52,015 nucleotides of DNA from Mesorhizobium sp. SARCC-RB16n. Lineage in GTDB: Bacteria; Pseudomonadota; Alphaproteobacteria; Rhizobiales; Rhizobiaceae. The position numbers and the translations under genes are program-made. The number at the start of each line of letters is the position of its first letter. The stretch's first letter is position 1. Positions 1 through 52,015 of this stretch are shown here, in pieces. Where the stretch lies: assembly GCF_008520305.1 (NCBI RefSeq), contig NZ_ML703260.1, positions 165,060 to 217,074 of the forward strand, given 5' to 3'. The notes below the pieces were generated by a model. It was not told the origin of the DNA. It searched no databases and worked only from the letters and a program-made list of their open reading frames with translations.

Positions 1-1
1 A

Positions 2-33
2 TAGGGGAATAGGGGAATAGGGGAATAGGGGAA
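2..33. repeat. Four-copy 8-bp G-rich tandem repeat
   Basis: The octamer TAGGGGAA is repeated four times without a mismatch. This gives four runs of four G at 4-7, 12-15, 20-23 and 28-31, each separated by AATA, which fits the pattern of a G-quadruplex. The array touches the left edge, so more copies may lie outside. A related array in the opposite orientation lies at 80-106. Confidence 0.85.
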
Positions 34-79
34 GTCTTCAGTAGCAGCAGACACGTTCAAACTGCATCATCAATGCTAC

Positions 80-106
80 TCCCCTACTCCCCTACTCCCC
101 TATCCC
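80..106. repeat. Facing C-rich octamer repeat (TACTCCCC)
   Basis: C runs at 81-84, 89-92, 97-100 and 104-106 are spaced by TACT or TAT, so the minus strand carries a G-rich array much like the one at 2-33. The two arrays face each other across about 45 bp and could pair as an imperfect stem with G-T wobbles, or each fold as a quadruplex on opposite strands. The array runs over the stop codon of the DUF1127 gene at 100-102. Confidence 0.8.
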
Positions 107-342
107 TTCCTATTCCGCTGCCAGCCGATGTCGAGAAGGCCCAGCCGGCCGGTCTCGCGGTCCATGGCGCGGGCGATGTCCTTGCGGGCGGCGCCGATAT
201 CGCACAACTGGCGATCGGACAGATCCTCGACGTTCTCATGGGCAAGATTGACCGCGACCCGGGCCTGCCGCAGCCAATCACGGACAGCCGACAGCCAACC
301 CGGCCGGGCGATATATGCGGGGTGAAGAGCGATGTGAGACAT
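100..342 (-). CDS. DUF1127 domain small protein
   Basis: The protein has 80 residues. Its C-terminal half carries the DUF1127 signature: a helix with the motif LSDRQLCDIGAARKDI near residues 40-55, preceded by a WLRQAR stretch. DUF1127 proteins are short, basic, often stress-induced proteins of alphaproteobacteria; some have been linked to phosphate, carbon or RNA metabolism. The gene starts at ATG 342 and diverges from the LysR gene at 508, leaving a 165-bp shared regulatory region. Its stop codon falls inside the C-rich repeat. The exact role is not visible from the sequence. Confidence 0.8.
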   Translation of the reverse strand: MSHIALHPAYIARPGWLSAVRDWLRQARVAVNLAHENVEDLSDRQLCDIGAARKDIARAMDRETGRLGLLDIGWQRNRKG

Positions 343-507
343 GGTGTGATCCGTATTCTCCGGACATCAAATCCGGTTTGATGGTGTTTTGATGCTGCAA
401 TCATGCCGGATTGAAAAACAAACGGGAAACGAGTAGTTCTTTTCTCATCGTCAAGTTTTATTTGAGGATTGAGGCTCCATGCATTGCTTCGATCGGGCCG
501 TGCGCTG

Positions 508-1440
508 ATGGCAGCCCTCTTGCCGGGAACGCGGGCGCTCAGGACGCTGGAGGCGGCGGCCCGGCACCTCAATTTCACCCGGGCCGCCGACGAGCTCGGC
601 CTGACGCCTGCCGCCGTCAGCCACCAGATCAAGGAAATCGAGGATCAACTCGGCATTGTGCTGTTCACACGCACCAGCCGCACCATCCGGCTGACGGAGG
701 CGGGCACGGTGCTGTACGAGGCGGCGGCCGACACGCTCGACCTGCTTGGCCGGGCGGTGATGCGAGCGCGCAAGTTGGCGCGCGGCACCGAATTCCTGAA
801 GGTGACGCTGGACGCCCAGTTCGCGGCGAAATGGCTGATGCGGCGCGTTGAGAATTTCCGCAAGCAGCGGCCAGGCATCGAACTCAGGTTCGACATCGCC
901 TACGGCTTGCGCGATTTCGATCTCGACGACGTCGATGTCGGCATCCGCTTCGGCGCCGGCAAATATCCGGGGCTCCGCGCGCATCGCCTGTTCGACAACA
1001 TCATCATTCCCGTGTGCAGTCCGGGCCTCCTGGCGTCGGGACCGCCCCTGCGCGAGCCGCGCGACCTGTTCAACCACACGCTTGCCCATATCGAGTGGGC
1101 CCGCCAGGGCGTGACATGGCCGAACTGGCGCATGTGGATGGCGGCGGCCGGCATCAACGATTTCGACGACAGCCGCACCGTCGTCTTCGGCACGTCCACC
1201 GATGCTGTCCAGGCCGCGCTCGACGGCAATGCCGTCGCGCTCGCCGATTTCGCCATGGTGGCAAACGACCTGTCCGAGGGCCGGCTGGTGCGGCCCTTCG
1301 AACTCAGCATCAGGGTTGCGCCGGAATTCGCCTATTTCCTGGTCTATCCCCAGGCAATGGCCGAGGATCCCCGCATCGTCGCCTTTCGCGAATGGATCCT
1401 CGAGGAAGTTGCCAGGACGCGAACGACGGACAAGGTCTGA
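508..1440 (+). CDS. LysR-family transcriptional regulator (GcvA-like)
   Basis: This is a LysR-type DNA-binding regulator of about 310 residues, the usual length. An N-terminal winged helix-turn-helix (about residues 8-66) includes the pattern FTRAADELGLTPAAVSHQIK, and a type-2 periplasmic-binding effector domain follows. The GTRALRTLEAAARHLNF opening and the WPNWRMWM stretch in the effector domain resemble the GcvA/AmpR subgroup. I chose ATG 508 over an in-frame codon at 469 because GcvA-like proteins begin just before this LPGTRALR segment. It faces the DUF1127 gene and may control it. The effector is unknown. Confidence 0.9.
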   Translation: MAALLPGTRALRTLEAAARHLNFTRAADELGLTPAAVSHQIKEIEDQLGIVLFTRTSRTIRLTEAGTVLYEAAADTLDLLGRAVMRARKLARGTEFLKVTLDAQFAAKWLMRRVENFRKQRPGIELRFDIAYGLRDFDLDDVDVGIRFGAGKYPGLRAHRLFDNIIIPVCSPGLLASGPPLREPRDLFNHTLAHIEWARQGVTWPNWRMWMAAAGINDFDDSRTVVFGTSTDAVQAALDGNAVALADFAMVANDLSEGRLVRPFELSIRVAPEFAYFLVYPQAMAEDPRIVAFREWILEEVARTRTTDKV

Positions 1441-1494
1441 TCTCTTGTTTCATTCTGAACGGAAAACCCCGACGCACCTCTCCTGGCTCTGCGC

Positions 1495-2238
1495 TCAGGA
1501 CCGGGCGTTGTGGCCGAAGACCATCCTTGTGTATTTCTTCCACTTCCATTTCAGCTTCTTGTAGAGAAGCGGCTGCTTCTTGCCGGCGACGGAAGTCTGG
1601 AAAGCGCCGTTTTCGCTGCCTTGCTCGACAATCGGCCGCTCGAACCACAGCATCTCAACGCCCAGTTTTTCGTCCATCTGCTCGATCTGGTGGTCGATCA
1701 CGGTGTATATCTTGTGCTGATCGATCCAGGCGCAACGGGCTTCGGCGACCGGACGGGTGATGAGATAGGAATCCGCGCACCTGGCATGCAGTGCCGGGTA
1801 GAGCCTCTGACCCCTGCGCAATTTCCAGCTCGGCGTGTAATAGTTGCTGCCATTGCCGAGATAGATGACGGCCTTGCGCGCCGGATTGCCGAGCTCGGCC
1901 AGCCCTTGCCGGAATTTGGCGACGAAGTCGCGCGCGAGGAAGACGTCATCCTCGAAGACCAGGCAATAGGGCAGGTCGGTTTCGAGGAAGTCGCGCCAGA
2001 TGCCGACATGCTTCAGCGCAAGCGAGACCTGCGCAGGGTGGACAAAATCGGGAGCGACCAATTCAGCACGAATCTCCGGGGTGATATCCGTCCGGTCCCA
2101 GTCCGTGTAAAAGTAGACCGGTACGCCGCGCCGCTCGAACTCACGCACGATGTGCCGGCGCCGGTCGTCATAGCCCTGCTTGACGTGACAAATCCGACTG
2201 AACACCAGGTCGCGTGGAAATCCGGACTCGTCCGCCAT
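1495..2238 (-). CDS. Glycosyltransferase family 25 (LPS-type)
   Basis: The 247-residue protein has the GT25 layout: an N-terminal strand region with R-R-x-x-I, then SLALKHVGIWRDFLE followed by the acidic VFEDDVF motif (about residues 85-105) that binds metal and nucleotide sugar. GT25 enzymes add galactose or similar sugars to lipopolysaccharide core or O-antigen at the inner membrane. The C-terminus is very basic (KLKWKWKKYTR), fitting membrane association. I chose ATG 2238; a TTG two codons upstream is possible. It stands alone, convergent with lysR and 15 bp downstream of the DUF1761 gene. Acceptor and sugar cannot be told. Confidence 0.82.
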   Translation of the reverse strand: MADESGFPRDLVFSRICHVKQGYDDRRRHIVREFERRGVPVYFYTDWDRTDITPEIRAELVAPDFVHPAQVSLALKHVGIWRDFLETDLPYCLVFEDDVFLARDFVAKFRQGLAELGNPARKAVIYLGNGSNYYTPSWKLRRGQRLYPALHARCADSYLITRPVAEARCAWIDQHKIYTVIDHQIEQMDEKLGVEMLWFERPIVEQGSENGAFQTSVAGKKQPLLYKKLKWKWKKYTRMVFGHNARS

Positions 2239-2253
2239 CGTCAACGCACCGTC

Positions 2254-2670
2254 TCAGCTCGCCGCGGCGCCGAACCAGCCGATCACCGCGCCGATGATCA
2301 GCAGCACGCCAAGCCAATGGCCACCGTCAATGAGGGTCAGGTCCCAGCCGAAATTCTCGTAGCGATGGTTGACCGACAGCGTCGTGGCCACGAAACCCAG
2401 CCAAAGCACGAAGCCGAAGATCAGCCCGGCCAGCCAGGTCGGCTCACCACCCGTCATCGCGCCGACGACCAGGGCCATGATGTAGGCCATCAGCAGCTCG
2501 GCGATGAAGGAGATGACGAAGGGCAACGGCGATTTCTTCATCGTCGCCGGATCGAGTTTCGCGGCCTTCAGCCAGGGCTTGCTCAACGCCATGTACCAGG
2601 CGGCACCGAACAGCCATGCGACGACGGCGGCGGCAACCACCGCCACCCAGTTCACTGCTGAAAAATCCAT
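2254..2670 (-). CDS. DUF1761 family membrane protein
   Basis: This 138-residue protein has about four predicted transmembrane helices: an N-terminal one with the FGAAWY motif near residue 22, two in the middle and one at the C-terminus ending near GAVIGWFG. FGxxWY near the first helix and the ALVVGAMTGG region are typical of DUF1761, a family of small inner-membrane proteins of unknown function. A strong Shine-Dalgarno (GAGGGGGAACTC before ATG 2670) supports the start. No partner gene is obvious. Confidence 0.8.
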   Translation of the reverse strand: MDFSAVNWVAVVAAAVVAWLFGAAWYMALSKPWLKAAKLDPATMKKSPLPFVISFIAELLMAYIMALVVGAMTGGEPTWLAGLIFGFVLWLGFVATTLSVNHRYENFGWDLTLIDGGHWLGVLLIIGAVIGWFGAAAS

Positions 2671-2693
2671 GAGTTCCCCCTCTTGTGCGGGTT

Positions 2694-3377
2694 TTATGCA
2701 AACGCCTGTTCGGCGATGGCGTCAAGCAGCCGCCACACGGTCGTACGCTTGACCTCGGCATCCTCGAGCGCCCTCGTCACCGGCACCTGGTAGACACCAA
2801 GCGGCTCCAGCCCCGATCGCGGCAGATAGGACCGGCCGGGATCGCCGACCAGGATGTCGGCGCCACGCCGTTTGAGCGCCGAAAACCACGGCATCAGCCG
2901 GTCGGCGAAGGGCTTGTCGTAGAAGACGTCGCCAGCCAGGATCACATCCCAACCCGCGTCGGTGCCGATACAGTCCGTACCGAGGAATTCGATCCCGACG
3001 CCATTGGCCTCGCTGTTGAGGCGAATCGCAGTGGCGCAGAACGGGTCGATGTCGGCTGCCGTCACGTCCGCGGCACCGGCCTTAGCGGCGGCGATGGCGA
3101 CGAGGCCGGAGCCCGAGGCGAAGTCGAGCACGCGCCTGCCTCGCACCGTGTCGGGATTGTCGATGACATGACGGGCGAGGCCCTGGCCGCCGGCCCAGGC
3201 GAAAGCCCAGAAGGGTGGAGGCAGGCCGATCTCGACCAGTTCGTCCTCCGTCCGCTGCCAGAGATCATGCGCTTCGTCGGCAAGGTGGAGAAGAATCTCA
3301 GGCACATGCGGCGGCGCCATCAGCGCCGTGTTGTCGAGGATGAACTGCCTGGCGCTGTTGGGGGTGAGCGCCGTCAC
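2694..3377 (-). CDS. Class I SAM methyltransferase, ETFB-lysine-methyltransferase-like
   Basis: The 227-residue protein has the Rossmann methyltransferase motif I DFASGSGLVAIAAAKAGA, then the AADIDPF acidic turn and DVILAGDVFYDKPFA after motif II. This arrangement matches the METTL20/ETFB lysine methyltransferase group (nicotinamide-methyltransferase-like fold), which in alphaproteobacteria modifies the electron-transfer flavoprotein beta subunit. I put the start at GTG 3377 because it overlaps the TGA of the upstream EVE gene as GTGA, a classic coupling; a longer reading frame to 3554 would overlap that gene by 181 bp. The substrate assignment is by family only. Confidence 0.8.
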   Translation of the reverse strand: MTALTPNSARQFILDNTALMAPPHVPEILLHLADEAHDLWQRTEDELVEIGLPPPFWAFAWAGGQGLARHVIDNPDTVRGRRVLDFASGSGLVAIAAAKAGAADVTAADIDPFCATAIRLNSEANGVGIEFLGTDCIGTDAGWDVILAGDVFYDKPFADRLMPWFSALKRRGADILVGDPGRSYLPRSGLEPLGVYQVPVTRALEDAEVKRTTVWRLLDAIAEQAFA

Positions 3378-3799
3378 GGAGCAGGCGTCAGGCCGCCCAT
3401 ACGGCAGACTTCCTTCCATTCGGCCGGGGTCACCGGCTGCACGGAAAGCCGTCCGAGCCGCACCAGCGCCATCTCGGCAAGTTTTGGATTGGCCTTGACT
3501 TCTTCCAGCGTCGGCGGGTTCGGCACGTCCCTGACGGCGCGGACGTCGACGCACTCCCAGCGCGGGTCATCCGACGTGGTGTCGGGATGGGCCAGCGCGC
3601 AGACCTCGGCGATGCCGACCACGTTCAGCCCCTCGTTGGAATGATAGAAGAAGCCGAGATCGCCGATCTGCATGGCCTTCATGTTGTTGCGGGCGGCGTA
3701 ATTGCGCACGCCGTCCCATTGGGTGCCGGCCTTGCCCTTGGCCTTCAGCGCCTCGAAGGAGAAAACCGAGGGTTCGGATTTGAACAGCCAGTAGTTCAT
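3374..3799 (-). CDS. EVE domain protein
   Basis: The 141-residue protein is a single EVE domain: it opens with NYWLFKSEPSVFSFE, continues with the QWDGVRNYAARN motif and has FFYHSNEG near residue 52, all hallmarks of the thymocyte-nuclear-protein/EVE family. EVE domains share the PUA-like fold and bind modified bases in DNA or RNA. The length is normal for a stand-alone EVE protein. A strong ribosome site (GGAGGAG before ATG 3799) supports the start. The 4-bp overlap with the methyltransferase gene downstream implies co-translation, though ETFB-type methyltransferases act on protein, so the link may only be positional. Confidence 0.9.
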   Translation of the reverse strand: MNYWLFKSEPSVFSFEALKAKGKAGTQWDGVRNYAARNNMKAMQIGDLGFFYHSNEGLNVVGIAEVCALAHPDTTSDDPRWECVDVRAVRDVPNPPTLEEVKANPKLAEMALVRLGRLSVQPVTPAEWKEVCRMGGLTPAP

Positions 3800-3841
3800 T
3801 TTTTCTCCTCCTTGCGGCCCAGTCGTCGCGGACGCCCGGAA

Positions 3842-4138
3842 TTAACTAGCCGCCGGCTTGTTGAACGTCCAGTTCCACGGGCGGATTTCGACGCTTTCAA
3901 ACAGTCCGGCCTTGGCGTAGGGGTCGGCGGCCGACAAAGCCTGCGCGCCCGCCAAATCCGGCGCCTCGACGACCACGAGGCTGCCGTTGGGCTTGCCGTC
4001 GGCGTCGAGGAACGGACCGGCAAAGGCCAATTTCTTGTCGCCGTTCAGCCCTTCGAGAAAGGCGACGTGCTCGGGCCGTGCGTCGAGGCGCACCTGCAGG
4101 TTCCCCAGCTTGTCCTTGCAAATCAGAGCAAACAGCAT
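3842..4138 (-). CDS. YciI-like protein
   Basis: This 98-residue protein has the YciI ferredoxin-like fold pattern: MLFALICKDK at the N-terminus, RPEHVAFLEGL with the conserved histidine, AGPFLDADGKPNGSLVVVEA in the middle, and ADPYAKAGLFESVEIRPW near the C-terminus. YciI proteins are small cytosolic proteins with a His-Asp pair; some have weak dehydrochlorinase-like activity but most are uncharacterised. A GGAG site lies 7 nt before ATG 4138. It follows gpsA by 36 bp on the same strand and is probably in the tsaD-gpsA transcript, as in many rhizobia. Confidence 0.9.
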   Translation of the reverse strand: MLFALICKDKLGNLQVRLDARPEHVAFLEGLNGDKKLAFAGPFLDADGKPNGSLVVVEAPDLAGAQALSAADPYAKAGLFESVEIRPWNWTFNKPAAS

Positions 4139-4174
4139 GGCTTTTCTCCTGGGTGGTTGATGAGAGTGTGGGGA

Positions 4175-5206
4175 TCAATCGTTGGTTTCGGTCTTCAGCG
4201 GCCGCGTCATCAGGGCCGTCACGGCCTGGCCGATGGTGATGGTGCCGTCCAGTATGGCGGCCACGGCGGCGATGATCGGCGCATCGATGTTGCGCTCGGC
4301 GGCGATGCGCGCGGCGATTGCCGCGGTCGGCACGCCCTCGGCCAGCGGTAGCCCGGAAAGCGCCTTGCCTTGCCCGAGCGCCAGCCCATAGGCGAAATTG
4401 CGTGACTGCGCCGACGAGCAGGTGAGCAGCAGGTCGCCGAGGCCGGAGAGCCCCATGAGCGTCTCGGGTCTGGCGCCGAAGGCGGCACCGATGCGGCGCA
4501 GTTCGACGAAGCCGCGCGTGACCATGGCGGCCTGGGCGCTGGCGCCGAGGCCGGCCCCGGTGACCGCGCCGGCGGCGATGGCGAAGACGTTCTTCAAGGC
4601 GCCGCCGATCTCGACGCCGATCAGATCGTTGCTCGAATAGCAGCGCAGATTCCCAGCCGAAAAACGGGCGGCAAGGTTGGCCGCAAGCGCCTCGTCGCCG
4701 GCAGCCACCACGACCGCCGTCGGCAGGCCGCGGGCGACATCGCTGGCGAAGCTCGGCCCGGACAAGGCGGCGACGGGGTTTAGCGGCAGGATCTCCTCGA
4801 CGATTGCCGACAGCAAGGCGCCGGTGTCGCGCTCGATGCCCTTGGCGCAGAGCACGAGCGGAATGCCGTCCGGCATATGATCCTTCGCGGCCGCCAGCGT
4901 CGCGCGCAACGCTTGCGCCGGCGTCACCGCCAGCACGCAATCGGCCCCAGTGAGCGCTGCCTCGATGTCGCTCGTCGCCTCGATGCCGGGCGCGATGGCG
5001 ATGCCTGGGAGGTAGCGTGGGTTCTGGCCTTGGGCAATCGAGGCGACGGTTTGCGGGTCGCGCGCGAGCAGCCGCACCGAATGCCCGGCGCGCAGCATGG
5101 CCAGCGCCAGCGCCGTGCCCCAGGCGCCGCCGCCGAGCACGGCGACACGCCAGCCGCTTTTGCCTGAACTGCTTGTGCCTTCGCTCTTCGTGGCTCGATC
5201 GGTCAT
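4175..5206 (-). CDS. gpsA: Glycerol-3-phosphate dehydrogenase [NAD(P)+]
   Basis: The enzyme reduces dihydroxyacetone phosphate to sn-glycerol 3-phosphate for phospholipid synthesis in the cytosol. The 343-residue sequence has the [10 protein letters not shown] nucleotide-binding loop (residues 25-34), the LSGPSFA motif, the [15 protein letters not shown] active-site lysine segment and [13 protein letters not shown], all diagnostic of GpsA. The length is slightly above the usual 330 because of a Ser/Gly-rich N-terminal lead of about 18 residues. The start ATG 5206 overlaps the stop of tsaD as ATGA, so the two are translationally coupled, a common alphaproteobacterial order. Confidence 0.97.
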
Positions 5207-6291
5207 GCCTTGGCTCCGCGCCGGCCTGAGCCGACCATTGGCGTCGAGATGCTGTCCAGCGGCCAGCGCGAGCGCGGCACGAAATCGAAGCCGTTCTCTT
5301 GCGCCATGCCCTCGCGCAGGCGCTCGATACCGGCCCAGGCGATCATCGCGGCATTGTCGGTGCACAGTTTCAGCGGCGGCGCGACGAAGGTGAAACCGGC
5401 GTCAGTGCAGAGCCGCTCCAGCGTCGCCTTGATGACGCGGTTGGCGGCGACGCCGCCGGCGACGACCAGCGCGGGCTTCTTCGTGCCGGGAAATGTTTGG
5501 CTGAATCGTGCGAGCGCGCGAGAAACGCGGTCGGCCAGCGCATCGGCGACCGCCGCCTGGAACGAGGCGCAGATGTCGGCAACATCCTGATCGCTCAAGG
5601 GCTCGATCGCGGTCGCCGCCTGGCGCACGGCGGTCTTCAAACCGGAAAAGGAAAAATCGGGCTGGGCCGAGCCCTTCATCGGCCGCGGGAAGGCAAAGCG
5701 CGATGCATTGCCCGACAGCGCCGCCTTCTCGACATTGGGCCCGCCGGGATAGGGCAGGCCGAGCATCTTGGCGGTCTTGTCGAAGGCTTCGCCGAGCGCG
5801 TCGTCGATGGTGGTGGCCCAGCGCTGGTAATCGCCGACACCGCGCACGGCGACGATCTGCGTGTGGCCGCCGGAGACCAGCAGCAAGAGATAGGGAAATT
5901 CGACTCCGTCGGTCAGCCGCGCCGTCAAGGCGTGGCCTTCGAGGTGGTTAACGGCGATCAGCGGCTTGCCGGCGGCCGCCGCGATCGCCTTGGCGGTCAT
6001 CAGTCCGACGATCAGCCCACCGACGAGGCCCGGCCCGGCGGTGGCGGCGATGGCGTCGATATCGGCCAGCGCCACGCCCGAATCGGCGAGCGCAGCCTCA
6101 ACGATGCCATCCAGCGCCTCGACATGGGCGCGCGCGGCGATCTCGGGCACGACACCGCCGAAGGCGGCATGTTCCTCGATCTGGGAGAGCACGATGTTGG
6201 ACAGGATTTTCGGCGCGGCATCGCCCTCCAGCGCCACGACGCTGGCGGCGGTCTCGTCGCAACTCGTCTCAATGCCCAGAACGCGGATCAA
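5203..6291 (-). CDS. tsaD: tRNA N6-threonylcarbamoyladenosine transferase TsaD
   Basis: TsaD transfers the threonylcarbamoyl group to A37 of ANN-decoding tRNAs with TsaB and TsaE in the cytosol. The 362-residue protein shows the ASKHA-fold opening [15 protein letters not shown], the metal-binding VNHLEGH pair (His116 and His120), the SGGHTQIV loop, and the C-terminal [13 protein letters not shown] and [12 protein letters not shown] motifs. The start is a TTG at 6291, since no in-frame ATG lies close by; the ribosome site is weak. It diverges from hemC across 100 bp, an arrangement seen widely in Rhizobiales. Confidence 0.97.
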
Positions 6292-6391
6292 TTCGTCGCC
6301 ATCTCCAGAGATTGTATGTCAAGGCGTTCCTCGCTAGGAGAGTGCCCGGAAACGCAAAGCCAGCCGGGGGGGTTATCACGGACCGCGCGCC

Positions 6392-7318
6392 ATGCAAACA
6401 ACCTTGAAAATCGGAACACGCGGCAGCCCGCTGGCATTGGCGCAGGCGCATGAAACACAGGCGCGGCTGACGGCCGCGCATGGCATGCCGGCGGAGGCAT
6501 TCGAGGTCGTCGTCATCTCGACCAGTGGCGACCGTATCCAGGACCGGCCACTGTCGGAAGCCGGCGGCAAGGGCCTGTTCACCAAGGAAATCGAGGAAGC
6601 GCTGCTCGACGGGCGTATCGACATCGCCGTGCATTCGTCGAAGGACATGCCGACGCAATTGCCCGACGGCCTTGAGCTCTCCGCCTTCCTGCCGCGCGAG
6701 GACGCGCGCGACGCCTTTGTCGGCAGGGCGGCAAAGACGATCGCGGAACTGCCCAAAGGGGCAAAGGTCGGCTCCTCATCGCTGCGGCGGCAGGCACTGA
6801 TCCGCCGCATGCGGCCGGATCTCGACGTGGTGATGTTCCGCGGCAACGTGCAGACACGGCTGCGCAAGCTCGACGAAGGCGTCGCCGCCGGCACCATCCT
6901 GGCCTATGCCGGGCTGAAGCGGCTGGGCCTGGAGCATGTTGCCACCGATCTGATGCCGCTCGACATCTTCCCGCCGGCGCCAGGCCAGGGGGCGATCGGC
7001 ATCGAGACCCGTATCGGCAATCGTGACGTAGAGAAGATGCTGGTGGCGATCCACGATGTGGCGACCGGGCAGGCGCTCGCCTGCGAGCGCGCCTTCCTGG
7101 CGGCGCTCGACGGCTCCTGCCGCACGCCGATCGCCGGCTATGCCGCGATCGAGGACGGAAAGCTCTCTTTCGCCGGGCTGATTATCTCGCCCGACGGCAA
7201 GCAGTCACACACGGTCGAACTGCAAGGGCCGGCACACGATGCCGCCCGCATCGGCGCGGACGCCGCGGGGATGGTTCGCGCCAAGGCCGGTGAAAATTTC
7301 TTCGACGGCTGGGCCTGA
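6392..7318 (+). CDS. hemC: Porphobilinogen deaminase (hydroxymethylbilane synthase)
   Basis: The enzyme joins four porphobilinogens into hydroxymethylbilane in heme synthesis. The 308-residue protein has the [10 protein letters not shown] opening, the HSSKDMPT motif with catalytic Asp85, the arginine-rich [16 protein letters not shown] substrate clamp, and Cys243 in [12 protein letters not shown], which holds the dipyrromethane cofactor. It starts at ATG 6392 and ends 2 bp before hemD. It heads a hemC-hemD-mitofilin-hemY operon. Confidence 0.98.
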
Positions 7319-7320
7319 AA

Positions 7321-8037
7321 ATGCTCCGTGTCCTGGTCACCAGACCGGAACCGGGTGCGTCGCGCACGGCGCGAAAGCTGGAGGAGATGGGTTTTGAGCC
7401 TCTTCTCCTGCCCTTGACGGAGACGATGGCATTGCCGGTCGATGCCAAGGCAGTTCCGGACGACGTGGCAGCTGTTGCCATCACCAGCGCCAATGCCGTG
7501 CGCCATGCTCCTGGAGATCTGGTAGCGGCGCTTTCCCATCTGCCTTGCCATGCTGTCGGCAAGAGGACCGCAGAGGCCGCGCGCAAAGCCGGTTTTCTGT
7601 CGGTGAGCGAGGGCCCCGGCGATGCCGAGGCGCTGGCCGAGGGCATGGCGATCGCGTTTTCCGGTAAAACGATCATCTATCTCTGTGGGCGCGTACGGTT
7701 TCCCGCCTTCGAACAGAAGCTGGAAGCAGCTCATGTCCATGTCCATGCCGTCGAGACTTACGACACGCTTGCAGTGAGCTATTCGGACGAAGCGATCCTT
7801 CCGCTGATATCGGGCCAAGCCGTCGATGCGGTGCTGCTCTATTCGGCCAAGGCGGCTGCCGCGATGCGGGTCCTGGCCAGCCGACCTGCCATGCAAAAGG
7901 CCTTTGAAAAGACGCAGGTTTTTGTCCTTTCCGCGCGCATCGCCACCGCCTTCGGCGCCAGCGCCGGCAAAGCAATCCGCGTCGCCGCACGACCCGACGA
8001 GGAGGCGCTGCTGGCGCTTTTGCCGGTGCTGCCCTGA
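7321..8037 (+). CDS. hemD: Uroporphyrinogen-III synthase
   Basis: HemD closes hydroxymethylbilane to uroporphyrinogen III with inversion of ring D. The family is divergent in sequence. Here the 238 residues open with VLVTRPEPGASRTARKLEEMGFEP, followed by FEPLLLPLTE, ITSANAV near residue 57, VGKRTAEAARKAGF, and ILPLISGQAVDAVLLYSAKAAA, which match the bilobal HemD fold. Its start lies 2 bp after the hemC stop, supporting the call. A weak inverted repeat (CATCAC/GTGATG at 8045-8077) lies just downstream. Confidence 0.93.
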   Translation: MLRVLVTRPEPGASRTARKLEEMGFEPLLLPLTETMALPVDAKAVPDDVAAVAITSANAVRHAPGDLVAALSHLPCHAVGKRTAEAARKAGFLSVSEGPGDAEALAEGMAIAFSGKTIIYLCGRVRFPAFEQKLEAAHVHVHAVETYDTLAVSYSDEAILPLISGQAVDAVLLYSAKAAAAMRVLASRPAMQKAFEKTQVFVLSARIATAFGASAGKAIRVAARPDEEALLALLPVLP

Positions 8038-8147
8038 GCCGCGTCATCACACCGCCCCTTTTCACCGCTTGGTGATGTGCTAGACCCTTTCTGAACCATC
8101 ACGCGCCGCCAGGCGTTGAGACGAAGCGAATTTTGCGGAGCCCATGC

Positions 8148-9626
8148 ATGGTCAAGACGCCGAAGATGCGACACTCGAAAAGCCGCCGCGAGCCGGTGAC
8201 CATCGATCTCGATCCGGGCGCCGTCTCACGCATCGTCGACGAGGATGCCGCCAAGGATGCGGCCCGGACCGACGAGGCGAAGGCCGAGGAAGCCGCGAAC
8301 GCCTCGCAGCCGGAGGCTCCGGAAGAGCCGGTGCATGCCGACCAGGCGGACCTTGAACCCTGGGAGCATGCCGATGCCGCCGCAGGGCAGGCCGGGACAG
8401 ATGCGTCACTGCATGCCGAGGCCAAAGCCGCCGAACCGGAAATGCCTTATCCCGGTTCGGATACTCCACCCAGACAAGCCAAGGCTTCCGATTATAATTT
8501 TGAGGACGCAACCGCGAAAACCGCCGAGACCAAGGCGGCTGCCGGAAAAACCGACGCAAGGAGCGAACCGATGGCAGCGCAGCCGAAGCGCGGCGGCCTC
8601 AACGGCATTGCCGCCGGCATTATCGGCGGCGTCATCGCGCTGGTCGGCGCTGGTGGCCTGCAATTTGCCGGCCTGCTCGGCGCCCCGGGCTCCGCCCCGG
8701 GTGCCTCGCTCGATGGGGTCAATGGCGAGATTGCCTCGCTGAAAAGCGAAATCGCGGACATGAGGGAAGCCGGCAACAACAATGGTGCATCTGCCAAGGT
8801 CGATGGACTGTCGTCGGCGCTCGATCAGGTCAAGAGCGATGTCGCGGCGCTGAAATCCGCGGTCGAAAAGGGCGGCGCCGGCGACAATGCCGGGCTCGCC
8901 GCGTTGAGCGACAAGGTCAAGCAGATCGAAGCCACGGTGGCGGCGCTCGGCAAGGCCGGCAACGCGGCGCCCGTCGATCTTGGCCGGCTCAATGAAAAAA
9001 TGGCGGGCCTCGATGCGCTGGTGAAGTCGACGGGCGAGGCCGCGAAGGCGCAGGAGGGCCGGCTCAGCGCGCTGGAGCAGTCGGTGTCGCAGCTTTCCGG
9101 CAAGGTCGATGCACAGGCATCGCAGCCGAAGATCGCGCTCGCCATCGCGGCTTCGGCGCTGAAGTCCGCGCTCGACCGCGGTGCGCCGTTTTCGGCCGAA
9201 CTCGATACGCTGGCCGCGATTTCGCCTGATGCGCCGCAGCTCGCGACATTGCGCCCCTATGCCGAAAAGGGCGTGCCGACCCGCACCGAGATCGCTTCGC
9301 AGATGGATGCGGCCGCCAATGCCATGGTCGCCGCCGCCACGCCGGTCGACCAGAATGCCGGCTTCCTGCAGAACCTGATGTCGAGCGCCGAATCGCTGGT
9401 CAAGGTCCGGCCAATCGGTGCCGTCGAAGGCGCCGGCGCACCGGAAACCGTGGCGCGCATGGAGGTTGCGGTCACTCAGGGCGATTACGCCAAGGCAATC
9501 AGCGAATACAACACATTGCCGGAAGCCGCGAAGGCCGCGGGCGCCGACTTTGCCGGCAAACTGAAGGCGCGCATCGAGGTCGAAACCCAGGTCGACGCGC
9601 TGATCTCCGGCGCGATGAAGGCATGA
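8148..9626 (+). CDS. Mitofilin/Mic60-like membrane protein
   Basis: This 492-residue protein has a long acidic, Ala/Pro-rich N-terminus (1-145), one transmembrane helix (about 151-178, Gly/Ala/Ile-rich), a heptad-like coiled-coil stretch (about 190-340) and a C-terminal domain with RMEVAVTQGDYAKAISEYNTLPEAAK. This matches the alphaproteobacterial mitofilin family (COG4223), homologous to mitochondrial Mic60 of cristae junctions, and located in heme operons in many species. The start ATG 8148 has GGAG 7 nt upstream. It likely bends or bridges the inner membrane from the periplasmic side. It sits between hemD and hemY. Confidence 0.9.
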   Translation: MVKTPKMRHSKSRREPVTIDLDPGAVSRIVDEDAAKDAARTDEAKAEEAANASQPEAPEEPVHADQADLEPWEHADAAAGQAGTDASLHAEAKAAEPEMPYPGSDTPPRQAKASDYNFEDATAKTAETKAAAGKTDARSEPMAAQPKRGGLNGIAAGIIGGVIALVGAGGLQFAGLLGAPGSAPGASLDGVNGEIASLKSEIADMREAGNNNGASAKVDGLSSALDQVKSDVAALKSAVEKGGAGDNAGLAALSDKVKQIEATVAALGKAGNAAPVDLGRLNEKMAGLDALVKSTGEAAKAQEGRLSALEQSVSQLSGKVDAQASQPKIALAIAASALKSALDRGAPFSAELDTLAAISPDAPQLATLRPYAEKGVPTRTEIASQMDAAANAMVAAATPVDQNAGFLQNLMSSAESLVKVRPIGAVEGAGAPETVARMEVAVTQGDYAKAISEYNTLPEAAKAAGADFAGKLKARIEVETQVDALISGAMKA

Positions 9627-9636
9627 GGGCAACACG

Positions 9637-11232
9637 ATGATCCGCCTGCTCGCCTTCCTCATCGTCGTCTTCTCGCTCGGACTGGGCTTTGCCTGGCTGG
9701 CCGACAGGCCCGGCGACATGGTCGTCACCTTCAACGGCTACCAGTACCAGGTGAGCCTGATGGTGGCGGCGGTGGCCGTCGTTGCCGTCGTTGCCGGGGT
9801 GATGATCGTCTGGTGGCTCATCAAGTCGCTGTGGAACAGCCCCTACACCATCTCGCGCTATTTCCGCGTGCGCCGCCGCGACCGGGGCTATCAGGCGCTG
9901 TCGACCGGCATGATCGCCGCCGGCGCCGGCGACGGAGCGCTGGCCCGCAAGAAGACCAAGGAAGCAGCCAAGCTGATCCGCTCCGACCAGGAGCCGCTGA
10001 TCCATCTGCTCGAGGCGCAGGCATCGCTGCTCGAAGGCGATCATGAAGGCGCGCGTCAAAAGTTCGAGAGCATGCTAGACGACCCCGAAATGCGGCTGCT
10101 CGGCCTGCGCGGGCTTTACCTGGAAGCTGAGCGGCTGGGCGACCGCAATGCCGCCCGGCACTATGCCGGCCGCGCCGCCGCAGTGGCGCCGCAACTGGCC
10201 TGGGCGGCCGAATCGACGTTGGAGGAGCTGACCGAGCGCGGCGACTGGGACGGTGCGCTGAAACTGGTCGACGCGCAGAAGTCGACGCGGCAGATCGAGC
10301 GCGACGCCGCCAACCGCCGCCGTGCGGTGCTATTGACCGCCAAGGCGCAGTCGCTCGCCGACAGCGATCCCGCGGCTGCCAGGACAGCGGCGATCGAGGC
10401 CAACAGACTGCAGCCGGACTTCGCCCCTGCCGCCGTTGCCGCCGCCGCGGCGCTGTTCAAGCAGAACGACGTGCGCAAAGGTTCGAAGATCCTCGAAGCA
10501 GCGTGGAAGGCCGAGCCGCATCCCGAGATTGCCGAACTCTACACCCATGCAAGGCCGGGCGACGCCGTGCTTGATCGGCTCAACCGGGCAAAGAAGCTGC
10601 AGGAGATGAAGAAGAACCACGCCGAATCGTCGATGACGGTGGCACGTGCCGCGCTCGACGCGCAGGATTTGTCGACCGCTCGCCGCGAGGCCGAAGCCGC
10701 GATCCGCATGGACCGCCGCGAGGGCGCCTATCTGCTCCTGGCCGACATCGAGGAGGCCGAGACCGGCGACCAGGGCAAGGTGCGGCAGCTGCTCTCCAAG
10801 GCGGTGCGGGCGCCGCGCGATCCGGCCTGGGTCGCCGATGGCGTCATCTCCGAGCGCTGGGCGCCGGTATCGCCGGTCACAGGCAGGCTCGACGCCTTCG
10901 AATGGCGGGCGCCGATGGAGCGCCTTGGCCAGCTGATCGACAACCGCGATGAAGAGCCGGATGCCCCGGTGGTGGCCATCGAAGCGCCGGGCAGGCCGGA
11001 AAAGCCGGTCGAGGTGATCGACCATGCCGCCCCGGGCAATGAGGCAGCGGCCAAGGACGCCGAAAGCCGCGAGGATCATGTCACCCCGGTCACGGCCGCC
11101 GCCTTTGCCGCGGTGCCGGCCGATGCCGAGGCCGTCGAGCCGGCGGAAGAACTGGCGCGCCTGCCGGACGATCCCGGCGTCGATCCGGACGACGAGGCGG
11201 AAAAGTCGCCGCGCCGGTTCCGGCTGTTTTGA
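9637..11232 (+). CDS. hemY: HemY N-terminal/TPR membrane protein
   Basis: This is HemY in the proteobacterial sense (HemY_N domain), not the Gram-positive protoporphyrinogen oxidase. The 531 residues begin with two transmembrane helices (about 3-22 and 43-66) joined by the typical DRPGDMVVTFNGYQYQVSL segment, then RYFRVRRRDRGYQALSTGMIAAGAGD and a series of TPR-like helical repeats to about residue 420. The last 100 residues are acidic and Pro/Ala-rich and appear disordered. It is a presumed scaffold for heme enzymes at the inner membrane. A GAGGGC site precedes ATG 9637, 10 bp after the mitofilin gene. Confidence 0.94.
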   Translation: MIRLLAFLIVVFSLGLGFAWLADRPGDMVVTFNGYQYQVSLMVAAVAVVAVVAGVMIVWWLIKSLWNSPYTISRYFRVRRRDRGYQALSTGMIAAGAGDGALARKKTKEAAKLIRSDQEPLIHLLEAQASLLEGDHEGARQKFESMLDDPEMRLLGLRGLYLEAERLGDRNAARHYAGRAAAVAPQLAWAAESTLEELTERGDWDGALKLVDAQKSTRQIERDAANRRRAVLLTAKAQSLADSDPAAARTAAIEANRLQPDFAPAAVAAAAALFKQNDVRKGSKILEAAWKAEPHPEIAELYTHARPGDAVLDRLNRAKKLQEMKKNHAESSMTVARAALDAQDLSTARREAEAAIRMDRREGAYLLLADIEEAETGDQGKVRQLLSKAVRAPRDPAWVADGVISERWAPVSPVTGRLDAFEWRAPMERLGQLIDNRDEEPDAPVVAIEAPGRPEKPVEVIDHAAPGNEAAAKDAESREDHVTPVTAAAFAAVPADAEAVEPAEELARLPDDPGVDPDDEAEKSPRRFRLF

Positions 11233-11285
11233 TTTTGGCCATCGTGTGATTTGACTTGGCCATCGGGCCGTTTGGGAATGGATTG

Positions 11286-11765
11286 ATGTTCGAGCGCGTT
11301 CTGTCGTTTCTCAGGGATTTGCCGGCCGGCTCCGGCAGCCGCACCAGCACGGACGATCCGCGCGTCGCGGCTTCGGCGCTGCTCTACCATGTGATGAATG
11401 CCGACGGCGTGCGCCAGGATGTCGAATGGGAGCGCTTCAAGGCGGTGCTGGCGCAGAGCTATTCGATCAGCGGTGCCGAACTCGAAGCGCTCGCCGCTGC
11501 CGGCGAGCGCGCCGACAACGAGGCGATCGACCTCTATGCCTTCACCAGCGTGCTCAAGCGCCATCTCGACGCGGAAGGGCGCAAGGCCTTCATCGGCCTG
11601 ATGTGGGAGATCGTCTATGCCGATGGCGAGCTGCATGAGCTCGAGGACAATACGGTGTGGCGCGTCGCCGAGCTGATCGGCGTCGAGCGCCACGACCGGG
11701 TCGAGGCGCGCCGCAAGGCTGCGGCGCAGGCACCCGGCGCCACCGGAACATCGAGCGACGAGTAG
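11286..11765 (+). CDS. TerB-like tellurite-resistance-family protein
   Basis: The 159-residue protein contains a TerB-type all-helical domain with its acidic, metal-binding turns: VMNADGVRQDVEWERF near residue 38 and VYADGELHELEDN near residue 115. TerB domains occur in stress and membrane-surveillance proteins; a specific tellurite role is not implied. I chose ATG 11286 (MFERVLSFL) rather than a codon at 11256, since the family begins at this helix. It lies 53 bp after hemY and 15 bp before the amidotransferase gene, so it may share their transcript. Confidence 0.85.
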   Translation: MFERVLSFLRDLPAGSGSRTSTDDPRVAASALLYHVMNADGVRQDVEWERFKAVLAQSYSISGAELEALAAAGERADNEAIDLYAFTSVLKRHLDAEGRKAFIGLMWEIVYADGELHELEDNTVWRVAELIGVERHDRVEARRKAAAQAPGATGTSSDE

Positions 11766-11780
11766 GATTTTCGCCTTTCC

Positions 11781-12497
11781 ATGCACCGCAGAACGAGCCC
11801 GAAGCCAAAGATCCTGATCATTCTACATCAGGAGAATTCGAGCCCCGGACGCGTCGGCCACATGCTGCTGGAAGAAGGCTTCGGTCTCGACATCCGCCGC
11901 CCGCCGCTTGGCGACGCCTTGCCGGAAACGCTGGATGATCATGCCGGGGCGGTGGTGTTCGGCGGGCCGATGAGCGCCAATGACGAGGACGAGTTCGTCC
12001 GCCGCGAGACCAACTGGCTGGAAATCCCGCTCAGGGAAAACCGGCCACTGCTCGGCATCTGCCTTGGCGCGCAGATGCTGGCCAATCATCTCGGCGGCAA
12101 GGTCGAGGGCCACGGCGAAGGGCTGGTCGAGATCGGCTGGTATCCGCTGAGGGCAACCGAGGCCGGCAAGAAACTGATGCACTGGCCCGAAATGGTCTAC
12201 CAGTTCCATCGCGAGGGCTTTTCGCTGCCGGGCGACGCGATGCTGCTGGCCACGAACGAGACTTATCCCAACCAGGCCTTCCGCTATGGCGACAATGCCT
12301 GGGGCATCCAGTTCCATGGCGAACTGACCCGGGTGATGATGCAGCGCTGGGTGGTGCGCGGCGCCCACCGCTTCGAGCTGCCCGGGGCGCAGCCCGGCCG
12401 CGACCATCTCGGCGGCCGGCTGATCTGGGACATGCATCTGAAGCGCTGGCTCGACGAGTTCTTGCGCATGATTTTTGGCGGGCCGGTGGCGCGGTAA
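11781..12497 (+). CDS. Class I glutamine amidotransferase (GATase1-like)
   Basis: The 238-residue protein is a triad-type amidotransferase: FGGPMSANDED near residue 60, the nucleophile elbow LLGICLGAQML with Cys94, and a histidine in WGIQFHGELT followed by a glutamate. This is the free-standing GuaA-GATase-like family often annotated as GMP synthase-related, in which ammonia from glutamine would be passed to an unknown acceptor. It is not the PuuD gamma-glutamyl hydrolase type by its GGPMS and layout. It follows the TerB gene by 15 bp and converges on a small minus-strand gene. Confidence 0.88.
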   Translation: MHRRTSPKPKILIILHQENSSPGRVGHMLLEEGFGLDIRRPPLGDALPETLDDHAGAVVFGGPMSANDEDEFVRRETNWLEIPLRENRPLLGICLGAQMLANHLGGKVEGHGEGLVEIGWYPLRATEAGKKLMHWPEMVYQFHREGFSLPGDAMLLATNETYPNQAFRYGDNAWGIQFHGELTRVMMQRWVVRGAHRFELPGAQPGRDHLGGRLIWDMHLKRWLDEFLRMIFGGPVAR

Positions 12498-12558
12498 AGT
12501 CAAACAACTGCTCTGGACGGTCAAATCTGGCCGACCGGCGGCTTTCGGAGCGTGAAAA

Positions 12559-12789
12559 TTAGTCCGAAAAGCTCACGCTCACGCCGCGCTGCCGAAAATA
12601 AGCCTGCATCAACTTGCGGCCCGAGCGGTTGCTCTGCGCCAATTTGGCAGGATCGAACACCGCCTGTTTTATCCCCTCTCGTATCAGCGCTGCCTTGAGC
12701 GTCGCAATATGTGCGTCGATGTCGGCATTGTCCGCCCGAAGCGACGCATAGATACTTTCGGTCGCCTCGGCCACAGTGGGTTCGCTCAC
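12559..12789 (-). CDS. Small hypothetical protein
   Basis: This is a 76-residue protein I do not recognise. It is helical in character, with an acidic N-terminal half and a basic C-terminal half (SNRSGRKLMQAYFRQRG), no transmembrane segment and no cysteine. The start is GTG 12789, with AGGA 8 nt upstream. A perfect two-copy 15-bp G-rich repeat lies just upstream at 12804-12833, inside the leader between this gene and the MFS gene. Codon use is like its neighbours. Confidence 0.6.
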   Translation of the reverse strand: MSEPTVAEATESIYASLRADNADIDAHIATLKAALIREGIKQAVFDPAKLAQSNRSGRKLMQAYFRQRGVSVSFSD

Positions 12790-12803
12790 AGGTGTCGTCC
12801 TTT

Positions 12804-12833
12804 GGTTGGTTGGGCGGGGGTTGGTTGGGCGGG
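12804..12833. repeat. Perfect 15-bp tandem repeat, G-rich
   Basis: GGTTGGTTGGGCGGG is repeated twice without a mismatch on the plus strand, in the leader of the small minus-strand gene. The many G runs could form a quadruplex in the DNA, and the C-rich complement would be in the mRNA leader. Confidence 0.8.
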
Positions 12834-12877
12834 CGGCTTAGCACAGATTCGCAGCTCCGCCGATACCGGTGAGACCG

Positions 12878-14116
12878 TCAGTTTCGCCCATTGAGGTGGC
12901 GAACCCTGCGCAGTTGCGGGAATAGATAGGCCCACAGGCCGGCAACCGCGACGGCGCCGACGCCGCCGACGACCACCGCCGGAACCGTGCCGATCAGCGC
13001 CGCCATGGTGCCGGCGCGGAATTCGCCGACCTCGTTGGAGGCGCCGACGAAAACCTGGTTGACGGCGTTGACGCGGCCGCGCACCTCGTCCGGCGTCCAC
13101 AGCTGGATCAGCGTTTCCCTGATGTAGACGCTGAACATGTCGGTGGCGCCGAGGAAGACCAGAGCGACGATAGACAGCCAGGTGACGGTCGACAGGCCGA
13201 ACAATACGGTGCAGGCACCGAATGCCGCGACGAAGCCGAGCATGATCTTGCCGGCATTGTCGCGGAGCGGGTGCCCCGCCAGCCAGACCGCAACGCAGAT
13301 GGCGCCGATGCCGGGCGCCGACCGCAGCAGGCCCAGGCCCCAGGGGCCAAGTTCAAGAATATCGCGCGCATAGACCGGCAGCAGCGCCGAGGCGCCGGAC
13401 AGGAGCACGGCGAAGAGATCCAGCGAGATGGCGCCAAGCACGATCTTTTCACTCCAGATGTAGCGGAAGCCGGCAAACAGTGTTTCCATCGTCGGCTTGT
13501 CGGTGGCGCTTTGCTGGGCGGGTTTGGGAATGGTGAAGATCAGCAGACCGGCCACCAGCATCAACACAGAGGCGACGGCGTATGCGGCTTCAGCCGAGAC
13601 GCCATAGAGCAGGCCGCCTGCGACCGGGCCGATGATCGTTGCCGTTTGCCAGGCGGACGAGTTCCACGCAATCGCGTTGCCGAAATCTTCCGGCGGCACC
13701 AGATTGGCGAACAGTGACGACGAGGCCGGGCCGTAAAAGGCGCGCGCCATGCCGAACAGCGCCAGAACGAGGAAGATAGGCAGCGGACTGACGAGGCCGC
13801 GCAGCGTGAAGTACAGGAGAACGAGCGCACAGGTTGCCTCGACCACCGTTGCTAGCGCCATGATCAGGCGGCGGCCGAAGCGGTCGGCGACGACGCCGGT
13901 GACCAGCACCAGCAACAGCGAAGGCAGGAACTGGACGATGCCGACAATGCCGAGATCGAAGGGATCTCGCGTCAGATCATAGATCTGCCAGCCGACGGCG
14001 ACGGAAACGATCATGGTCGCGAATGTGGTGAGAAAGCGCGCCGTCCAGTAGCTGAGGAAGGCTTTGTGCCGGAAAGCCGCGTAGCGCTGCTCCGGCGAGG
14101 TTTGTTCTGGTATCAT
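12878..14116 (-). CDS. MFS transporter, enterobactin-exporter (EntS)-like
   Basis: The 412-residue protein has about twelve transmembrane helices. The motif between helices 2 and 3 is VVADRFGRRLIM, the signature MFS loop, and the middle has MARAFYGPASSSLFANLVPPED, typical of the EntS/MFS_3 group (multidrug or siderophore efflux). The N-terminus FRHKAFLSYWTARFLTTFATM fits this family. It starts at ATG 14116 and is followed on the same strand by the small hypothetical gene. No regulator is adjacent, so the exported compound is unknown. Confidence 0.92.
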   Translation of the reverse strand: MIPEQTSPEQRYAAFRHKAFLSYWTARFLTTFATMIVSVAVGWQIYDLTRDPFDLGIVGIVQFLPSLLLVLVTGVVADRFGRRLIMALATVVEATCALVLLYFTLRGLVSPLPIFLVLALFGMARAFYGPASSSLFANLVPPEDFGNAIAWNSSAWQTATIIGPVAGGLLYGVSAEAAYAVASVLMLVAGLLIFTIPKPAQQSATDKPTMETLFAGFRYIWSEKIVLGAISLDLFAVLLSGASALLPVYARDILELGPWGLGLLRSAPGIGAICVAVWLAGHPLRDNAGKIMLGFVAAFGACTVLFGLSTVTWLSIVALVFLGATDMFSVYIRETLIQLWTPDEVRGRVNAVNQVFVGASNEVGEFRAGTMAALIGTVPAVVVGGVGAVAVAGLWAYLFPQLRRVRHLNGRN

Positions 14117-14274
14117 GGAACATGGCCCCGTTGCGATGGCATCGGCTGGCGGGGCACTTCCCGGATGGGCGCTGGTCCGACCAATGGAACTTGGTAAAGT
14201 TCGGCGCGGATATGCTTTAAAATCAGGCCTGGATCAAGGGACTTTCGAGCCGCCCCGCTGTTCGCGCGCGGAAT

Positions 14275-15374
14275 TTACCTGCGTAGCGCAGCCGAAATCG
14301 CGTCCAGTCCGCCTCTCAGCTCGGCCTCCGTCGGCCAGCCGAAGCCGACACGGAAGAAGCGCTTTTCCATCTCGAACCAGTGGCCGGGCCCGACATAGGT
14401 ACCGTGGTCTTCCAGCAGCCTGACATAGAACCGGTCGAGGTCGAAGCCGGGCTCGACATTGAGGCGCGGGAAGCCGACGACACCGCCCTCGGGCCGCACC
14501 CAGTCGACCAACGGCTCGCGGTCGATCCAGGCCTGGACGATATCACGGCGCTTGCCATTTCGGGCAGCAGCTTTGCCAGAAACGCGTCCCGGCGCTCCAG
14601 CATGCCGCGCGCGATGCCTTCGTCGATGACGCTGCCACAGATGCCGATCTGCTCCTTGGCGACAAGGAATTTTTCCTGGAGGGCGGCATCCCTCGTGGTC
14701 AGCCAGCCGATGCGGATGCCGGGAATGCCGAAGGCTTTCGACAGCGAGGAGACGCTGATCGCCTTTTTGCTCAGCGAGGCCGCCGAGGGCAGGCGCCGTC
14801 CATAGGAGAGGTCGCGATAGGTCTCATCGACCAGCAAATGGCAGTCGCTGGCTTTGGCGAGCGCGACCAGTGCGTCCAATTCGGCACGGCTCATCATTGT
14901 GCCGGTCGGGTTGTGCGGGCAAGTGACGCTGATCAGTTTCGTGTTCGACCGCATCGCTGCCTTGACGCGCTCGACGTCGATGGCGAAGCCTTCGTCGAAG
15001 GCGAGGTCGACGAAGCTGATGGCGCAGCCGATTGCGCGCGGCGTCTCAATGTTGGTGGCGTAGTTGGGTCTGATGACGACGAGGTGATCGCCGGCTGACA
15101 GCAGCGAGGTCGAGATGATGAACAGCGCACCGGCCGCACCGGCGGTGACCAGCACATCGTCGGGCGAAATGCCGGCATCTTGTGCTGCGATCAGGTCGCG
15201 CAGCGCCTTGTCGCCGCGATGCTCGCCGTAGAAGAGCGTCAGGTCGGGCAGCGAGAGGCCGATGTCGGAGAGCTTCTGGTCGGCAATCGAGCTTTCGGAG
15301 AGATTGTAGCGGATACGGTCATAGCCGTATTCCTCCGGGGCCTCTTTCTCGATCACCATCCTGTTGTAGTTCAT
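14275..15374 (-). pseudogene. PLP aminotransferase (class I/II), frameshifted
   Basis: The first reading frame (from ATG 15374, good GGGGGGAAG site) has a normal fold-type I aminotransferase: ITSVTCPHNPTG-like segment near residue 147, VDETYRDLSYG, and SLSKAFGIPGIRIGWL with the PLP-binding lysine. Near 14552-14554 the frame shifts by one base; the other frame continues LVDWVRPEGGVVGFPRLN through VGFGWPTEAE to a stop at 14275. Restoring one base in the short A run at the junction (GCAAGCG) would join them with a normal length of about 366 residues. It is either a recent pseudogene or a sequencing error. Confidence 0.85.
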
Positions 15375-15414
15375 GGCTTCCCCCCAAAAAGCTTGTCTGG
15401 TTCATCCAAGCCAC

Positions 15415-15456
15415 AAAAGCATGAAGCCTGCCAAGGCGGAATCGCCGGCAGGCTTC
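15415..15456 (-). terminator. Rho-independent-like terminator after mucR
   Basis: The arms GAAGCCTGCC (15423-15432) and GGCAGGCTTC (15447-15456) are a perfect 10-bp inverted repeat with an inner GGC/GCC pair. Read on the minus strand the hairpin is followed by GCTTTTG. It lies 28 bp past the mucR stop. Confidence 0.65.
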
Positions 15457-15484
15457 AGACAAACATTGGCTCAGATGAAATTGC

Positions 15485-15949
15485 TCAGGCCGAAACCTTG
15501 GCCTTCCTGCCCTTCGACTTGGCAGGCGCCGGGGCGACGGCCTTGCGGCCGAGGCCGATCGACTTTGCCAGTTCCGAGCGCGAAGCGGCGTAGTTGGGGG
15601 CAACCATCGGATAGTCCGACGGCAGGCCCCATTTGGCGCGGTAGGCGTCCGGCGTCAGGCCGAAATGCACGCCGAGGTGACGCTTCAGAGATTTGAACTT
15701 CTTGCCGTCCTCGAGGCAGATGATGAAATCCGGCGTCACCGACTTCTTCGGGTTGACGGCCGGGACCAGCGGTGCCGCCACCGGGGCGACCGGCTGGCCG
15801 AGCCCCCTGATCGAGGCGCTGACGCTGGCGATCAGCTCGGGAAGGCCGGACGCGGGCAGGCGATTCTTCTCGACATAGGCCGATACGATATGGGCTGTCA
15901 GTTCGAGAAGGTCGAGGGTCTTGCTGGCGTGGCTATTTTCGTCGGTCAA
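15485..15949 (-). CDS. mucR: MucR/Ros family transcriptional regulator
   Basis: MucR is a small nucleoid-associated-like regulator controlling exopolysaccharide, motility and symbiosis or virulence genes in Rhizobiales. The 154-residue protein has an N-terminal oligomerisation region (LDLLELTAHIVSAYVEKN), a Pro/Ala/Val linker, and the Ros zinc-finger region (about 74-115, SLKRHLGVHFGLTPDAYRAKWG) with a basic tail. In the finger, Cys78 is kept but the second Cys position is Asp81; His91 and His95 are present, so metal binding would be C-D-H-H or reduced. I chose TTG 15949 because GGAGGA lies 6 nt upstream; an ATG at 15967 is upstream of that site. Confidence 0.9.
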   Translation of the reverse strand: MTDENSHASKTLDLLELTAHIVSAYVEKNRLPASGLPELIASVSASIRGLGQPVAPVAAPLVPAVNPKKSVTPDFIICLEDGKKFKSLKRHLGVHFGLTPDAYRAKWGLPSDYPMVAPNYAASRSELAKSIGLGRKAVAPAPAKSKGRKAKVSA

Positions 15950-16039
15950 TCTATTTCCTCCATCCATGGCGCATGACCTCGAAAATGGGGCCGTTTTCAA
16001 AAGGAATGATGCGCAAAATTAAAGTGCGTCGTCTTTGTG

Positions 16040-16058
16040 CATCGCGCGCGACGCGATG
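16040..16058. promoter_or_regulatory. Perfect inverted repeat upstream of mucR
   Basis: CATCGCG, 5 bp, CGCGATG form a perfect 7-bp palindrome about 90 bp upstream of the mucR start. It could be an operator or a hairpin in the mucR leader. The 207-bp gap at 15950-16156 also has an A/T-rich stretch near 16125-16156, which fits a promoter region. MucR autoregulation is common in the family. Confidence 0.4.
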
Positions 16059-16156
16059 TAGTGGGGCTGACTTCCTAGTCGGCAAATCTGCACAATGCAA
16101 TCTATCGGCACGGCATCACACGTCATTTTGAACGACTATACTAAACTGTAATAATA

Positions 16157-16861
16157 TCAGACGATCAGCGCCTTGTCGCGCCATAGACGAAATCCGCCTT
16201 CGAAGGCGCGTGTGTTGTCACCGCGCCTGGAGTGGGCGGGCAATTCGTCGAGCTTGTCGACATTGCCGCCACCGATGACGACATAGTCTGGCTGCAGGGC
16301 GGCTCGTAGCCGGTTGACGACATCGAAGACATAGCCGCGCCACTTCTTCTTGCCGCGTTTTTCCAGGCCGCGTTCGCCGACATAATCCTCGAAACTCCGT
16401 CCTTTTCGGTAGGGAAGATGGGCGAGTTCCATCGGCTGACCGACATTGTCGAAGACCATCGCCGCACCGAGGCCGGTTCCGAGACCGAGGAACAGCATGC
16501 GCCCGCCCTCATAGCTGCCGATGGCCTGCATCAGCGCATCATTGACCACCTTGACCGGCTTGCCGAACTCGCCGGCGAAATCGAAGCCGGCCCAGCCCTT
16601 GCCGAGATTCATGGGGTCAAGCACCGGCTTGTTGTGACGCACCGGGCCCGGATAGCCCATCGAGATGACGTCATAGGACAGGCCCTCGGCGAGCTTCTTG
16701 ACTTTGTCGATCATCTGCCGCGGCGTCAGGTCCGGTCCGGAATCGGTCCGACGTTCGGCGCCGCCAGCGCTGGTCAGGATCTTGACGTGCGACCCGCCAA
16801 TGTCGATCGAAAGGACGACCTGCCCGGGGTCCAACGCAGCCCGCTTCACCGCCTTGGCCAT
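16157..16861 (-). CDS. ROK-family glucokinase-like protein
   Basis: The 234-residue protein has the phosphate-1 motif LSIDIGGSHVKIL near residue 20 and GLGTGLGAAM near residue 120, placing it in the ROK / polyphosphate-glucokinase-like sugar kinases; it would phosphorylate glucose to glucose 6-phosphate. The start ATG 16861 has GGAGG 7 nt upstream; ATG 16879, overlapping the zwf stop as ATGA, is an alternative. It ends a four-gene unit (glucoamylase, gnd, zwf, kinase), which makes glucose the likely substrate. It is shorter than typical ROK kinases (about 300), fitting the PPGK group. Whether ATP or polyphosphate is the donor cannot be told. Confidence 0.85.
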   Translation of the reverse strand: MAKAVKRAALDPGQVVLSIDIGGSHVKILTSAGGAERRTDSGPDLTPRQMIDKVKKLAEGLSYDVISMGYPGPVRHNKPVLDPMNLGKGWAGFDFAGEFGKPVKVVNDALMQAIGSYEGGRMLFLGLGTGLGAAMVFDNVGQPMELAHLPYRKGRSFEDYVGERGLEKRGKKKWRGYVFDVVNRLRAALQPDYVVIGGGNVDKLDELPAHSRRGDNTRAFEGGFRLWRDKALIV

Positions 16862-16875
16862 CTTGTCCCCTCCGC

Positions 16876-18252
16876 TCATGCCACCGGGTCGATCCAGCCG
16901 TTGGGCGGACCGAAGCCGGCCATGGCGTCCGCCGGCCCCCATGTCTTCGGCTCGTAGAGATGCGGCGGCGTGGTATCGCCGAGCACCGGACCGACGATGC
17001 GCCAGGCCAGTTCGGCCGCGTCCTGACGGGTGAAGAGCTGGCCATTGCCGTTCATCGCGTCGCCGATCAGCCGTTCATAGGGAGGCATGTCGCCCTTGCT
17101 GTCGTCGAGCGCCGTCAGTTCCACCTGCTCGCCGATCATGTCGTCGCCGGGCGCCTTGCGCTGGGCGCCGATGGCGATCATCACCTGCGGGTCGATGCGG
17201 AAGCGGACGTAATTCTGATCGGCGGGCTTGATCGGATCGAACACGTCGAGTGGCGGCCGCTTCAGCCGCACCACCACCTCGGTGACATGCACCGGCATGT
17301 TCTTGCCGGCGCGGATGAAGAACGGCACGTCCTGCCAGCGCCAGGTGTCGACGAAAAAACGCACCGCCGCGAAGGTCTCGACCGGCGAGTTGGGCGCCAC
17401 GCCGGGCTCGGCGAGATAGCCGGTGAACTGGCCGCGCACGACATCGTTCTTGGTCAAGGTGCGGATGGCGCGCAGGACCTGCACCTTCTCATCGATCAAA
17501 TCGTCGGCGGAGCGGCCGACCGGCGGCTCCATGGCCAGGAGCAGCAGGATGTTGAGCAGATGGTTCTCGATGACGTCCCTGATACAGCCGACATCGTCAT
17601 AGAAGCGGCCACGCCCTTCGACGCCGAAATCCTCGGCCATGGTGATCTGCACGCTCTCGACGTAATTGCGGTTCCAGATCGGCTCGAGCAAGGAGTTGGC
17701 GAAGCGAAAATAGAGCAGGTTCTGGATCGCTTCCTTGCCGAGATAGTGGTCGATGCGGAAGATCGACTGTTCGTCGAATACCAGGTGCAGCACCCGGTTC
17801 AGCCAGCGCGCCGACTGCAGATCGTGGCCGAAGGGCTTTTCCACCATCAGCCGCGCGCCGTGCGCGGTGCCCGATTGCTCCAGCCCTTGCACGACAGTCT
17901 CGAACATGGTCGGCGGCACCGCCATGTAGTGCAGCGGCCGCTGCGCGCTGCCGAGTGCCGTCTTCAGCTTCTCGAAGGTGGCCGGATCGCGATAGTCGCC
18001 GCTGACATAGCGCAGCAGCGAGGCGAACTTGGCGAACACCTTCTCGTCGATCTTGCCGAGCGCGTTGACGATGCCGTCGCGGGCACGGTCCTGCAATTGC
18101 TTCAAATCCCAGGCATCGAAGGCGACGCCGATCACCGGTTCTGTGAGCGTGCCCTTGGCGACCATCTGGTACAGCGCTGGAAATATCTTCTTGTGGGCGA
18201 GGTCGCCGGTCGCCCCGAAGAGCACCAGCGTGTCGGACCGTTCCTGGCTCAT
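16876..18252 (-). CDS. zwf: Glucose-6-phosphate 1-dehydrogenase
   Basis: It oxidises glucose 6-phosphate to 6-phosphogluconolactone, entering the pentose phosphate or Entner-Doudoroff route. The 458-residue protein has the NADP-binding [11 protein letters not shown] (12-22), the substrate-binding EKPFGHD and the active-site RIDHYLGKE (166-174). The length is slightly short of the usual 490. I chose ATG 18252, since an upstream in-frame codon at 18318 would overlap gnd. The stop overlaps a possible start of the kinase gene. No pgl lies next to it, unlike the common zwf-pgl-edd order. Confidence 0.97.
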
Positions 18253-18274
18253 GCGTGCGTCTCCCCTGTCGCCG

Positions 18275-19291
18275 TCACTTGCCGTCCTTCGGCTTTTCGA
18301 TGTGGCCGCCGAAGGCATAGCGCATGGCGGACAACAGCTTGTCGGCGAATTCGGATTCGCCTTGCGAGGAGAAGCGGTCGAACAGGGCGGAGGACAGGAC
18401 CGGCGCCGGCACGCCAGTGTCGATCGCCGCCTTCAGCGTCCAGCGGCCCTCGCCGGAATCCGAGACCCGGCCGCCGAATTGCGCCAGGCCCGGATCGCTC
18501 TTCAGCGCGCCAGCGGTGAGATCGAGCAGCCAGGAGCCGATGACGCTGCCATGCCGCCAGACCTCGGCCACCTGCGGAAGGTCGACGTCGAACTGGTAGT
18601 ATTGCGGGTTTTCCAGCGGGCTGGTCTCGGCGTCCGCGGTCCGCTGCCGCTTGCCGGCATTGGCCGACTTCAGGATGTTCATGCCTTCTGCATAGGCGGC
18701 CATGACGCCATATTCGATGCCGTTGTGCACCATCTTGACGAAGTGGCCGGCGCCGCTCGGTCCGCAATGCAGGTAGCCATAGGGCGCGGTGCCGGCGGTC
18801 TTGTCCGGGGCCGGCGCTCCGGTGTCGAGGCCAGGGGCCAACGTGGCAAAGACCGAATCGAGATGCTGCACCGCCACGTCGGGACCGCCGATCATCAGGC
18901 AGTAGCCGCGCTCCAGCCCCCAGACACCGCCACTGGTGCCGACATCGACTAGATGGATGCCCTTGCCGGCCAGCTTGGCGGCCTGGTCGACGGCGTCGTG
19001 ATAGTAGGAATTGCCGCCGTCGATGACGATGTCGCCAGGTTCCATCAGCGCGGCGACCTGGTCGATGATCTTGCCGGTGATCGCCGCCGGCAGCATCAGC
19101 CACACGCAGCGCGGCTTGGCGAGCTTGCCGACGAATTCCTCCAGGGATGCCGCCCCCAAGGCGCCGTCGCTGACCAGTGCGGCAACGCTGGCCGGGTTGA
19201 TGTCGTAGACGACGCATTCGTGGCCGTCGCGCATCAGGCGCCGCACCATGTTGGCGCCCATCCGGCCCAGTCCCATCATTCCGATCTGCAT
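18275..19291 (-). CDS. gnd: 6-phosphogluconate dehydrogenase (decarboxylating), short type
   Basis: It oxidatively decarboxylates 6-phosphogluconate to ribulose 5-phosphate. The 338-residue protein is the short (YqeC-like, usually NAD-linked) form: [19 protein letters not shown] at the N-terminus, the [22 protein letters not shown] segment in the middle, and [14 protein letters not shown] with the catalytic lysine. It precedes zwf by 22 bp on the same strand and follows the glucoamylase gene by 48 bp, so the three plus the kinase likely form one transcript. Confidence 0.95.
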
Positions 19292-19339
19292 GGTTTCGTC
19301 CCTGTTTCCTAGAGATTTGCGGGGGTGTCGAGGAAGGAT

Positions 19340-21766
19340 CTACTGGCTATCCCGATCGCCTGAGATGACGGAGAAGTCGACATTCTCCCAATCGCCGGTT
19401 CCGGGCCAGAAAAAAGTGAAGATGAGCGTGCTTCCCTTGGATGGGCTCGCCACAGGCAGGTCTGCAAGATGAATGCCGAAAGCATTTTCCGCTGTCCGGC
19501 TCTCATGGGCAGTTGCCCAGTTGTCGATGCTCCAATGGACAGTCGCGGCCGCCAGCAATTCGATACGCAGCGCCTTGCCGGGCGGCAGCGCGCGGATCTT
19601 GTTGTTGAAGCGCCAGGTCCTGAACGGCGATACGGTCTTGTCCTCGATGTAGCGCTTTACGCCTTGCGGCGGCATGTCGAAGACGGCGCCGTCGCGCAGC
19701 GAGCGCAACAGCTTGATATGTTCGGAATGCGCCCAGACCAGCGGCATGGCGCTGCCCGATGGCTTGCCATGCTGCAGCTCGCGCTCCGAAATATCGGCGC
19801 CGTCCCAGACCTGTTCCGGCAGCAGGCCGCCGGGTCCGGCCGACAGTTCAAGCGCATCGAGCAGGCTGGCCGCCATGTCCTTGCGCCCGGCCGCCAGCTC
19901 GTAGTGGGCCCGTTCGCCGGCGAGCAGCGGCCACGGCCGGCCTTGGCCGGTGCCGTCGAAGGGCGCGCCATCCTCGTGTTCGCCATAACCGTCGCTGTTA
20001 TAGCGGTACCAGAGCGGCCCTTGCGCCAGTTCGCAACGCAATTGCGCGTCGATGACCGCGACGGTGTCGACGATGCGGGGATCGTCGGCGGCTCTCAGGC
20101 CAAAGCGCACCAGCGCCAGCGCGTCTGGGCTGACGATTTCCTCGGCTGGTCGGTCCGTATCGCCGGGCGGCCGGTTCTTGATCGGGACATAGCCGTCCTT
20201 CGGCGAGCCGGCATCGGGGTCGTCGGGCGGCGCGATGCGGACGTAATAGCCGCTGACGTCGGCGGCCTTGCAGATGGCGGTGCCGGTGACATAGGTCCAG
20301 CGCTCGACCTGGTCGTTCCAGCCGTCGGCGGTCTCGCGCAGATAGCTTGCCGCATCCTGCTTGCCGCAGGCGTCGAGCAGGTCGGCGCCGGCGAGCAGTG
20401 CCGCGATCTCGACGGCCAGCGTGAACGGGCTGTAGCCGGCGTCTTCTTCCCAGCGGTCCTCGCCGGTGACGGGACCATTGCGCACGACATAGGAAGCGGC
20501 GCGCTCGATCATCGGCAGGAAGGTCTTGAGCCTGGGGCGCGGCAAGTGGCCAGCGCGATGCAAGGCATCGGCCAGCAGCAAGGGAAAGGCGCATTCGTCC
20601 ATCTGGATGCCGGGCCAATAGGCGGAGCCGTCGAGCCAGGCGTTCTGCGGCCAATGGCCGTCCGGCTGCTGGATGGAGCGGAGGTATTCCAGGATCTGCA
20701 GTGCCGAGGCGGCATCGCCGGCGGCGAGAAAGCCGCCCGCCGTCTCGACCAGGTCGCGCGGCCAGACCAGATGGTAGCCGCCGAGATCGTCGTCGCCCTT
20801 GTTGAAGCCCCAGGGGATGGACAGGCTGGCGACCGCCGCGCCCGGTATGGCCGACGACCTGTGGGTGGCCAGCACCGCGGTGGAGACGCGATAGCTGTTC
20901 ACTCCGGGCGCTCCGGGCGTCCGGTGGCGGTCCAGTGGCAGCAGCCCGGCCTGCCATTTGCGCCATTTTTTGACATAGGATTTCGCCGCCGGTTCAAAAC
21001 CGTGCTTCAGGCTGGCGAAGGCGTTTTCGGCGGCCTCGTCTGAAGTCGCCCCAAAACCCAGCGCCAGCACGGCCTTTGTGTCGGCGGCGGTGAAGCCGAT
21101 CTCGCCGGTCAGCGCGACATTGCCGTCATCGGCGCGCCGGCAAGAGGGATCGAGCTTGCCAGTGTGGTTCAGTTGCTGCCAGCCGTCGGAAAAGCCGACA
21201 TAGCCGGCCGAACAATCCCGCCAGGGCAGCGACGAGGCCAGCGCAAGGCAGGTGCCGCGCCCCGAGGCAAACAGGACCGGCTTTCCCTGGTACTCGCCGA
21301 CCCAGGCGGTGTTGCCCATACCGGCATTGACCAGATGCGGCGCCAGAAGCGCGTAGACGCGGTAATCGGCCGCAACGCCTACGAGCGGGCTGAAGCAGGT
21401 CTCCTGCAGCAGGGTCGGACGCGCCGGATCGGCCACGATGCGCTTCTCGATCCGGTAGGCGCCGTCATCAGCCGTATTGACCAGCCTGTAGGCGGGTACG
21501 CCGACCTCGAACGGCTCGATGCCATGTCCGGCATCGCGTTTCTCCTCGGAGAAATATCCATCCTTGCCAGTGACGATCAGGCCGAGGTCGCGCGTGCAGG
21601 CGCTGTCGACGCGGGGATAATAGATCTCGTTCAGGATGCCGTGGCTGATCGTGAACCAGACGCGACTAGACGGCGAAAGCGCCGAGCCGACGCCGCTCTT
21701 GGCGCTAGAGGTCCAGCGCGCGGGAATTCCCGGTGCGCCGGGCGGCACAGTCGGCGTCACTGCCAT
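19340..21766 (-). CDS. Glycoside hydrolase family 15 (glucoamylase-type)
   Basis: The 808-residue protein has an N-terminal beta-sandwich domain (to about 270) and the (alpha/alpha)6 GH15 barrel (about 290-680), with WPRDLVETAGGFLAAGD near 335, QMDECAFP holding the likely general acid Glu391, and LLPEQVWDG holding the likely general base Glu651. It removes glucose from the non-reducing end of alpha-glucans; related bacterial enzymes act on glucans or trehalose. I see no signal peptide, so it should act in the cytosol on stored glucan or imported oligosaccharide. The start ATG 21766 has AGGAG 11 nt upstream. First gene of the sugar unit. Confidence 0.93.
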   Translation of the reverse strand: MAVTPTVPPGAPGIPARWTSSAKSGVGSALSPSSRVWFTISHGILNEIYYPRVDSACTRDLGLIVTGKDGYFSEEKRDAGHGIEPFEVGVPAYRLVNTADDGAYRIEKRIVADPARPTLLQETCFSPLVGVAADYRVYALLAPHLVNAGMGNTAWVGEYQGKPVLFASGRGTCLALASSLPWRDCSAGYVGFSDGWQQLNHTGKLDPSCRRADDGNVALTGEIGFTAADTKAVLALGFGATSDEAAENAFASLKHGFEPAAKSYVKKWRKWQAGLLPLDRHRTPGAPGVNSYRVSTAVLATHRSSAIPGAAVASLSIPWGFNKGDDDLGGYHLVWPRDLVETAGGFLAAGDAASALQILEYLRSIQQPDGHWPQNAWLDGSAYWPGIQMDECAFPLLLADALHRAGHLPRPRLKTFLPMIERAASYVVRNGPVTGEDRWEEDAGYSPFTLAVEIAALLAGADLLDACGKQDAASYLRETADGWNDQVERWTYVTGTAICKAADVSGYYVRIAPPDDPDAGSPKDGYVPIKNRPPGDTDRPAEEIVSPDALALVRFGLRAADDPRIVDTVAVIDAQLRCELAQGPLWYRYNSDGYGEHEDGAPFDGTGQGRPWPLLAGERAHYELAAGRKDMAASLLDALELSAGPGGLLPEQVWDGADISERELQHGKPSGSAMPLVWAHSEHIKLLRSLRDGAVFDMPPQGVKRYIEDKTVSPFRTWRFNNKIRALPPGKALRIELLAAATVHWSIDNWATAHESRTAENAFGIHLADLPVASPSKGSTLIFTFFWPGTGDWENVDFSVISGDRDSQ

Positions 21767-21970
21767 GCTTGTTCGCTCTCCTGGCCCGCATGCCTAGCCA
21801 TCAACCGAAGCCATTTCAACCGGCGCACCGCAAGTTGATCGCCGGCCCTTCGCGGATTGCAGTTGACAGCCCGCCGACCCTGCTGCACCTTTGTCTGATA
21901 ATAGATAAAAAACAGGTACGCAATCGACGCTCATCAGCAGCAAACCAGCAACACTCGGGAGGAGTATGAC
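21767..21970. other. Divergent intergenic region, glucoamylase / sugar importer
   Basis: This 204-bp region separates two divergent transcripts. Near 21897-21915 it is A/T-rich, and TTGACA occurs at 21863-21868 on the plus strand but without a well-spaced -10, so no promoter can be called firmly. A strong ribosome site (GGGAGGAG) lies just before the importer start at 21971. Confidence 0.4.
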
Positions 21971-22984
21971 ATGAAGAAACTGTTCGTTCTGGGCACCCTC
22001 GCAGCGGTGCTAGCAGCCGGCACGGCACTCGCCGACACCAGCGGCAAGAAAATCGCATTCTCGAACAATTACGCCGGCAATTCGTGGCGCCAGGCGATGC
22101 TCGACAGCTATGGCATCGTCACCAAGAAGGCCGTCGACGACAAGATCGTCGCCGCGGCCGATGTCTTCACCACCGCCGACAAGGAGGTGCCGACGCAGGC
22201 CGCCCAGATACAGAACCTGATTCTGCAGGGATATGACGCCATCGTCATCAACGCCGCCTCGCCGGATGCGCTCAATGGTGCCATCAAGCAGGCCTGCGAC
22301 GCCGGCATCACGGTCGTTTCCTTCGACGGCACGGTGACCGAGCCTTGCGCCTACCGCGTCGTCGTCGACTTCAAGGACATGGGCAAGCAGGAAGTCGAGC
22401 ACATGGCCAAGTTCCAGCCCAAGGGCGGCAATCTGCTTGAAATCCGCGGCCTGGCCGGCACTTCAATCGACGACGCCATCCATGCCGGTATCCTCGAGGG
22501 CGTTGCCGCCCATCCAGAATTCAAGATCGTCGGCTCGGTCACCGGTGACTGGGACCAGACCACGGCGCAGAAGGCGGTGGCGACCATCCTGCCGTCGCTG
22601 CCCGACATCGTCGGCGTCGTCGACCAAGGCGGTGACGGCTATGGCGCCGCGCAAGCCTTCGCCGCCGCCAACAAGCCGCGCCCGACCATCATCATGGGCA
22701 ACCGGCAGGACGAGCTGAAATGGTGGAAGGAACAGAAAGAGAAGGACGGCTACCAGACCTGGTCGGCCTCGATCGCCCCCGGCGTGTCGACGCTCGCTTT
22801 CTGGGTGGCACAGCAGGTGCTCGATGGCCGCAAGGACATTCCGCACGATCTGCTGGTGCCGTATCTCGCCTTCACCCAGGACGATTTCGAAGCAGCTCTG
22901 CCGAAGATCAAGGAAGGCGGTGTCGCCACCCACGAATATACGCAGGCAGATGCCATCGCGGCCATCAAAGCCAACATCAAGTGA
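21971..22984 (+). CDS. Sugar ABC transporter, periplasmic binding protein (RbsB-like)
   Basis: The 337-residue protein has a Sec signal peptide with cleavage after ALA near residue 22, then a type-I periplasmic binding fold: IAFSNNYAGNSWRQAML, DAIVINAASPDALNGAIKQACDAGI, VVSFDGTVTEP and GVVDQGGDGYGAAQAF. These features are typical of ribose/xylose/galactose-type binding proteins. It leads an operon with an RbsA-type ATPase and two permeases. No sugar kinase or isomerase is next to it, so the ligand is unknown. Confidence 0.95.
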   Translation: MKKLFVLGTLAAVLAAGTALADTSGKKIAFSNNYAGNSWRQAMLDSYGIVTKKAVDDKIVAAADVFTTADKEVPTQAAQIQNLILQGYDAIVINAASPDALNGAIKQACDAGITVVSFDGTVTEPCAYRVVVDFKDMGKQEVEHMAKFQPKGGNLLEIRGLAGTSIDDAIHAGILEGVAAHPEFKIVGSVTGDWDQTTAQKAVATILPSLPDIVGVVDQGGDGYGAAQAFAAANKPRPTIIMGNRQDELKWWKEQKEKDGYQTWSASIAPGVSTLAFWVAQQVLDGRKDIPHDLLVPYLAFTQDDFEAALPKIKEGGVATHEYTQADAIAAIKANIK

Positions 22985-23026
22985 ACGTCGCGTTGCCCGG
23001 GCATCCCTGAGCGGATATCGTTGAGC

Positions 23027-24547
23027 ATGGCCGCAGGCAACACGGACGTCATCAGACTGGGCGGCGCCGAAAAACAATTCGGCGCCGCCAATGTTGACAT
23101 CGTAAGACTTGACGCTGCCGAAAAGCATTTCGGCGCCGTCAGGGCGCTGGGCGGGGTGGATTTCCATGTCGGACCCGGCGAATGCGTCGGCCTCGTCGGC
23201 CATAACGGCGCCGGCAAGTCGACGCTGATGCATATGGTGGCCGGCACCTTGAAGCCCGACAGTGGGGCGATCGGCGTGCATGGCGGCATCGAGGAGAACT
23301 ACTCGGTGTCGCGGGCACAGCAGCTCGGCATACGCTGCGTGTTCCAGGAGCTGTCGCTGTGCCCCAATCTCAGCGTGGCCGAGAATACGCGCATCAACCA
23401 TGCTTCGCTCTCCGGCTTCGGCTGGCGGCGCAAGGCGGCGGGGCTGATCGCCGCCAAGCTGGACGAGATCTTCCCGGACCACGGCATTTCGGCGTGGGAT
23501 ATCGTCGGCGACCTTTCGATCGGCCGCCGCCAGATGGTCGAGGTGGCGCGCGCCTTCACGGTGACACAGGACCGGCTCGACCTGGTCATCCTCGATGAGC
23601 CGACCTCTTCGCTCGACGCGCACACCGCCGGCCAGCTGCTGGCCTTCGTGCGCCGCTTCGTCGCCGGCGGCAAGAGCTGCATCCTGATCTCGCACGTGCT
23701 GGGTGAGGTGTTGCGGAACGCCGACCGCATCGTGGTGATGCGCGACGGCAAGATGGTGGCGTCGGATGCGGCTGCTGCCTTCGACCGCGACCGGCTGGTG
23801 ACGGTGATGGGCGGAACAGAAGCGCGCGAGAAGACCGCCGCGAAAGCCGCTGCCGCCAAGCCGGGCAACAGCCCACTGCGCGTCCGGGCGCGGCCCGCCG
23901 GGCAGACCGACGGCAAGGACCTTGTCGCGCGCGCGGGCGAGATCATCGGCCTTGCCGGGCTGGCCGGTCACGGGCAGACCGACTTGCTGCTGCGGATATT
24001 CGATGCCGCCGCACGCGCCAAGACCGGCATCGAGGTCACTGCACCGGTGGCCCTGGTGGCGGGCGACCGCCAGTCGGATGGTATTTTCCCGCAATGGTCG
24101 ATTGCGCAGAATATCGGCATCCGTTCGCTTGCGCGTCTGCGCAACGGGTTGCTGATCTCGCCGCGGCGCGAGGCGGAGCTCGCCGATATGTGGAAGAAGA
24201 AGATCGGCATCCGCACGCCCGACATGAACAACAACATCTTCTCGCTCTCGGGCGGCAATCAGCAGAAGGCCTTGTTTGCCCGCGCACTGGGCTCCGATGC
24301 CGAAATCGTGCTGATGGACGACCCGATGCGGGGCGTCGACATCGGCACCAAGCTGGAGGTCTACGACCTCGTGCGCGAGGAGGCGGGCCGCGGCCGCACC
24401 TTCCTCTGGTACACGACCGAAACCGAAGAGCTCGACAATTGCGACCACATCTATGTCTTCAAGAACGGCCGCATCGTCGCCAACCTGACGCGCGACGAGC
24501 TGACCGAAGAGAAGATCATCCAGTCCTCCTTCGGCGACGCGGCCTGA
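23027..24547 (+). CDS. Sugar ABC transporter, dual ATP-binding protein (RbsA-like)
   Basis: The 506-residue protein has two ATPase cassettes. The first has the Walker [10 protein letters not shown] near residue 65, the signature region [13 protein letters not shown] and the Walker [12 protein letters not shown]. The second has the degenerate Walker [10 protein letters not shown] usual for RbsA-type proteins and [15 protein letters not shown]. The start is ATG 23027. Its N-terminus is odd: a 15-residue stretch beginning [13 protein letters not shown] recurs as [13 protein letters not shown] after two residues (positions 23045-23089 and 23096-23140), and each unit encodes a hairpin. It is followed by two permeases with 1- to 3-bp gaps. 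Confidence 0.95.
23045..23140 (+). repeat. Imperfect 45-bp tandem duplication with two hairpins
   Basis: Two 45-bp units (23045-23089, 23096-23140), 6 bp apart, encode similar peptides (9 of 15 residues identical). The first contains GGCGCCGAA (23063-23071) and TTCGGCGCC (23078-23086), a perfect 9-bp stem; the second contains GCCGAAA and TTTCGGC (23117-23134), a 7-bp stem. Only the second copy aligns with the usual beginning of an ABC cassette. Confidence 0.75.
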
Positions 24548-24548
24548 G

Positions 24549-25529
24549 ATGACGGCGACGCCAATCGACAATGGCTTCAAGGGATCGGCGGCACGCAATG
24601 CGGCGGCGCGGGCGCGGCTGTTGCGCGGCCTGCTGCCGGCGCTATCGCTGGCGCTAGTGTTGCTCGCGATCGCCTGGCTCAACCCGCGCGCCATCAGCTA
24701 TTTCGGCTTCAGTCTGATGCTGAACCTGGCGATTCCGATCGCGCTGGCGACCATCGCGCAGATGTTCGTCATCGCCGGCAACGAGCTCGACCTCTCGATC
24801 GGCACCTTCGTCGGTTTCGTCGGTTGCGTCACCGCGACGTGGCTGAAGGACGCGCCGCTGATCGGTGTCATCATTCTGCTCGGCTCGATCGGCGTCTATG
24901 CGCTGCTCGGCGCGCTGATCCATCTGCGCAACCTGCCCTCGATCGTGGTGACACTCGGCATGAGTTTCGTCTGGCAGGGGCTCGCCATCCTCTTCCTGCC
25001 CAAGCCGGGCGGCAAGGCGCCGGACTGGCTGCTGGCGATCATGGCGTTCAAGCCGCCCTTCATTCCATTTCCGATCATCGCAGCGCTGCTGATCGCGGCG
25101 ACCGTGCATTTCGGCCTGATGCGCACCTCTTACGGCGTGATCCTGCGCGGCTCCGGCGGCAATCCGGCGGCGCTGCGGCGCGCCGGCTGGTCGGTGCTCA
25201 AGACTAAGATCGTGTTGTTTTCGCTGGCCGGCCTGTTCGGCGTGCTATCGGGCATGGCGCTGATCGGCATCACCACCTCGGCGGATGCCAATATCGGCAA
25301 TGGCTACACGCTGCTGGCCATCGCCGGCGTCATCCTCGGCGGCGGCGAGTTCGTCGGCGGCCGGGTCTCGCCGATCGGCGCTGTCATCGGCGCGCTGACG
25401 CTGGCGCTGGCCGCCTCGCCGCTGCTCACCTTCATGCACATTCCGCCCGACTGGCAGGTGGCCGCCAACGGCGCCATCCTGATCATCGTGCTTGCGGCGC
25501 GGGTGCTGATCAGCCGTAGGGAAAGGTGA
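24549..25529 (+). CDS. Sugar ABC transporter permease (RbsC-like), 1
   Basis: The 326-residue inner-membrane protein has about eight to ten predicted helices and the BPD_transp_2 pattern of the ribose/galactose permease family: ELDLSIGTFVGFVG near residue 80 and GGGEFVGGRVSPIGAVIGALTL near residue 265, the usual cytoplasmic and C-terminal motifs. It starts at ATG 24549, 1 bp after the ATPase stop, and is followed after 3 bp by the second permease, so a heterodimeric channel is expected. Confidence 0.95.
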   Translation: MTATPIDNGFKGSAARNAAARARLLRGLLPALSLALVLLAIAWLNPRAISYFGFSLMLNLAIPIALATIAQMFVIAGNELDLSIGTFVGFVGCVTATWLKDAPLIGVIILLGSIGVYALLGALIHLRNLPSIVVTLGMSFVWQGLAILFLPKPGGKAPDWLLAIMAFKPPFIPFPIIAALLIAATVHFGLMRTSYGVILRGSGGNPAALRRAGWSVLKTKIVLFSLAGLFGVLSGMALIGITTSADANIGNGYTLLAIAGVILGGGEFVGGRVSPIGAVIGALTLALAASPLLTFMHIPPDWQVAANGAILIIVLAARVLISRRER

Positions 25530-25532
25530 GCG

Positions 25533-26480
25533 ATGGCTTCGCTGAGAACGCTGCTCACAAAACCCTGGATCTGGTCGTTTGTCGGCGCGCTGCTGGTGTG
25601 GCTGGCGACGATAGCCTTCACCGGCGGCTATGGCGCCGGCGGCATGGTCACGGCCGCATTGTCTCTTGCCGTGTTCACCGTCATCGTTGGCGTCGGCCAG
25701 ATGTTCGTCATCACGCTCGGACCCGGCAATGTCGACCTGTCGCTGCCGGCCAATATCGGCTTGGCAAGCGCGGTTGCCATGAAGGTGATGGGCGGCAGCG
25801 ATGCCATGATCGTCGTCGGATTGCTGGCGGCGCTCGCCTGTGGTGCCGCGATCGGCGCCATCAACTATCTGCTGATCTGGGCGCTGCGCATTCCGCCGAT
25901 CATCGCCACGCTGTCGGCGAGCTTCATCATCCAGTCGGTCGACATCAGCTATGGGCGCGGGCTGCAGATCAAGCCGCCGCCGGGCTTCGCCGATTTCACC
26001 AACTGGCAGGTGCTGGGCATTCCCGTACTGGCGATCCTCACGGTGCTGTTCACCATCGGTGCTGCCATCGCCTTGCAGCGCATGATCTATGGCCGCTCGG
26101 TGCTTGCGATCGGACAGAACATCCGCGCCGCATGGCTTGCCGGCGTCAATGTCGGCCGCATCCGCTTCCTCACCTACACGCTGTCGGGCGCGCTCGGCGG
26201 CATCGACGGCGCGCTGCTCGCCGGCTATTTCCGCGGCGCCAATGTCGATATCGGCAATGAATATCTGCTGGCCTCGATCGCCGTCGTCGTCATCGGCGGC
26301 ACGTCGGTGGCGGGCGGCAAGGCCAATGTGCCCGGCGTCTGGGGCGCGGCGCTGTTCCTGGTGCTGCTGCTCACCATGCTCAACACATTCGGCGTCAGCG
26401 CCGGCGTGCGGTTGCTTCTGACGGGGCTGATCATCGTTGGGGTGATTACTGCCGCGGGTGGGGAGAAGGCGCTACGCTGA
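25533..26480 (+). CDS. Sugar ABC transporter permease (RbsC-like), 2
   Basis: This 315-residue protein is a paralogue of the preceding gene with the same motifs: GPGNVDLSLPANIGLAS near residue 65 replaces the more common NEIDLSVG, and VIGGTSVAGGKANVPGVWGAALFL near residue 255 is the C-terminal signature. It completes the four-gene importer. A small palindrome (CTGCGG/CCGCAG, 26490-26506) lies 10 bp after the stop but lacks a T-run. Confidence 0.95.
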   Translation: MASLRTLLTKPWIWSFVGALLVWLATIAFTGGYGAGGMVTAALSLAVFTVIVGVGQMFVITLGPGNVDLSLPANIGLASAVAMKVMGGSDAMIVVGLLAALACGAAIGAINYLLIWALRIPPIIATLSASFIIQSVDISYGRGLQIKPPPGFADFTNWQVLGIPVLAILTVLFTIGAAIALQRMIYGRSVLAIGQNIRAAWLAGVNVGRIRFLTYTLSGALGGIDGALLAGYFRGANVDIGNEYLLASIAVVVIGGTSVAGGKANVPGVWGAALFLVLLLTMLNTFGVSAGVRLLLTGLIIVGVITAAGGEKALR

Positions 26481-26599
26481 CCGCGACGTCTGCGGCGCGA
26501 CCGCAGCCTGTCGGGCCAACCGTTGGACCAGCCGGTTCCCATTCGCGGCGTGGCCTTGTAAACCGGTCCGCGATCTCAGTCGGTCTCGGGAGGCTTCGC

Positions 26600-28672
26600 T
26601 TGTCCAGTTCTGTCAGTGTCGTGAACGAAGGTGGCGTCGCCATCGTCACCATCGACAATCCGCCGGTCAACGCGCTGAGTTTTCATGTCCGCGAGCCACT
26701 GATGCAGGCGCTGGTCGCTCTGCGCGATGACGCATCGGTCGCGGCAATCGTCATCGCTTGTGCCGGCCGTACCTTCGTTGCCGGCGCCGACATCACCGAG
26801 TTCGGCAAGCCGATGCAGCAGCCGGAATTGCGCGCCATCGTGGCGGCGCTTGAAGTCATCGCCAAGCCGACCGTTGCCGCCATCCACGGCACCGCGCTCG
26901 GCGGCGGGCTGGAACTGGTACTCGGCTGCCATTTCCGCGTCGCCGATCAAGGCGCGAAGCTCGGCCTGCCCGAGGTGAAGCTCGGCATCCTGCCCGGTGG
27001 CGGCGGAACGGTGCGGCTGCCGCGACTGGTGGGCGCCGTCAAGGCGCTCAAGATGATCGTTTCCGGCACACCGATCGGTGCTTCCGCGGCGCACGGCGCC
27101 GGCTTGGTGGATGCCGTCTTCGAGGGCGATCTGACCCCCCATGCCGTGAACTTCGCCCGCGAAATGGCCCGCAAGGGTGGTCCCTTCACGCCGGTGCGCG
27201 ATCGCGACGAGCTGCTTCGCGGAACCGACCTTGCCAGCTTCGATGCCGAGGCCGCGGATTTGGCTGGGAAGGCGCGGGGGCTGGAAGCGCCGATCGCTTG
27301 TGCGCAGGCGGTCCGCAATGCCGTCACGCTGCCCTTCGACGAGGCGCTGGCGGCGGAGCGGGCGCTGTTCGTGAAACTCGTCGCCAGCGACCAGTCGCGC
27401 GCCCAGCGGCACCTGTTTTTCGCCGAACGCGAGGCGGCAAAACTTCCCGGCAAGGATGTCGTCAAGCGCAGGGTCGCCCGCGTCGGCGTCATCGGCGCCG
27501 GCACGATGGGCGGCGGCATCGCCATGGCTTTCGCCAATGGCGGCTTTCCCGTCACCTTGCTGGAAACCAGCCATGAAGCGCTGCAGCGGGGGCTGGCGAC
27601 GATCGAGAAGAATTACGCCGTCTCGGTCACACGCGGCTCCTTGAGCGAGGACGCCAAGCGGCAGCGGCTTGCCCAGTTCAAAGGCTCCACCGACTATGCC
27701 GACCTCGCCGATTGCGACCTGGTCGTCGAGGCGGCGTTCGAGGACATGGCGGTCAAGAAAGAAATCTTCGGCAAGCTCGACGCGGTGGCCAGGCCGGACG
27801 CGATCCTCGCTACCAACACCTCCTATCTCGACATCGACGAGATCGCCGCCTCGATATCGCGGCCGCAGGATGTGCTCGGCCTGCATTTCTTCTCGCCGGC
27901 CAATGTCATGAAGCTGCTGGAGATTGTGCGCGCCGAAAAGACGGCGCCGGATGCGCTGGCGACCGTGGTCGACCTGGCACACAGGATCGGCAAAGTGGCT
28001 GTCGTCGTCGGCGTCTGCCACGGCTTCGTCGGCAACCGCATGCTAGCCGCCCGTGGCTCGGAATCGGAAGCTCTGCTGCTGGAGGGCGCGACACCCCGCC
28101 AGATCGACGAGGCGTTCACCGATTTCGGCTGGCCGATGGGGCCGTTCCAGATGGGCGATCTTGCCGGCCTCGACATCGGCTGGCGCAACCGCAAGGCGCG
28201 GGGCCTGACGGCCGTCATCGCCGACACGCTGTGCGAACAGGGCCGTTTCGGCCAGAAGACCGGCCGCGGCTTCTATCTCTACGAGGCCGGCGCGCGGGCG
28301 GGTGTTCCTGATCCGGAGGTCGAGGCACTGATCCGCGACAAGGCGGCGCAGATGGGCATCGTGCCGCGCACGATAGGCGCGGAAGAAATCATCGAGCGCA
28401 CACTCTATCCCCTGGTCAATGAGGGGGCGAAGATCCTGGAGGAAAGGATCGCCGCCCGCGCCTCCGACATCGACGTCGTCTGGGTCAATGGCTACGGTTT
28501 TCCCGTCGGCAAGGGCGGCCCGATGTTCTGGGCCGGCCTCGAAGGGGCGGCCAGGATCATCGAGCGGCTCGAGCATTGGTATCGGCAGACCGGCAAGGAT
28601 GTCTTCCAGCCGGGCCCGCTGCTTCGGCGCATGGCCGAAACGGGCTCGTGGGCGACCGACGCGACGGGCTGA
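26600..28672 (+). CDS. Bifunctional enoyl-CoA hydratase / 3-hydroxyacyl-CoA dehydrogenase
   Basis: The 690-residue protein is a peroxisomal-type multifunctional enzyme. The N-terminal crotonase domain (about 1-190) has GTALGGGLELVLGCHF and LPEVKLGILPGGGGT with both catalytic glutamates; the dehydrogenase (about 295-680) has VGVIGAGTMGGGIA and GLHFFSPANVMKLLEIV with the catalytic histidine, then FGWPMGPFQMGDLAGLDIGW. It would hydrate enoyl-CoA and oxidise 3-hydroxyacyl-CoA in beta-oxidation. The TTG start at 26600 is backed by GGGAGG 6 nt upstream. It stands alone, without thiolase or acyl-CoA dehydrogenase, and converges on zur with 5 bp between stops. Confidence 0.95.
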   Translation: MSSSVSVVNEGGVAIVTIDNPPVNALSFHVREPLMQALVALRDDASVAAIVIACAGRTFVAGADITEFGKPMQQPELRAIVAALEVIAKPTVAAIHGTALGGGLELVLGCHFRVADQGAKLGLPEVKLGILPGGGGTVRLPRLVGAVKALKMIVSGTPIGASAAHGAGLVDAVFEGDLTPHAVNFAREMARKGGPFTPVRDRDELLRGTDLASFDAEAADLAGKARGLEAPIACAQAVRNAVTLPFDEALAAERALFVKLVASDQSRAQRHLFFAEREAAKLPGKDVVKRRVARVGVIGAGTMGGGIAMAFANGGFPVTLLETSHEALQRGLATIEKNYAVSVTRGSLSEDAKRQRLAQFKGSTDYADLADCDLVVEAAFEDMAVKKEIFGKLDAVARPDAILATNTSYLDIDEIAASISRPQDVLGLHFFSPANVMKLLEIVRAEKTAPDALATVVDLAHRIGKVAVVVGVCHGFVGNRMLAARGSESEALLLEGATPRQIDEAFTDFGWPMGPFQMGDLAGLDIGWRNRKARGLTAVIADTLCEQGRFGQKTGRGFYLYEAGARAGVPDPEVEALIRDKAAQMGIVPRTIGAEEIIERTLYPLVNEGAKILEERIAARASDIDVVWVNGYGFPVGKGGPMFWAGLEGAARIIERLEHWYRQTGKDVFQPGPLLRRMAETGSWATDATG

Positions 28673-28677
28673 CCGAG

Positions 28678-29085
28678 CTATCCCCGATTTCGTTCGAGCA
28701 TGCAGTCGGCGCAACGCCCGTTGACCTCTATGCTCGTCGCCTCGATGTCGAAGCGCTCGCGCGCGGCCCATTCGGCGAGCCGGCGATCAGTGATGTCGTC
28801 GCTGAATTCGGTGACCCGGCCGCATTGTTCACAGACCGCCAGGATCGTGGTTCTCGGACCATGGGCATGCTGACCGGCGCAGGGTACGAAAGCATTGAGG
28901 CTTTCGACCTTGTGAACCGCGCCATTCTCGATGAGTTTCTTGACCGCCCGGTAGACCTGTACCGGTGATTTGATGCCATGCGGCCTGATCTCGCTTAGAA
29001 TGTCGTAGGCGCTGACCGGCCTGCCGGCGCGTGAAATGGCCGCCAGCACCAGCTTCTGGTTCCTGGTGAGTTCAGGTTCTGCCAT
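28678..29085 (-). CDS. zur: Fur-family zinc uptake regulator Zur
   Basis: The 135-residue repressor has a winged helix (TRNQKLVLAAISRAGRPVSAYDIL through SPVQVYRAVKKLIENG) and a dimer domain with a structural zinc site made of Cys85, Cys88, Cys125 and Cys128 (CEQC and CADC). The CAGQHAHGP segment (about 69-77) matches the regulatory metal ligands of Fur proteins. As last gene of a znuA-znuC-znuB-zur unit, Zur is the most likely identity. The start ATG 29085 lies inside the 3' end of znuB (14-bp overlap), so it is probably co-translated and autoregulated through the znuA promoter. Confidence 0.92.
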   Translation of the reverse strand: MAEPELTRNQKLVLAAISRAGRPVSAYDILSEIRPHGIKSPVQVYRAVKKLIENGAVHKVESLNAFVPCAGQHAHGPRTTILAVCEQCGRVTEFSDDITDRRLAEWAARERFDIEATSIEVNGRCADCMLERNRG

Positions 29086-29896
29086 CGGCGACCGGGCGTC
29101 GGGCCATCGAACGTTGCACGATGCCGCTGACCAGATAGGCCGATGTACCCAGCGCGGTGATCCAGAAACTCGTCGGCCAGTCGGTCTGGTAGGCAAGCGA
29201 CAGGCTGATCCAGGCAATGGTGACGGCCAAGACCATCGAGACCGTTATGCCGGCGAGTACCCCTTGCGTCAGCCGAAGCGCGGTCGCCGCGGGAGCCACC
29301 ATCAACGCGAAAACGAGCAGCACGCCGACGATCTGTACGGCCTCCGAAGTGGCGAAGGCGACGAGCACCATGAACAGGGTCGAGACGAGGTTGAGGGGCA
29401 CGCCCCTTGCCTCGGCGAGTTCCGGCTGCAGGCTGGCGAACAGCAGCGGCCGGGCGATCAGCCCGAGAGCAACAAGGATGGCCACCGCAAGTATCGCGAG
29501 CACGATGACGGTGCGCAGGCTGATTCCGAGCACATTTCCGAACAGCACGTTCGTCGCCTGCGACGCGAAGGCGGTATAGAAATGCAGGAACAGAAGGCCG
29601 AGGCCGAGCGACAGCGTCAGCACGATGCCGATGGCGACGTCGCGATGCGCGCGCTCGCCAAGCAGGCCGATACCGATGCCGGCGATAACGGTGAACACGG
29701 TCAGGCCAAAGAACGGCGACAGACCGATGAGGCCGGCGCCGGTTGCGCCGGGAAAACCGACATGGGAAAGCGCATGGCCGGCGAAGGTCTGTCCCCTCAG
29801 CACCAGGAAATAGCCGACCGCGCCGGCGACGATGCCGACCACCGTGCAGGCGTAGAAGGCGTTGCGCATGAATTCATAGTCAAACATCGTGGACAT
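29072..29896 (-). CDS. znuB: Zinc ABC transporter permease
   Basis: The 274-residue inner-membrane protein has about eight helices in the ABC-3 (metal) permease pattern: MRNAFYACTVVGIVAGAVGYFLVLRGQTFAGHALSHVGFPGATGA at the N-terminus and VGVLLVFALMVAPAATALRLT near residue 200. It forms the channel for zinc with ZnuC. I chose ATG 29896, with GGAAGG 8 nt upstream; ATG 29887 is close by. It overlaps znuC by 17 bp and zur by 14 bp, so the three are tightly coupled. Confidence 0.95.
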   Translation of the reverse strand: MSTMFDYEFMRNAFYACTVVGIVAGAVGYFLVLRGQTFAGHALSHVGFPGATGAGLIGLSPFFGLTVFTVIAGIGIGLLGERAHRDVAIGIVLTLSLGLGLLFLHFYTAFASQATNVLFGNVLGISLRTVIVLAILAVAILVALGLIARPLLFASLQPELAEARGVPLNLVSTLFMVLVAFATSEAVQIVGVLLVFALMVAPAATALRLTQGVLAGITVSMVLAVTIAWISLSLAYQTDWPTSFWITALGTSAYLVSGIVQRSMARRPVADGRT

Positions 29897-30674
29897 GCGC
29901 CTCGCCTTCCAGTTCCACATCGTCGGCCATCACGAAGATGCGCCCGGCGACCCGCACGACATTGATCGACGTGCCGTAGAGTTCCGACAGCACCGGCCCG
30001 CTGATGACCTCGTCGACACTGCCGATCGCGGCCTTGCCGTTGCCGAGATAGAGTACGCGATCGACGGCGCGCAGCAGCGGGTTGATCTCGTGCGAGCAGA
30101 ACAGCACCGAGATGCCGAGCCGCTCGCCGATCTCATGCACGAGGTCGATGATCGTCCGCTGGTGCGCCGCGTCGAGGCTGATCAGCGGCTCGTCGAGCAG
30201 CAGGAGCTTGGGGTCACCGATCAGCGCCTGGGCGATCAGGATGCGCTGGCGCTCGCCGCCGGAAAGCTCTGCCAGCGGACGCCGGGCGAGGTCGCTCGCT
30301 CCGACGGCTTCGAGCGCTTTCCAGGCGGCTTCCTTCTCGATGGCGGAAGCAACCGGCCATCCCCAGCGGTGGCCGCCGGCCGCGATGAGGACGAAATCGA
30401 GGCCGCTGATCCCCGTCTGGGTCGGGGCGCGCCGCGCCTGCGGCATGTAGCCGATATCAGCGTTGCCGCGCGTCGGCGGTTTGCCGAGCACCGAAATGGC
30501 GCCGCCGGCCGGCTTGATGAGGCCGAGGATGGCGCGCAGCATCGTCGTCTTGCCGGCGCCATTGGCGCCGAGCAAGCCGACGAAGGCGCCTTGTGGAATC
30601 GAAAAGGAGACGTCGGATAGAACCCGACGTCCCCCATAGGTCAGCGTGACCTTGGCGAACTCAATTGCATTCAT
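29880..30674 (-). CDS. znuC: Zinc ABC transporter ATP-binding protein
   Basis: The 264-residue ATPase has the Walker A GANGAGKTTMLRAILGLIKP near residue 35, the manganese/zinc-family YMPQARRAPTQTGISG segment, the LSGGERQRILIAQAL signature and LLLLDEPLISLD. The C-terminus ends with HVHDV, a small histidine tail. It starts at ATG 30674, 10 bp after znuA, and powers the ZnuAB importer. Confidence 0.95.
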   Translation of the reverse strand: MNAIEFAKVTLTYGGRRVLSDVSFSIPQGAFVGLLGANGAGKTTMLRAILGLIKPAGGAISVLGKPPTRGNADIGYMPQARRAPTQTGISGLDFVLIAAGGHRWGWPVASAIEKEAAWKALEAVGASDLARRPLAELSGGERQRILIAQALIGDPKLLLLDEPLISLDAAHQRTIIDLVHEIGERLGISVLFCSHEINPLLRAVDRVLYLGNGKAAIGSVDEVISGPVLSELYGTSINVVRVAGRIFVMADDVELEGEAHVHDV

Positions 30675-30684
30675 TCGGTCACGT

Positions 30685-31566
30685 TCATTGTGTGCGGGCT
30701 GCGAGCGCCTTCTGGACCGCGTCGACTTGGCCGCCGAACCAGCTCTGGATCGTCTTGCCGGCGGGCTCGGTCTCGGTGACGCCGATGACGGTGACCTTGT
30801 TCTGCTTGGCGAGGTCGAGAAGCCGGGTCGTCGCCGGATCGGTCACCTGCGAATTGTAGAACAGGATCTTGGCCGAACCGTCCTTCAGGCTGCTCTCGAA
30901 TGCCGCGACCTGTGTCGCGCTTGGCTCGGCGTTGTTCATCACCGTGACCTGGAAATCATAGTTCAACATCTTGAGGCCGAGCGCCTCGGCCATGTAGCCG
31001 AACACAGGTTCGGTGGCGGTCACCTCGGTGCCGGCATAGGCTTTCTTGACGGCTGCGATTTCCTTGTCGATGCCGTCGAGCGAGGCCTGGAATTGCTTGA
31101 GATTGGCCTCGTAATGCACTGCGTTGGCGGGATCGCGCTTCGACAGCTCGGCGGCGAGCGCCTTGGCGACCGCCGGCAGCGTCGCCGGGTTGTACCAGAG
31201 ATGCGGGTTGTCGCCTGACTTCTTGCCGATCAGGTCGGCGGCAACGATGGTCGTGCGGTCCGGCTTGCTCGATGCGGCGAGCAACTTGTCCATCCACGGA
31301 TCGTAGTCGGCGCCGTTGTAGATGATGACCTTGGCATCGGCGATGGTGCGCGCCGTCGACGGGCTGGTCTCGAAGAGATGCGGATCGTCGTCGGGATTGG
31401 ACAGGATGCTGGTAACGGCGACATGGCTGCCGCCGATCTGATGGGCGAGATCGCCATAGAAATTCTCGGCGGCAACTATGTTCAGCTTGTCTTCTGCCCG
31501 GGCGACGGTGCCGGTCAGCAGCGGCGCCGCAACCAGCAGCGCGGCCAGAAAGGGAAGGGAACGCAT
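30685..31566 (-). CDS. znuA: Zinc ABC transporter substrate-binding protein
   Basis: The 293-residue cluster A-I metal-binding protein has a signal peptide cleaved after ARA near residue 24, then NIVAAENFYGDLAHQIGG, DDDPHLFETSPS with the first metal histidine near 63, and SGDNPHLWYNPATLPAVAKAL with the next. It lacks the long His-rich loop of many zinc ZnuA proteins, so manganese is not excluded, but the co-encoded Zur and the Zur-box candidate 70 bp upstream (31636-31650) favour zinc. A strong AAGGAG site lies before ATG 31566. First gene of the znu-zur unit. Confidence 0.92.
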   Translation of the reverse strand: MRSLPFLAALLVAAPLLTGTVARAEDKLNIVAAENFYGDLAHQIGGSHVAVTSILSNPDDDPHLFETSPSTARTIADAKVIIYNGADYDPWMDKLLAASSKPDRTTIVAADLIGKKSGDNPHLWYNPATLPAVAKALAAELSKRDPANAVHYEANLKQFQASLDGIDKEIAAVKKAYAGTEVTATEPVFGYMAEALGLKMLNYDFQVTVMNNAEPSATQVAAFESSLKDGSAKILFYNSQVTDPATTRLLDLAKQNKVTVIGVTETEPAGKTIQSWFGGQVDAVQKALAARTQ

Positions 31567-31635
31567 CCTTGGTCTCCTTTGGAAAGTCGGGGCGGACTCA
31601 ATACACCGCCATGCGTGTCACGTTGTGGGCATAGC

Positions 31636-31650
31636 CGTTACAGTATAACG
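31636..31650 (-). promoter_or_regulatory. Candidate Zur box
   Basis: CGTTACAGTATAACG is a 15-bp palindrome (CGTTA, 5 bp, TAACG) 70 bp upstream of the znuA start. It fits the alphaproteobacterial Zur-box pattern of GTTAT-type half-sites around an A/T core. Zinc-loaded Zur bound here would repress the znuACB-zur transcript. Confidence 0.7.
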
Positions 31651-31826
31651 TTTACGGTAGAAATCCGAGACGATCAATGGAACTTTCCAATGCAGCCACG
31701 TCTGGCGGACACAAAATTGTGACCTCGGTCAGCATGGCAAAGCCATTCGGGATTTGGCCGAAGCGATTGATGTCTCCCGCCCAGCGCCGAAGCATGCGGT
31801 CCGTCAGCACGGACGCATCCGACCAT

Positions 31827-32642
31827 TCAACTCCTTATTCGCGCGCCGATGATCTCGACGAAGCGGGCGAAAAGACCGGCCTGCGACTTGATCTTGAGCT
31901 TGCGGTAGATGTTGCGGCGATGGACCTTCACGGTTCCCGGCACGATTCGCATCGCCCTGGCGATCGATTCCGTCGAATGGCCCTGCAGCACCAGGTCGAC
32001 GACATGCTTTTCGCGCGGCGTCAGCGACAGGCTTTTCCAGATATGGGCGCGGTCGAATTCGTTGACCGCGGCTATTTCCTCGTCCTGCTTCGTCTCGGCC
32101 GATTCGTCGGCGGGGAGAGCAGGCCAGCGCAATCGGATGAAGCTGATCACCGCCGGCGCCATGTCGCGCAGCAGCCTGGCATCGGCGGTGCCGAACGGGC
32201 CGGAAGCGCTGAGCCGCATCAGCGACAGCACCAGTGCGTCCTTGCCCGGCAGCGGCACGAAGAAGCCGACCTCCTCGGCCAGCCTGGTCTGGCTGTAATA
32301 GGAGCGAAAATATTCGCTGGCGTAGAAACGATCGGGCGCGAGTTCCCGCATGCGCCAGAAGCCTTCCTTGCGCTCCAACGCCGCGTGATGGAACGGGTCG
32401 AGCAGGTAGGGTCCTTCCTGATAGAGCGCGACGAAGACGTGGCTTTCGGCCGGCGTGAACGTCTCGAACAGCAATGGCGGTCGTGAGGCGCCGCGATAGC
32501 CGAAGATCACGCAATGGTCGAAGCCGACATGCTGCCGCAGCCAATCGACCATCGCTTGGCCGAACAGGTCGCCACTCGTCTCCCGCGTCGCCGCGACAAG
32601 TGTGGCAAGCCGGCTGTATTCGTCGCTGCGGGAAGCGCCCAA
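31827..32642 (-). CDS. LuxR-type transcriptional regulator
   Basis: The 271-residue protein has a GAF-like N-terminal sensing region (about 1-190) and a C-terminal LuxR helix-turn-helix (about 205-268) with LTPREKHVVDLVLQGHSTESIARAM and VKVHRRNIYRKL. The sensing half does not resemble acyl-homoserine-lactone binding proteins, and no luxI is nearby. The start is TTG 32642, with GAGGGGG about 6 nt upstream. It diverges from a polyamine-type importer; an imperfect 20-bp palindrome lies between them at 32676-32695 and is the likely operator. I infer it regulates that importer and the SDR gene. Confidence 0.88.
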   Translation of the reverse strand: MGASRSDEYSRLATLVAATRETSGDLFGQAMVDWLRQHVGFDHCVIFGYRGASRPPLLFETFTPAESHVFVALYQEGPYLLDPFHHAALERKEGFWRMRELAPDRFYASEYFRSYYSQTRLAEEVGFFVPLPGKDALVLSLMRLSASGPFGTADARLLRDMAPAVISFIRLRWPALPADESAETKQDEEIAAVNEFDRAHIWKSLSLTPREKHVVDLVLQGHSTESIARAMRIVPGTVKVHRRNIYRKLKIKSQAGLFARFVEIIGARIRS

Positions 32643-32675
32643 TTCCTACCCCCTCAAACGATAAAATAGATCAGA

Positions 32676-32695
32676 TATACCACCTGGGAGGTATA
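32676..32695. promoter_or_regulatory. Candidate operator between luxR-type gene and importer
   Basis: TATACCACCTGGGAGGTATA reads as an imperfect palindrome: 16 of its 20 bases match its reverse complement, with TATACC/GGTATA arms. It lies 34 bp from the regulator start and 60 bp from the importer start, and is A/T-flanked. It fits a LuxR-type dimer operator serving both directions. Confidence 0.6.
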
Positions 32696-32754
32696 TACTA
32701 GCTGCCATTGGCTCTGGTAGCGTCCTGAAATCGCATTGTCCTGGAGCCAGCACC

Positions 32755-33891
32755 TTGACCGCAGTGCCCGACATCGAGTTTCGCGGCGTCACCAAGCGCT
32801 ATGGCGCGGTGACCGCGGTCAGCGGCATCGATCTGGCCGTGCCGCCCTCCGCCTTCGTTGCCTTGCTCGGACCGTCCGGCTGCGGCAAGACGACCTGCCT
32901 GCGCATGATCGGCGGCTTCGAGCAGCCGAGCGAGGGCCAGGTGTTCATCCGCGGCCAGGACATGGCCGGCACCCCGCCTTACCGGCGGCCGGTCAACATG
33001 GTGTTCCAGCAATACGCGCTGTTTCCGCATCTCGACGTGGAAGCCAACGTTTCCTATGGCCTGCGCCAGGCAAGGCCACGGCTATCGTCGCGCGAGATCG
33101 GCCAACGGGCTGGCGAAGCGCTCGAAATGGTGCGGCTTGCCGGCTATGGCGGCCGCAAGATCCACGAACTGTCCGGTGGCCAGCAGCAGCGTGTCGCGCT
33201 GGCGCGCGCGCTGGTCAACAAGCCGGCGGTGCTGTTGCTCGACGAGCCGCTGGCGGCGCTCGACAAGAAGCTGCGCACCGACATGCAGATCGAGCTGCAG
33301 AACCTGCAGCGCGAAATCGGCATCACCTTCGTGCTGGTCACGCACGACCAGGAAGAAGCGTTGTCGATGAGCGATTTCGTCTGCGTCATGAATGGCGGCC
33401 GCATCGTCCAGCTCGGCCAGCCGAGCGAAATCTATGACGAGCCGGCGGATCTGTTCGTCGCCGATTTTGTCGGCAAGACCAATCTGCTTGCCGGCAAGGT
33501 TGCCGGGCACGCCGGTGATCTCGTCAGCGTGGCGCTGGCGGACGGTACCGTCATCGCGGCGCGCAAACGTACTGCCTTGCAGCAAGGCGAGACCGTCTCG
33601 GTCAGCCTGCGTCCCGAATCCCTTAGCCTCGGTGCTCCGACAAGCGGCCAACTCAAGGGTGTCGTCCGCAACCGGATTTTCCTGGGCTCGACGGCGGAAT
33701 ACGCGATCGAGGTCCAGGGCATCGGAACATTGCTCGCCAAGGCCGACCATCTGATCGGCCAAGGCAATCTCTTCAAGCCGGGTGAACCCGTCGCCATCGG
33801 CTTTGCCACCGGGACGCCGCTGGCGTTTCCGGAAACCAAGAACAACGGGACCAACCAGAGGGTAAACAAACATGTCGAAATCATATCGTGA
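32755..33891 (+). CDS. Polyamine-type ABC transporter ATP-binding protein (PotA/PotG-like)
   Basis: The 378-residue ATPase has Walker A LLGPSGCGKTT (37-47), FQQYALFPHLDVEANVSYGL, the LSGGQQQRVALARAL signature and LLLDEPLAALDKKLR, then the C-terminal TOBE regulatory domain (RPESLSLGAPTSG onward). It energises import of spermidine/putrescine-like amines. The start is TTG 32755 with GGAG 8 nt upstream. It overlaps the next gene by 20 bp. Confidence 0.92.
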   Translation: MTAVPDIEFRGVTKRYGAVTAVSGIDLAVPPSAFVALLGPSGCGKTTCLRMIGGFEQPSEGQVFIRGQDMAGTPPYRRPVNMVFQQYALFPHLDVEANVSYGLRQARPRLSSREIGQRAGEALEMVRLAGYGGRKIHELSGGQQQRVALARALVNKPAVLLLDEPLAALDKKLRTDMQIELQNLQREIGITFVLVTHDQEEALSMSDFVCVMNGGRIVQLGQPSEIYDEPADLFVADFVGKTNLLAGKVAGHAGDLVSVALADGTVIAARKRTALQQGETVSVSLRPESLSLGAPTSGQLKGVVRNRIFLGSTAEYAIEVQGIGTLLAKADHLIGQGNLFKPGEPVAIGFATGTPLAFPETKNNGTNQRVNKHVEIIS

Positions 33892-35035
33892 CGGACTGCC
33901 GATAAGCCCCGAGAATTTCGTCGACCAGCTGATGCGCCTGAAACGTGGCTCGATCGGCCGCCGCGATTTCCTTGGCCTCACCGGTCTCGGCATCGCCACG
34001 GCGGTGATGGCGCGCGAGATCGGCATCATGCCGACACCGGCCTTCGCCGCCGAAAGCCTTGGCGACCGCATGTCGATCGCCACCTGGCCGAACTATCACG
34101 ACCCGCAGACCTTCGAGAACTTCAAGAAGGACACCGGCGTCGCCGTCGAGGTCAACGTGTTCGGCTCCAACGAGGAGATGCTGGCCAAGCTGCAGGCCGG
34201 CGCCTCGGGCTGGAGCCTGTTCGTGCCGACCAATTACACGATTTCGACCTACAAGAAGCTCGGCATCATCGAGCCGCTGGAGATGGCGAAGCTGTCGAAT
34301 TTCGACGGCACGCAGGAAGATCCGCGCTTCACCTCCGAAGGCACGATCGACAAGGTGATCTACGCCGTGCCGAAGAACTGGGGCACGACAGGCTTTGCCG
34401 TCAACACCAAGAAGCTGACCAAGCCGATGACGAGCTGGAAGGAGTTCTGGGACACCGCCATGGCCGAAGGCGACGGCCGCACCATGGTGCACGACTACCA
34501 GCTGACCACCATCGGCAATGCGCTGAAATATTACGGCTATTCGTTCAATTCGCTCAAGCAGGACGAGCTCGCCAAGGCGGAGGAATTGCTGCTGAAGGTC
34601 AAGCCGCATCTATTTGCCGTCTCGTCCGACTACCAGCCGGGCATGCGGGCGGGCGACGCCTGGATGACCATGTGCTGGACCAATGACGGCGCGCAGCTCC
34701 ACCGCGACATTCCCGAGATCGCCTATGTACTGGGCAAGGAAGGCGGCGAGATCTGGACCGATTTTTATGCCATCCCGAAGGACGCGCCGAACAAGCCCGC
34801 CGGCTATGCCTTGCTCAACTATCTGATGAACCCGCAGGTCGCGGTGAAGGAGCACCTTGCCAATGGCGCGCCTTCGACCGATGCGCGCGTCAACAAGCTG
34901 CTGCCCAAGGAAGTGCTCGACAATCCGATCCTCTACCCGGCGGCGGACCTGTTGACGCCGCTCGAATTCGGCGCTGCGGCAACGCTGACCGATCCGGGCC
35001 GTGCCGAACTGATGGCGCGCTTCAAATCGGCTTGA
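33872..35035 (+). CDS. Polyamine-type ABC transporter substrate-binding protein (PotD/F-like), Tat-exported
   Basis: The 387-residue protein has a twin-arginine signal (SIGRRDFLGLTGLGIATAVMA, about 27-47), then the type-2 binding fold with SIATWPNYHDPQTFENFKKDTGV, the FVPTNYTISTYKKLGIIEPL region and KNWGTTGFAVNTKKL, typical of spermidine/putrescine binding proteins. Tat export is less usual for this family. It overlaps the ATPase gene by 20 bp and precedes two permeases. The specific amine is not known. Confidence 0.93.
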   Translation: MSKSYRDGLPISPENFVDQLMRLKRGSIGRRDFLGLTGLGIATAVMAREIGIMPTPAFAAESLGDRMSIATWPNYHDPQTFENFKKDTGVAVEVNVFGSNEEMLAKLQAGASGWSLFVPTNYTISTYKKLGIIEPLEMAKLSNFDGTQEDPRFTSEGTIDKVIYAVPKNWGTTGFAVNTKKLTKPMTSWKEFWDTAMAEGDGRTMVHDYQLTTIGNALKYYGYSFNSLKQDELAKAEELLLKVKPHLFAVSSDYQPGMRAGDAWMTMCWTNDGAQLHRDIPEIAYVLGKEGGEIWTDFYAIPKDAPNKPAGYALLNYLMNPQVAVKEHLANGAPSTDARVNKLLPKEVLDNPILYPAADLLTPLEFGAAATLTDPGRAELMARFKSA

Positions 35036-35098
35036 GACTGGCCTCGACACAGACAATCGACCGGCGGGCCCATGTCCGCCGGTATCGGGGCGGATTCA

Positions 35099-35962
35099 AT
35101 GCACGGCAACAGATTTCGGCATAATTTCCTGACCGCCTTGCTGCTCGCGCCGGCGACAGTATGGCTGGTGGTGTTCCTGGTGCTGCCGTTCATCGCCATC
35201 GCCGTGTTCAGCGTCGGCGAGCGTGCGCCGGAGGGCGGTTATCAGGCGGCTTTCACGCTGGCGCAATATGCCAATCTTCCGGCACGGGCGACGGCATTCT
35301 GGAACACCATGGTGCTGGCGCCGGTGGGTGCTCTCGCCTGCCTGATCGTTGCCTATCCGGTCGCCTATTATCTTGCCTTGCAGGTGCCGCAGCGCTGGCG
35401 GCTGATCCTGCTCGCGCTGGTCGTCATTCCGTTCTGGACCAGCCTTCTGATGCGCACCTATGCCTGGATGTACATTTTGGGCGGACGCGGCATCCCGGCG
35501 CTGCTCGCCTTTGTCGGCATCGAGGATGTCAGGCTGATCAATACGCCGGGCGCCGTCCTGCTCGGCATCGTCTACGGCTATCTGCCGCTGATGATCCTGC
35601 CGATCTATGTCAGCCTCGAACGGCTCGACCGAAGGCTGCTGGAGGCCTCCGCCGATCTCGGTGCGACGCCATTGTCAACCTTTCTGGGCGTGACCCTCAA
35701 ACTGTCGCTGCCGGGCGTGATGACCGGCTTCTCGCTGGTCATGATCCTGCTGCTTGGCGAATACCTCATCCCGACGCTGCTTGGCGGCGGCAAGGTGTTC
35801 TTCATCGGCAATGCGCTGGTCGATCTGTTCCTGCAGTCGCGCAACTGGCCGTTCGGATCGGCCATCGCGATCACGCTGGTGCTGGTCTCGGTGGTGGTGC
35901 TGATTGTCGCCAATCGCATTTCGAACCGGGTTGCGGGCGCCCGCCGGGTGGACCTGATCTGA
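35099..35962 (+). CDS. Polyamine-type ABC transporter permease (PotB/H-like)
   Basis: The 287-residue inner-membrane protein has about six helices and the EAA-loop equivalent LERLDRRLLEASADLGATPLSTFLGVTLKLSLPGV with the conserved glycine. GEYLIPTLLGGGKVFFIGNALVDLF is typical of PotB/PotH. I chose ATG 35099 because the hydrophobic N-terminal helix starts at once and GGGGCGGA lies just upstream; ATG 35072 would add nine residues. It overlaps the next permease by one base (TGATG). Confidence 0.92.
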   Translation: MHGNRFRHNFLTALLLAPATVWLVVFLVLPFIAIAVFSVGERAPEGGYQAAFTLAQYANLPARATAFWNTMVLAPVGALACLIVAYPVAYYLALQVPQRWRLILLALVVIPFWTSLLMRTYAWMYILGGRGIPALLAFVGIEDVRLINTPGAVLLGIVYGYLPLMILPIYVSLERLDRRLLEASADLGATPLSTFLGVTLKLSLPGVMTGFSLVMILLLGEYLIPTLLGGGKVFFIGNALVDLFLQSRNWPFGSAIAITLVLVSVVVLIVANRISNRVAGARRVDLI

Positions 35963-36774
35963 TGCGCGCCTTCGTCATCGCTGTCTTCGCCTTCCTTTAT
36001 CTGCCCATCGTGCTGGTCGTGCTGTTCTCCTTCAACGCCGGCCACCATGCCAGCGAGTTCACCGGCTTCTCGGTGCAATGGTATGGGAAGGCGCTGTCCA
36101 ACCCGTTCCTGGTCGAGGCGCTGAAGAACAGCCTGTTCATTGCCACCACCAGCGCCCTGCTGGCGGCGGTGTTCGGCACCGCGGCGGCCCTTGGCCTGGC
36201 GCGTGTCGGTGCCAGAACCCGCGCCGTTTTCGACGCGCTGCTTGGCGCGGCAATCGTCGTTCCCGGCGTCGTCATCGGCATCTCGACGCTTGTCGCGCTC
36301 GTCCAGCTGTTTGCCGTCGTCAATCCGTTCCTCGCCTCGATCTGGCCCGGCGGCCAGCCGCCGCGCCTGTCGCTCGGCTATGGCTCGATCATCGCCGCGC
36401 ATGGCCTGTTCTCGATGGCGCTGGTGACGATGATCGTCGGCACGCGGCTGGGCAGCCTCGACCGCAATCTGGTCGAGGCCTCAAGCGACCTCTACGCCAC
36501 ACCGCTGACGACGTTCCGCTCGATCGTCCTGCCGCAGATCATGCCGGCGGTGGTCGCCGGCTTCCTGCTCGCCTTCACCTTCTCCTTCGACGACTTCATC
36601 ATCGCCTTCTTCGTCGCCGGCGCGCAGACGACGCTGCCGATCTACGTCTTCGCCTCCATCCGGCGCGGCGTGACGCCGGAGATCAACGCCATCGCCACGA
36701 TCGTGCTCGTCGCCTCCGTCCTGCTCGTGGTGCTTGCCCAATGGCAGCTGCGCCAGCGCAAGCCATCAAACTGA
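35962..36774 (+). CDS. Polyamine-type ABC transporter permease (PotC/I-like)
   Basis: The 270-residue inner-membrane protein has about six helices, SFNAGHHASEFTGFSVQWYGKAL after the first helix, the EAA loop GSLDRNLVEASSDLYATPLTTFRSIVLPQIMPAV, and FSFDDFIIAFFVAGAQTTLPIYVFASIRRGVTPEINAIAT, a PotC/PotI hallmark. The TGATG junction with the upstream permease indicates coupling. It ends 10 bp before the SDR gene. Confidence 0.94.
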   Translation: MRAFVIAVFAFLYLPIVLVVLFSFNAGHHASEFTGFSVQWYGKALSNPFLVEALKNSLFIATTSALLAAVFGTAAALGLARVGARTRAVFDALLGAAIVVPGVVIGISTLVALVQLFAVVNPFLASIWPGGQPPRLSLGYGSIIAAHGLFSMALVTMIVGTRLGSLDRNLVEASSDLYATPLTTFRSIVLPQIMPAVVAGFLLAFTFSFDDFIIAFFVAGAQTTLPIYVFASIRRGVTPEINAIATIVLVASVLLVVLAQWQLRQRKPSN

Positions 36775-36784
36775 AAGCCGCATC

Positions 36785-37546
36785 ATGATCCTCAAAGACC
36801 GCATCGCCGTGGTGACGGGCGCCGGCTCTGGCATCGGGCGCGCCGGCGCCATGATCATGGGCAGGGAAGGGGCCGTGGTCGTCATCGCCGACAGGGATGA
36901 GGCCGCAGGCGAAGCAACGGCCGCGGACATCCGCGCCACAGGTGGCCGGGCCGAGGCGATCGTGACTGACGTCTCCGACGACAGTGCGATCGACCAGCTG
37001 ATCGTCGGCACGCTCGACAGACATCAGCGCATCGACATCCTGCACAATCATGCCGGCATTCAGGTCGGCGGCACGCTGACCGAGGTCGAGACCGCCGGCA
37101 TGGATGCCTCCTGGCGGGTCAATGTGCGGGCGCAGTTCCTGGCGGCGAGGATCGTCATGCCGTCGATGATCGCGCAAGGCGGTGGCGTCATCCTCAACAC
37201 GGCTTCGAATTCGGGCGTCTTCTACGACCGCGAGATGATCGCCTATGCGACGTCGAAACATGCCGTGGTGGCGATGACCAGGCAGATGTCGCTCGACTAC
37301 GCCAGGCACAATGTGCGCGTCAACGCGCTCTGCCCGGGCTGGGTCGACACGCCCTTCAACGAACCGTTCATCGCCCAGATGGGCGGACGCGAAGCGATCG
37401 AAACCTATGTCCGCACCAAGATCCCGATGGGCCGCTGGGCCGTGGCCGAAGAGATCGCCGAGGCGATCCTGTTTCTCGTCTCGGACCGATCGTCCTTCAT
37501 GACCGGCCAGGCGCTGGTGATCGATGGTGGCGAAAGCATCGGCTGA
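36785..37546 (+). CDS. Short-chain dehydrogenase/reductase
   Basis: The 253-residue classical SDR has the TGAGSGIG cofactor loop (11-18), the NHAG element (88-91, with His in place of the usual Asn), and the catalytic Tyr154 and Lys158 in YATSK with Ser near 141. The tail ends in TGQALVIDGGESIG, as usual. Its place right behind the amine importer suggests it oxidises or reduces the imported compound or a derivative; the substrate cannot be told. It is followed by a long non-coding gap. Confidence 0.92.
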   Translation: MILKDRIAVVTGAGSGIGRAGAMIMGREGAVVVIADRDEAAGEATAADIRATGGRAEAIVTDVSDDSAIDQLIVGTLDRHQRIDILHNHAGIQVGGTLTEVETAGMDASWRVNVRAQFLAARIVMPSMIAQGGGVILNTASNSGVFYDREMIAYATSKHAVVAMTRQMSLDYARHNVRVNALCPGWVDTPFNEPFIAQMGGREAIETYVRTKIPMGRWAVAEEIAEAILFLVSDRSSFMTGQALVIDGGESIG

Positions 37547-37830
37547 GACCGCTGCTTTCATCTATCGACCTTCCTGTTTCAGCCCCTTTTCCTGCGGTTT
37601 CGCGGGACGCCGGACGGCACCGGACCATGGTCTGGCTGGCATGGGACTTCAGTGCCATGGCAGGCCAAAGGCGCGGGTTTCTTTTGATTTTCAATAAGTT
37701 ACGATTTCGAGGCGAGGCCCGCTCTCGGATTGAGACCGCATTTGTCTAAAGTTTACCAGGTGTGATTAGCGATTTCTCATACGCAGATGGTTCAGCGGTG
37801 GGCGAGAGCGCAATTCTCGAGGAGATCACC
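37547..37830. other. Non-coding gap before the secreted Gly/Asn protein
   Basis: I see no gene in this 284-bp stretch. Near 37619-37668 there is an imperfect inverted element around GGCATGG and CCATGGC, possibly a stem but without a T-run. The last 110 bp are relatively A/T-rich and probably hold the promoter of the next gene. Confidence 0.5.
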
Positions 37831-38646
37831 ATGACAAACCGGAAAACTCTGTTGGCGGCGCTGGCCGCATTGGCGCTTCTGGCGTCTCCGGCGCTCGCCG
37901 GCAACGGGCATGGCAATGGCGGGGGCAACGGCGGCGGCAACGGCAATAGTGGCGGCAACGGAAATGGTAAGGGCAACGCGAGCAGCAACGGCAACAGCGA
38001 TGCTTCGCATGGCAAGTCGTCGTCGGCACCCGGACAGGCAGCCAAGGCGGAGACGGAGACGACGGCCAGCACCACGGTCGATGCGACCACAACCGTATCG
38101 TCTGTACCGAACGACAAGAACATTCACGCCAAACTCGGCCGGCTGAACTCGCTGCAACGCAACGTCAACGCCTATATGAACTCCAAAAGCAAGAAGTTCG
38201 CCGCCATCCAGGCATTCGTGACCCAATCGGCGAAAGCCAAGAATGCGCAGGTAGCGGCTGCCGCGGCCGCCGCAACGGCCGCCGCCGCCCAGGCTCAACT
38301 GGATGCGCTGAATGCGCAATTGAGCGCGCTGACGTCGCTGACACCGGATCAGATCGCCGCCATGACGCCCGCGGACCAGGCGGCCCTGCCGGGACAGATA
38401 TCGGCGCTGCAAGCCGATGTCACCGCCCAGCAGGCAGTGGTCGCCGCCGACAATGCGGCTGCCGATCAAGCCGCGGCCGCGGCAACCGCGGCAGCGGTCG
38501 GCACCGACGACGCATCGCTCGGCGCGGCGCTGACAGACATGGCAAATAAGCCGGTCGACGCCGAGGTCACGGCCTGGGCCCAAGGTGTCCTTGCCGGCAA
38601 GATCGACCAGACGGCGACCAAGCTTCAAGCGGGAACGACGCCGTAG
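37831..38646 (+). CDS. Secreted Gly/Asn-rich and Ala-rich protein, unknown
   Basis: The 271-residue protein has a Sec signal peptide cleaved after ALA near residue 23. Residues 24-58 are low-complexity (repeated GNG, GGGNG and NSGGN blocks). The rest is Ala/Gln-rich and largely helical (about 105-235), likely a coiled-coil or stalk, with no cysteine and few charged residues. A GAGGAG site lies 7 nt before ATG 37831. A perfect hairpin terminator follows at 38684. I do not recognise a family; the layout suggests a cell-surface or periplasmic structural protein. Confidence 0.8.
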   Translation: MTNRKTLLAALAALALLASPALAGNGHGNGGGNGGGNGNSGGNGNGKGNASSNGNSDASHGKSSSAPGQAAKAETETTASTTVDATTTVSSVPNDKNIHAKLGRLNSLQRNVNAYMNSKSKKFAAIQAFVTQSAKAKNAQVAAAAAAATAAAAQAQLDALNAQLSALTSLTPDQIAAMTPADQAALPGQISALQADVTAQQAVVAADNAAADQAAAAATAAAVGTDDASLGAALTDMANKPVDAEVTAWAQGVLAGKIDQTATKLQAGTTP

Positions 38647-38683
38647 CGGATCGGCCCTGAAAAGGCAGTAGCCTGTCGAAGAA

Positions 38684-38718
38684 GATGCCGCCGGCCCTTC
38701 CCCGGCGGCATCGCTTTT
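38684..38718 (+). terminator. Strong rho-independent terminator
   Basis: GATGCCGCCGG (38684-38694) and CCGGCGGCATC (38702-38712) form a perfect 11-bp stem with a 7-nt loop, followed by GCTTTT. It ends the Gly/Asn-rich protein gene. Confidence 0.85.
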
Positions 38719-38782
38719 CCTGCTCGCGCCCCTGGTCGAACGATTGAGAAACAACAGGCGCGGTGTTGCCGCGCGCCATTCT

Positions 38783-40290
38783 TCATACGTGTTTGCGGCC
38801 GCCGGCCTCGCGAAACCAGCTGTCGGGATAGGGATACCACCAGTCCTGGATGGCCGGCCTGTGGTCGATGATGACCATCTTCGAGCGGCGGAAGGCATCG
38901 AGACCCTGGCGCCCAAGTTCGCGGCCAAGGCCGGAAGCCTTCCAGCCGCCGAAGGGTAAAGCGTCATTGTCGATCAAGTGATTGTTGACCCAGACCATGC
39001 CGGCCTCCAGCCGTTCGGCCGCGTCGTGCGCCTCGGCCAGATCCGTGGTGAAGACCGAAGCGCCGAGCCCGAAGGGGCTGTCGTTGGCGAGCCGGATCGC
39101 CTCGTCGAAATCCTTGACCCGGCAGATGGCTGCGACCGGCCGAAACACTCTTCGCGCACGATCGCCATGTCAGGACTGACGCTGGTCAGGATCGTCGGCT
39201 CGTAGAACCAGCCGGTGTTGTGCGCCGGCGGAATGCGGCCGCCGGTGATGGCCTTGGCGCCGTTGGCAATGGCGTCGTCGACCAGCCGCATGACCTTGGC
39301 TCGTGCCGCCTCGCTGACCAGCGGACCGATCTCGGTCTTGTCCATGCCGTCGCCGATGCGCAGCGCGCGCGTCCTTTCGGCAAACAGTTCGACGAAGCGA
39401 TCATGCACGGCGTCGACGACGAAGAAGCGCTCGGCCGACGTACAGACCTGGCCGGTGAGGTGGAAGGCAGCGGTGACGCTGCCGGCCGCCGCGACGTCGA
39501 GCGGGGCGTGTTGGCTGATGATCAGCGGATCGCTGCCGCCGGCCTCGATGACGCAAGGCTTCATGCGCTCGGCGCAGGCCACCGCAACCATCTTGCCGGC
39601 TGCGACCGAGCCGGTGAAGGCAACGGCGTGGGTGCGGTCGGAGGCGATCAGCGCCTGCGCGGTGGCGGCACCTCCCGGCAGGCAGGACACCAACCCTTCT
39701 GGCAACGAGCGGAAAACCGTCATGTAGTCCAGCGTTGAGAGTGTCGTCACCTCGGCCGGCTTGATGATGCAGGCATTTCCGGCGGCAAGCGATGCGGCCA
39801 CCGTCCAGCACATCAGCAGGATCGGAAAATTGTAGGGCATGATGTGGACGGAGACGCCATAGGGTTCATAGCGCGCATACTGGAACGAGCCGGCCTGCGT
39901 CGTGCCGGCGACCTTACCGGCATCGTCGCGCGCCATCTCGGCATAGTAGCGGAAGATCGGCGCGCAATTGGCGATCTCGCCTATGGCCTCGGGATAGGGC
40001 TTGCCCATTTCGCGCACCATCAGCTCGGCGCAATGCGTGAAGTTGGCCGCCTCGATGGCGTTGGCGACGGCGTGCAGATGCTTTGCCCGGCTCTTGGCGT
40101 CGAGTTTCTTCCAGGCAAGCTGCGCCTTGGTCGCGGCAGTGAGGACAGCGTCGATCTCGCCATCGCTGGCCGCCGCGATCGCGCCGACCGTTTCCAGTGT
40201 GGCCGGATCGATCACCGGTTTGCTCGCGCCAACCATCGGCAGGTAGTCCGGGTTGACGAAGAAGGTTGGCCGGTCGGGTGAAAAATGCAT
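38783..40290 (-). pseudogene. Aldehyde dehydrogenase (NAD-type), frameshifted
   Basis: From ATG 40290 the protein is a normal aldehyde dehydrogenase up to about residue 385: FTGSVAAGKMV cofactor loop, Glu249 in VIEAGGSDP, and Cys283 in TGQVCTSAERF. At the REECFG motif (near 39138-39142) the frame shifts by one base, and the other frame carries the C-terminal part from PVAAICRVKDFDEAIRLANDSPFGLG to a normal end at 38783. One extra G or C at GGCCGG would give an intact enzyme of about 500 residues. By place it would oxidise the aldehyde of an amine-catabolic route, like PuuC. It may be a pseudogene or a sequence error. Confidence 0.88.
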
Positions 40291-40449
40291 AGTCGCTCCC
40301 CTGTGATCAGAGCCTTCTTGAGAATTCGTCCTGCGGAGTCAGATGGCGTGGTTTTCGAGAACCGGAGCGCAGAGGACATTCGGGTCCGTGAGCACGGGAA
40401 GCGGAGAAAACCGCGTCAGGTGACCGGCAGGTAGAATTATCGGGAAGGC

Positions 40450-40794
40450 TCAGCGGATCATGTAGACCTTCTTGATGGTCTCATGGACCGTGCAGACGCC
40501 CTTCCAGTCCTGCGGGAAGAAGGCTGCCGTGTCCGGCTCGATCTCGATGACCTCGCCGGACTCATGCACATAGGTGCAGCGCCCTTCGAGGAAGTGGCAG
40601 AACTCGTCATGGGTGACGTGGCAGTGCCACTTGCCCGGGGTACAGACCCAGAGGCCGCATTCCGAACGGCCTTCCTGTCCCTTGTAGAGCAGCTTGCCCG
40701 ACGTGTGGGACTGACCCTCGATCATAGTGGAGATCACGCCCCAGTCGACGAGGTCCGTGATGGCAAGAGGCGATTGCATGATCGGCGTGGTCAT
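40450..40794 (-). CDS. Cupin (DUF861 type), paralogue 1
   Basis: The 114-residue protein is a single small beta-barrel of the Cupin_3/DUF861 type: TDLVDWG, ECGLWVCTPGKWHC, DEFCHFLEGRCTYV and FFPQDWKGVCTVHETIKKVYM. The HxH metal site of classical cupins is not seen; a histidine of DEFCHF is the likeliest ligand. It is the last of three adjacent paralogues on this strand and starts at ATG 40794, 22 bp from the next. Related proteins include ureidoglycine-aminohydrolase-like cupins and sugar- or amine-handling proteins. Function not known. Confidence 0.88.
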   Translation of the reverse strand: MTTPIMQSPLAITDLVDWGVISTMIEGQSHTSGKLLYKGQEGRSECGLWVCTPGKWHCHVTHDEFCHFLEGRCTYVHESGEVIEIEPDTAAFFPQDWKGVCTVHETIKKVYMIR

Positions 40795-40816
40795 ATCGAA
40801 TTCCCTGGTAAAGTGC

Positions 40817-41158
40817 TCACCGGCACATGAAGGCCTTGGTCAGCGTTTGCGTGACGATGGAGATGCCGGTCCAACCGGCGGGAAAGAAGACGAGCGTACC
40901 GGCCTCGACCGGGATGTCCTCGCCATCGTCCCTGACATAACTGCCGCGCCCCGACAGGAAGTGGCAGAATTCGTCGGCGGCAAAGCTGACTTTACGGGTG
41001 CCCGGCGTGCACGACCACAGGCCGCACTCGCTCGATCCGTCCGGATTCCTGGAAAGGATCTTGCCTGAGGCCCGCGGCGCGCCCGCGAGCGTGTTGGCGC
41101 CCGCGCCCCAATCCTCCAGGTCCACGGTCGAGGCATCAGGCCAATGCGGTGTCGACAT
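40817..41158 (-). CDS. Cupin (DUF861 type), paralogue 2
   Basis: The 113-residue protein aligns end to end with its neighbours: DLEDWG, SECGLWSCTPGT, DEFCHFLSGRGSYV and FFPAGWTGISIV. It differs from the other two in the last strand (VTQTLTKAFM instead of VHETxxxVYM), so it is a diverged copy rather than a recent duplicate. It starts at ATG 41158. A rhizobial palindrome separates it from paralogue 3. Function not known. Confidence 0.88.
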   Translation of the reverse strand: MSTPHWPDASTVDLEDWGAGANTLAGAPRASGKILSRNPDGSSECGLWSCTPGTRKVSFAADEFCHFLSGRGSYVRDDGEDIPVEAGTLVFFPAGWTGISIVTQTLTKAFMCR

Positions 41159-41188
41159 GTCTTGCTCCTATGCGGTGGATTCTTGCTT

Positions 41189-41238
41189 GAGCATGATCTT
41201 GTCCGAAAAACCGGTTTCCACTTTTCGGGATCATGCTC
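41189..41238. repeat. Rhizobial intergenic palindrome (RIME-like)
   Basis: The 50-bp element begins GAGCATGATC and ends GATCATGCTC, with inner TCCGAAAA and TTTTCGG pairing; this is a long near-perfect hairpin. The sequence type is a well-known dispersed palindrome of rhizobial genomes. It ends exactly at the stop codon of cupin paralogue 3, in the gap to paralogue 2, and may stabilise or stop the transcript there. Confidence 0.85.
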
Positions 41239-41589
41239 TCAGGCCAGCATGTAGACGTTGCGCATGGTCTCATGCACGGTGCATTCGCCCGTCCAGCCGG
41301 CGGGGAACATGACCACGGTTCCAGTGGAGACTTCTATCACCTCGCCGACATCCGATCGGTAGGTCGCACGGCCGGAAACGAAATGGCACAATTCGTCGCG
41401 CGGGATCGAGAGCCGCCAGCGGCCCGGCGTGCAGACCCATACGCCGGATTCCGGCTGATTGTCAGGGCCTTTGTGCACGAGTTTGCCGGTGGAGTGCGAG
41501 GTGCCTTCGAGCGCCTCGGGCTGGGCACCCCAGTCGACGAGGTCGGTGCGGGTGGAGGCCTGATGGAGGTGCGGGGCGGAGGAGGTCAT
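41239..41589 (-). CDS. Cupin (DUF861 type), paralogue 3
   Basis: The 116-residue protein shares TDLVDWG, ESGVWVCTPGRW, DELCHFVSGRATY and FPAGWTGECTVHETMRNVYM with the two following genes. I chose ATG 41589 to match their N-terminal lengths. A GTG at 41637 is an alternative: it overlaps the stop of the glycosyltransferase gene as GTGA and has GGAGGGG 5 nt upstream, which would add 16 residues and mean coupling. It directly follows the glycosyltransferase gene, so it is likely part of that pathway. Confidence 0.85.
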   Translation of the reverse strand: MTSSAPHLHQASTRTDLVDWGAQPEALEGTSHSTGKLVHKGPDNQPESGVWVCTPGRWRLSIPRDELCHFVSGRATYRSDVGEVIEVSTGTVVMFPAGWTGECTVHETMRNVYMLA

Positions 41590-41633
41590 GGGCGTGTTCC
41601 CGCGCCGATGGCTCGGCATGTCAAATATCTCGC

Positions 41634-42908
41634 TCACAGCAGCCCCTCCAGCAAACCCGCCGCCTTCTCCGGCCCGTTCTGCGCATGCATCTGTGCCGAC
41701 GTCTTCGCCAGCTTCGCCTTCATCTTCGGATCGGTCAGGCAGGCTTCGATCTTTGTGATCAACTCGGCATCGGTCCAATCGTAGCGTGGCATGCGAAAGC
41801 CGTGGCCGGTTTCCTCCACGCGGGTGGCGTTGTCGTGGCCGTCCCAGACATAGGGCATGATGATGGCCGGCTTGCCGAAATAGAGGCACTCGGTGAACGA
41901 GTTGTTGCCGCCGTGGTGGATGACGGCATCGACCTGGGGAATGACCGAAGGCTGCGGGAACCAGCTGTCGACGATGACGTTGGCAGGCACGTCGGTGTAC
42001 TGGTCCTTGTAGCCGCCGACGTTGACCAGCGCGCGGTAGCGGGTCGTTCCCAGCGTCGCGATGATGCGCTTCAAGAGATCTACATCGCCGGCGCCCAGGC
42101 TGCCGAAGGAGACATAGAGCAGCGGCCCGTCATTGTTCTCAGTGAAAGTCGGCACCGTGTAGGGCTTTTCCTGCCGCACGCAGCCTTCGAGGTACTGGAA
42201 TTTTGTCGAGTCGAGCGGGTGGCGGCGCTTGAACTTTGCCGCCTCGGGGTAAAGCAGCAGATTCAAGTATGGCGACGCCTCGAAGAACTGGCCGACCGGA
42301 TAGGCTGCCTCATTGTTGGCTGTGAGGAACGCGTTGAAGTCGTCATGGATCGGCTTGATCACCGCGTTGAAATGGTCGCGGTAGCGCTGGTGTCCGGCGT
42401 GGTCGTTTTCGCCGCAGCCGGAGAGATGCGGGGGGATGCCCTCGTCCTCGATCTCGTTTTCCGAGCAGGAGATGACGCGCACCCAGGGCTTGCCGTACTG
42501 CTTGATCGCCGGGAACAGGATGACGTTGTCGACGCAGATGACATCCGGCTTGATGGCGGCCAGAACGCGCGGCAAATCCTTCTGCGCCCATTTGGCGCTG
42601 TCGACGATCGCCGTCCAGCAGTCCTTCACGTAATTGTCGACCTGGTCGTAGGGCGATTTGCGGAAGTTCGGGATGTGGCCGTTGATGAAATCCTCCCAGA
42701 ATTTCGCCATCTGCTCGGGTGGCATCGGTTCGGAGAGGTTCACCGGATGCGCCTCGAAGCCATAGCCCTTGTAGACATCGACAAAGCCGGGGTCGGACAG
42801 GAACACCGCCTTGTGGCCGCGCGCCTCGACGGCTTGCGCGATGCCGACGGAATTGAGCGCCGGGCCGTAGGCGGCTTCGGGAAAAAACGCGATCGTCTTT
42901 TGCGCCAT
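41634..42908 (-). CDS. MGT/GT1-like glycosyltransferase A
   Basis: The 424-residue protein has a GT-B fold: an N-terminal half with TIAFFPEAAYGPALNSVGIAQ, a middle DVICVDNVILFPAIKQYG, then LLYVSFGSLGAGDVDLL and the donor-binding region IHHGGNNSFTECLYFGKPAIIMP followed by WDGHDNATRVEETG. This is the macrolide/UGT-like (GT1) pattern, though the usual D-Q pair before N is here D-G-H-D-N. It has no signal or membrane helix. ATG 42908 has GGAGGA 8 nt upstream. It lies between the importer ATPase and cupin 3 and has a full-length homologue at 47946. The acceptor is unknown, possibly an amine or amino compound. Confidence 0.85.
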   Translation of the reverse strand: MAQKTIAFFPEAAYGPALNSVGIAQAVEARGHKAVFLSDPGFVDVYKGYGFEAHPVNLSEPMPPEQMAKFWEDFINGHIPNFRKSPYDQVDNYVKDCWTAIVDSAKWAQKDLPRVLAAIKPDVICVDNVILFPAIKQYGKPWVRVISCSENEIEDEGIPPHLSGCGENDHAGHQRYRDHFNAVIKPIHDDFNAFLTANNEAAYPVGQFFEASPYLNLLLYPEAAKFKRRHPLDSTKFQYLEGCVRQEKPYTVPTFTENNDGPLLYVSFGSLGAGDVDLLKRIIATLGTTRYRALVNVGGYKDQYTDVPANVIVDSWFPQPSVIPQVDAVIHHGGNNSFTECLYFGKPAIIMPYVWDGHDNATRVEETGHGFRMPRYDWTDAELITKIEACLTDPKMKAKLAKTSAQMHAQNGPEKAAGLLEGLL

Positions 42909-42924
42909 CAGGCTATTCCTCCAC

Positions 42925-43998
42925 TCACTCTGCGAAAATTCTGACATCGGCGGCGTCCCAGCCGAGTTCGACATGGTCGCCCGATGCAACCGGCCGCCGG
43001 TCGGCGGCGTCGGCGGTGACACGCACCAGGAACGGTTTTGGCGATCGCGGCGTGCGGACATGCAGCTGCAGGTCGAGCCCCTGATAGGCCAGCGCCTCGA
43101 CCACGCCCGTGGTGCGGTTGGCGGATTCCGCCTCTGGGAACAGCCGGACGCGTTCGGGCCGCACCGACGCCACTGCCGATGCTCCCGGCGTGAGCGCTGT
43201 GGGAACCCTGCCGGCGATGCGCGCCCCATTCACCGCCACAACGCCATCGGGTGACGCCTTGCCCGAGACAAAGTTCATCACGCCGATGAAGTCGGCGACA
43301 AAACGGTCGGCCGGATGTTCGTAGACCGCGTGCGGCGTGTCGCATTGCAAGAGCTTGCCATCCCTGAGCACCGCCATGCGGTCGGCCATGACCAGCGATT
43401 CCTCCTGGTCATGGGTGACGATGACGAAGGTGATGCCGACCTCGTGCTGCAGGCGCTTCAATTCCAGTTGCATGGCGCCGCGCAGCTTCTTGTCGAGCGC
43501 GCCAAGCGGCTCGTCGAGCAGCAGCAGGCGGGGGCGCTTGACCAGCGCGCGGGCCAGCGCGACGCGCTGCTTCTGGCCGCCCGACAATTGCTCGGGCTTG
43601 CGGTCGGCGAAGGGGACGAGTTCCGTGGTCGCCAGGATGGCGTCGACGCGGGAGCGGATCTCGGCTGAAGGCAAACGCTCCATCTCCAGCCCATAGGAGA
43701 CATTGGCCCGGACGCTCATATGGGGGAACAGCGCGTAGGACTGAAACATCAGATTGACCGGCCGCTTGTTGGGCGGCGTCCTGGCGATATCGTTGCCGTC
43801 GAGCAGGATGCGCCCGTCGCTCGGCGTCTCGAAGCCGGCGAGCATGCGCAAGAGCGTGGTCTTGCCGCAGCCCGATGGACCGAGCAGCGCGAAGAACTCG
43901 TTTTCCCTGATGTCGAGCGAGATGCCGTCGACGGCGGTGACGCGGCCGAAATTCTTCGACACATGATCGATGGCCAGCAGCGTGCGTGGTTCGCTCAT
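42925..43998 (-). CDS. Polyamine-type ABC transporter ATP-binding protein (PotG-like)
   Basis: The 357-residue ATPase has Walker A LLGPSGCGKTT (38-48), FQSYALFPHMSVRANVSYGL, LSGGQKQRVALARAL and LLLDEPLGALDKKLR, then a TOBE domain with RPERVRLFPEAES. It differs from the ATPase at 32755 in the PPNKRPVNLMFQ and KQR details, so the two importers are distinct systems. The start overlaps the permease stop by ATGA. It ends 16 bp before glycosyltransferase A. Confidence 0.95.
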   Translation of the reverse strand: MSEPRTLLAIDHVSKNFGRVTAVDGISLDIRENEFFALLGPSGCGKTTLLRMLAGFETPSDGRILLDGNDIARTPPNKRPVNLMFQSYALFPHMSVRANVSYGLEMERLPSAEIRSRVDAILATTELVPFADRKPEQLSGGQKQRVALARALVKRPRLLLLDEPLGALDKKLRGAMQLELKRLQHEVGITFVIVTHDQEESLVMADRMAVLRDGKLLQCDTPHAVYEHPADRFVADFIGVMNFVSGKASPDGVVAVNGARIAGRVPTALTPGASAVASVRPERVRLFPEAESANRTTGVVEALAYQGLDLQLHVRTPRSPKPFLVRVTADAADRRPVASGDHVELGWDAADVRIFAE

Positions 43999-44789
43999 TG
44001 GCCGATCATTCCCCGGTTGAGCCGCTGCGACAGGGTCAGCGCGGTGATCGAGACCGCCATGACGATGGTTGCCAGCGCATTGATCTCCGGCGTGATGCCA
44101 AAGCGGATCATGGCGTAGATCTGCATCGGCAACGTGGTCGAGGCGCGGCCGGCGCCTGCGGTGAAGAAGGCGATGATGAACTCGTCGACCGAAAGCGTGA
44201 AGGCGAGCAGCGCGCCGGCGATGACAGCCGGCAGGATGACGGGCAATGTCACGCGCCGGAAGGTGGTCATGGCTGAGGCACCGAGATCGGCGGAAGCCTC
44301 GACGATCGACCAGTCGAAGCTCTTCAACCGGGCACGCACCACCGAACAGACGAAGGCCAGGTTGAACACGACATGGGCGAGGATGATGGTGTGCAGGCCC
44401 ATGGTGAGGTTGAGCATCGAAAAGAACGACAAGAGCGCGATCGCCAACACGATGTCGGGGATGATCATCGGCGCGAAGATCAGCGCTTCGAGCCCCTTGC
44501 CATATTGCCGGCGCATCTCGATGCCGATCGCCAGCAAGGTGCCGAGCAAGGTGGCGATGGTTGTCGAGACCAGCGCCACGATCAGCGTGTTGAGGGCGGC
44601 CGAGAGAATGGCGGAATTACCGGCCAGCGAGGCATACCATTTCAGCGAAAAGCCAGACCACGCCGTCGGCAGCCCGCCTTCGTTGAAGGACAGCGCCACC
44701 AGCACTGCGATCGGGATATAGAGGAAGGCGAACACGAGGCTCAACACGAGCCAAAGCGTGCGCCGCGCGGCTGGTGAGCGTTCAGCCAT
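43995..44789 (-). CDS. Polyamine-type ABC transporter permease (PotI-like)
   Basis: The 264-residue inner-membrane protein has about six helices, SFNEGGLPTAWSGFSLKWY after the first one, the EAA loop FDWSIVEASADLGASAMTTFRRVTLPVILPAV and FTLSVDEFIIAFFTAG with ASTTLPMQIYAMIRFGITPEINALAT, a PotC/PotI signature. The start ATG 44789 lies in the 3' end of the upstream permease (8-bp overlap) and its stop overlaps the ATPase start, so the transporter genes are coupled. Confidence 0.95.
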   Translation of the reverse strand: MAERSPAARRTLWLVLSLVFAFLYIPIAVLVALSFNEGGLPTAWSGFSLKWYASLAGNSAILSAALNTLIVALVSTTIATLLGTLLAIGIEMRRQYGKGLEALIFAPMIIPDIVLAIALLSFFSMLNLTMGLHTIILAHVVFNLAFVCSVVRARLKSFDWSIVEASADLGASAMTTFRRVTLPVILPAVIAGALLAFTLSVDEFIIAFFTAGAGRASTTLPMQIYAMIRFGITPEINALATIVMAVSITALTLSQRLNRGMIGQ

Positions 44790-45660
44790 TCGCGTTGCCC
44801 TCGGCTGCTTCCACACGGCCAGAGGCGCGATTGGCGGCAATCGCCTGCGCCGTCAGCACTAGCAGCATGATGGCGATCAGCGCCATCGCCAGTGCGGCAC
44901 CAAACGGCCAGTCATTGGCGGTCAGGAACTGGTCGTAGACGAGATTGCCGATCATCTGGAAACGGCCGCCGCCGAGCAGTGCCGGGGTGACGAAATTGCC
45001 GATCGACAGTACGAAGACGAAGACGGCACCGGCGGCGATACCGGGCACGGTCAGCGGCAGGATGACGCGACGAAACGTCGTCATGGCCGAAGCGCCGAGA
45101 TCGCGCGAGGCTTCGGCGAGTTCCGGATTGAGCCGCGACAGCGGTGCGTAGCAGGCGAGGATGACGAAGGGCAGATAGTTGTACACGAGGCCAGCGATGA
45201 CAGCGCCCTCGGTGTAGAGCATCGACGGCGGCTCGCCGGTATAGCCCAGCCAGCGCAGGAGCTGGGTGATAAGCCCTTGGCGGTTGAGCAGTACGATCCA
45301 GGCATAGGTGCGGATCAGATAGTTGGACCAGAACGGCAGCACCGCGAAGAACAGGAATACCGATTGCCAGCGGCGCGGGGCGGCCGCGATCGCATAGGCG
45401 GCGGCATAGCCGATCACCACTGCGATCAGCGTGGCGGTGCCGGCAATGCGCGCGGATTTCAGGAAAATGCCGGCATAGAGCGGGTCGAAGACCAGCCCGA
45501 AATTCTCCAGCGTGAAGGTGTAGTCGATGCCGCCATAGATGCCGCGCCGGAAGAAAGCCAGCGCCAGCACCAGCACGCATGGCACCACCATTAGCGCGAT
45601 CAACCAGACCAGCGCCGGGGCCATCAGCAGGGAGGAGCGGGAGGGCGTGAAGGAACGCAA
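44782..45660 (-). CDS. Polyamine-type ABC transporter permease (PotH-like)
   Basis: The 292-residue inner-membrane protein has about six helices, the EAA loop LSRLNPELAEASRDLGASAMTTFRRVILPLTVPGI and NFVTPALLGGGRFQMIGNLVYDQFL, as in PotB/PotH. No ATG lies near the expected start. I chose TTG 45660 (RSFTPSRSSLLMAPALVW follows; GGAAG 5 nt upstream) because longer starts would overlap the binding-protein gene. It is 40 bp downstream of that gene. Confidence 0.9.
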   Translation of the reverse strand: MRSFTPSRSSLLMAPALVWLIALMVVPCVLVLALAFFRRGIYGGIDYTFTLENFGLVFDPLYAGIFLKSARIAGTATLIAVVIGYAAAYAIAAAPRRWQSVFLFFAVLPFWSNYLIRTYAWIVLLNRQGLITQLLRWLGYTGEPPSMLYTEGAVIAGLVYNYLPFVILACYAPLSRLNPELAEASRDLGASAMTTFRRVILPLTVPGIAAGAVFVFVLSIGNFVTPALLGGGRFQMIGNLVYDQFLTANDWPFGAALAMALIAIMLLVLTAQAIAANRASGRVEAAEGNANG

Positions 45661-45700
45661 GCTTGCTTCCAGGACAGTGATTGCCAGAAACTGACGCCGC

Positions 45701-46765
45701 TTACTGCGCGGCCTTGATCTCGCTGACGATCTTGGAATAATCGCGCTGGGCTTCGCCGACGTCACGCAACTGCTCGAATTTGACGAGGTCGGCGACCGGC
45801 ATCGCCATGTTGGGGAATTTTGCCAGGAAGTCGGCCGGCAGGCTTTCCATGGCCGGCTTGTTCGGCACTTTGTAGTCGATGTTCTGGGCCGCCCAGGCGT
45901 GGTTCTTGGCGTCGAGCATGAAGTTGACGAACTGGAAGGCGGCGTCCTTGTGCTCGGAAGCCTTCATCACCACCATCGTGTCGACCCAGAGATCCGAACC
46001 TTCCTTCGGGATGACGTATTTGATCTCCGGCTTATCGGCGATGCCGTAATTGCACCAGCCGTCCCAAGCCTGCACCATCAGCGCTTCGCCCGAAACCAGC
46101 TTCGAATAGAAGGTGGTATCATCATAGGCGAGCAGGGTTTTCTTGGCCGAGATTAGCAAATCCTTGACCTCGGCCATCTTGGCCGGGTCGGTCTCGTTGA
46201 CGGAGAAACCCTTGTCGAGCTGGCCGGCGGCGAGCAGCCAGCGGTCGGTCGCCAGCATGGTGGTCTTGCCCTTCAGCTCGTCGGACGGCGCGAGCAGATC
46301 GCTCCAGCTTGTCGGCGCGGTCTTGACCAGATCCGAGCGATAGCAGAGGCCGGTCGTGCCCCAGGTATAAGGCACGGAGAAAGTGTTGCCGACATCGTGC
46401 GGCAGCTTGGTCGCTTCGGGATAGAGATTGGCCAGGTTGGGGATCTTGGCGTGGTCCATCGGCTCGGTCAGGCCGAGCTTGTTCAGCACCTCGGCGAAAG
46501 GCGAAGAGACGAAGACCACGTCATAACCCTTGCCGCCGGCGGCAATCAGCTTGCCCATGATCTCTTCATTGGTGGCGTGCACCACGACTTCTCCGGAGAC
46601 GCCCGTCGCCGTCTTGAAAGACGCCATGGCGTCGGGCGCCATGTAGCCGTCCCAGTTGGAGATGACGAGGTCGGTGGCCATTGCCGGCGCGGACAGCGCC
46701 ACGGCAAGGCCGAGAGCGATTGGGGGCATTCTCAGCGCACGGCGCCGCAGGCTGGTCGCAGTCAT
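45701..46765 (-). CDS. Polyamine-type ABC transporter substrate-binding protein (PotF-like)
   Basis: The 354-residue periplasmic protein has a Sec signal with an Arg-rich start and cleavage after AMA near residue 29, then DLVISNWDGYMAPDAMASFKTATGV, the YDVVFVSSPFAEVLNKLGL region and YTWGTTGLCYRSDLV, typical of putrescine/spermidine binding proteins. GGGAG lies 6 nt before ATG 46765. It is the first gene of the minus-strand arm (importer, glycosyltransferase A, cupins, aldehyde dehydrogenase). The ligand is likely an amine or an amine conjugate. Confidence 0.93.
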   Translation of the reverse strand: MTATSLRRRALRMPPIALGLAVALSAPAMATDLVISNWDGYMAPDAMASFKTATGVSGEVVVHATNEEIMGKLIAAGGKGYDVVFVSSPFAEVLNKLGLTEPMDHAKIPNLANLYPEATKLPHDVGNTFSVPYTWGTTGLCYRSDLVKTAPTSWSDLLAPSDELKGKTTMLATDRWLLAAGQLDKGFSVNETDPAKMAEVKDLLISAKKTLLAYDDTTFYSKLVSGEALMVQAWDGWCNYGIADKPEIKYVIPKEGSDLWVDTMVVMKASEHKDAAFQFVNFMLDAKNHAWAAQNIDYKVPNKPAMESLPADFLAKFPNMAMPVADLVKFEQLRDVGEAQRDYSKIVSEIKAAQ

Positions 46766-46863
46766 GGCGGACTCCCATTCCGGTTGGTTCGTCGAATTCG
46801 TTTTGGACCCGCGCAACAGCGCCGCTGCATCGATCCCGTTCCCTCGGTCTTTTTATCGCCGAT

Positions 46864-46873
46864 TGTCCTGACA
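46864..46873. promoter_or_regulatory. Candidate GntR operator in the divergent promoter
   Basis: TGTCCTGACA is a perfect TGTC/GACA palindrome with 2-bp spacing and fits the general GntR operator layout (GT, short gap, AC). It sits in the 231-bp region between the importer and the GntR gene, next to an AGTAC repeat (46874-46895) and TTGACA/TTGACG minus-strand elements near 46899-46914. Confidence 0.4.
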
Positions 46874-46996
46874 GTACTATTGCAGAAAAAAGTACGTCAA
46901 TCCATAATTTGTCAACCGGCCGAGGAATCTGGCCGATTGCGTCCACGGGGCCGATCGGTCAAACCAGTCCGGCTACGTCCGTTCCCGAGAGCAGTC

Positions 46997-47935
46997 ATGC
47001 AAGCCTTAGCCCGAAGACCTCGCACCAACCATCTCGACCTGGCCCAGCGCATCCTCGATGTGGCGCGGCAGCGTGGGTTTGCGCCTGGCACGCGCCTGCC
47101 CGAGCAGCAGATCGCCTCGCTCTGCAGTGTCTCACGCACCCCGGTGCGTGCTGCGCTCAGCTTGCTCGCGGAACAGGGTGTCGTGCGCTGGGAAGCCGAC
47201 ACTGGTTATCTCCTGGCGATCGACCTCGCCGCCCAGCCGGCGATAGCAGCCGAATTGCCCGCCGCCGAGGAAGACGAGCTTGCCGAAGCCATCCTGCGCG
47301 ACCGGTCGGCCCGGCGTCTGGACCAGACAGTCACCGTCGCCGGGCTGATGCGGCGGTACAGCGCTGAGCGAAAGACGGTACTAAAATCCCTGAACAGACT
47401 GACGGAAGAGAACTTGCTCGATCGTGCGCCGGGCCAGTCCTGGCTGTTCCGCCGCGCACCGGACGATCCGGAGGCGCAGGGCGAAAGCTACGAGTTCCGG
47501 CTTTTGCTGGAGCCAGCGGCGATCCTGACGCCGGGCTTCAGGCTGGACGGCGCGCGCGCCGCGATGTTGCGGCAGGGCATGGAGGCGCTGTCGGCACTGC
47601 CCGACTCTGCGTTCGATACTCGCGAGTTCCAAAGGCTCGACATCGATTTTCACGGCATGATCGCCGAAGGCTCCGCCAACCGCTTCGTCGCCGACGCGCT
47701 GGCCGGTCATCTCCGGCTGAGGCGGCTTCCCGGCATCTATGCCGGCGTCAACGTGTTCCGGCTGAAGCAATCGCTGCGTGAGCACCTGAACATACTCGAC
47801 CATCTCGAAAGCCGGCAGTATGAGGTTGCTGCCGATCTGCTTCGCGTCCACCTGCGGCTTTCCCGCAGCCAGCGACCGCTGGCGGCCAGCCGCGGCGCGC
47901 CCGCGCTGTTCGGCATGTTCAGCCGGCCGGAATGA
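46997..47935 (+). CDS. GntR-family regulator with two winged helices
   Basis: The 312-residue protein begins with a GntR winged helix (about 14-74: FAPGTRLPEQQIASLCSVSR, TPVRAALSLLAEQGVVRW). A second winged-helix-like segment follows (about 92-152: LDQTVTVAGLMRRYSAERKT, VLKSLNRLTEENLLDR), then an FCD-like helical effector domain (about 163-300, with DFHGMIAEGSANRFV). Ordinary FCD regulators have one such helix-turn-helix and about 230 residues. The start is ATG 46997; a longer frame upstream would cross the divergent promoter. It leads the plus-strand arm, 10 bp before glycosyltransferase B, and probably controls both arms with the imported amine or its product as effector. Confidence 0.87.
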   Translation: MQALARRPRTNHLDLAQRILDVARQRGFAPGTRLPEQQIASLCSVSRTPVRAALSLLAEQGVVRWEADTGYLLAIDLAAQPAIAAELPAAEEDELAEAILRDRSARRLDQTVTVAGLMRRYSAERKTVLKSLNRLTEENLLDRAPGQSWLFRRAPDDPEAQGESYEFRLLLEPAAILTPGFRLDGARAAMLRQGMEALSALPDSAFDTREFQRLDIDFHGMIAEGSANRFVADALAGHLRLRRLPGIYAGVNVFRLKQSLREHLNILDHLESRQYEVAADLLRVHLRLSRSQRPLAASRGAPALFGMFSRPE

Positions 47936-47945
47936 AGAGGATTAA

Positions 47946-49229
47946 TTGACGCGTAGAGCGAGCCCGACCATCGCGCTGTTTCCCGAAGCCAGTTTCGGGG
48001 CGGCGTTGAATTGCGTCGGCATCGCACAGGCGCTGCGCGCGAAGGGTGCGCGGCCGGTGTTCATCTGCCATGCCGGCTTCTCCGGCGTCTTTGCCGACTA
48101 TGGTTTCCAGGAATACCAGCTGCCGACCGAGGAGCCGCTGAGCGTCAGCGAGCGCCAAAGCTACTGGCAGGCCTTCGTGCGCCGGCATCTGCCACATTTC
48201 CGGCTGAGCCCGATCGACCAGCTCGAAACCTATGTCGCGCCGACCTGGCAAGCGATCGTCGACACGGCGCTCAACTCCGAGGCGCCGCTGCGCCAATTGC
48301 TGGCGCGGCTGAAGCCCGACGCGGTGGTGCTCGACAATGTCATCATGTTCCCGGCGATCGCCGCAGCCGGCTGTCCCTGGGTGCGCGTCGTCTCCTGCGC
48401 CGAGACGGAGCTGCCCGACGCCCAAGTGCCGCCCTATCTGTCCGGGCTTGCCTCGGATGACCCGCAACGCGGGGCGTTCGAAACCCGCTATCTCGCGGCT
48501 TCGGCTCCGGCGCATGATCGCTTCAACCATTTTCGCGCGGATTGCGGGCTGGCGCCACTTCCGAAAGGCCTGTTTCTCGAAGCCTCGCCCGACCTCAATC
48601 TGCTCCTGACGCCTTCGATCGTGCGCCGCGAACGCGCCGCGCCGCTCGACCCCGAGCGCTTCGTCTATCTCGAAGGCTGCGTGCGCTCGGAAGGACCGTT
48701 CGAGGTGCCGGTTTTTCCCCGCAATGGCGGGCCGCTGGTCTATGTCAGCTTCGGCAGCCTCGGCGCCATGGATGTCGGGCTGATCGAGCGCATGCTCGCC
48801 GTCTTCGACAGGCTGCCGGCCCGCTTCATCGTCAATGTCGGCGGCCTCCGCGACGCCTACCGCGCGGTGCCCGACAATGTCTATCTCGACGCCTGGTTTC
48901 CGCAGCCCTCGGTGGTGGCGAAGTCGGACCTGTTCATCCACCACGGCGGCAACAACAGCTTTTGCGAGGCGCTGCGCTTCGGCGTGCCGTCGCTGATCAT
49001 GCCCTATTGCTGGGACGGACACGACAATGCGCAACGCGCCGGCGAAACCGGCGTCGGCGACCATATCGGCCGTGACGGCTGGACCGAAGGGGGACTGGAG
49101 AAGGCTATTCTCGGCTTGCTGGCCGATGACGCCATGCGCGCCCGCCTTAGGGACAATGCAGCCGAGATGGCGCTGAAACCCGGAACGGATGTGGCCGCGC
49201 AAGCCATTCTCTCCCTGATACGGACATGA
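47946..49229 (+). CDS. MGT/GT1-like glycosyltransferase B
   Basis: The 427-residue protein is homologous over its whole length to glycosyltransferase A: TIALFPEASFGAALNCVGIAQ, VVLDNVIMFPAIAAAGCPWVRV, LEGCVRSEGPFEVP, LVYVSFGSLGAMDVGLI, IHHGGNNSFCEALRFGVPSLI and CWDGHDNAQRAGETG. It is a cytosolic GT-B enzyme. The TTG start at 47946 has GAGG about 6 nt upstream. Its stop overlaps the start of the gamma-glutamyl ligase gene as ATGA, so the two are co-translated, which ties the glycosyl step to the amine pathway. It is not a recent duplicate, since many positions differ. Substrates are unknown. Confidence 0.85.
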   Translation: MTRRASPTIALFPEASFGAALNCVGIAQALRAKGARPVFICHAGFSGVFADYGFQEYQLPTEEPLSVSERQSYWQAFVRRHLPHFRLSPIDQLETYVAPTWQAIVDTALNSEAPLRQLLARLKPDAVVLDNVIMFPAIAAAGCPWVRVVSCAETELPDAQVPPYLSGLASDDPQRGAFETRYLAASAPAHDRFNHFRADCGLAPLPKGLFLEASPDLNLLLTPSIVRRERAAPLDPERFVYLEGCVRSEGPFEVPVFPRNGGPLVYVSFGSLGAMDVGLIERMLAVFDRLPARFIVNVGGLRDAYRAVPDNVYLDAWFPQPSVVAKSDLFIHHGGNNSFCEALRFGVPSLIMPYCWDGHDNAQRAGETGVGDHIGRDGWTEGGLEKAILGLLADDAMRARLRDNAAEMALKPGTDVAAQAILSLIRT

Positions 49230-50614
49230 ACGAAATGCTTGACAAGAACACCAACACCTCGCTCTCCAGCGGCAACGATCCCAAGGCTTGGCTCACGCAG
49301 CACGGCATCACCGAAGTCGAATGCCTGGTGCCAGACATGAACGGCGTGCTGCGCGGCAAGGCGCTGCCGACCGCCAAATTCCTCAAGGCGCTGGAAGACC
49401 GCGCACTCTATCTGCCGAGTAGCGCCTTCCTGGTCAGCATCGACGGCCGTTATTCCGGCTCGATCGACGAGGGTTTTGCCTATTCGGACCCCGACATGCG
49501 CATGGTGCCCGATGTCTCGACGCTGTGCCTGGCGCCCGGGGCGGTGGCTGGTAAGGCCTATGTCTTCGCCGACGCCTTCCACATGGATGGCAGGCCGTGG
49601 ATGGCTTCGCCCCGCCAAGTGCTGCGCGCCGTGCTCGATCTCTATCGCCGGCGCGGCTGGCGCGCGGTGGTGGCGCCGGAACTCGAATTCTATCTCACCG
49701 CGCCCAATCCCGATCCGGACAGACCGCTGACCGCACCGGTCGGCGCCAACGGTCGCACTGAAACCGTACAGCATCCCTATGACATGGCCGCGCTGGAAGA
49801 ATTCGAGCCGGTGATCCGGCGCGTCTACGACTATGCCGCCGCCGCCGGCGTGCCGCTCGACACGTTGATCCATGAATCGGGCACGGCTCAGCTGGAGATC
49901 AACCTGCTGCATGGCGACGCGCTGCCGCTGGCCGACCAGGTGCTTTTGTTCAAGCGGTTTACGCGCCAGGCCGCGCAGCAATGCGGCATGCATGCGACCT
50001 TCATGGCCAAGCCGATCGCGGCCCAGGCCGGCAGCTCGATGCATCTGCACATGTCCGTCGTCGACGAGACCGGCAACGCGCTGTTCGCCAGTACTGACGA
50101 CGCCGACACCGAGATGTTCGGCCATTTCATCGGCGGCCTGCAGAAGTACATTCCCGAAATCATGCCGCTGTTCGCGCCCAACGTGAACTCGTTCCGCCGC
50201 ATCCGGCCCAACCACAGCGCGCCGGCCAACATCGAGTGGTCGCACGACAACCGCTCCTGCGGCCTGCGCGTTCCGGCGGGAGGGCGGGCGGCGCGACGGG
50301 TCGAAAACCGGTTGCCGGGTGCGGATTCCAATCCTTATCTGGCGATCGCCGGTTCGCTGCTTGCCGGCTATCTCGGCGTCGAGCAGAAGCTGGCGCGCTC
50401 GGCCGAAGCGTCGGGCAACGCCTACAAGATCAGGAGCACGCTGCCGAAGACAATGGAGGAAGCGCTCGACCGCTTCACCGCCTGCGACCCGGTGCGGGAA
50501 CTGCTCGGCGAGGACTTCTTCCAGACCTATCTGCGCGTCAAGAGCGTCGAGCTCGACCTGTTCCAGAGCGTGGTGACGAGCTGGGAACGCGACCATCTGC
50601 TGCTGAAGGTGTGA
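49226..50614 (+). CDS. Glutamine-synthetase-like gamma-glutamylamine ligase (PuuA-like)
   Basis: The 462-residue protein belongs to the glutamine synthetase fold: ITEVECLVPDMNGVLRGKALP, VAPELEFYLT with the metal-binding glutamates, ESGTAQLEINL, and GSSMHLHMSVVDETGNALFA with the metal-binding histidine, then RRIRPNHSAPANIEWSHDNRS. VPDMNGVLRGK and this overall shape are typical of gamma-glutamylputrescine synthetases (PuuA) rather than GlnA. It should use ATP to join glutamate to an amine. ATG 49226 overlaps glycosyltransferase B; the FAD oxidase follows after 2 bp. The amine substrate is inferred from context. Confidence 0.92.
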   Translation: MNEMLDKNTNTSLSSGNDPKAWLTQHGITEVECLVPDMNGVLRGKALPTAKFLKALEDRALYLPSSAFLVSIDGRYSGSIDEGFAYSDPDMRMVPDVSTLCLAPGAVAGKAYVFADAFHMDGRPWMASPRQVLRAVLDLYRRRGWRAVVAPELEFYLTAPNPDPDRPLTAPVGANGRTETVQHPYDMAALEEFEPVIRRVYDYAAAAGVPLDTLIHESGTAQLEINLLHGDALPLADQVLLFKRFTRQAAQQCGMHATFMAKPIAAQAGSSMHLHMSVVDETGNALFASTDDADTEMFGHFIGGLQKYIPEIMPLFAPNVNSFRRIRPNHSAPANIEWSHDNRSCGLRVPAGGRAARRVENRLPGADSNPYLAIAGSLLAGYLGVEQKLARSAEASGNAYKIRSTLPKTMEEALDRFTACDPVRELLGEDFFQTYLRVKSVELDLFQSVVTSWERDHLLLKV

Positions 50615-50616
50615 CC

Positions 50617-51915
50617 ATGGCATCTTCAACGGGTTTCAATTCCGGTCTCGATATCGGCAAATCCTACTATGTCGCCACCGCCAATCCGGCGCCGGACCAT
50701 CCGGCGCTTGCCGGCGATGTCGATGCCGACCTGGTTGTCGTCGGTGGCGGCTGCACCGGCCTGTCGGCCGCCCTTCACGCGGCTGAGCGCGGCCTCAAGG
50801 TGGTGCTCTTGGAAGGCGGCAGGATCGGCTGGGGAGCGTCGGGGCGCAATGGCGGCCAGATGATCCCCGGTCTGCGCAAGGGGGCCAAGGGTTTGGTCAA
50901 GCTCTATGGGGCCGAGCGCGCCAAGGTGCTGTTCGACCTTGCTTTCGAAGCGCGCGGCCTGGTGCTCGACATCATCGAGCGCCATGCCATCGATTGTGAT
51001 CTCAGGCTCACCGGCCATCTGGTCGGCGCGGTCAATGGCTCCGACCTCAGGGATTTGGAAGAAGAGGCCAAATGCCTCGAGAGCGTGATGAAATTCCGCG
51101 ATGTCGAGATACTCTCGGCGGCGGAGGCCCGGGCCAAGGTCGACACGCCCTATCACGGCGCGATGTATGAACCGCTCGGCGGCCACATGCACCCGCTGAA
51201 CTATACGCTCGGACTTGCCCGCGCGGCTGTCGCGGCCGGCGTCACCATCCACGAGAATTCAGTGGCCGTGAAGCTGGAGCGGGAGCCGTCGATCCGGGTC
51301 TCGACGGCAAAGGGATCGGTGCGGGCCAGACATGTCGTGCTGGCGGGCGACGCGTTGCTCAACGGGCTGGAGCCGCGCGTCAACAGCCGCATCATGCCGG
51401 TCGGCAACTATATCGTCGCCACCGAGCCGCTGGAGGGCGCGCGCAACGTCATCCCGGCCAACGTCGCGGTGTCCGACACGCGCTTCGTCGTCAACTACTA
51501 CCGCATGTCGGCGGATGGACGGCTGCTGTTCGGCGGCGGCGAGCGCTATACGCCGTCACCCCCGGCCGACATCGCCGGCTTCGTGCGACCGCACATGGAG
51601 GCCACCTTCCCGCAGCTCAAGGGCTGCCGCATCGATCATGCCTGGGGCGGGCTGGTGTCGGTGACGACGTCGCGGCTGCCGCATGTCGGGCACTATGGCG
51701 AGGTCTATTTCGCGCATGGCTATTCCGGCAAGGGCGTCATCCTGTCAACGCTGTCGGGCAAGCTACTGGCGGAAGCCATTACCGGCGACGCATCGAGGCT
51801 CGACCTGTTCTCGACACTGACCCCGATGCCGTTCCCGGGTGGGACGGCCCTGCGCGGGCCGCTCTATGTGCTGGGGATGCTGTGGTACGCGATGCGGGAC
51901 CGCATCAAGCATTGA
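50617..51915 (+). CDS. FAD-dependent amine oxidase (PuuB-like)
   Basis: The 432-residue DAO-family protein has the FAD-binding VVVGGGCTGLSAALHAAERG (40-59), GWGASGRNGGQ, and near the C-terminus WGGLVSVTTSRLPHVG and FAHGYSGKGVILSTLSGKLLAEAI. These fit gamma-glutamylputrescine oxidase (PuuB), which releases ammonia and gives an aldehyde. It is the last gene of the plus arm, 2 bp after the ligase. The aldehyde dehydrogenase needed next is the frameshifted gene at 38.8-40.3 kb. Confidence 0.92.
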   Translation: MASSTGFNSGLDIGKSYYVATANPAPDHPALAGDVDADLVVVGGGCTGLSAALHAAERGLKVVLLEGGRIGWGASGRNGGQMIPGLRKGAKGLVKLYGAERAKVLFDLAFEARGLVLDIIERHAIDCDLRLTGHLVGAVNGSDLRDLEEEAKCLESVMKFRDVEILSAAEARAKVDTPYHGAMYEPLGGHMHPLNYTLGLARAAVAAGVTIHENSVAVKLEREPSIRVSTAKGSVRARHVVLAGDALLNGLEPRVNSRIMPVGNYIVATEPLEGARNVIPANVAVSDTRFVVNYYRMSADGRLLFGGGERYTPSPPADIAGFVRPHMEATFPQLKGCRIDHAWGGLVSVTTSRLPHVGHYGEVYFAHGYSGKGVILSTLSGKLLAEAITGDASRLDLFSTLTPMPFPGGTALRGPLYVLGMLWYAMRDRIKH

Positions 51916-51930
51916 GGGTGCTTATTTAGA

Positions 51931-51981
51931 CGCTGGCGGGCCAGCGCCCCCCTCTGTCCTGCCGGACATCTCCCCCTCAAG
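51931..51981. repeat. REP-like intergenic repeat
   Basis: It includes CGCTGG/CCAGCG (51931-51946) and the palindrome TGTCC/GGACA (51955-51968) in the context CCCCCTCTGTCCTGCC. This kind of sequence recurs between genes in rhizobia. It may also act as a weak terminator for the oxidase gene, but no T-run follows. The expected mirror part after CTCAAGGGG is replaced by a different sequence. Confidence 0.6.
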
Positions 51982-51982
51982 G

Positions 51983-52015
51983 GGCCTGTTGCACAATTCT
52001 GGCATTGTGATTCAC
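51983..52015. mobile_element. Possible left end of an insertion sequence
   Basis: The REP-like repeat stops at GGGG and turns into GGCCTGTTGCACAATTC, a sequence type reminiscent of terminal inverted repeats with CTGTTGCA. An inner CACAAT/ATTGTG palindrome follows (51992-52009). The transposase would lie outside the window, so this is only a hint. Confidence 0.35.

Follow-up and report, generated by a model that had tools for sequence, protein, structure and literature searches.

The 52,015-nucleotide stretch of Mesorhizobium sp. SARCC-RB16n DNA analyzed here (the window) carries a locus whose constant unit is an importer, a GT1-like protein (GT-A), cupins and an aldehyde dehydrogenase (ALDH), divergent from a GntR regulator and a second GT1-like protein (GT-B) (Table 1). 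Judged by sequence, both GTs belong to a group of GT1-like proteins in which the usual histidine is missing, and the ligase that follows GT-B seems to be a local addition rather than the center of the pathway. Our preferred reading, to which we assign a probability of roughly 0.4, is that a singly charged amine is taken up and transiently glycosylated and the sugar recycled, with the GT/cupin/ALDH core standing beside an exchangeable amine-cleaving module.

A constant gene unit across related loci

The initial annotation described one arm of importer, GT-A, three cupins and ALDH and a divergent second arm of GntR, GT-B, ligase and oxidase, with an ATGA overlap joining the end of GT-B to the start of the ligase. 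This gene set is real and its arrangement is not chance, since the whole order is repeated, one gene after another, in dozens of loci. (Automatic ORF choice, which picked the incorrect strand in several GC-rich regions, served only to choose proteins for Pfam.) Conservation was counted over 80 named loci, split by locus number into L011–L061 plus L067 (52 loci, GT-A at least 90% identical) and the remaining 28 (GT-A 81–88%), each denominator comprising the loci whose contig extends far enough. A cupin lies behind GT-A in 75/75 of these and ALDH in 67/67, while the importer ATPase is found in 79/79 and GT-B in 72/72; the two GT1-like proteins are truly part of the locus, as had been claimed. 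Farther afield, a GT adjoins a cupin in all 12 distant loci read (L107–L118), the GT–cupin neighborhood also occurs on two haloarchaeal plasmids (L125/L126), and the second paralogue accompanies GT-A in many lineages. The neighbors themselves are exchanged: many Rhizobium and Shinella types have a saccharopine-dehydrogenase-like protein at the locus instead, and an FAD-dependent oxidoreductase lies near the two haloarchaeal loci.

The three cupins score 61.7, 55.1 and 55.0 bits against Pfam PF05899, above the gathering score of 23.5, and cupins 1 and 3 are fused in one ORF in L068 and L107. ALDH is read as two ORFs owing to a frame break near position 39150. Among 85 relatives found (counts that include some loci of one genome present twice), the gene is uninterrupted in 83 of the 84 not cut by a contig end (499–503 aa, 80 of them 502 aa), and the lesion of the sole exception, L033, differs from the SARCC-RB16n break. 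With its ALDH reading frame disrupted, the SARCC-RB16n module may be decaying.

Table 1 Features of the locus (positions within the window)
Feature	Position	Strand	Remark
ALDH, two ORFs, frame broken here	38783..40290	-	ORFs 40290-38974 + 39148-38783
Cupin 3 (Cupin_3/DUF861), DUF861 fold	40450..40794	-	
Cupin 2 (Cupin_3/DUF861), missing from some relatives	40817..41158	-	
Cupin 1 (Cupin_3/DUF861)	41239..41592	-	
GT-A, GT1-like (GT-B fold) without GT1 catalytic His	41634..42908	-	
Importer ATPase, PotA type	42925..43998	-	TIGR01187 373.5 bits, above cut-off 355.6
Importer permease 2	43995..44816	-	
Importer permease 1	44782..45765	-	Limits are those of the ORF; true start possibly internal
PotD/PotF-type substrate-binding protein	45701..46765	-	PotD model 124 bits (cut-off 582)
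GntR/FCD regulator	46997..47935	+	
GT-B, second GT1-like paralogue, 48% identity to GT-A	47946..49229	+	
Accessory ligase of glutamine synthetase fold, gamma-glutamyl-amine type by residues	49226..50614	+	
FAD-dependent DAO-family oxidase, accessory	~50626..51915	+	Start approximate

Residue changes in the GT1-like proteins

Against the MGT model TIGR01426 the two GTs score 112.1 and 108.7 bits, well under the cut-off of 260. The structure model of GT-A (pLDDT 90.3) has a glycosyltransferase GT-B fold and matches 7mco/7lvy with a Foldseek TM of 0.90, the closest folds being the spider-mite enzymes UGT203A2 and UGT202A2 (UGT203A2, E 7e-34, TM 0.90); identity to the nearest solved structure is 28%. 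In GT1 enzymes a histidine of the N-terminal loop is the usual catalytic base. Across a set of 190 GT sequences, from which a Streptomyces protein at 37% (L127) is excluded, this position is Pro or Ala in 190/190, Glu11 and Asn19 are invariant, the donor-site Gln is replaced by Gly (DQ to DG) and the donor-side motif HHGGNNS/T is conserved. To our knowledge, the missing histidine, DG in place of DQ and the invariant Glu11 and Asn19 are unusual for GT1.

An opine link was also considered, through a possible relationship between the GTs and MocD and MocE, which are mannopine deconjugases. Agrobacterium was absent from all 16 plasmid records matching GT-A (E up to 1e-15) and, for GT-B (E up to 1e-8), from the matches listed (40 of 68 plasmid records). 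The genetics of mocD are described in PMC6341043, the consulted part of which holds no fold information.

Importer pocket and sugar-activating neighbors

The claim of an amine-type importer was borne out by a PotD/F-like binding protein and an ATPase above the TIGR01187 cut-off. Pocket positions corresponding to PotD W34, Y37, W229, W255, D257 and Y293 are kept in 90 relatives (with one Phe at W255), and D168 and E171 are replaced by Thr and Trp, respectively, in 90/90. In PotD, D168/E171 and D257 form the two amine sites, and the pocket with D257 retained would suit a putative substrate with one cationic amine end. This argument is weakened by 34 binding proteins of adjacent second importers (~30% identity), which likewise keep D257 and most of the aromatics, with D168/E171 mostly His/Gln.

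Sugar-activating genes stand beside the unit in some lineages. In L063/L064, L120 and genus g377 an AmgK-like kinase separates cupin from ALDH, and in g377 it is found beside GT-A in 17/17 GT-positive genomes and is missing from 8/8 GT-negative ones. Of the 17 copies, 5 contain a single TGA within the matched region, and the TGA in L144 (genome G495) ends a 343-aa ORF. These kinases of relatives, outside the window, are nearest to AmgK, with 246.1 and 231.5 bits against a curated cut-off of 500. L063/L064 also carry an aldose 1-epimerase (mutarotase), and the haloarchaeal loci L125/L126 a ROK glucokinase-like gene, on the strand opposite GT, cupin and ALDH, together with a phosphohexomutase. 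The Mesorhizobium locus is without kinase, mutarotase or ROK/mutase, and an unlinked AmgK-like gene (35–43% identity) is present in 116/118 genomes of that genus.

Proposed transient glycosylation

From this gene content and its conservation, the residue changes and the exchange of neighbors, we infer reactions and a substrate as follows. The importer would take in a compound with a single cationic amine end, and GT-A, joined in many lineages by GT-B, would move a sugar from an NDP-sugar onto the amine thus imported or onto an early intermediate; such an amine may be nucleophilic enough to make the GT1 histidine base dispensable. Like the gamma-glutamyl group of the Puu route, the sugar would serve as a transient handle. 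The cupins, given their strict neighborhood with the GT, may work on the glycosylated intermediate, and an amine-cleaving enzyme would yield an aldehyde for ALDH. The amine-cleaving part would be swappable, being ligase plus DAO oxidase in Mesorhizobium, the saccharopine-dehydrogenase-like protein in many Rhizobium and Shinella, and possibly the FAD-dependent oxidoreductase near the haloarchaeal loci. Released sugar would return through sugar-1-phosphate to NDP-sugar.

A wider formulation is more doubtful and is offered tentatively: that Alphaproteobacteria share with two haloarchaea, and with one or more genera from a different class in their phylum, a catabolic route in which a His-less GT1-like enzyme puts a sugar on a nitrogen compound to protect or carry it temporarily while cupins and exchangeable amine-cleaving enzymes act, the sugar then being freed and re-activated via sugar-1-phosphate, as a glycosyl counterpart of gamma-glutamylation. 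Several observations run against transient glycosylation: the GT1 histidine and the donor-site Gln are replaced, no sugar-removing enzyme was identified, the Mesorhizobium locus itself is without the sugar-activating genes, the haloarchaeal ROK gene lies on the opposite strand, the pocket argument is weak, ALDH is broken in SARCC-RB16n, and one locus with GT-A at 85% (L157) has ligase and oxidase.

Alternative readings

The imported compound could itself be a glycosylated amine (a glycosylamine, an aminosugar conjugate or an Amadori-type compound) that the altered GT-like proteins split, kinase, mutarotase or mutase then salvaging the sugar. Such a reading would fit the catabolic setting with an importer, the presence in certain clusters of enzymes for free sugars (AmgK-like, aldose 1-epimerase, ROK) and the loss of the GT1 base; we nevertheless consider it unlikely, for the binding protein belongs to the polyamine type, and the phosphohexomutase beside ROK and the AmgK-like kinase point to sugar-1-phosphate and hence to NDP-sugar more than to glycolysis.

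Pro or Ala for the GT1 histidine and Gly for the donor-site Gln mean that the GTs are possibly not transferases at all, the fold being used for another reaction or for a binding or scaffold role with the cupins. The invariant Glu11 and Asn19 would agree with this, but the conserved HHGGNNS/T motif and the fact that some lineages carry sugar-activating genes next to the GTs make it rather improbable.

The initial annotation had instead placed the GTs with the ligase in a Puu route, acting on a gamma-glutamylated or glycosylated amine. In the consulted part of PMC6529630, loss of the ammonium-site acids D50 and E327 is the criterion for gamma-glutamyl-amine ligases; here the D50 equivalent is Ser or Thr in 71/71 sequences and the E327 equivalent Ser in 71/71, so that the amine-ligase type holds by residues, as do the importer and the presence of GTs at the locus. 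Scores are low, with 193.6 bits for the ligase against the gamma-glutamylputrescine synthetase model (GGputSyn), far under the cut-off of 650, and no curated cut-off passed by the oxidase among the matches listed (25 of 70 models; best AmaA, 201.2 of 600). The GTs as members of a Puu pathway tied to the ligase, in contrast, were not supported. GT-B adjoins the ligase in 60/60 same-genus genomes with full-length GT-B, and ligase and oxidase each lie behind GT-B in 49 of 51 named loci with GT-A at least 90%, both exceptions being M. soli (one of them, L061, with a 54-residue ligase match at the position). Yet each is found there in 0/19 named loci with GT-A at 81–88%, the ligase being counted at a minimum of 55% identity, so that a more diverged one escapes the count; L069, with a ligase on the ALDH arm, is missing its upstream flank and hence falls outside the 19. 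The same-genus locus L157, outside the 80 and included in the 60, has ligase (62%) and oxidase behind GT-B. Genus-wide, the ligase occurs in 106/119 genomes (one match, G822, spanning only residues 7–340) and full-length GT-B in only 60, leaving 46 with ligase and without full-length GTs; the 13 ligase-only loci read all have a full-length ligase and oxidase, and directly upstream 12 of the 13 retain a remnant of GT-B. That no PuuD is visible at the locus is an argument of little weight: a strong unlinked gene of its family (PF07722, 224–255 bits) is present in 12/12 related genomes and may encode PuuD, although the family is found in 14/14 control genomes as well. On this co-occurrence the Puu route was dropped as the core reading, and we hold it to be very unlikely.

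Detoxification, with the importer admitting an antibiotic or xenobiotic that bears an amine and is then inactivated by the GTs, is scarcely credible: although the named proteins closest to the GTs are macrolide glycosyltransferases and UGTs of spider mites, the GTs score far under the cut-offs of inactivating MGT families and are constantly linked to importer, ALDH and cupins.

If transient glycosylation is correct, bacterial amine breakdown would have a second chemical logic beside gamma-glutamylation and direct oxidation, and two protein groups so far named only generically in the records seen, one of GT1-like enzymes and one of DUF861 cupins, would gain a function. Relic strains amount to natural knock-outs in which the separation of the two modules can be tested, and annotation of such loci would be corrected in that the ligase is not placed at the heart of the pathway.

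Comparison with known systems

The earlier remark that no pathway with this gene set has been described agrees with our search of the open-access literature, where none appeared among the matches listed. The Puu pathway shares a PotD/F-type importer, a glutamine-synthetase-fold ligase, a DAO-type oxidase and ALDH; here, however, the constant part is GT, cupin and ALDH, only one group has added ligase and oxidase, which reach none of the curated cut-offs seen, and the pocket is without the second amine site. This last point (D168/E171 of PotD) also separates the importer from PotABCD and PotFGHI, which it resembles in an ATPase that passes the PotA-family cut-off. With GlnA4/PauA7-type gamma-glutamyl-amine synthetases, as treated in the consulted part of PMC6529630, the ligase shares the absence of D50/E327 equivalents, but it falls under the gamma-glutamylputrescine synthetase cut-off. 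MGT, OleD, YjiC and UGT203A2/202A2 have the GT-B fold and the HHGGNN donor motif in common with the GTs, which differ in Pro/Ala for the loop histidine and DG for DQ. The anomeric MurNAc/GlcNAc kinase AmgK is the nearest family of the locus kinase of relatives, whose g377 copy is separate from an unlinked homologue at 36–43% identity. EutQ-like DUF861 cupins, finally, share fold and Pfam family, whereas here three paralogues stand in series, two of them within a single ORF in some loci.

Locus organization

Window ORFs and family searches recovered the divergent two-arm layout described by the initial annotation, and the gene families agree. GT-A and GT-B, the GT1-like proteins of the minus and plus arms, are 48% identical over 425 columns. 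Among the named loci, those with GT-A at 92–96% identity are mostly from Mesorhizobium. The aldehyde dehydrogenase (ALDH) gene, split in the window, was found in 85 relatives, and of the 84 without a contig-end cut, 83 retain an intact reading frame; in L033 (Mesorhizobium sp. WSM3626), the only one that does not, the gene has another lesion than in the window, and these two distinct lesions hint at relaxed selection in this group. All three cupins pass PF05899, and a model of cupin 3 (pLDDT 95.8) most resembles DUF861 proteins and EutQ. Cupins 1 and 3 may act as a pair, as they are fused into one ORF in L068 and L107. Many Mesorhizobium loci have a second polyamine-type importer (28–54% identical) close to the module, and several GT-less strains retain it.

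Features of the window and of related loci (L-numbers)
Feature	Position	Strand	Content	Basis
Two divergent arms	38783-51915			window ORFs, family searches
Minus arm		minus	PotD/F-like binding protein, two permeases, PotA-family ATPase, GT-A, three DUF861 cupins, ALDH	family searches
Plus arm		plus	GntR/FCD regulator, GT-B, glutamine-synthetase-fold ligase, DAO-family oxidase	family searches
GT-B/ligase overlap	49226-49229		ATGA
ALDH gene	38783-40290	minus	two frames, break near 39150
Second ABC importer	32755-36788		5' of SDR-like gene	ORF layout and translation only
SDR-like gene	36785-37546			ORF layout and translation only
294-aa ORF	37762-38646	plus	very rich in Gly, Asn, Ala, Gln; adjoins ALDH end
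2Fe-2S protein	L114:5011-6045		~2.6 kb from GT-cupin pair	sub-threshold DmmA-like match, 26.6 of 33 bits
Coenzyme A transferase genes	L146:757-3615; L123:13233-14090; L155:3549-4406		3' of oxidase in some Mesorhizobium; thiolase also in L146

A constant module with exchangeable neighbours

Thirteen window proteins were placed on relatives by tblastn and counted over 80 named loci, using only those with enough flank. The importer ATPase precedes GT-A (79/79), a cupin follows it (75/75), ALDH lies downstream in the same arm (67/67) and GT-B occupies the opposite arm (72/72). Among 51 loci whose GT-A is at least 90% identical, 49 have the ligase, and likewise 49 the oxidase, behind GT-B; none of 19 loci with GT-A at 81–88% has either there, a count that more diverged ligases would escape. 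A ligase (63–65% identity) closes the ALDH arm in three of these 19. The split is imperfect, as a further genome of the nearest genus, outside the 19 (L157, GT-A 85%), has a 62% ligase and a 78% oxidase behind GT-B. The constant set comprises GT, cupin, ALDH and importer and leaves out the ligase.

Among all 28 loci with GT-A at 81–88%, a saccharopine-dehydrogenase-like protein follows ALDH in 15 (Rhizobium, Shinella, Pararhizobium, Ancylobacter and others), and a second ALDH lies behind GT-B in 11. The GT-cupin pair is common to all 12 distant alphaproteobacterial loci (L107–L118), and at E 1e-50 the GT family occurs in 13 of 385 genomes of a class survey and 8 of 398 of a phylum survey. In L117 and L118 a cupin lies between, or next to, two oppositely oriented GT-family genes, which a GcvT-type gene accompanies in L118.

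Natural loss of the module

Of 119 genomes in the nearest genus, 106 carry the ligase and 60 a full-length GT-B, which by coordinates adjoins the ligase in every case. The initial annotation had proposed a Puu-like amine pathway with two GTs, one of them coupled to the PuuA-like ligase; the co-occurrence check that it set argues against a tight GT-ligase pathway, as the ligase persists in 46 genomes with neither full-length GT (the GT-B query also finds GT-A, so its absence covers both). Thirteen of these loci were read over 14–20 kb (L121–L124, L149–L156, L158). Ligase and oxidase are full-length in all 13, the core importer, GT-A, cupins and ALDH are missing except for scraps, and a GT-B remnant lies directly 5' of the ligase in every locus but L153, six of the 12 remnants being weak (34–65% identity). 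Such remnants and scraps beside a full-length pair indicate that ligase and oxidase were kept when the GT module disappeared, in a single event or in several. A DeoR-type regulator lies 3' of the oxidase in L149 and L152.

The annotated lack of a visible PuuD is a weak argument, since 12 of 12 genomes tested carry one strong PF07722 gene (224–255 bits) elsewhere; this match identifies the family rather than PuuD, because the family also occurs in 14 of 14 well-known control genomes.

A GT1-like family without the GT1-loop histidine

The nearest solved relatives are spider-mite UGT203A2 and UGT202A2, and the AlphaFold2 model of GT-A (mean pLDDT 90.3) matches UGT203A2 with a TM of 0.90 at 28% identity. 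In a HMMER alignment, ungapped in this region, the GT1-loop His of UGT203A2, the catalytic base in GT1 enzymes, aligns with P16 of GT-A and an Ala of GT-B. In a set of 190 distinct GT sequences, to which one genus contributes many, position 16 is Pro in 108, Ala in 82 and His in none, while E11, G15, N19, G269, S270, H332, G333, G334, N335, N336, W355, D356, G357, D359 and N360 are invariant. H331, the first His of HHGG, is Gln in two, and L105 shows this change. The Gln of the GT1 DQ pair is Gly in all 190; a 37% identical Streptomyces relative retains Gln. A GT-B fold with a non-transferase role is a serious rival to sugar transfer by these proteins. In a tree of 44 rows, a single branch (support 100/99) separates GT-B from the rest; end branches are mostly longer for GT-B than for GT-A of the same locus, and the tool flags long branches.

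Candidate substrate and sugar source

We mapped the binding protein onto PotD by alignment, at the positions of its amine anchors and aromatic box. W34, Y37, W229, W255, D257 and Y293 are kept in 90 relatives (one Phe at W255), and D168 and E171 are Thr and Trp in all 90. One amine anchor with an aromatic box suggests an amine with a single charge and not a diamine. This pocket argument has limited weight, because 34 binding proteins of the nearby second importer (~30% identical) share W34, Y37, W229, W255 and D257, with mostly His or Gln at the D168 and E171 places. The L114 DmmA-like match is a faint hint towards methylated amines. That the imported compound is itself a glycoside is a serious rival to sugar tagging after import. 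The ligase, as judged from aligned residues, is without the ammonium-site acids (D50-equivalent Ser in 67 and Thr in 4 of 71; E327-equivalent Ser in 71 of 71), a loss reported for amine ligases in PMC6529630.

An APH-fold kinase gene lies between cupin and ALDH in L063/L064, L120 and the genus coded g377. For the two of these kinases that were scanned, from L143 and L063, the best match is AmgK, an anomeric MurNAc/GlcNAc kinase, with scores of 246.1 and 231.5 bits where the cut-off is 500. GT-A occurs in 17 of 25 g377 genomes, and the locus kinase (74–100% identity, adjoining GT-A by coordinates) in 17 of 17 GT-positive versus 0 of 8 GT-negative genomes, whose only homologue is 36–41% identical. 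L063 and L064 also carry an aldose 1-epimerase. In the haloarchaea, pNMAG01 of Natrialba magadii and a plasmid of Natronorubrum aibiense (genes family-scanned on L125) have IclR beside GT, cupin and ALDH. Beyond ALDH come a ROK (glucokinase-like) gene, which is on the other strand, and a phosphohexomutase; an FAD-dependent oxidoreductase and an aminotransferase lie close by. Two unrelated gene sets beside the same GT-cupin pair could thus supply a sugar-1-phosphate. Against this, the Mesorhizobium locus lacks such a gene, 116 of 118 genomes having just an AmgK-like gene that is unlinked, and only L063 and L064 of the 28 loci with GT-A at 81–88% carry the locus kinase.

Proposed scheme and comparison with known systems

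In the scheme we consider most likely, the GT would use an NDP-sugar to tag the amine once imported, or else an early intermediate, the cupins would act next, an exchangeable amine-cleaving enzyme would yield an aldehyde for ALDH, and the sugar would be recycled. Gene content, conservation, residue losses and neighbour changes are observed, and the individual reactions are inferred. In keeping with the annotated absence of a described pathway, no description of this gene set was found among the matches listed in the open-access literature, where most subscription journals are missing. Categorically new chemistry would be the bold case, if true. The parts are of known kinds. Their combination looks undescribed, as does a GT subfamily that lacks the His and is constantly linked to cupins.
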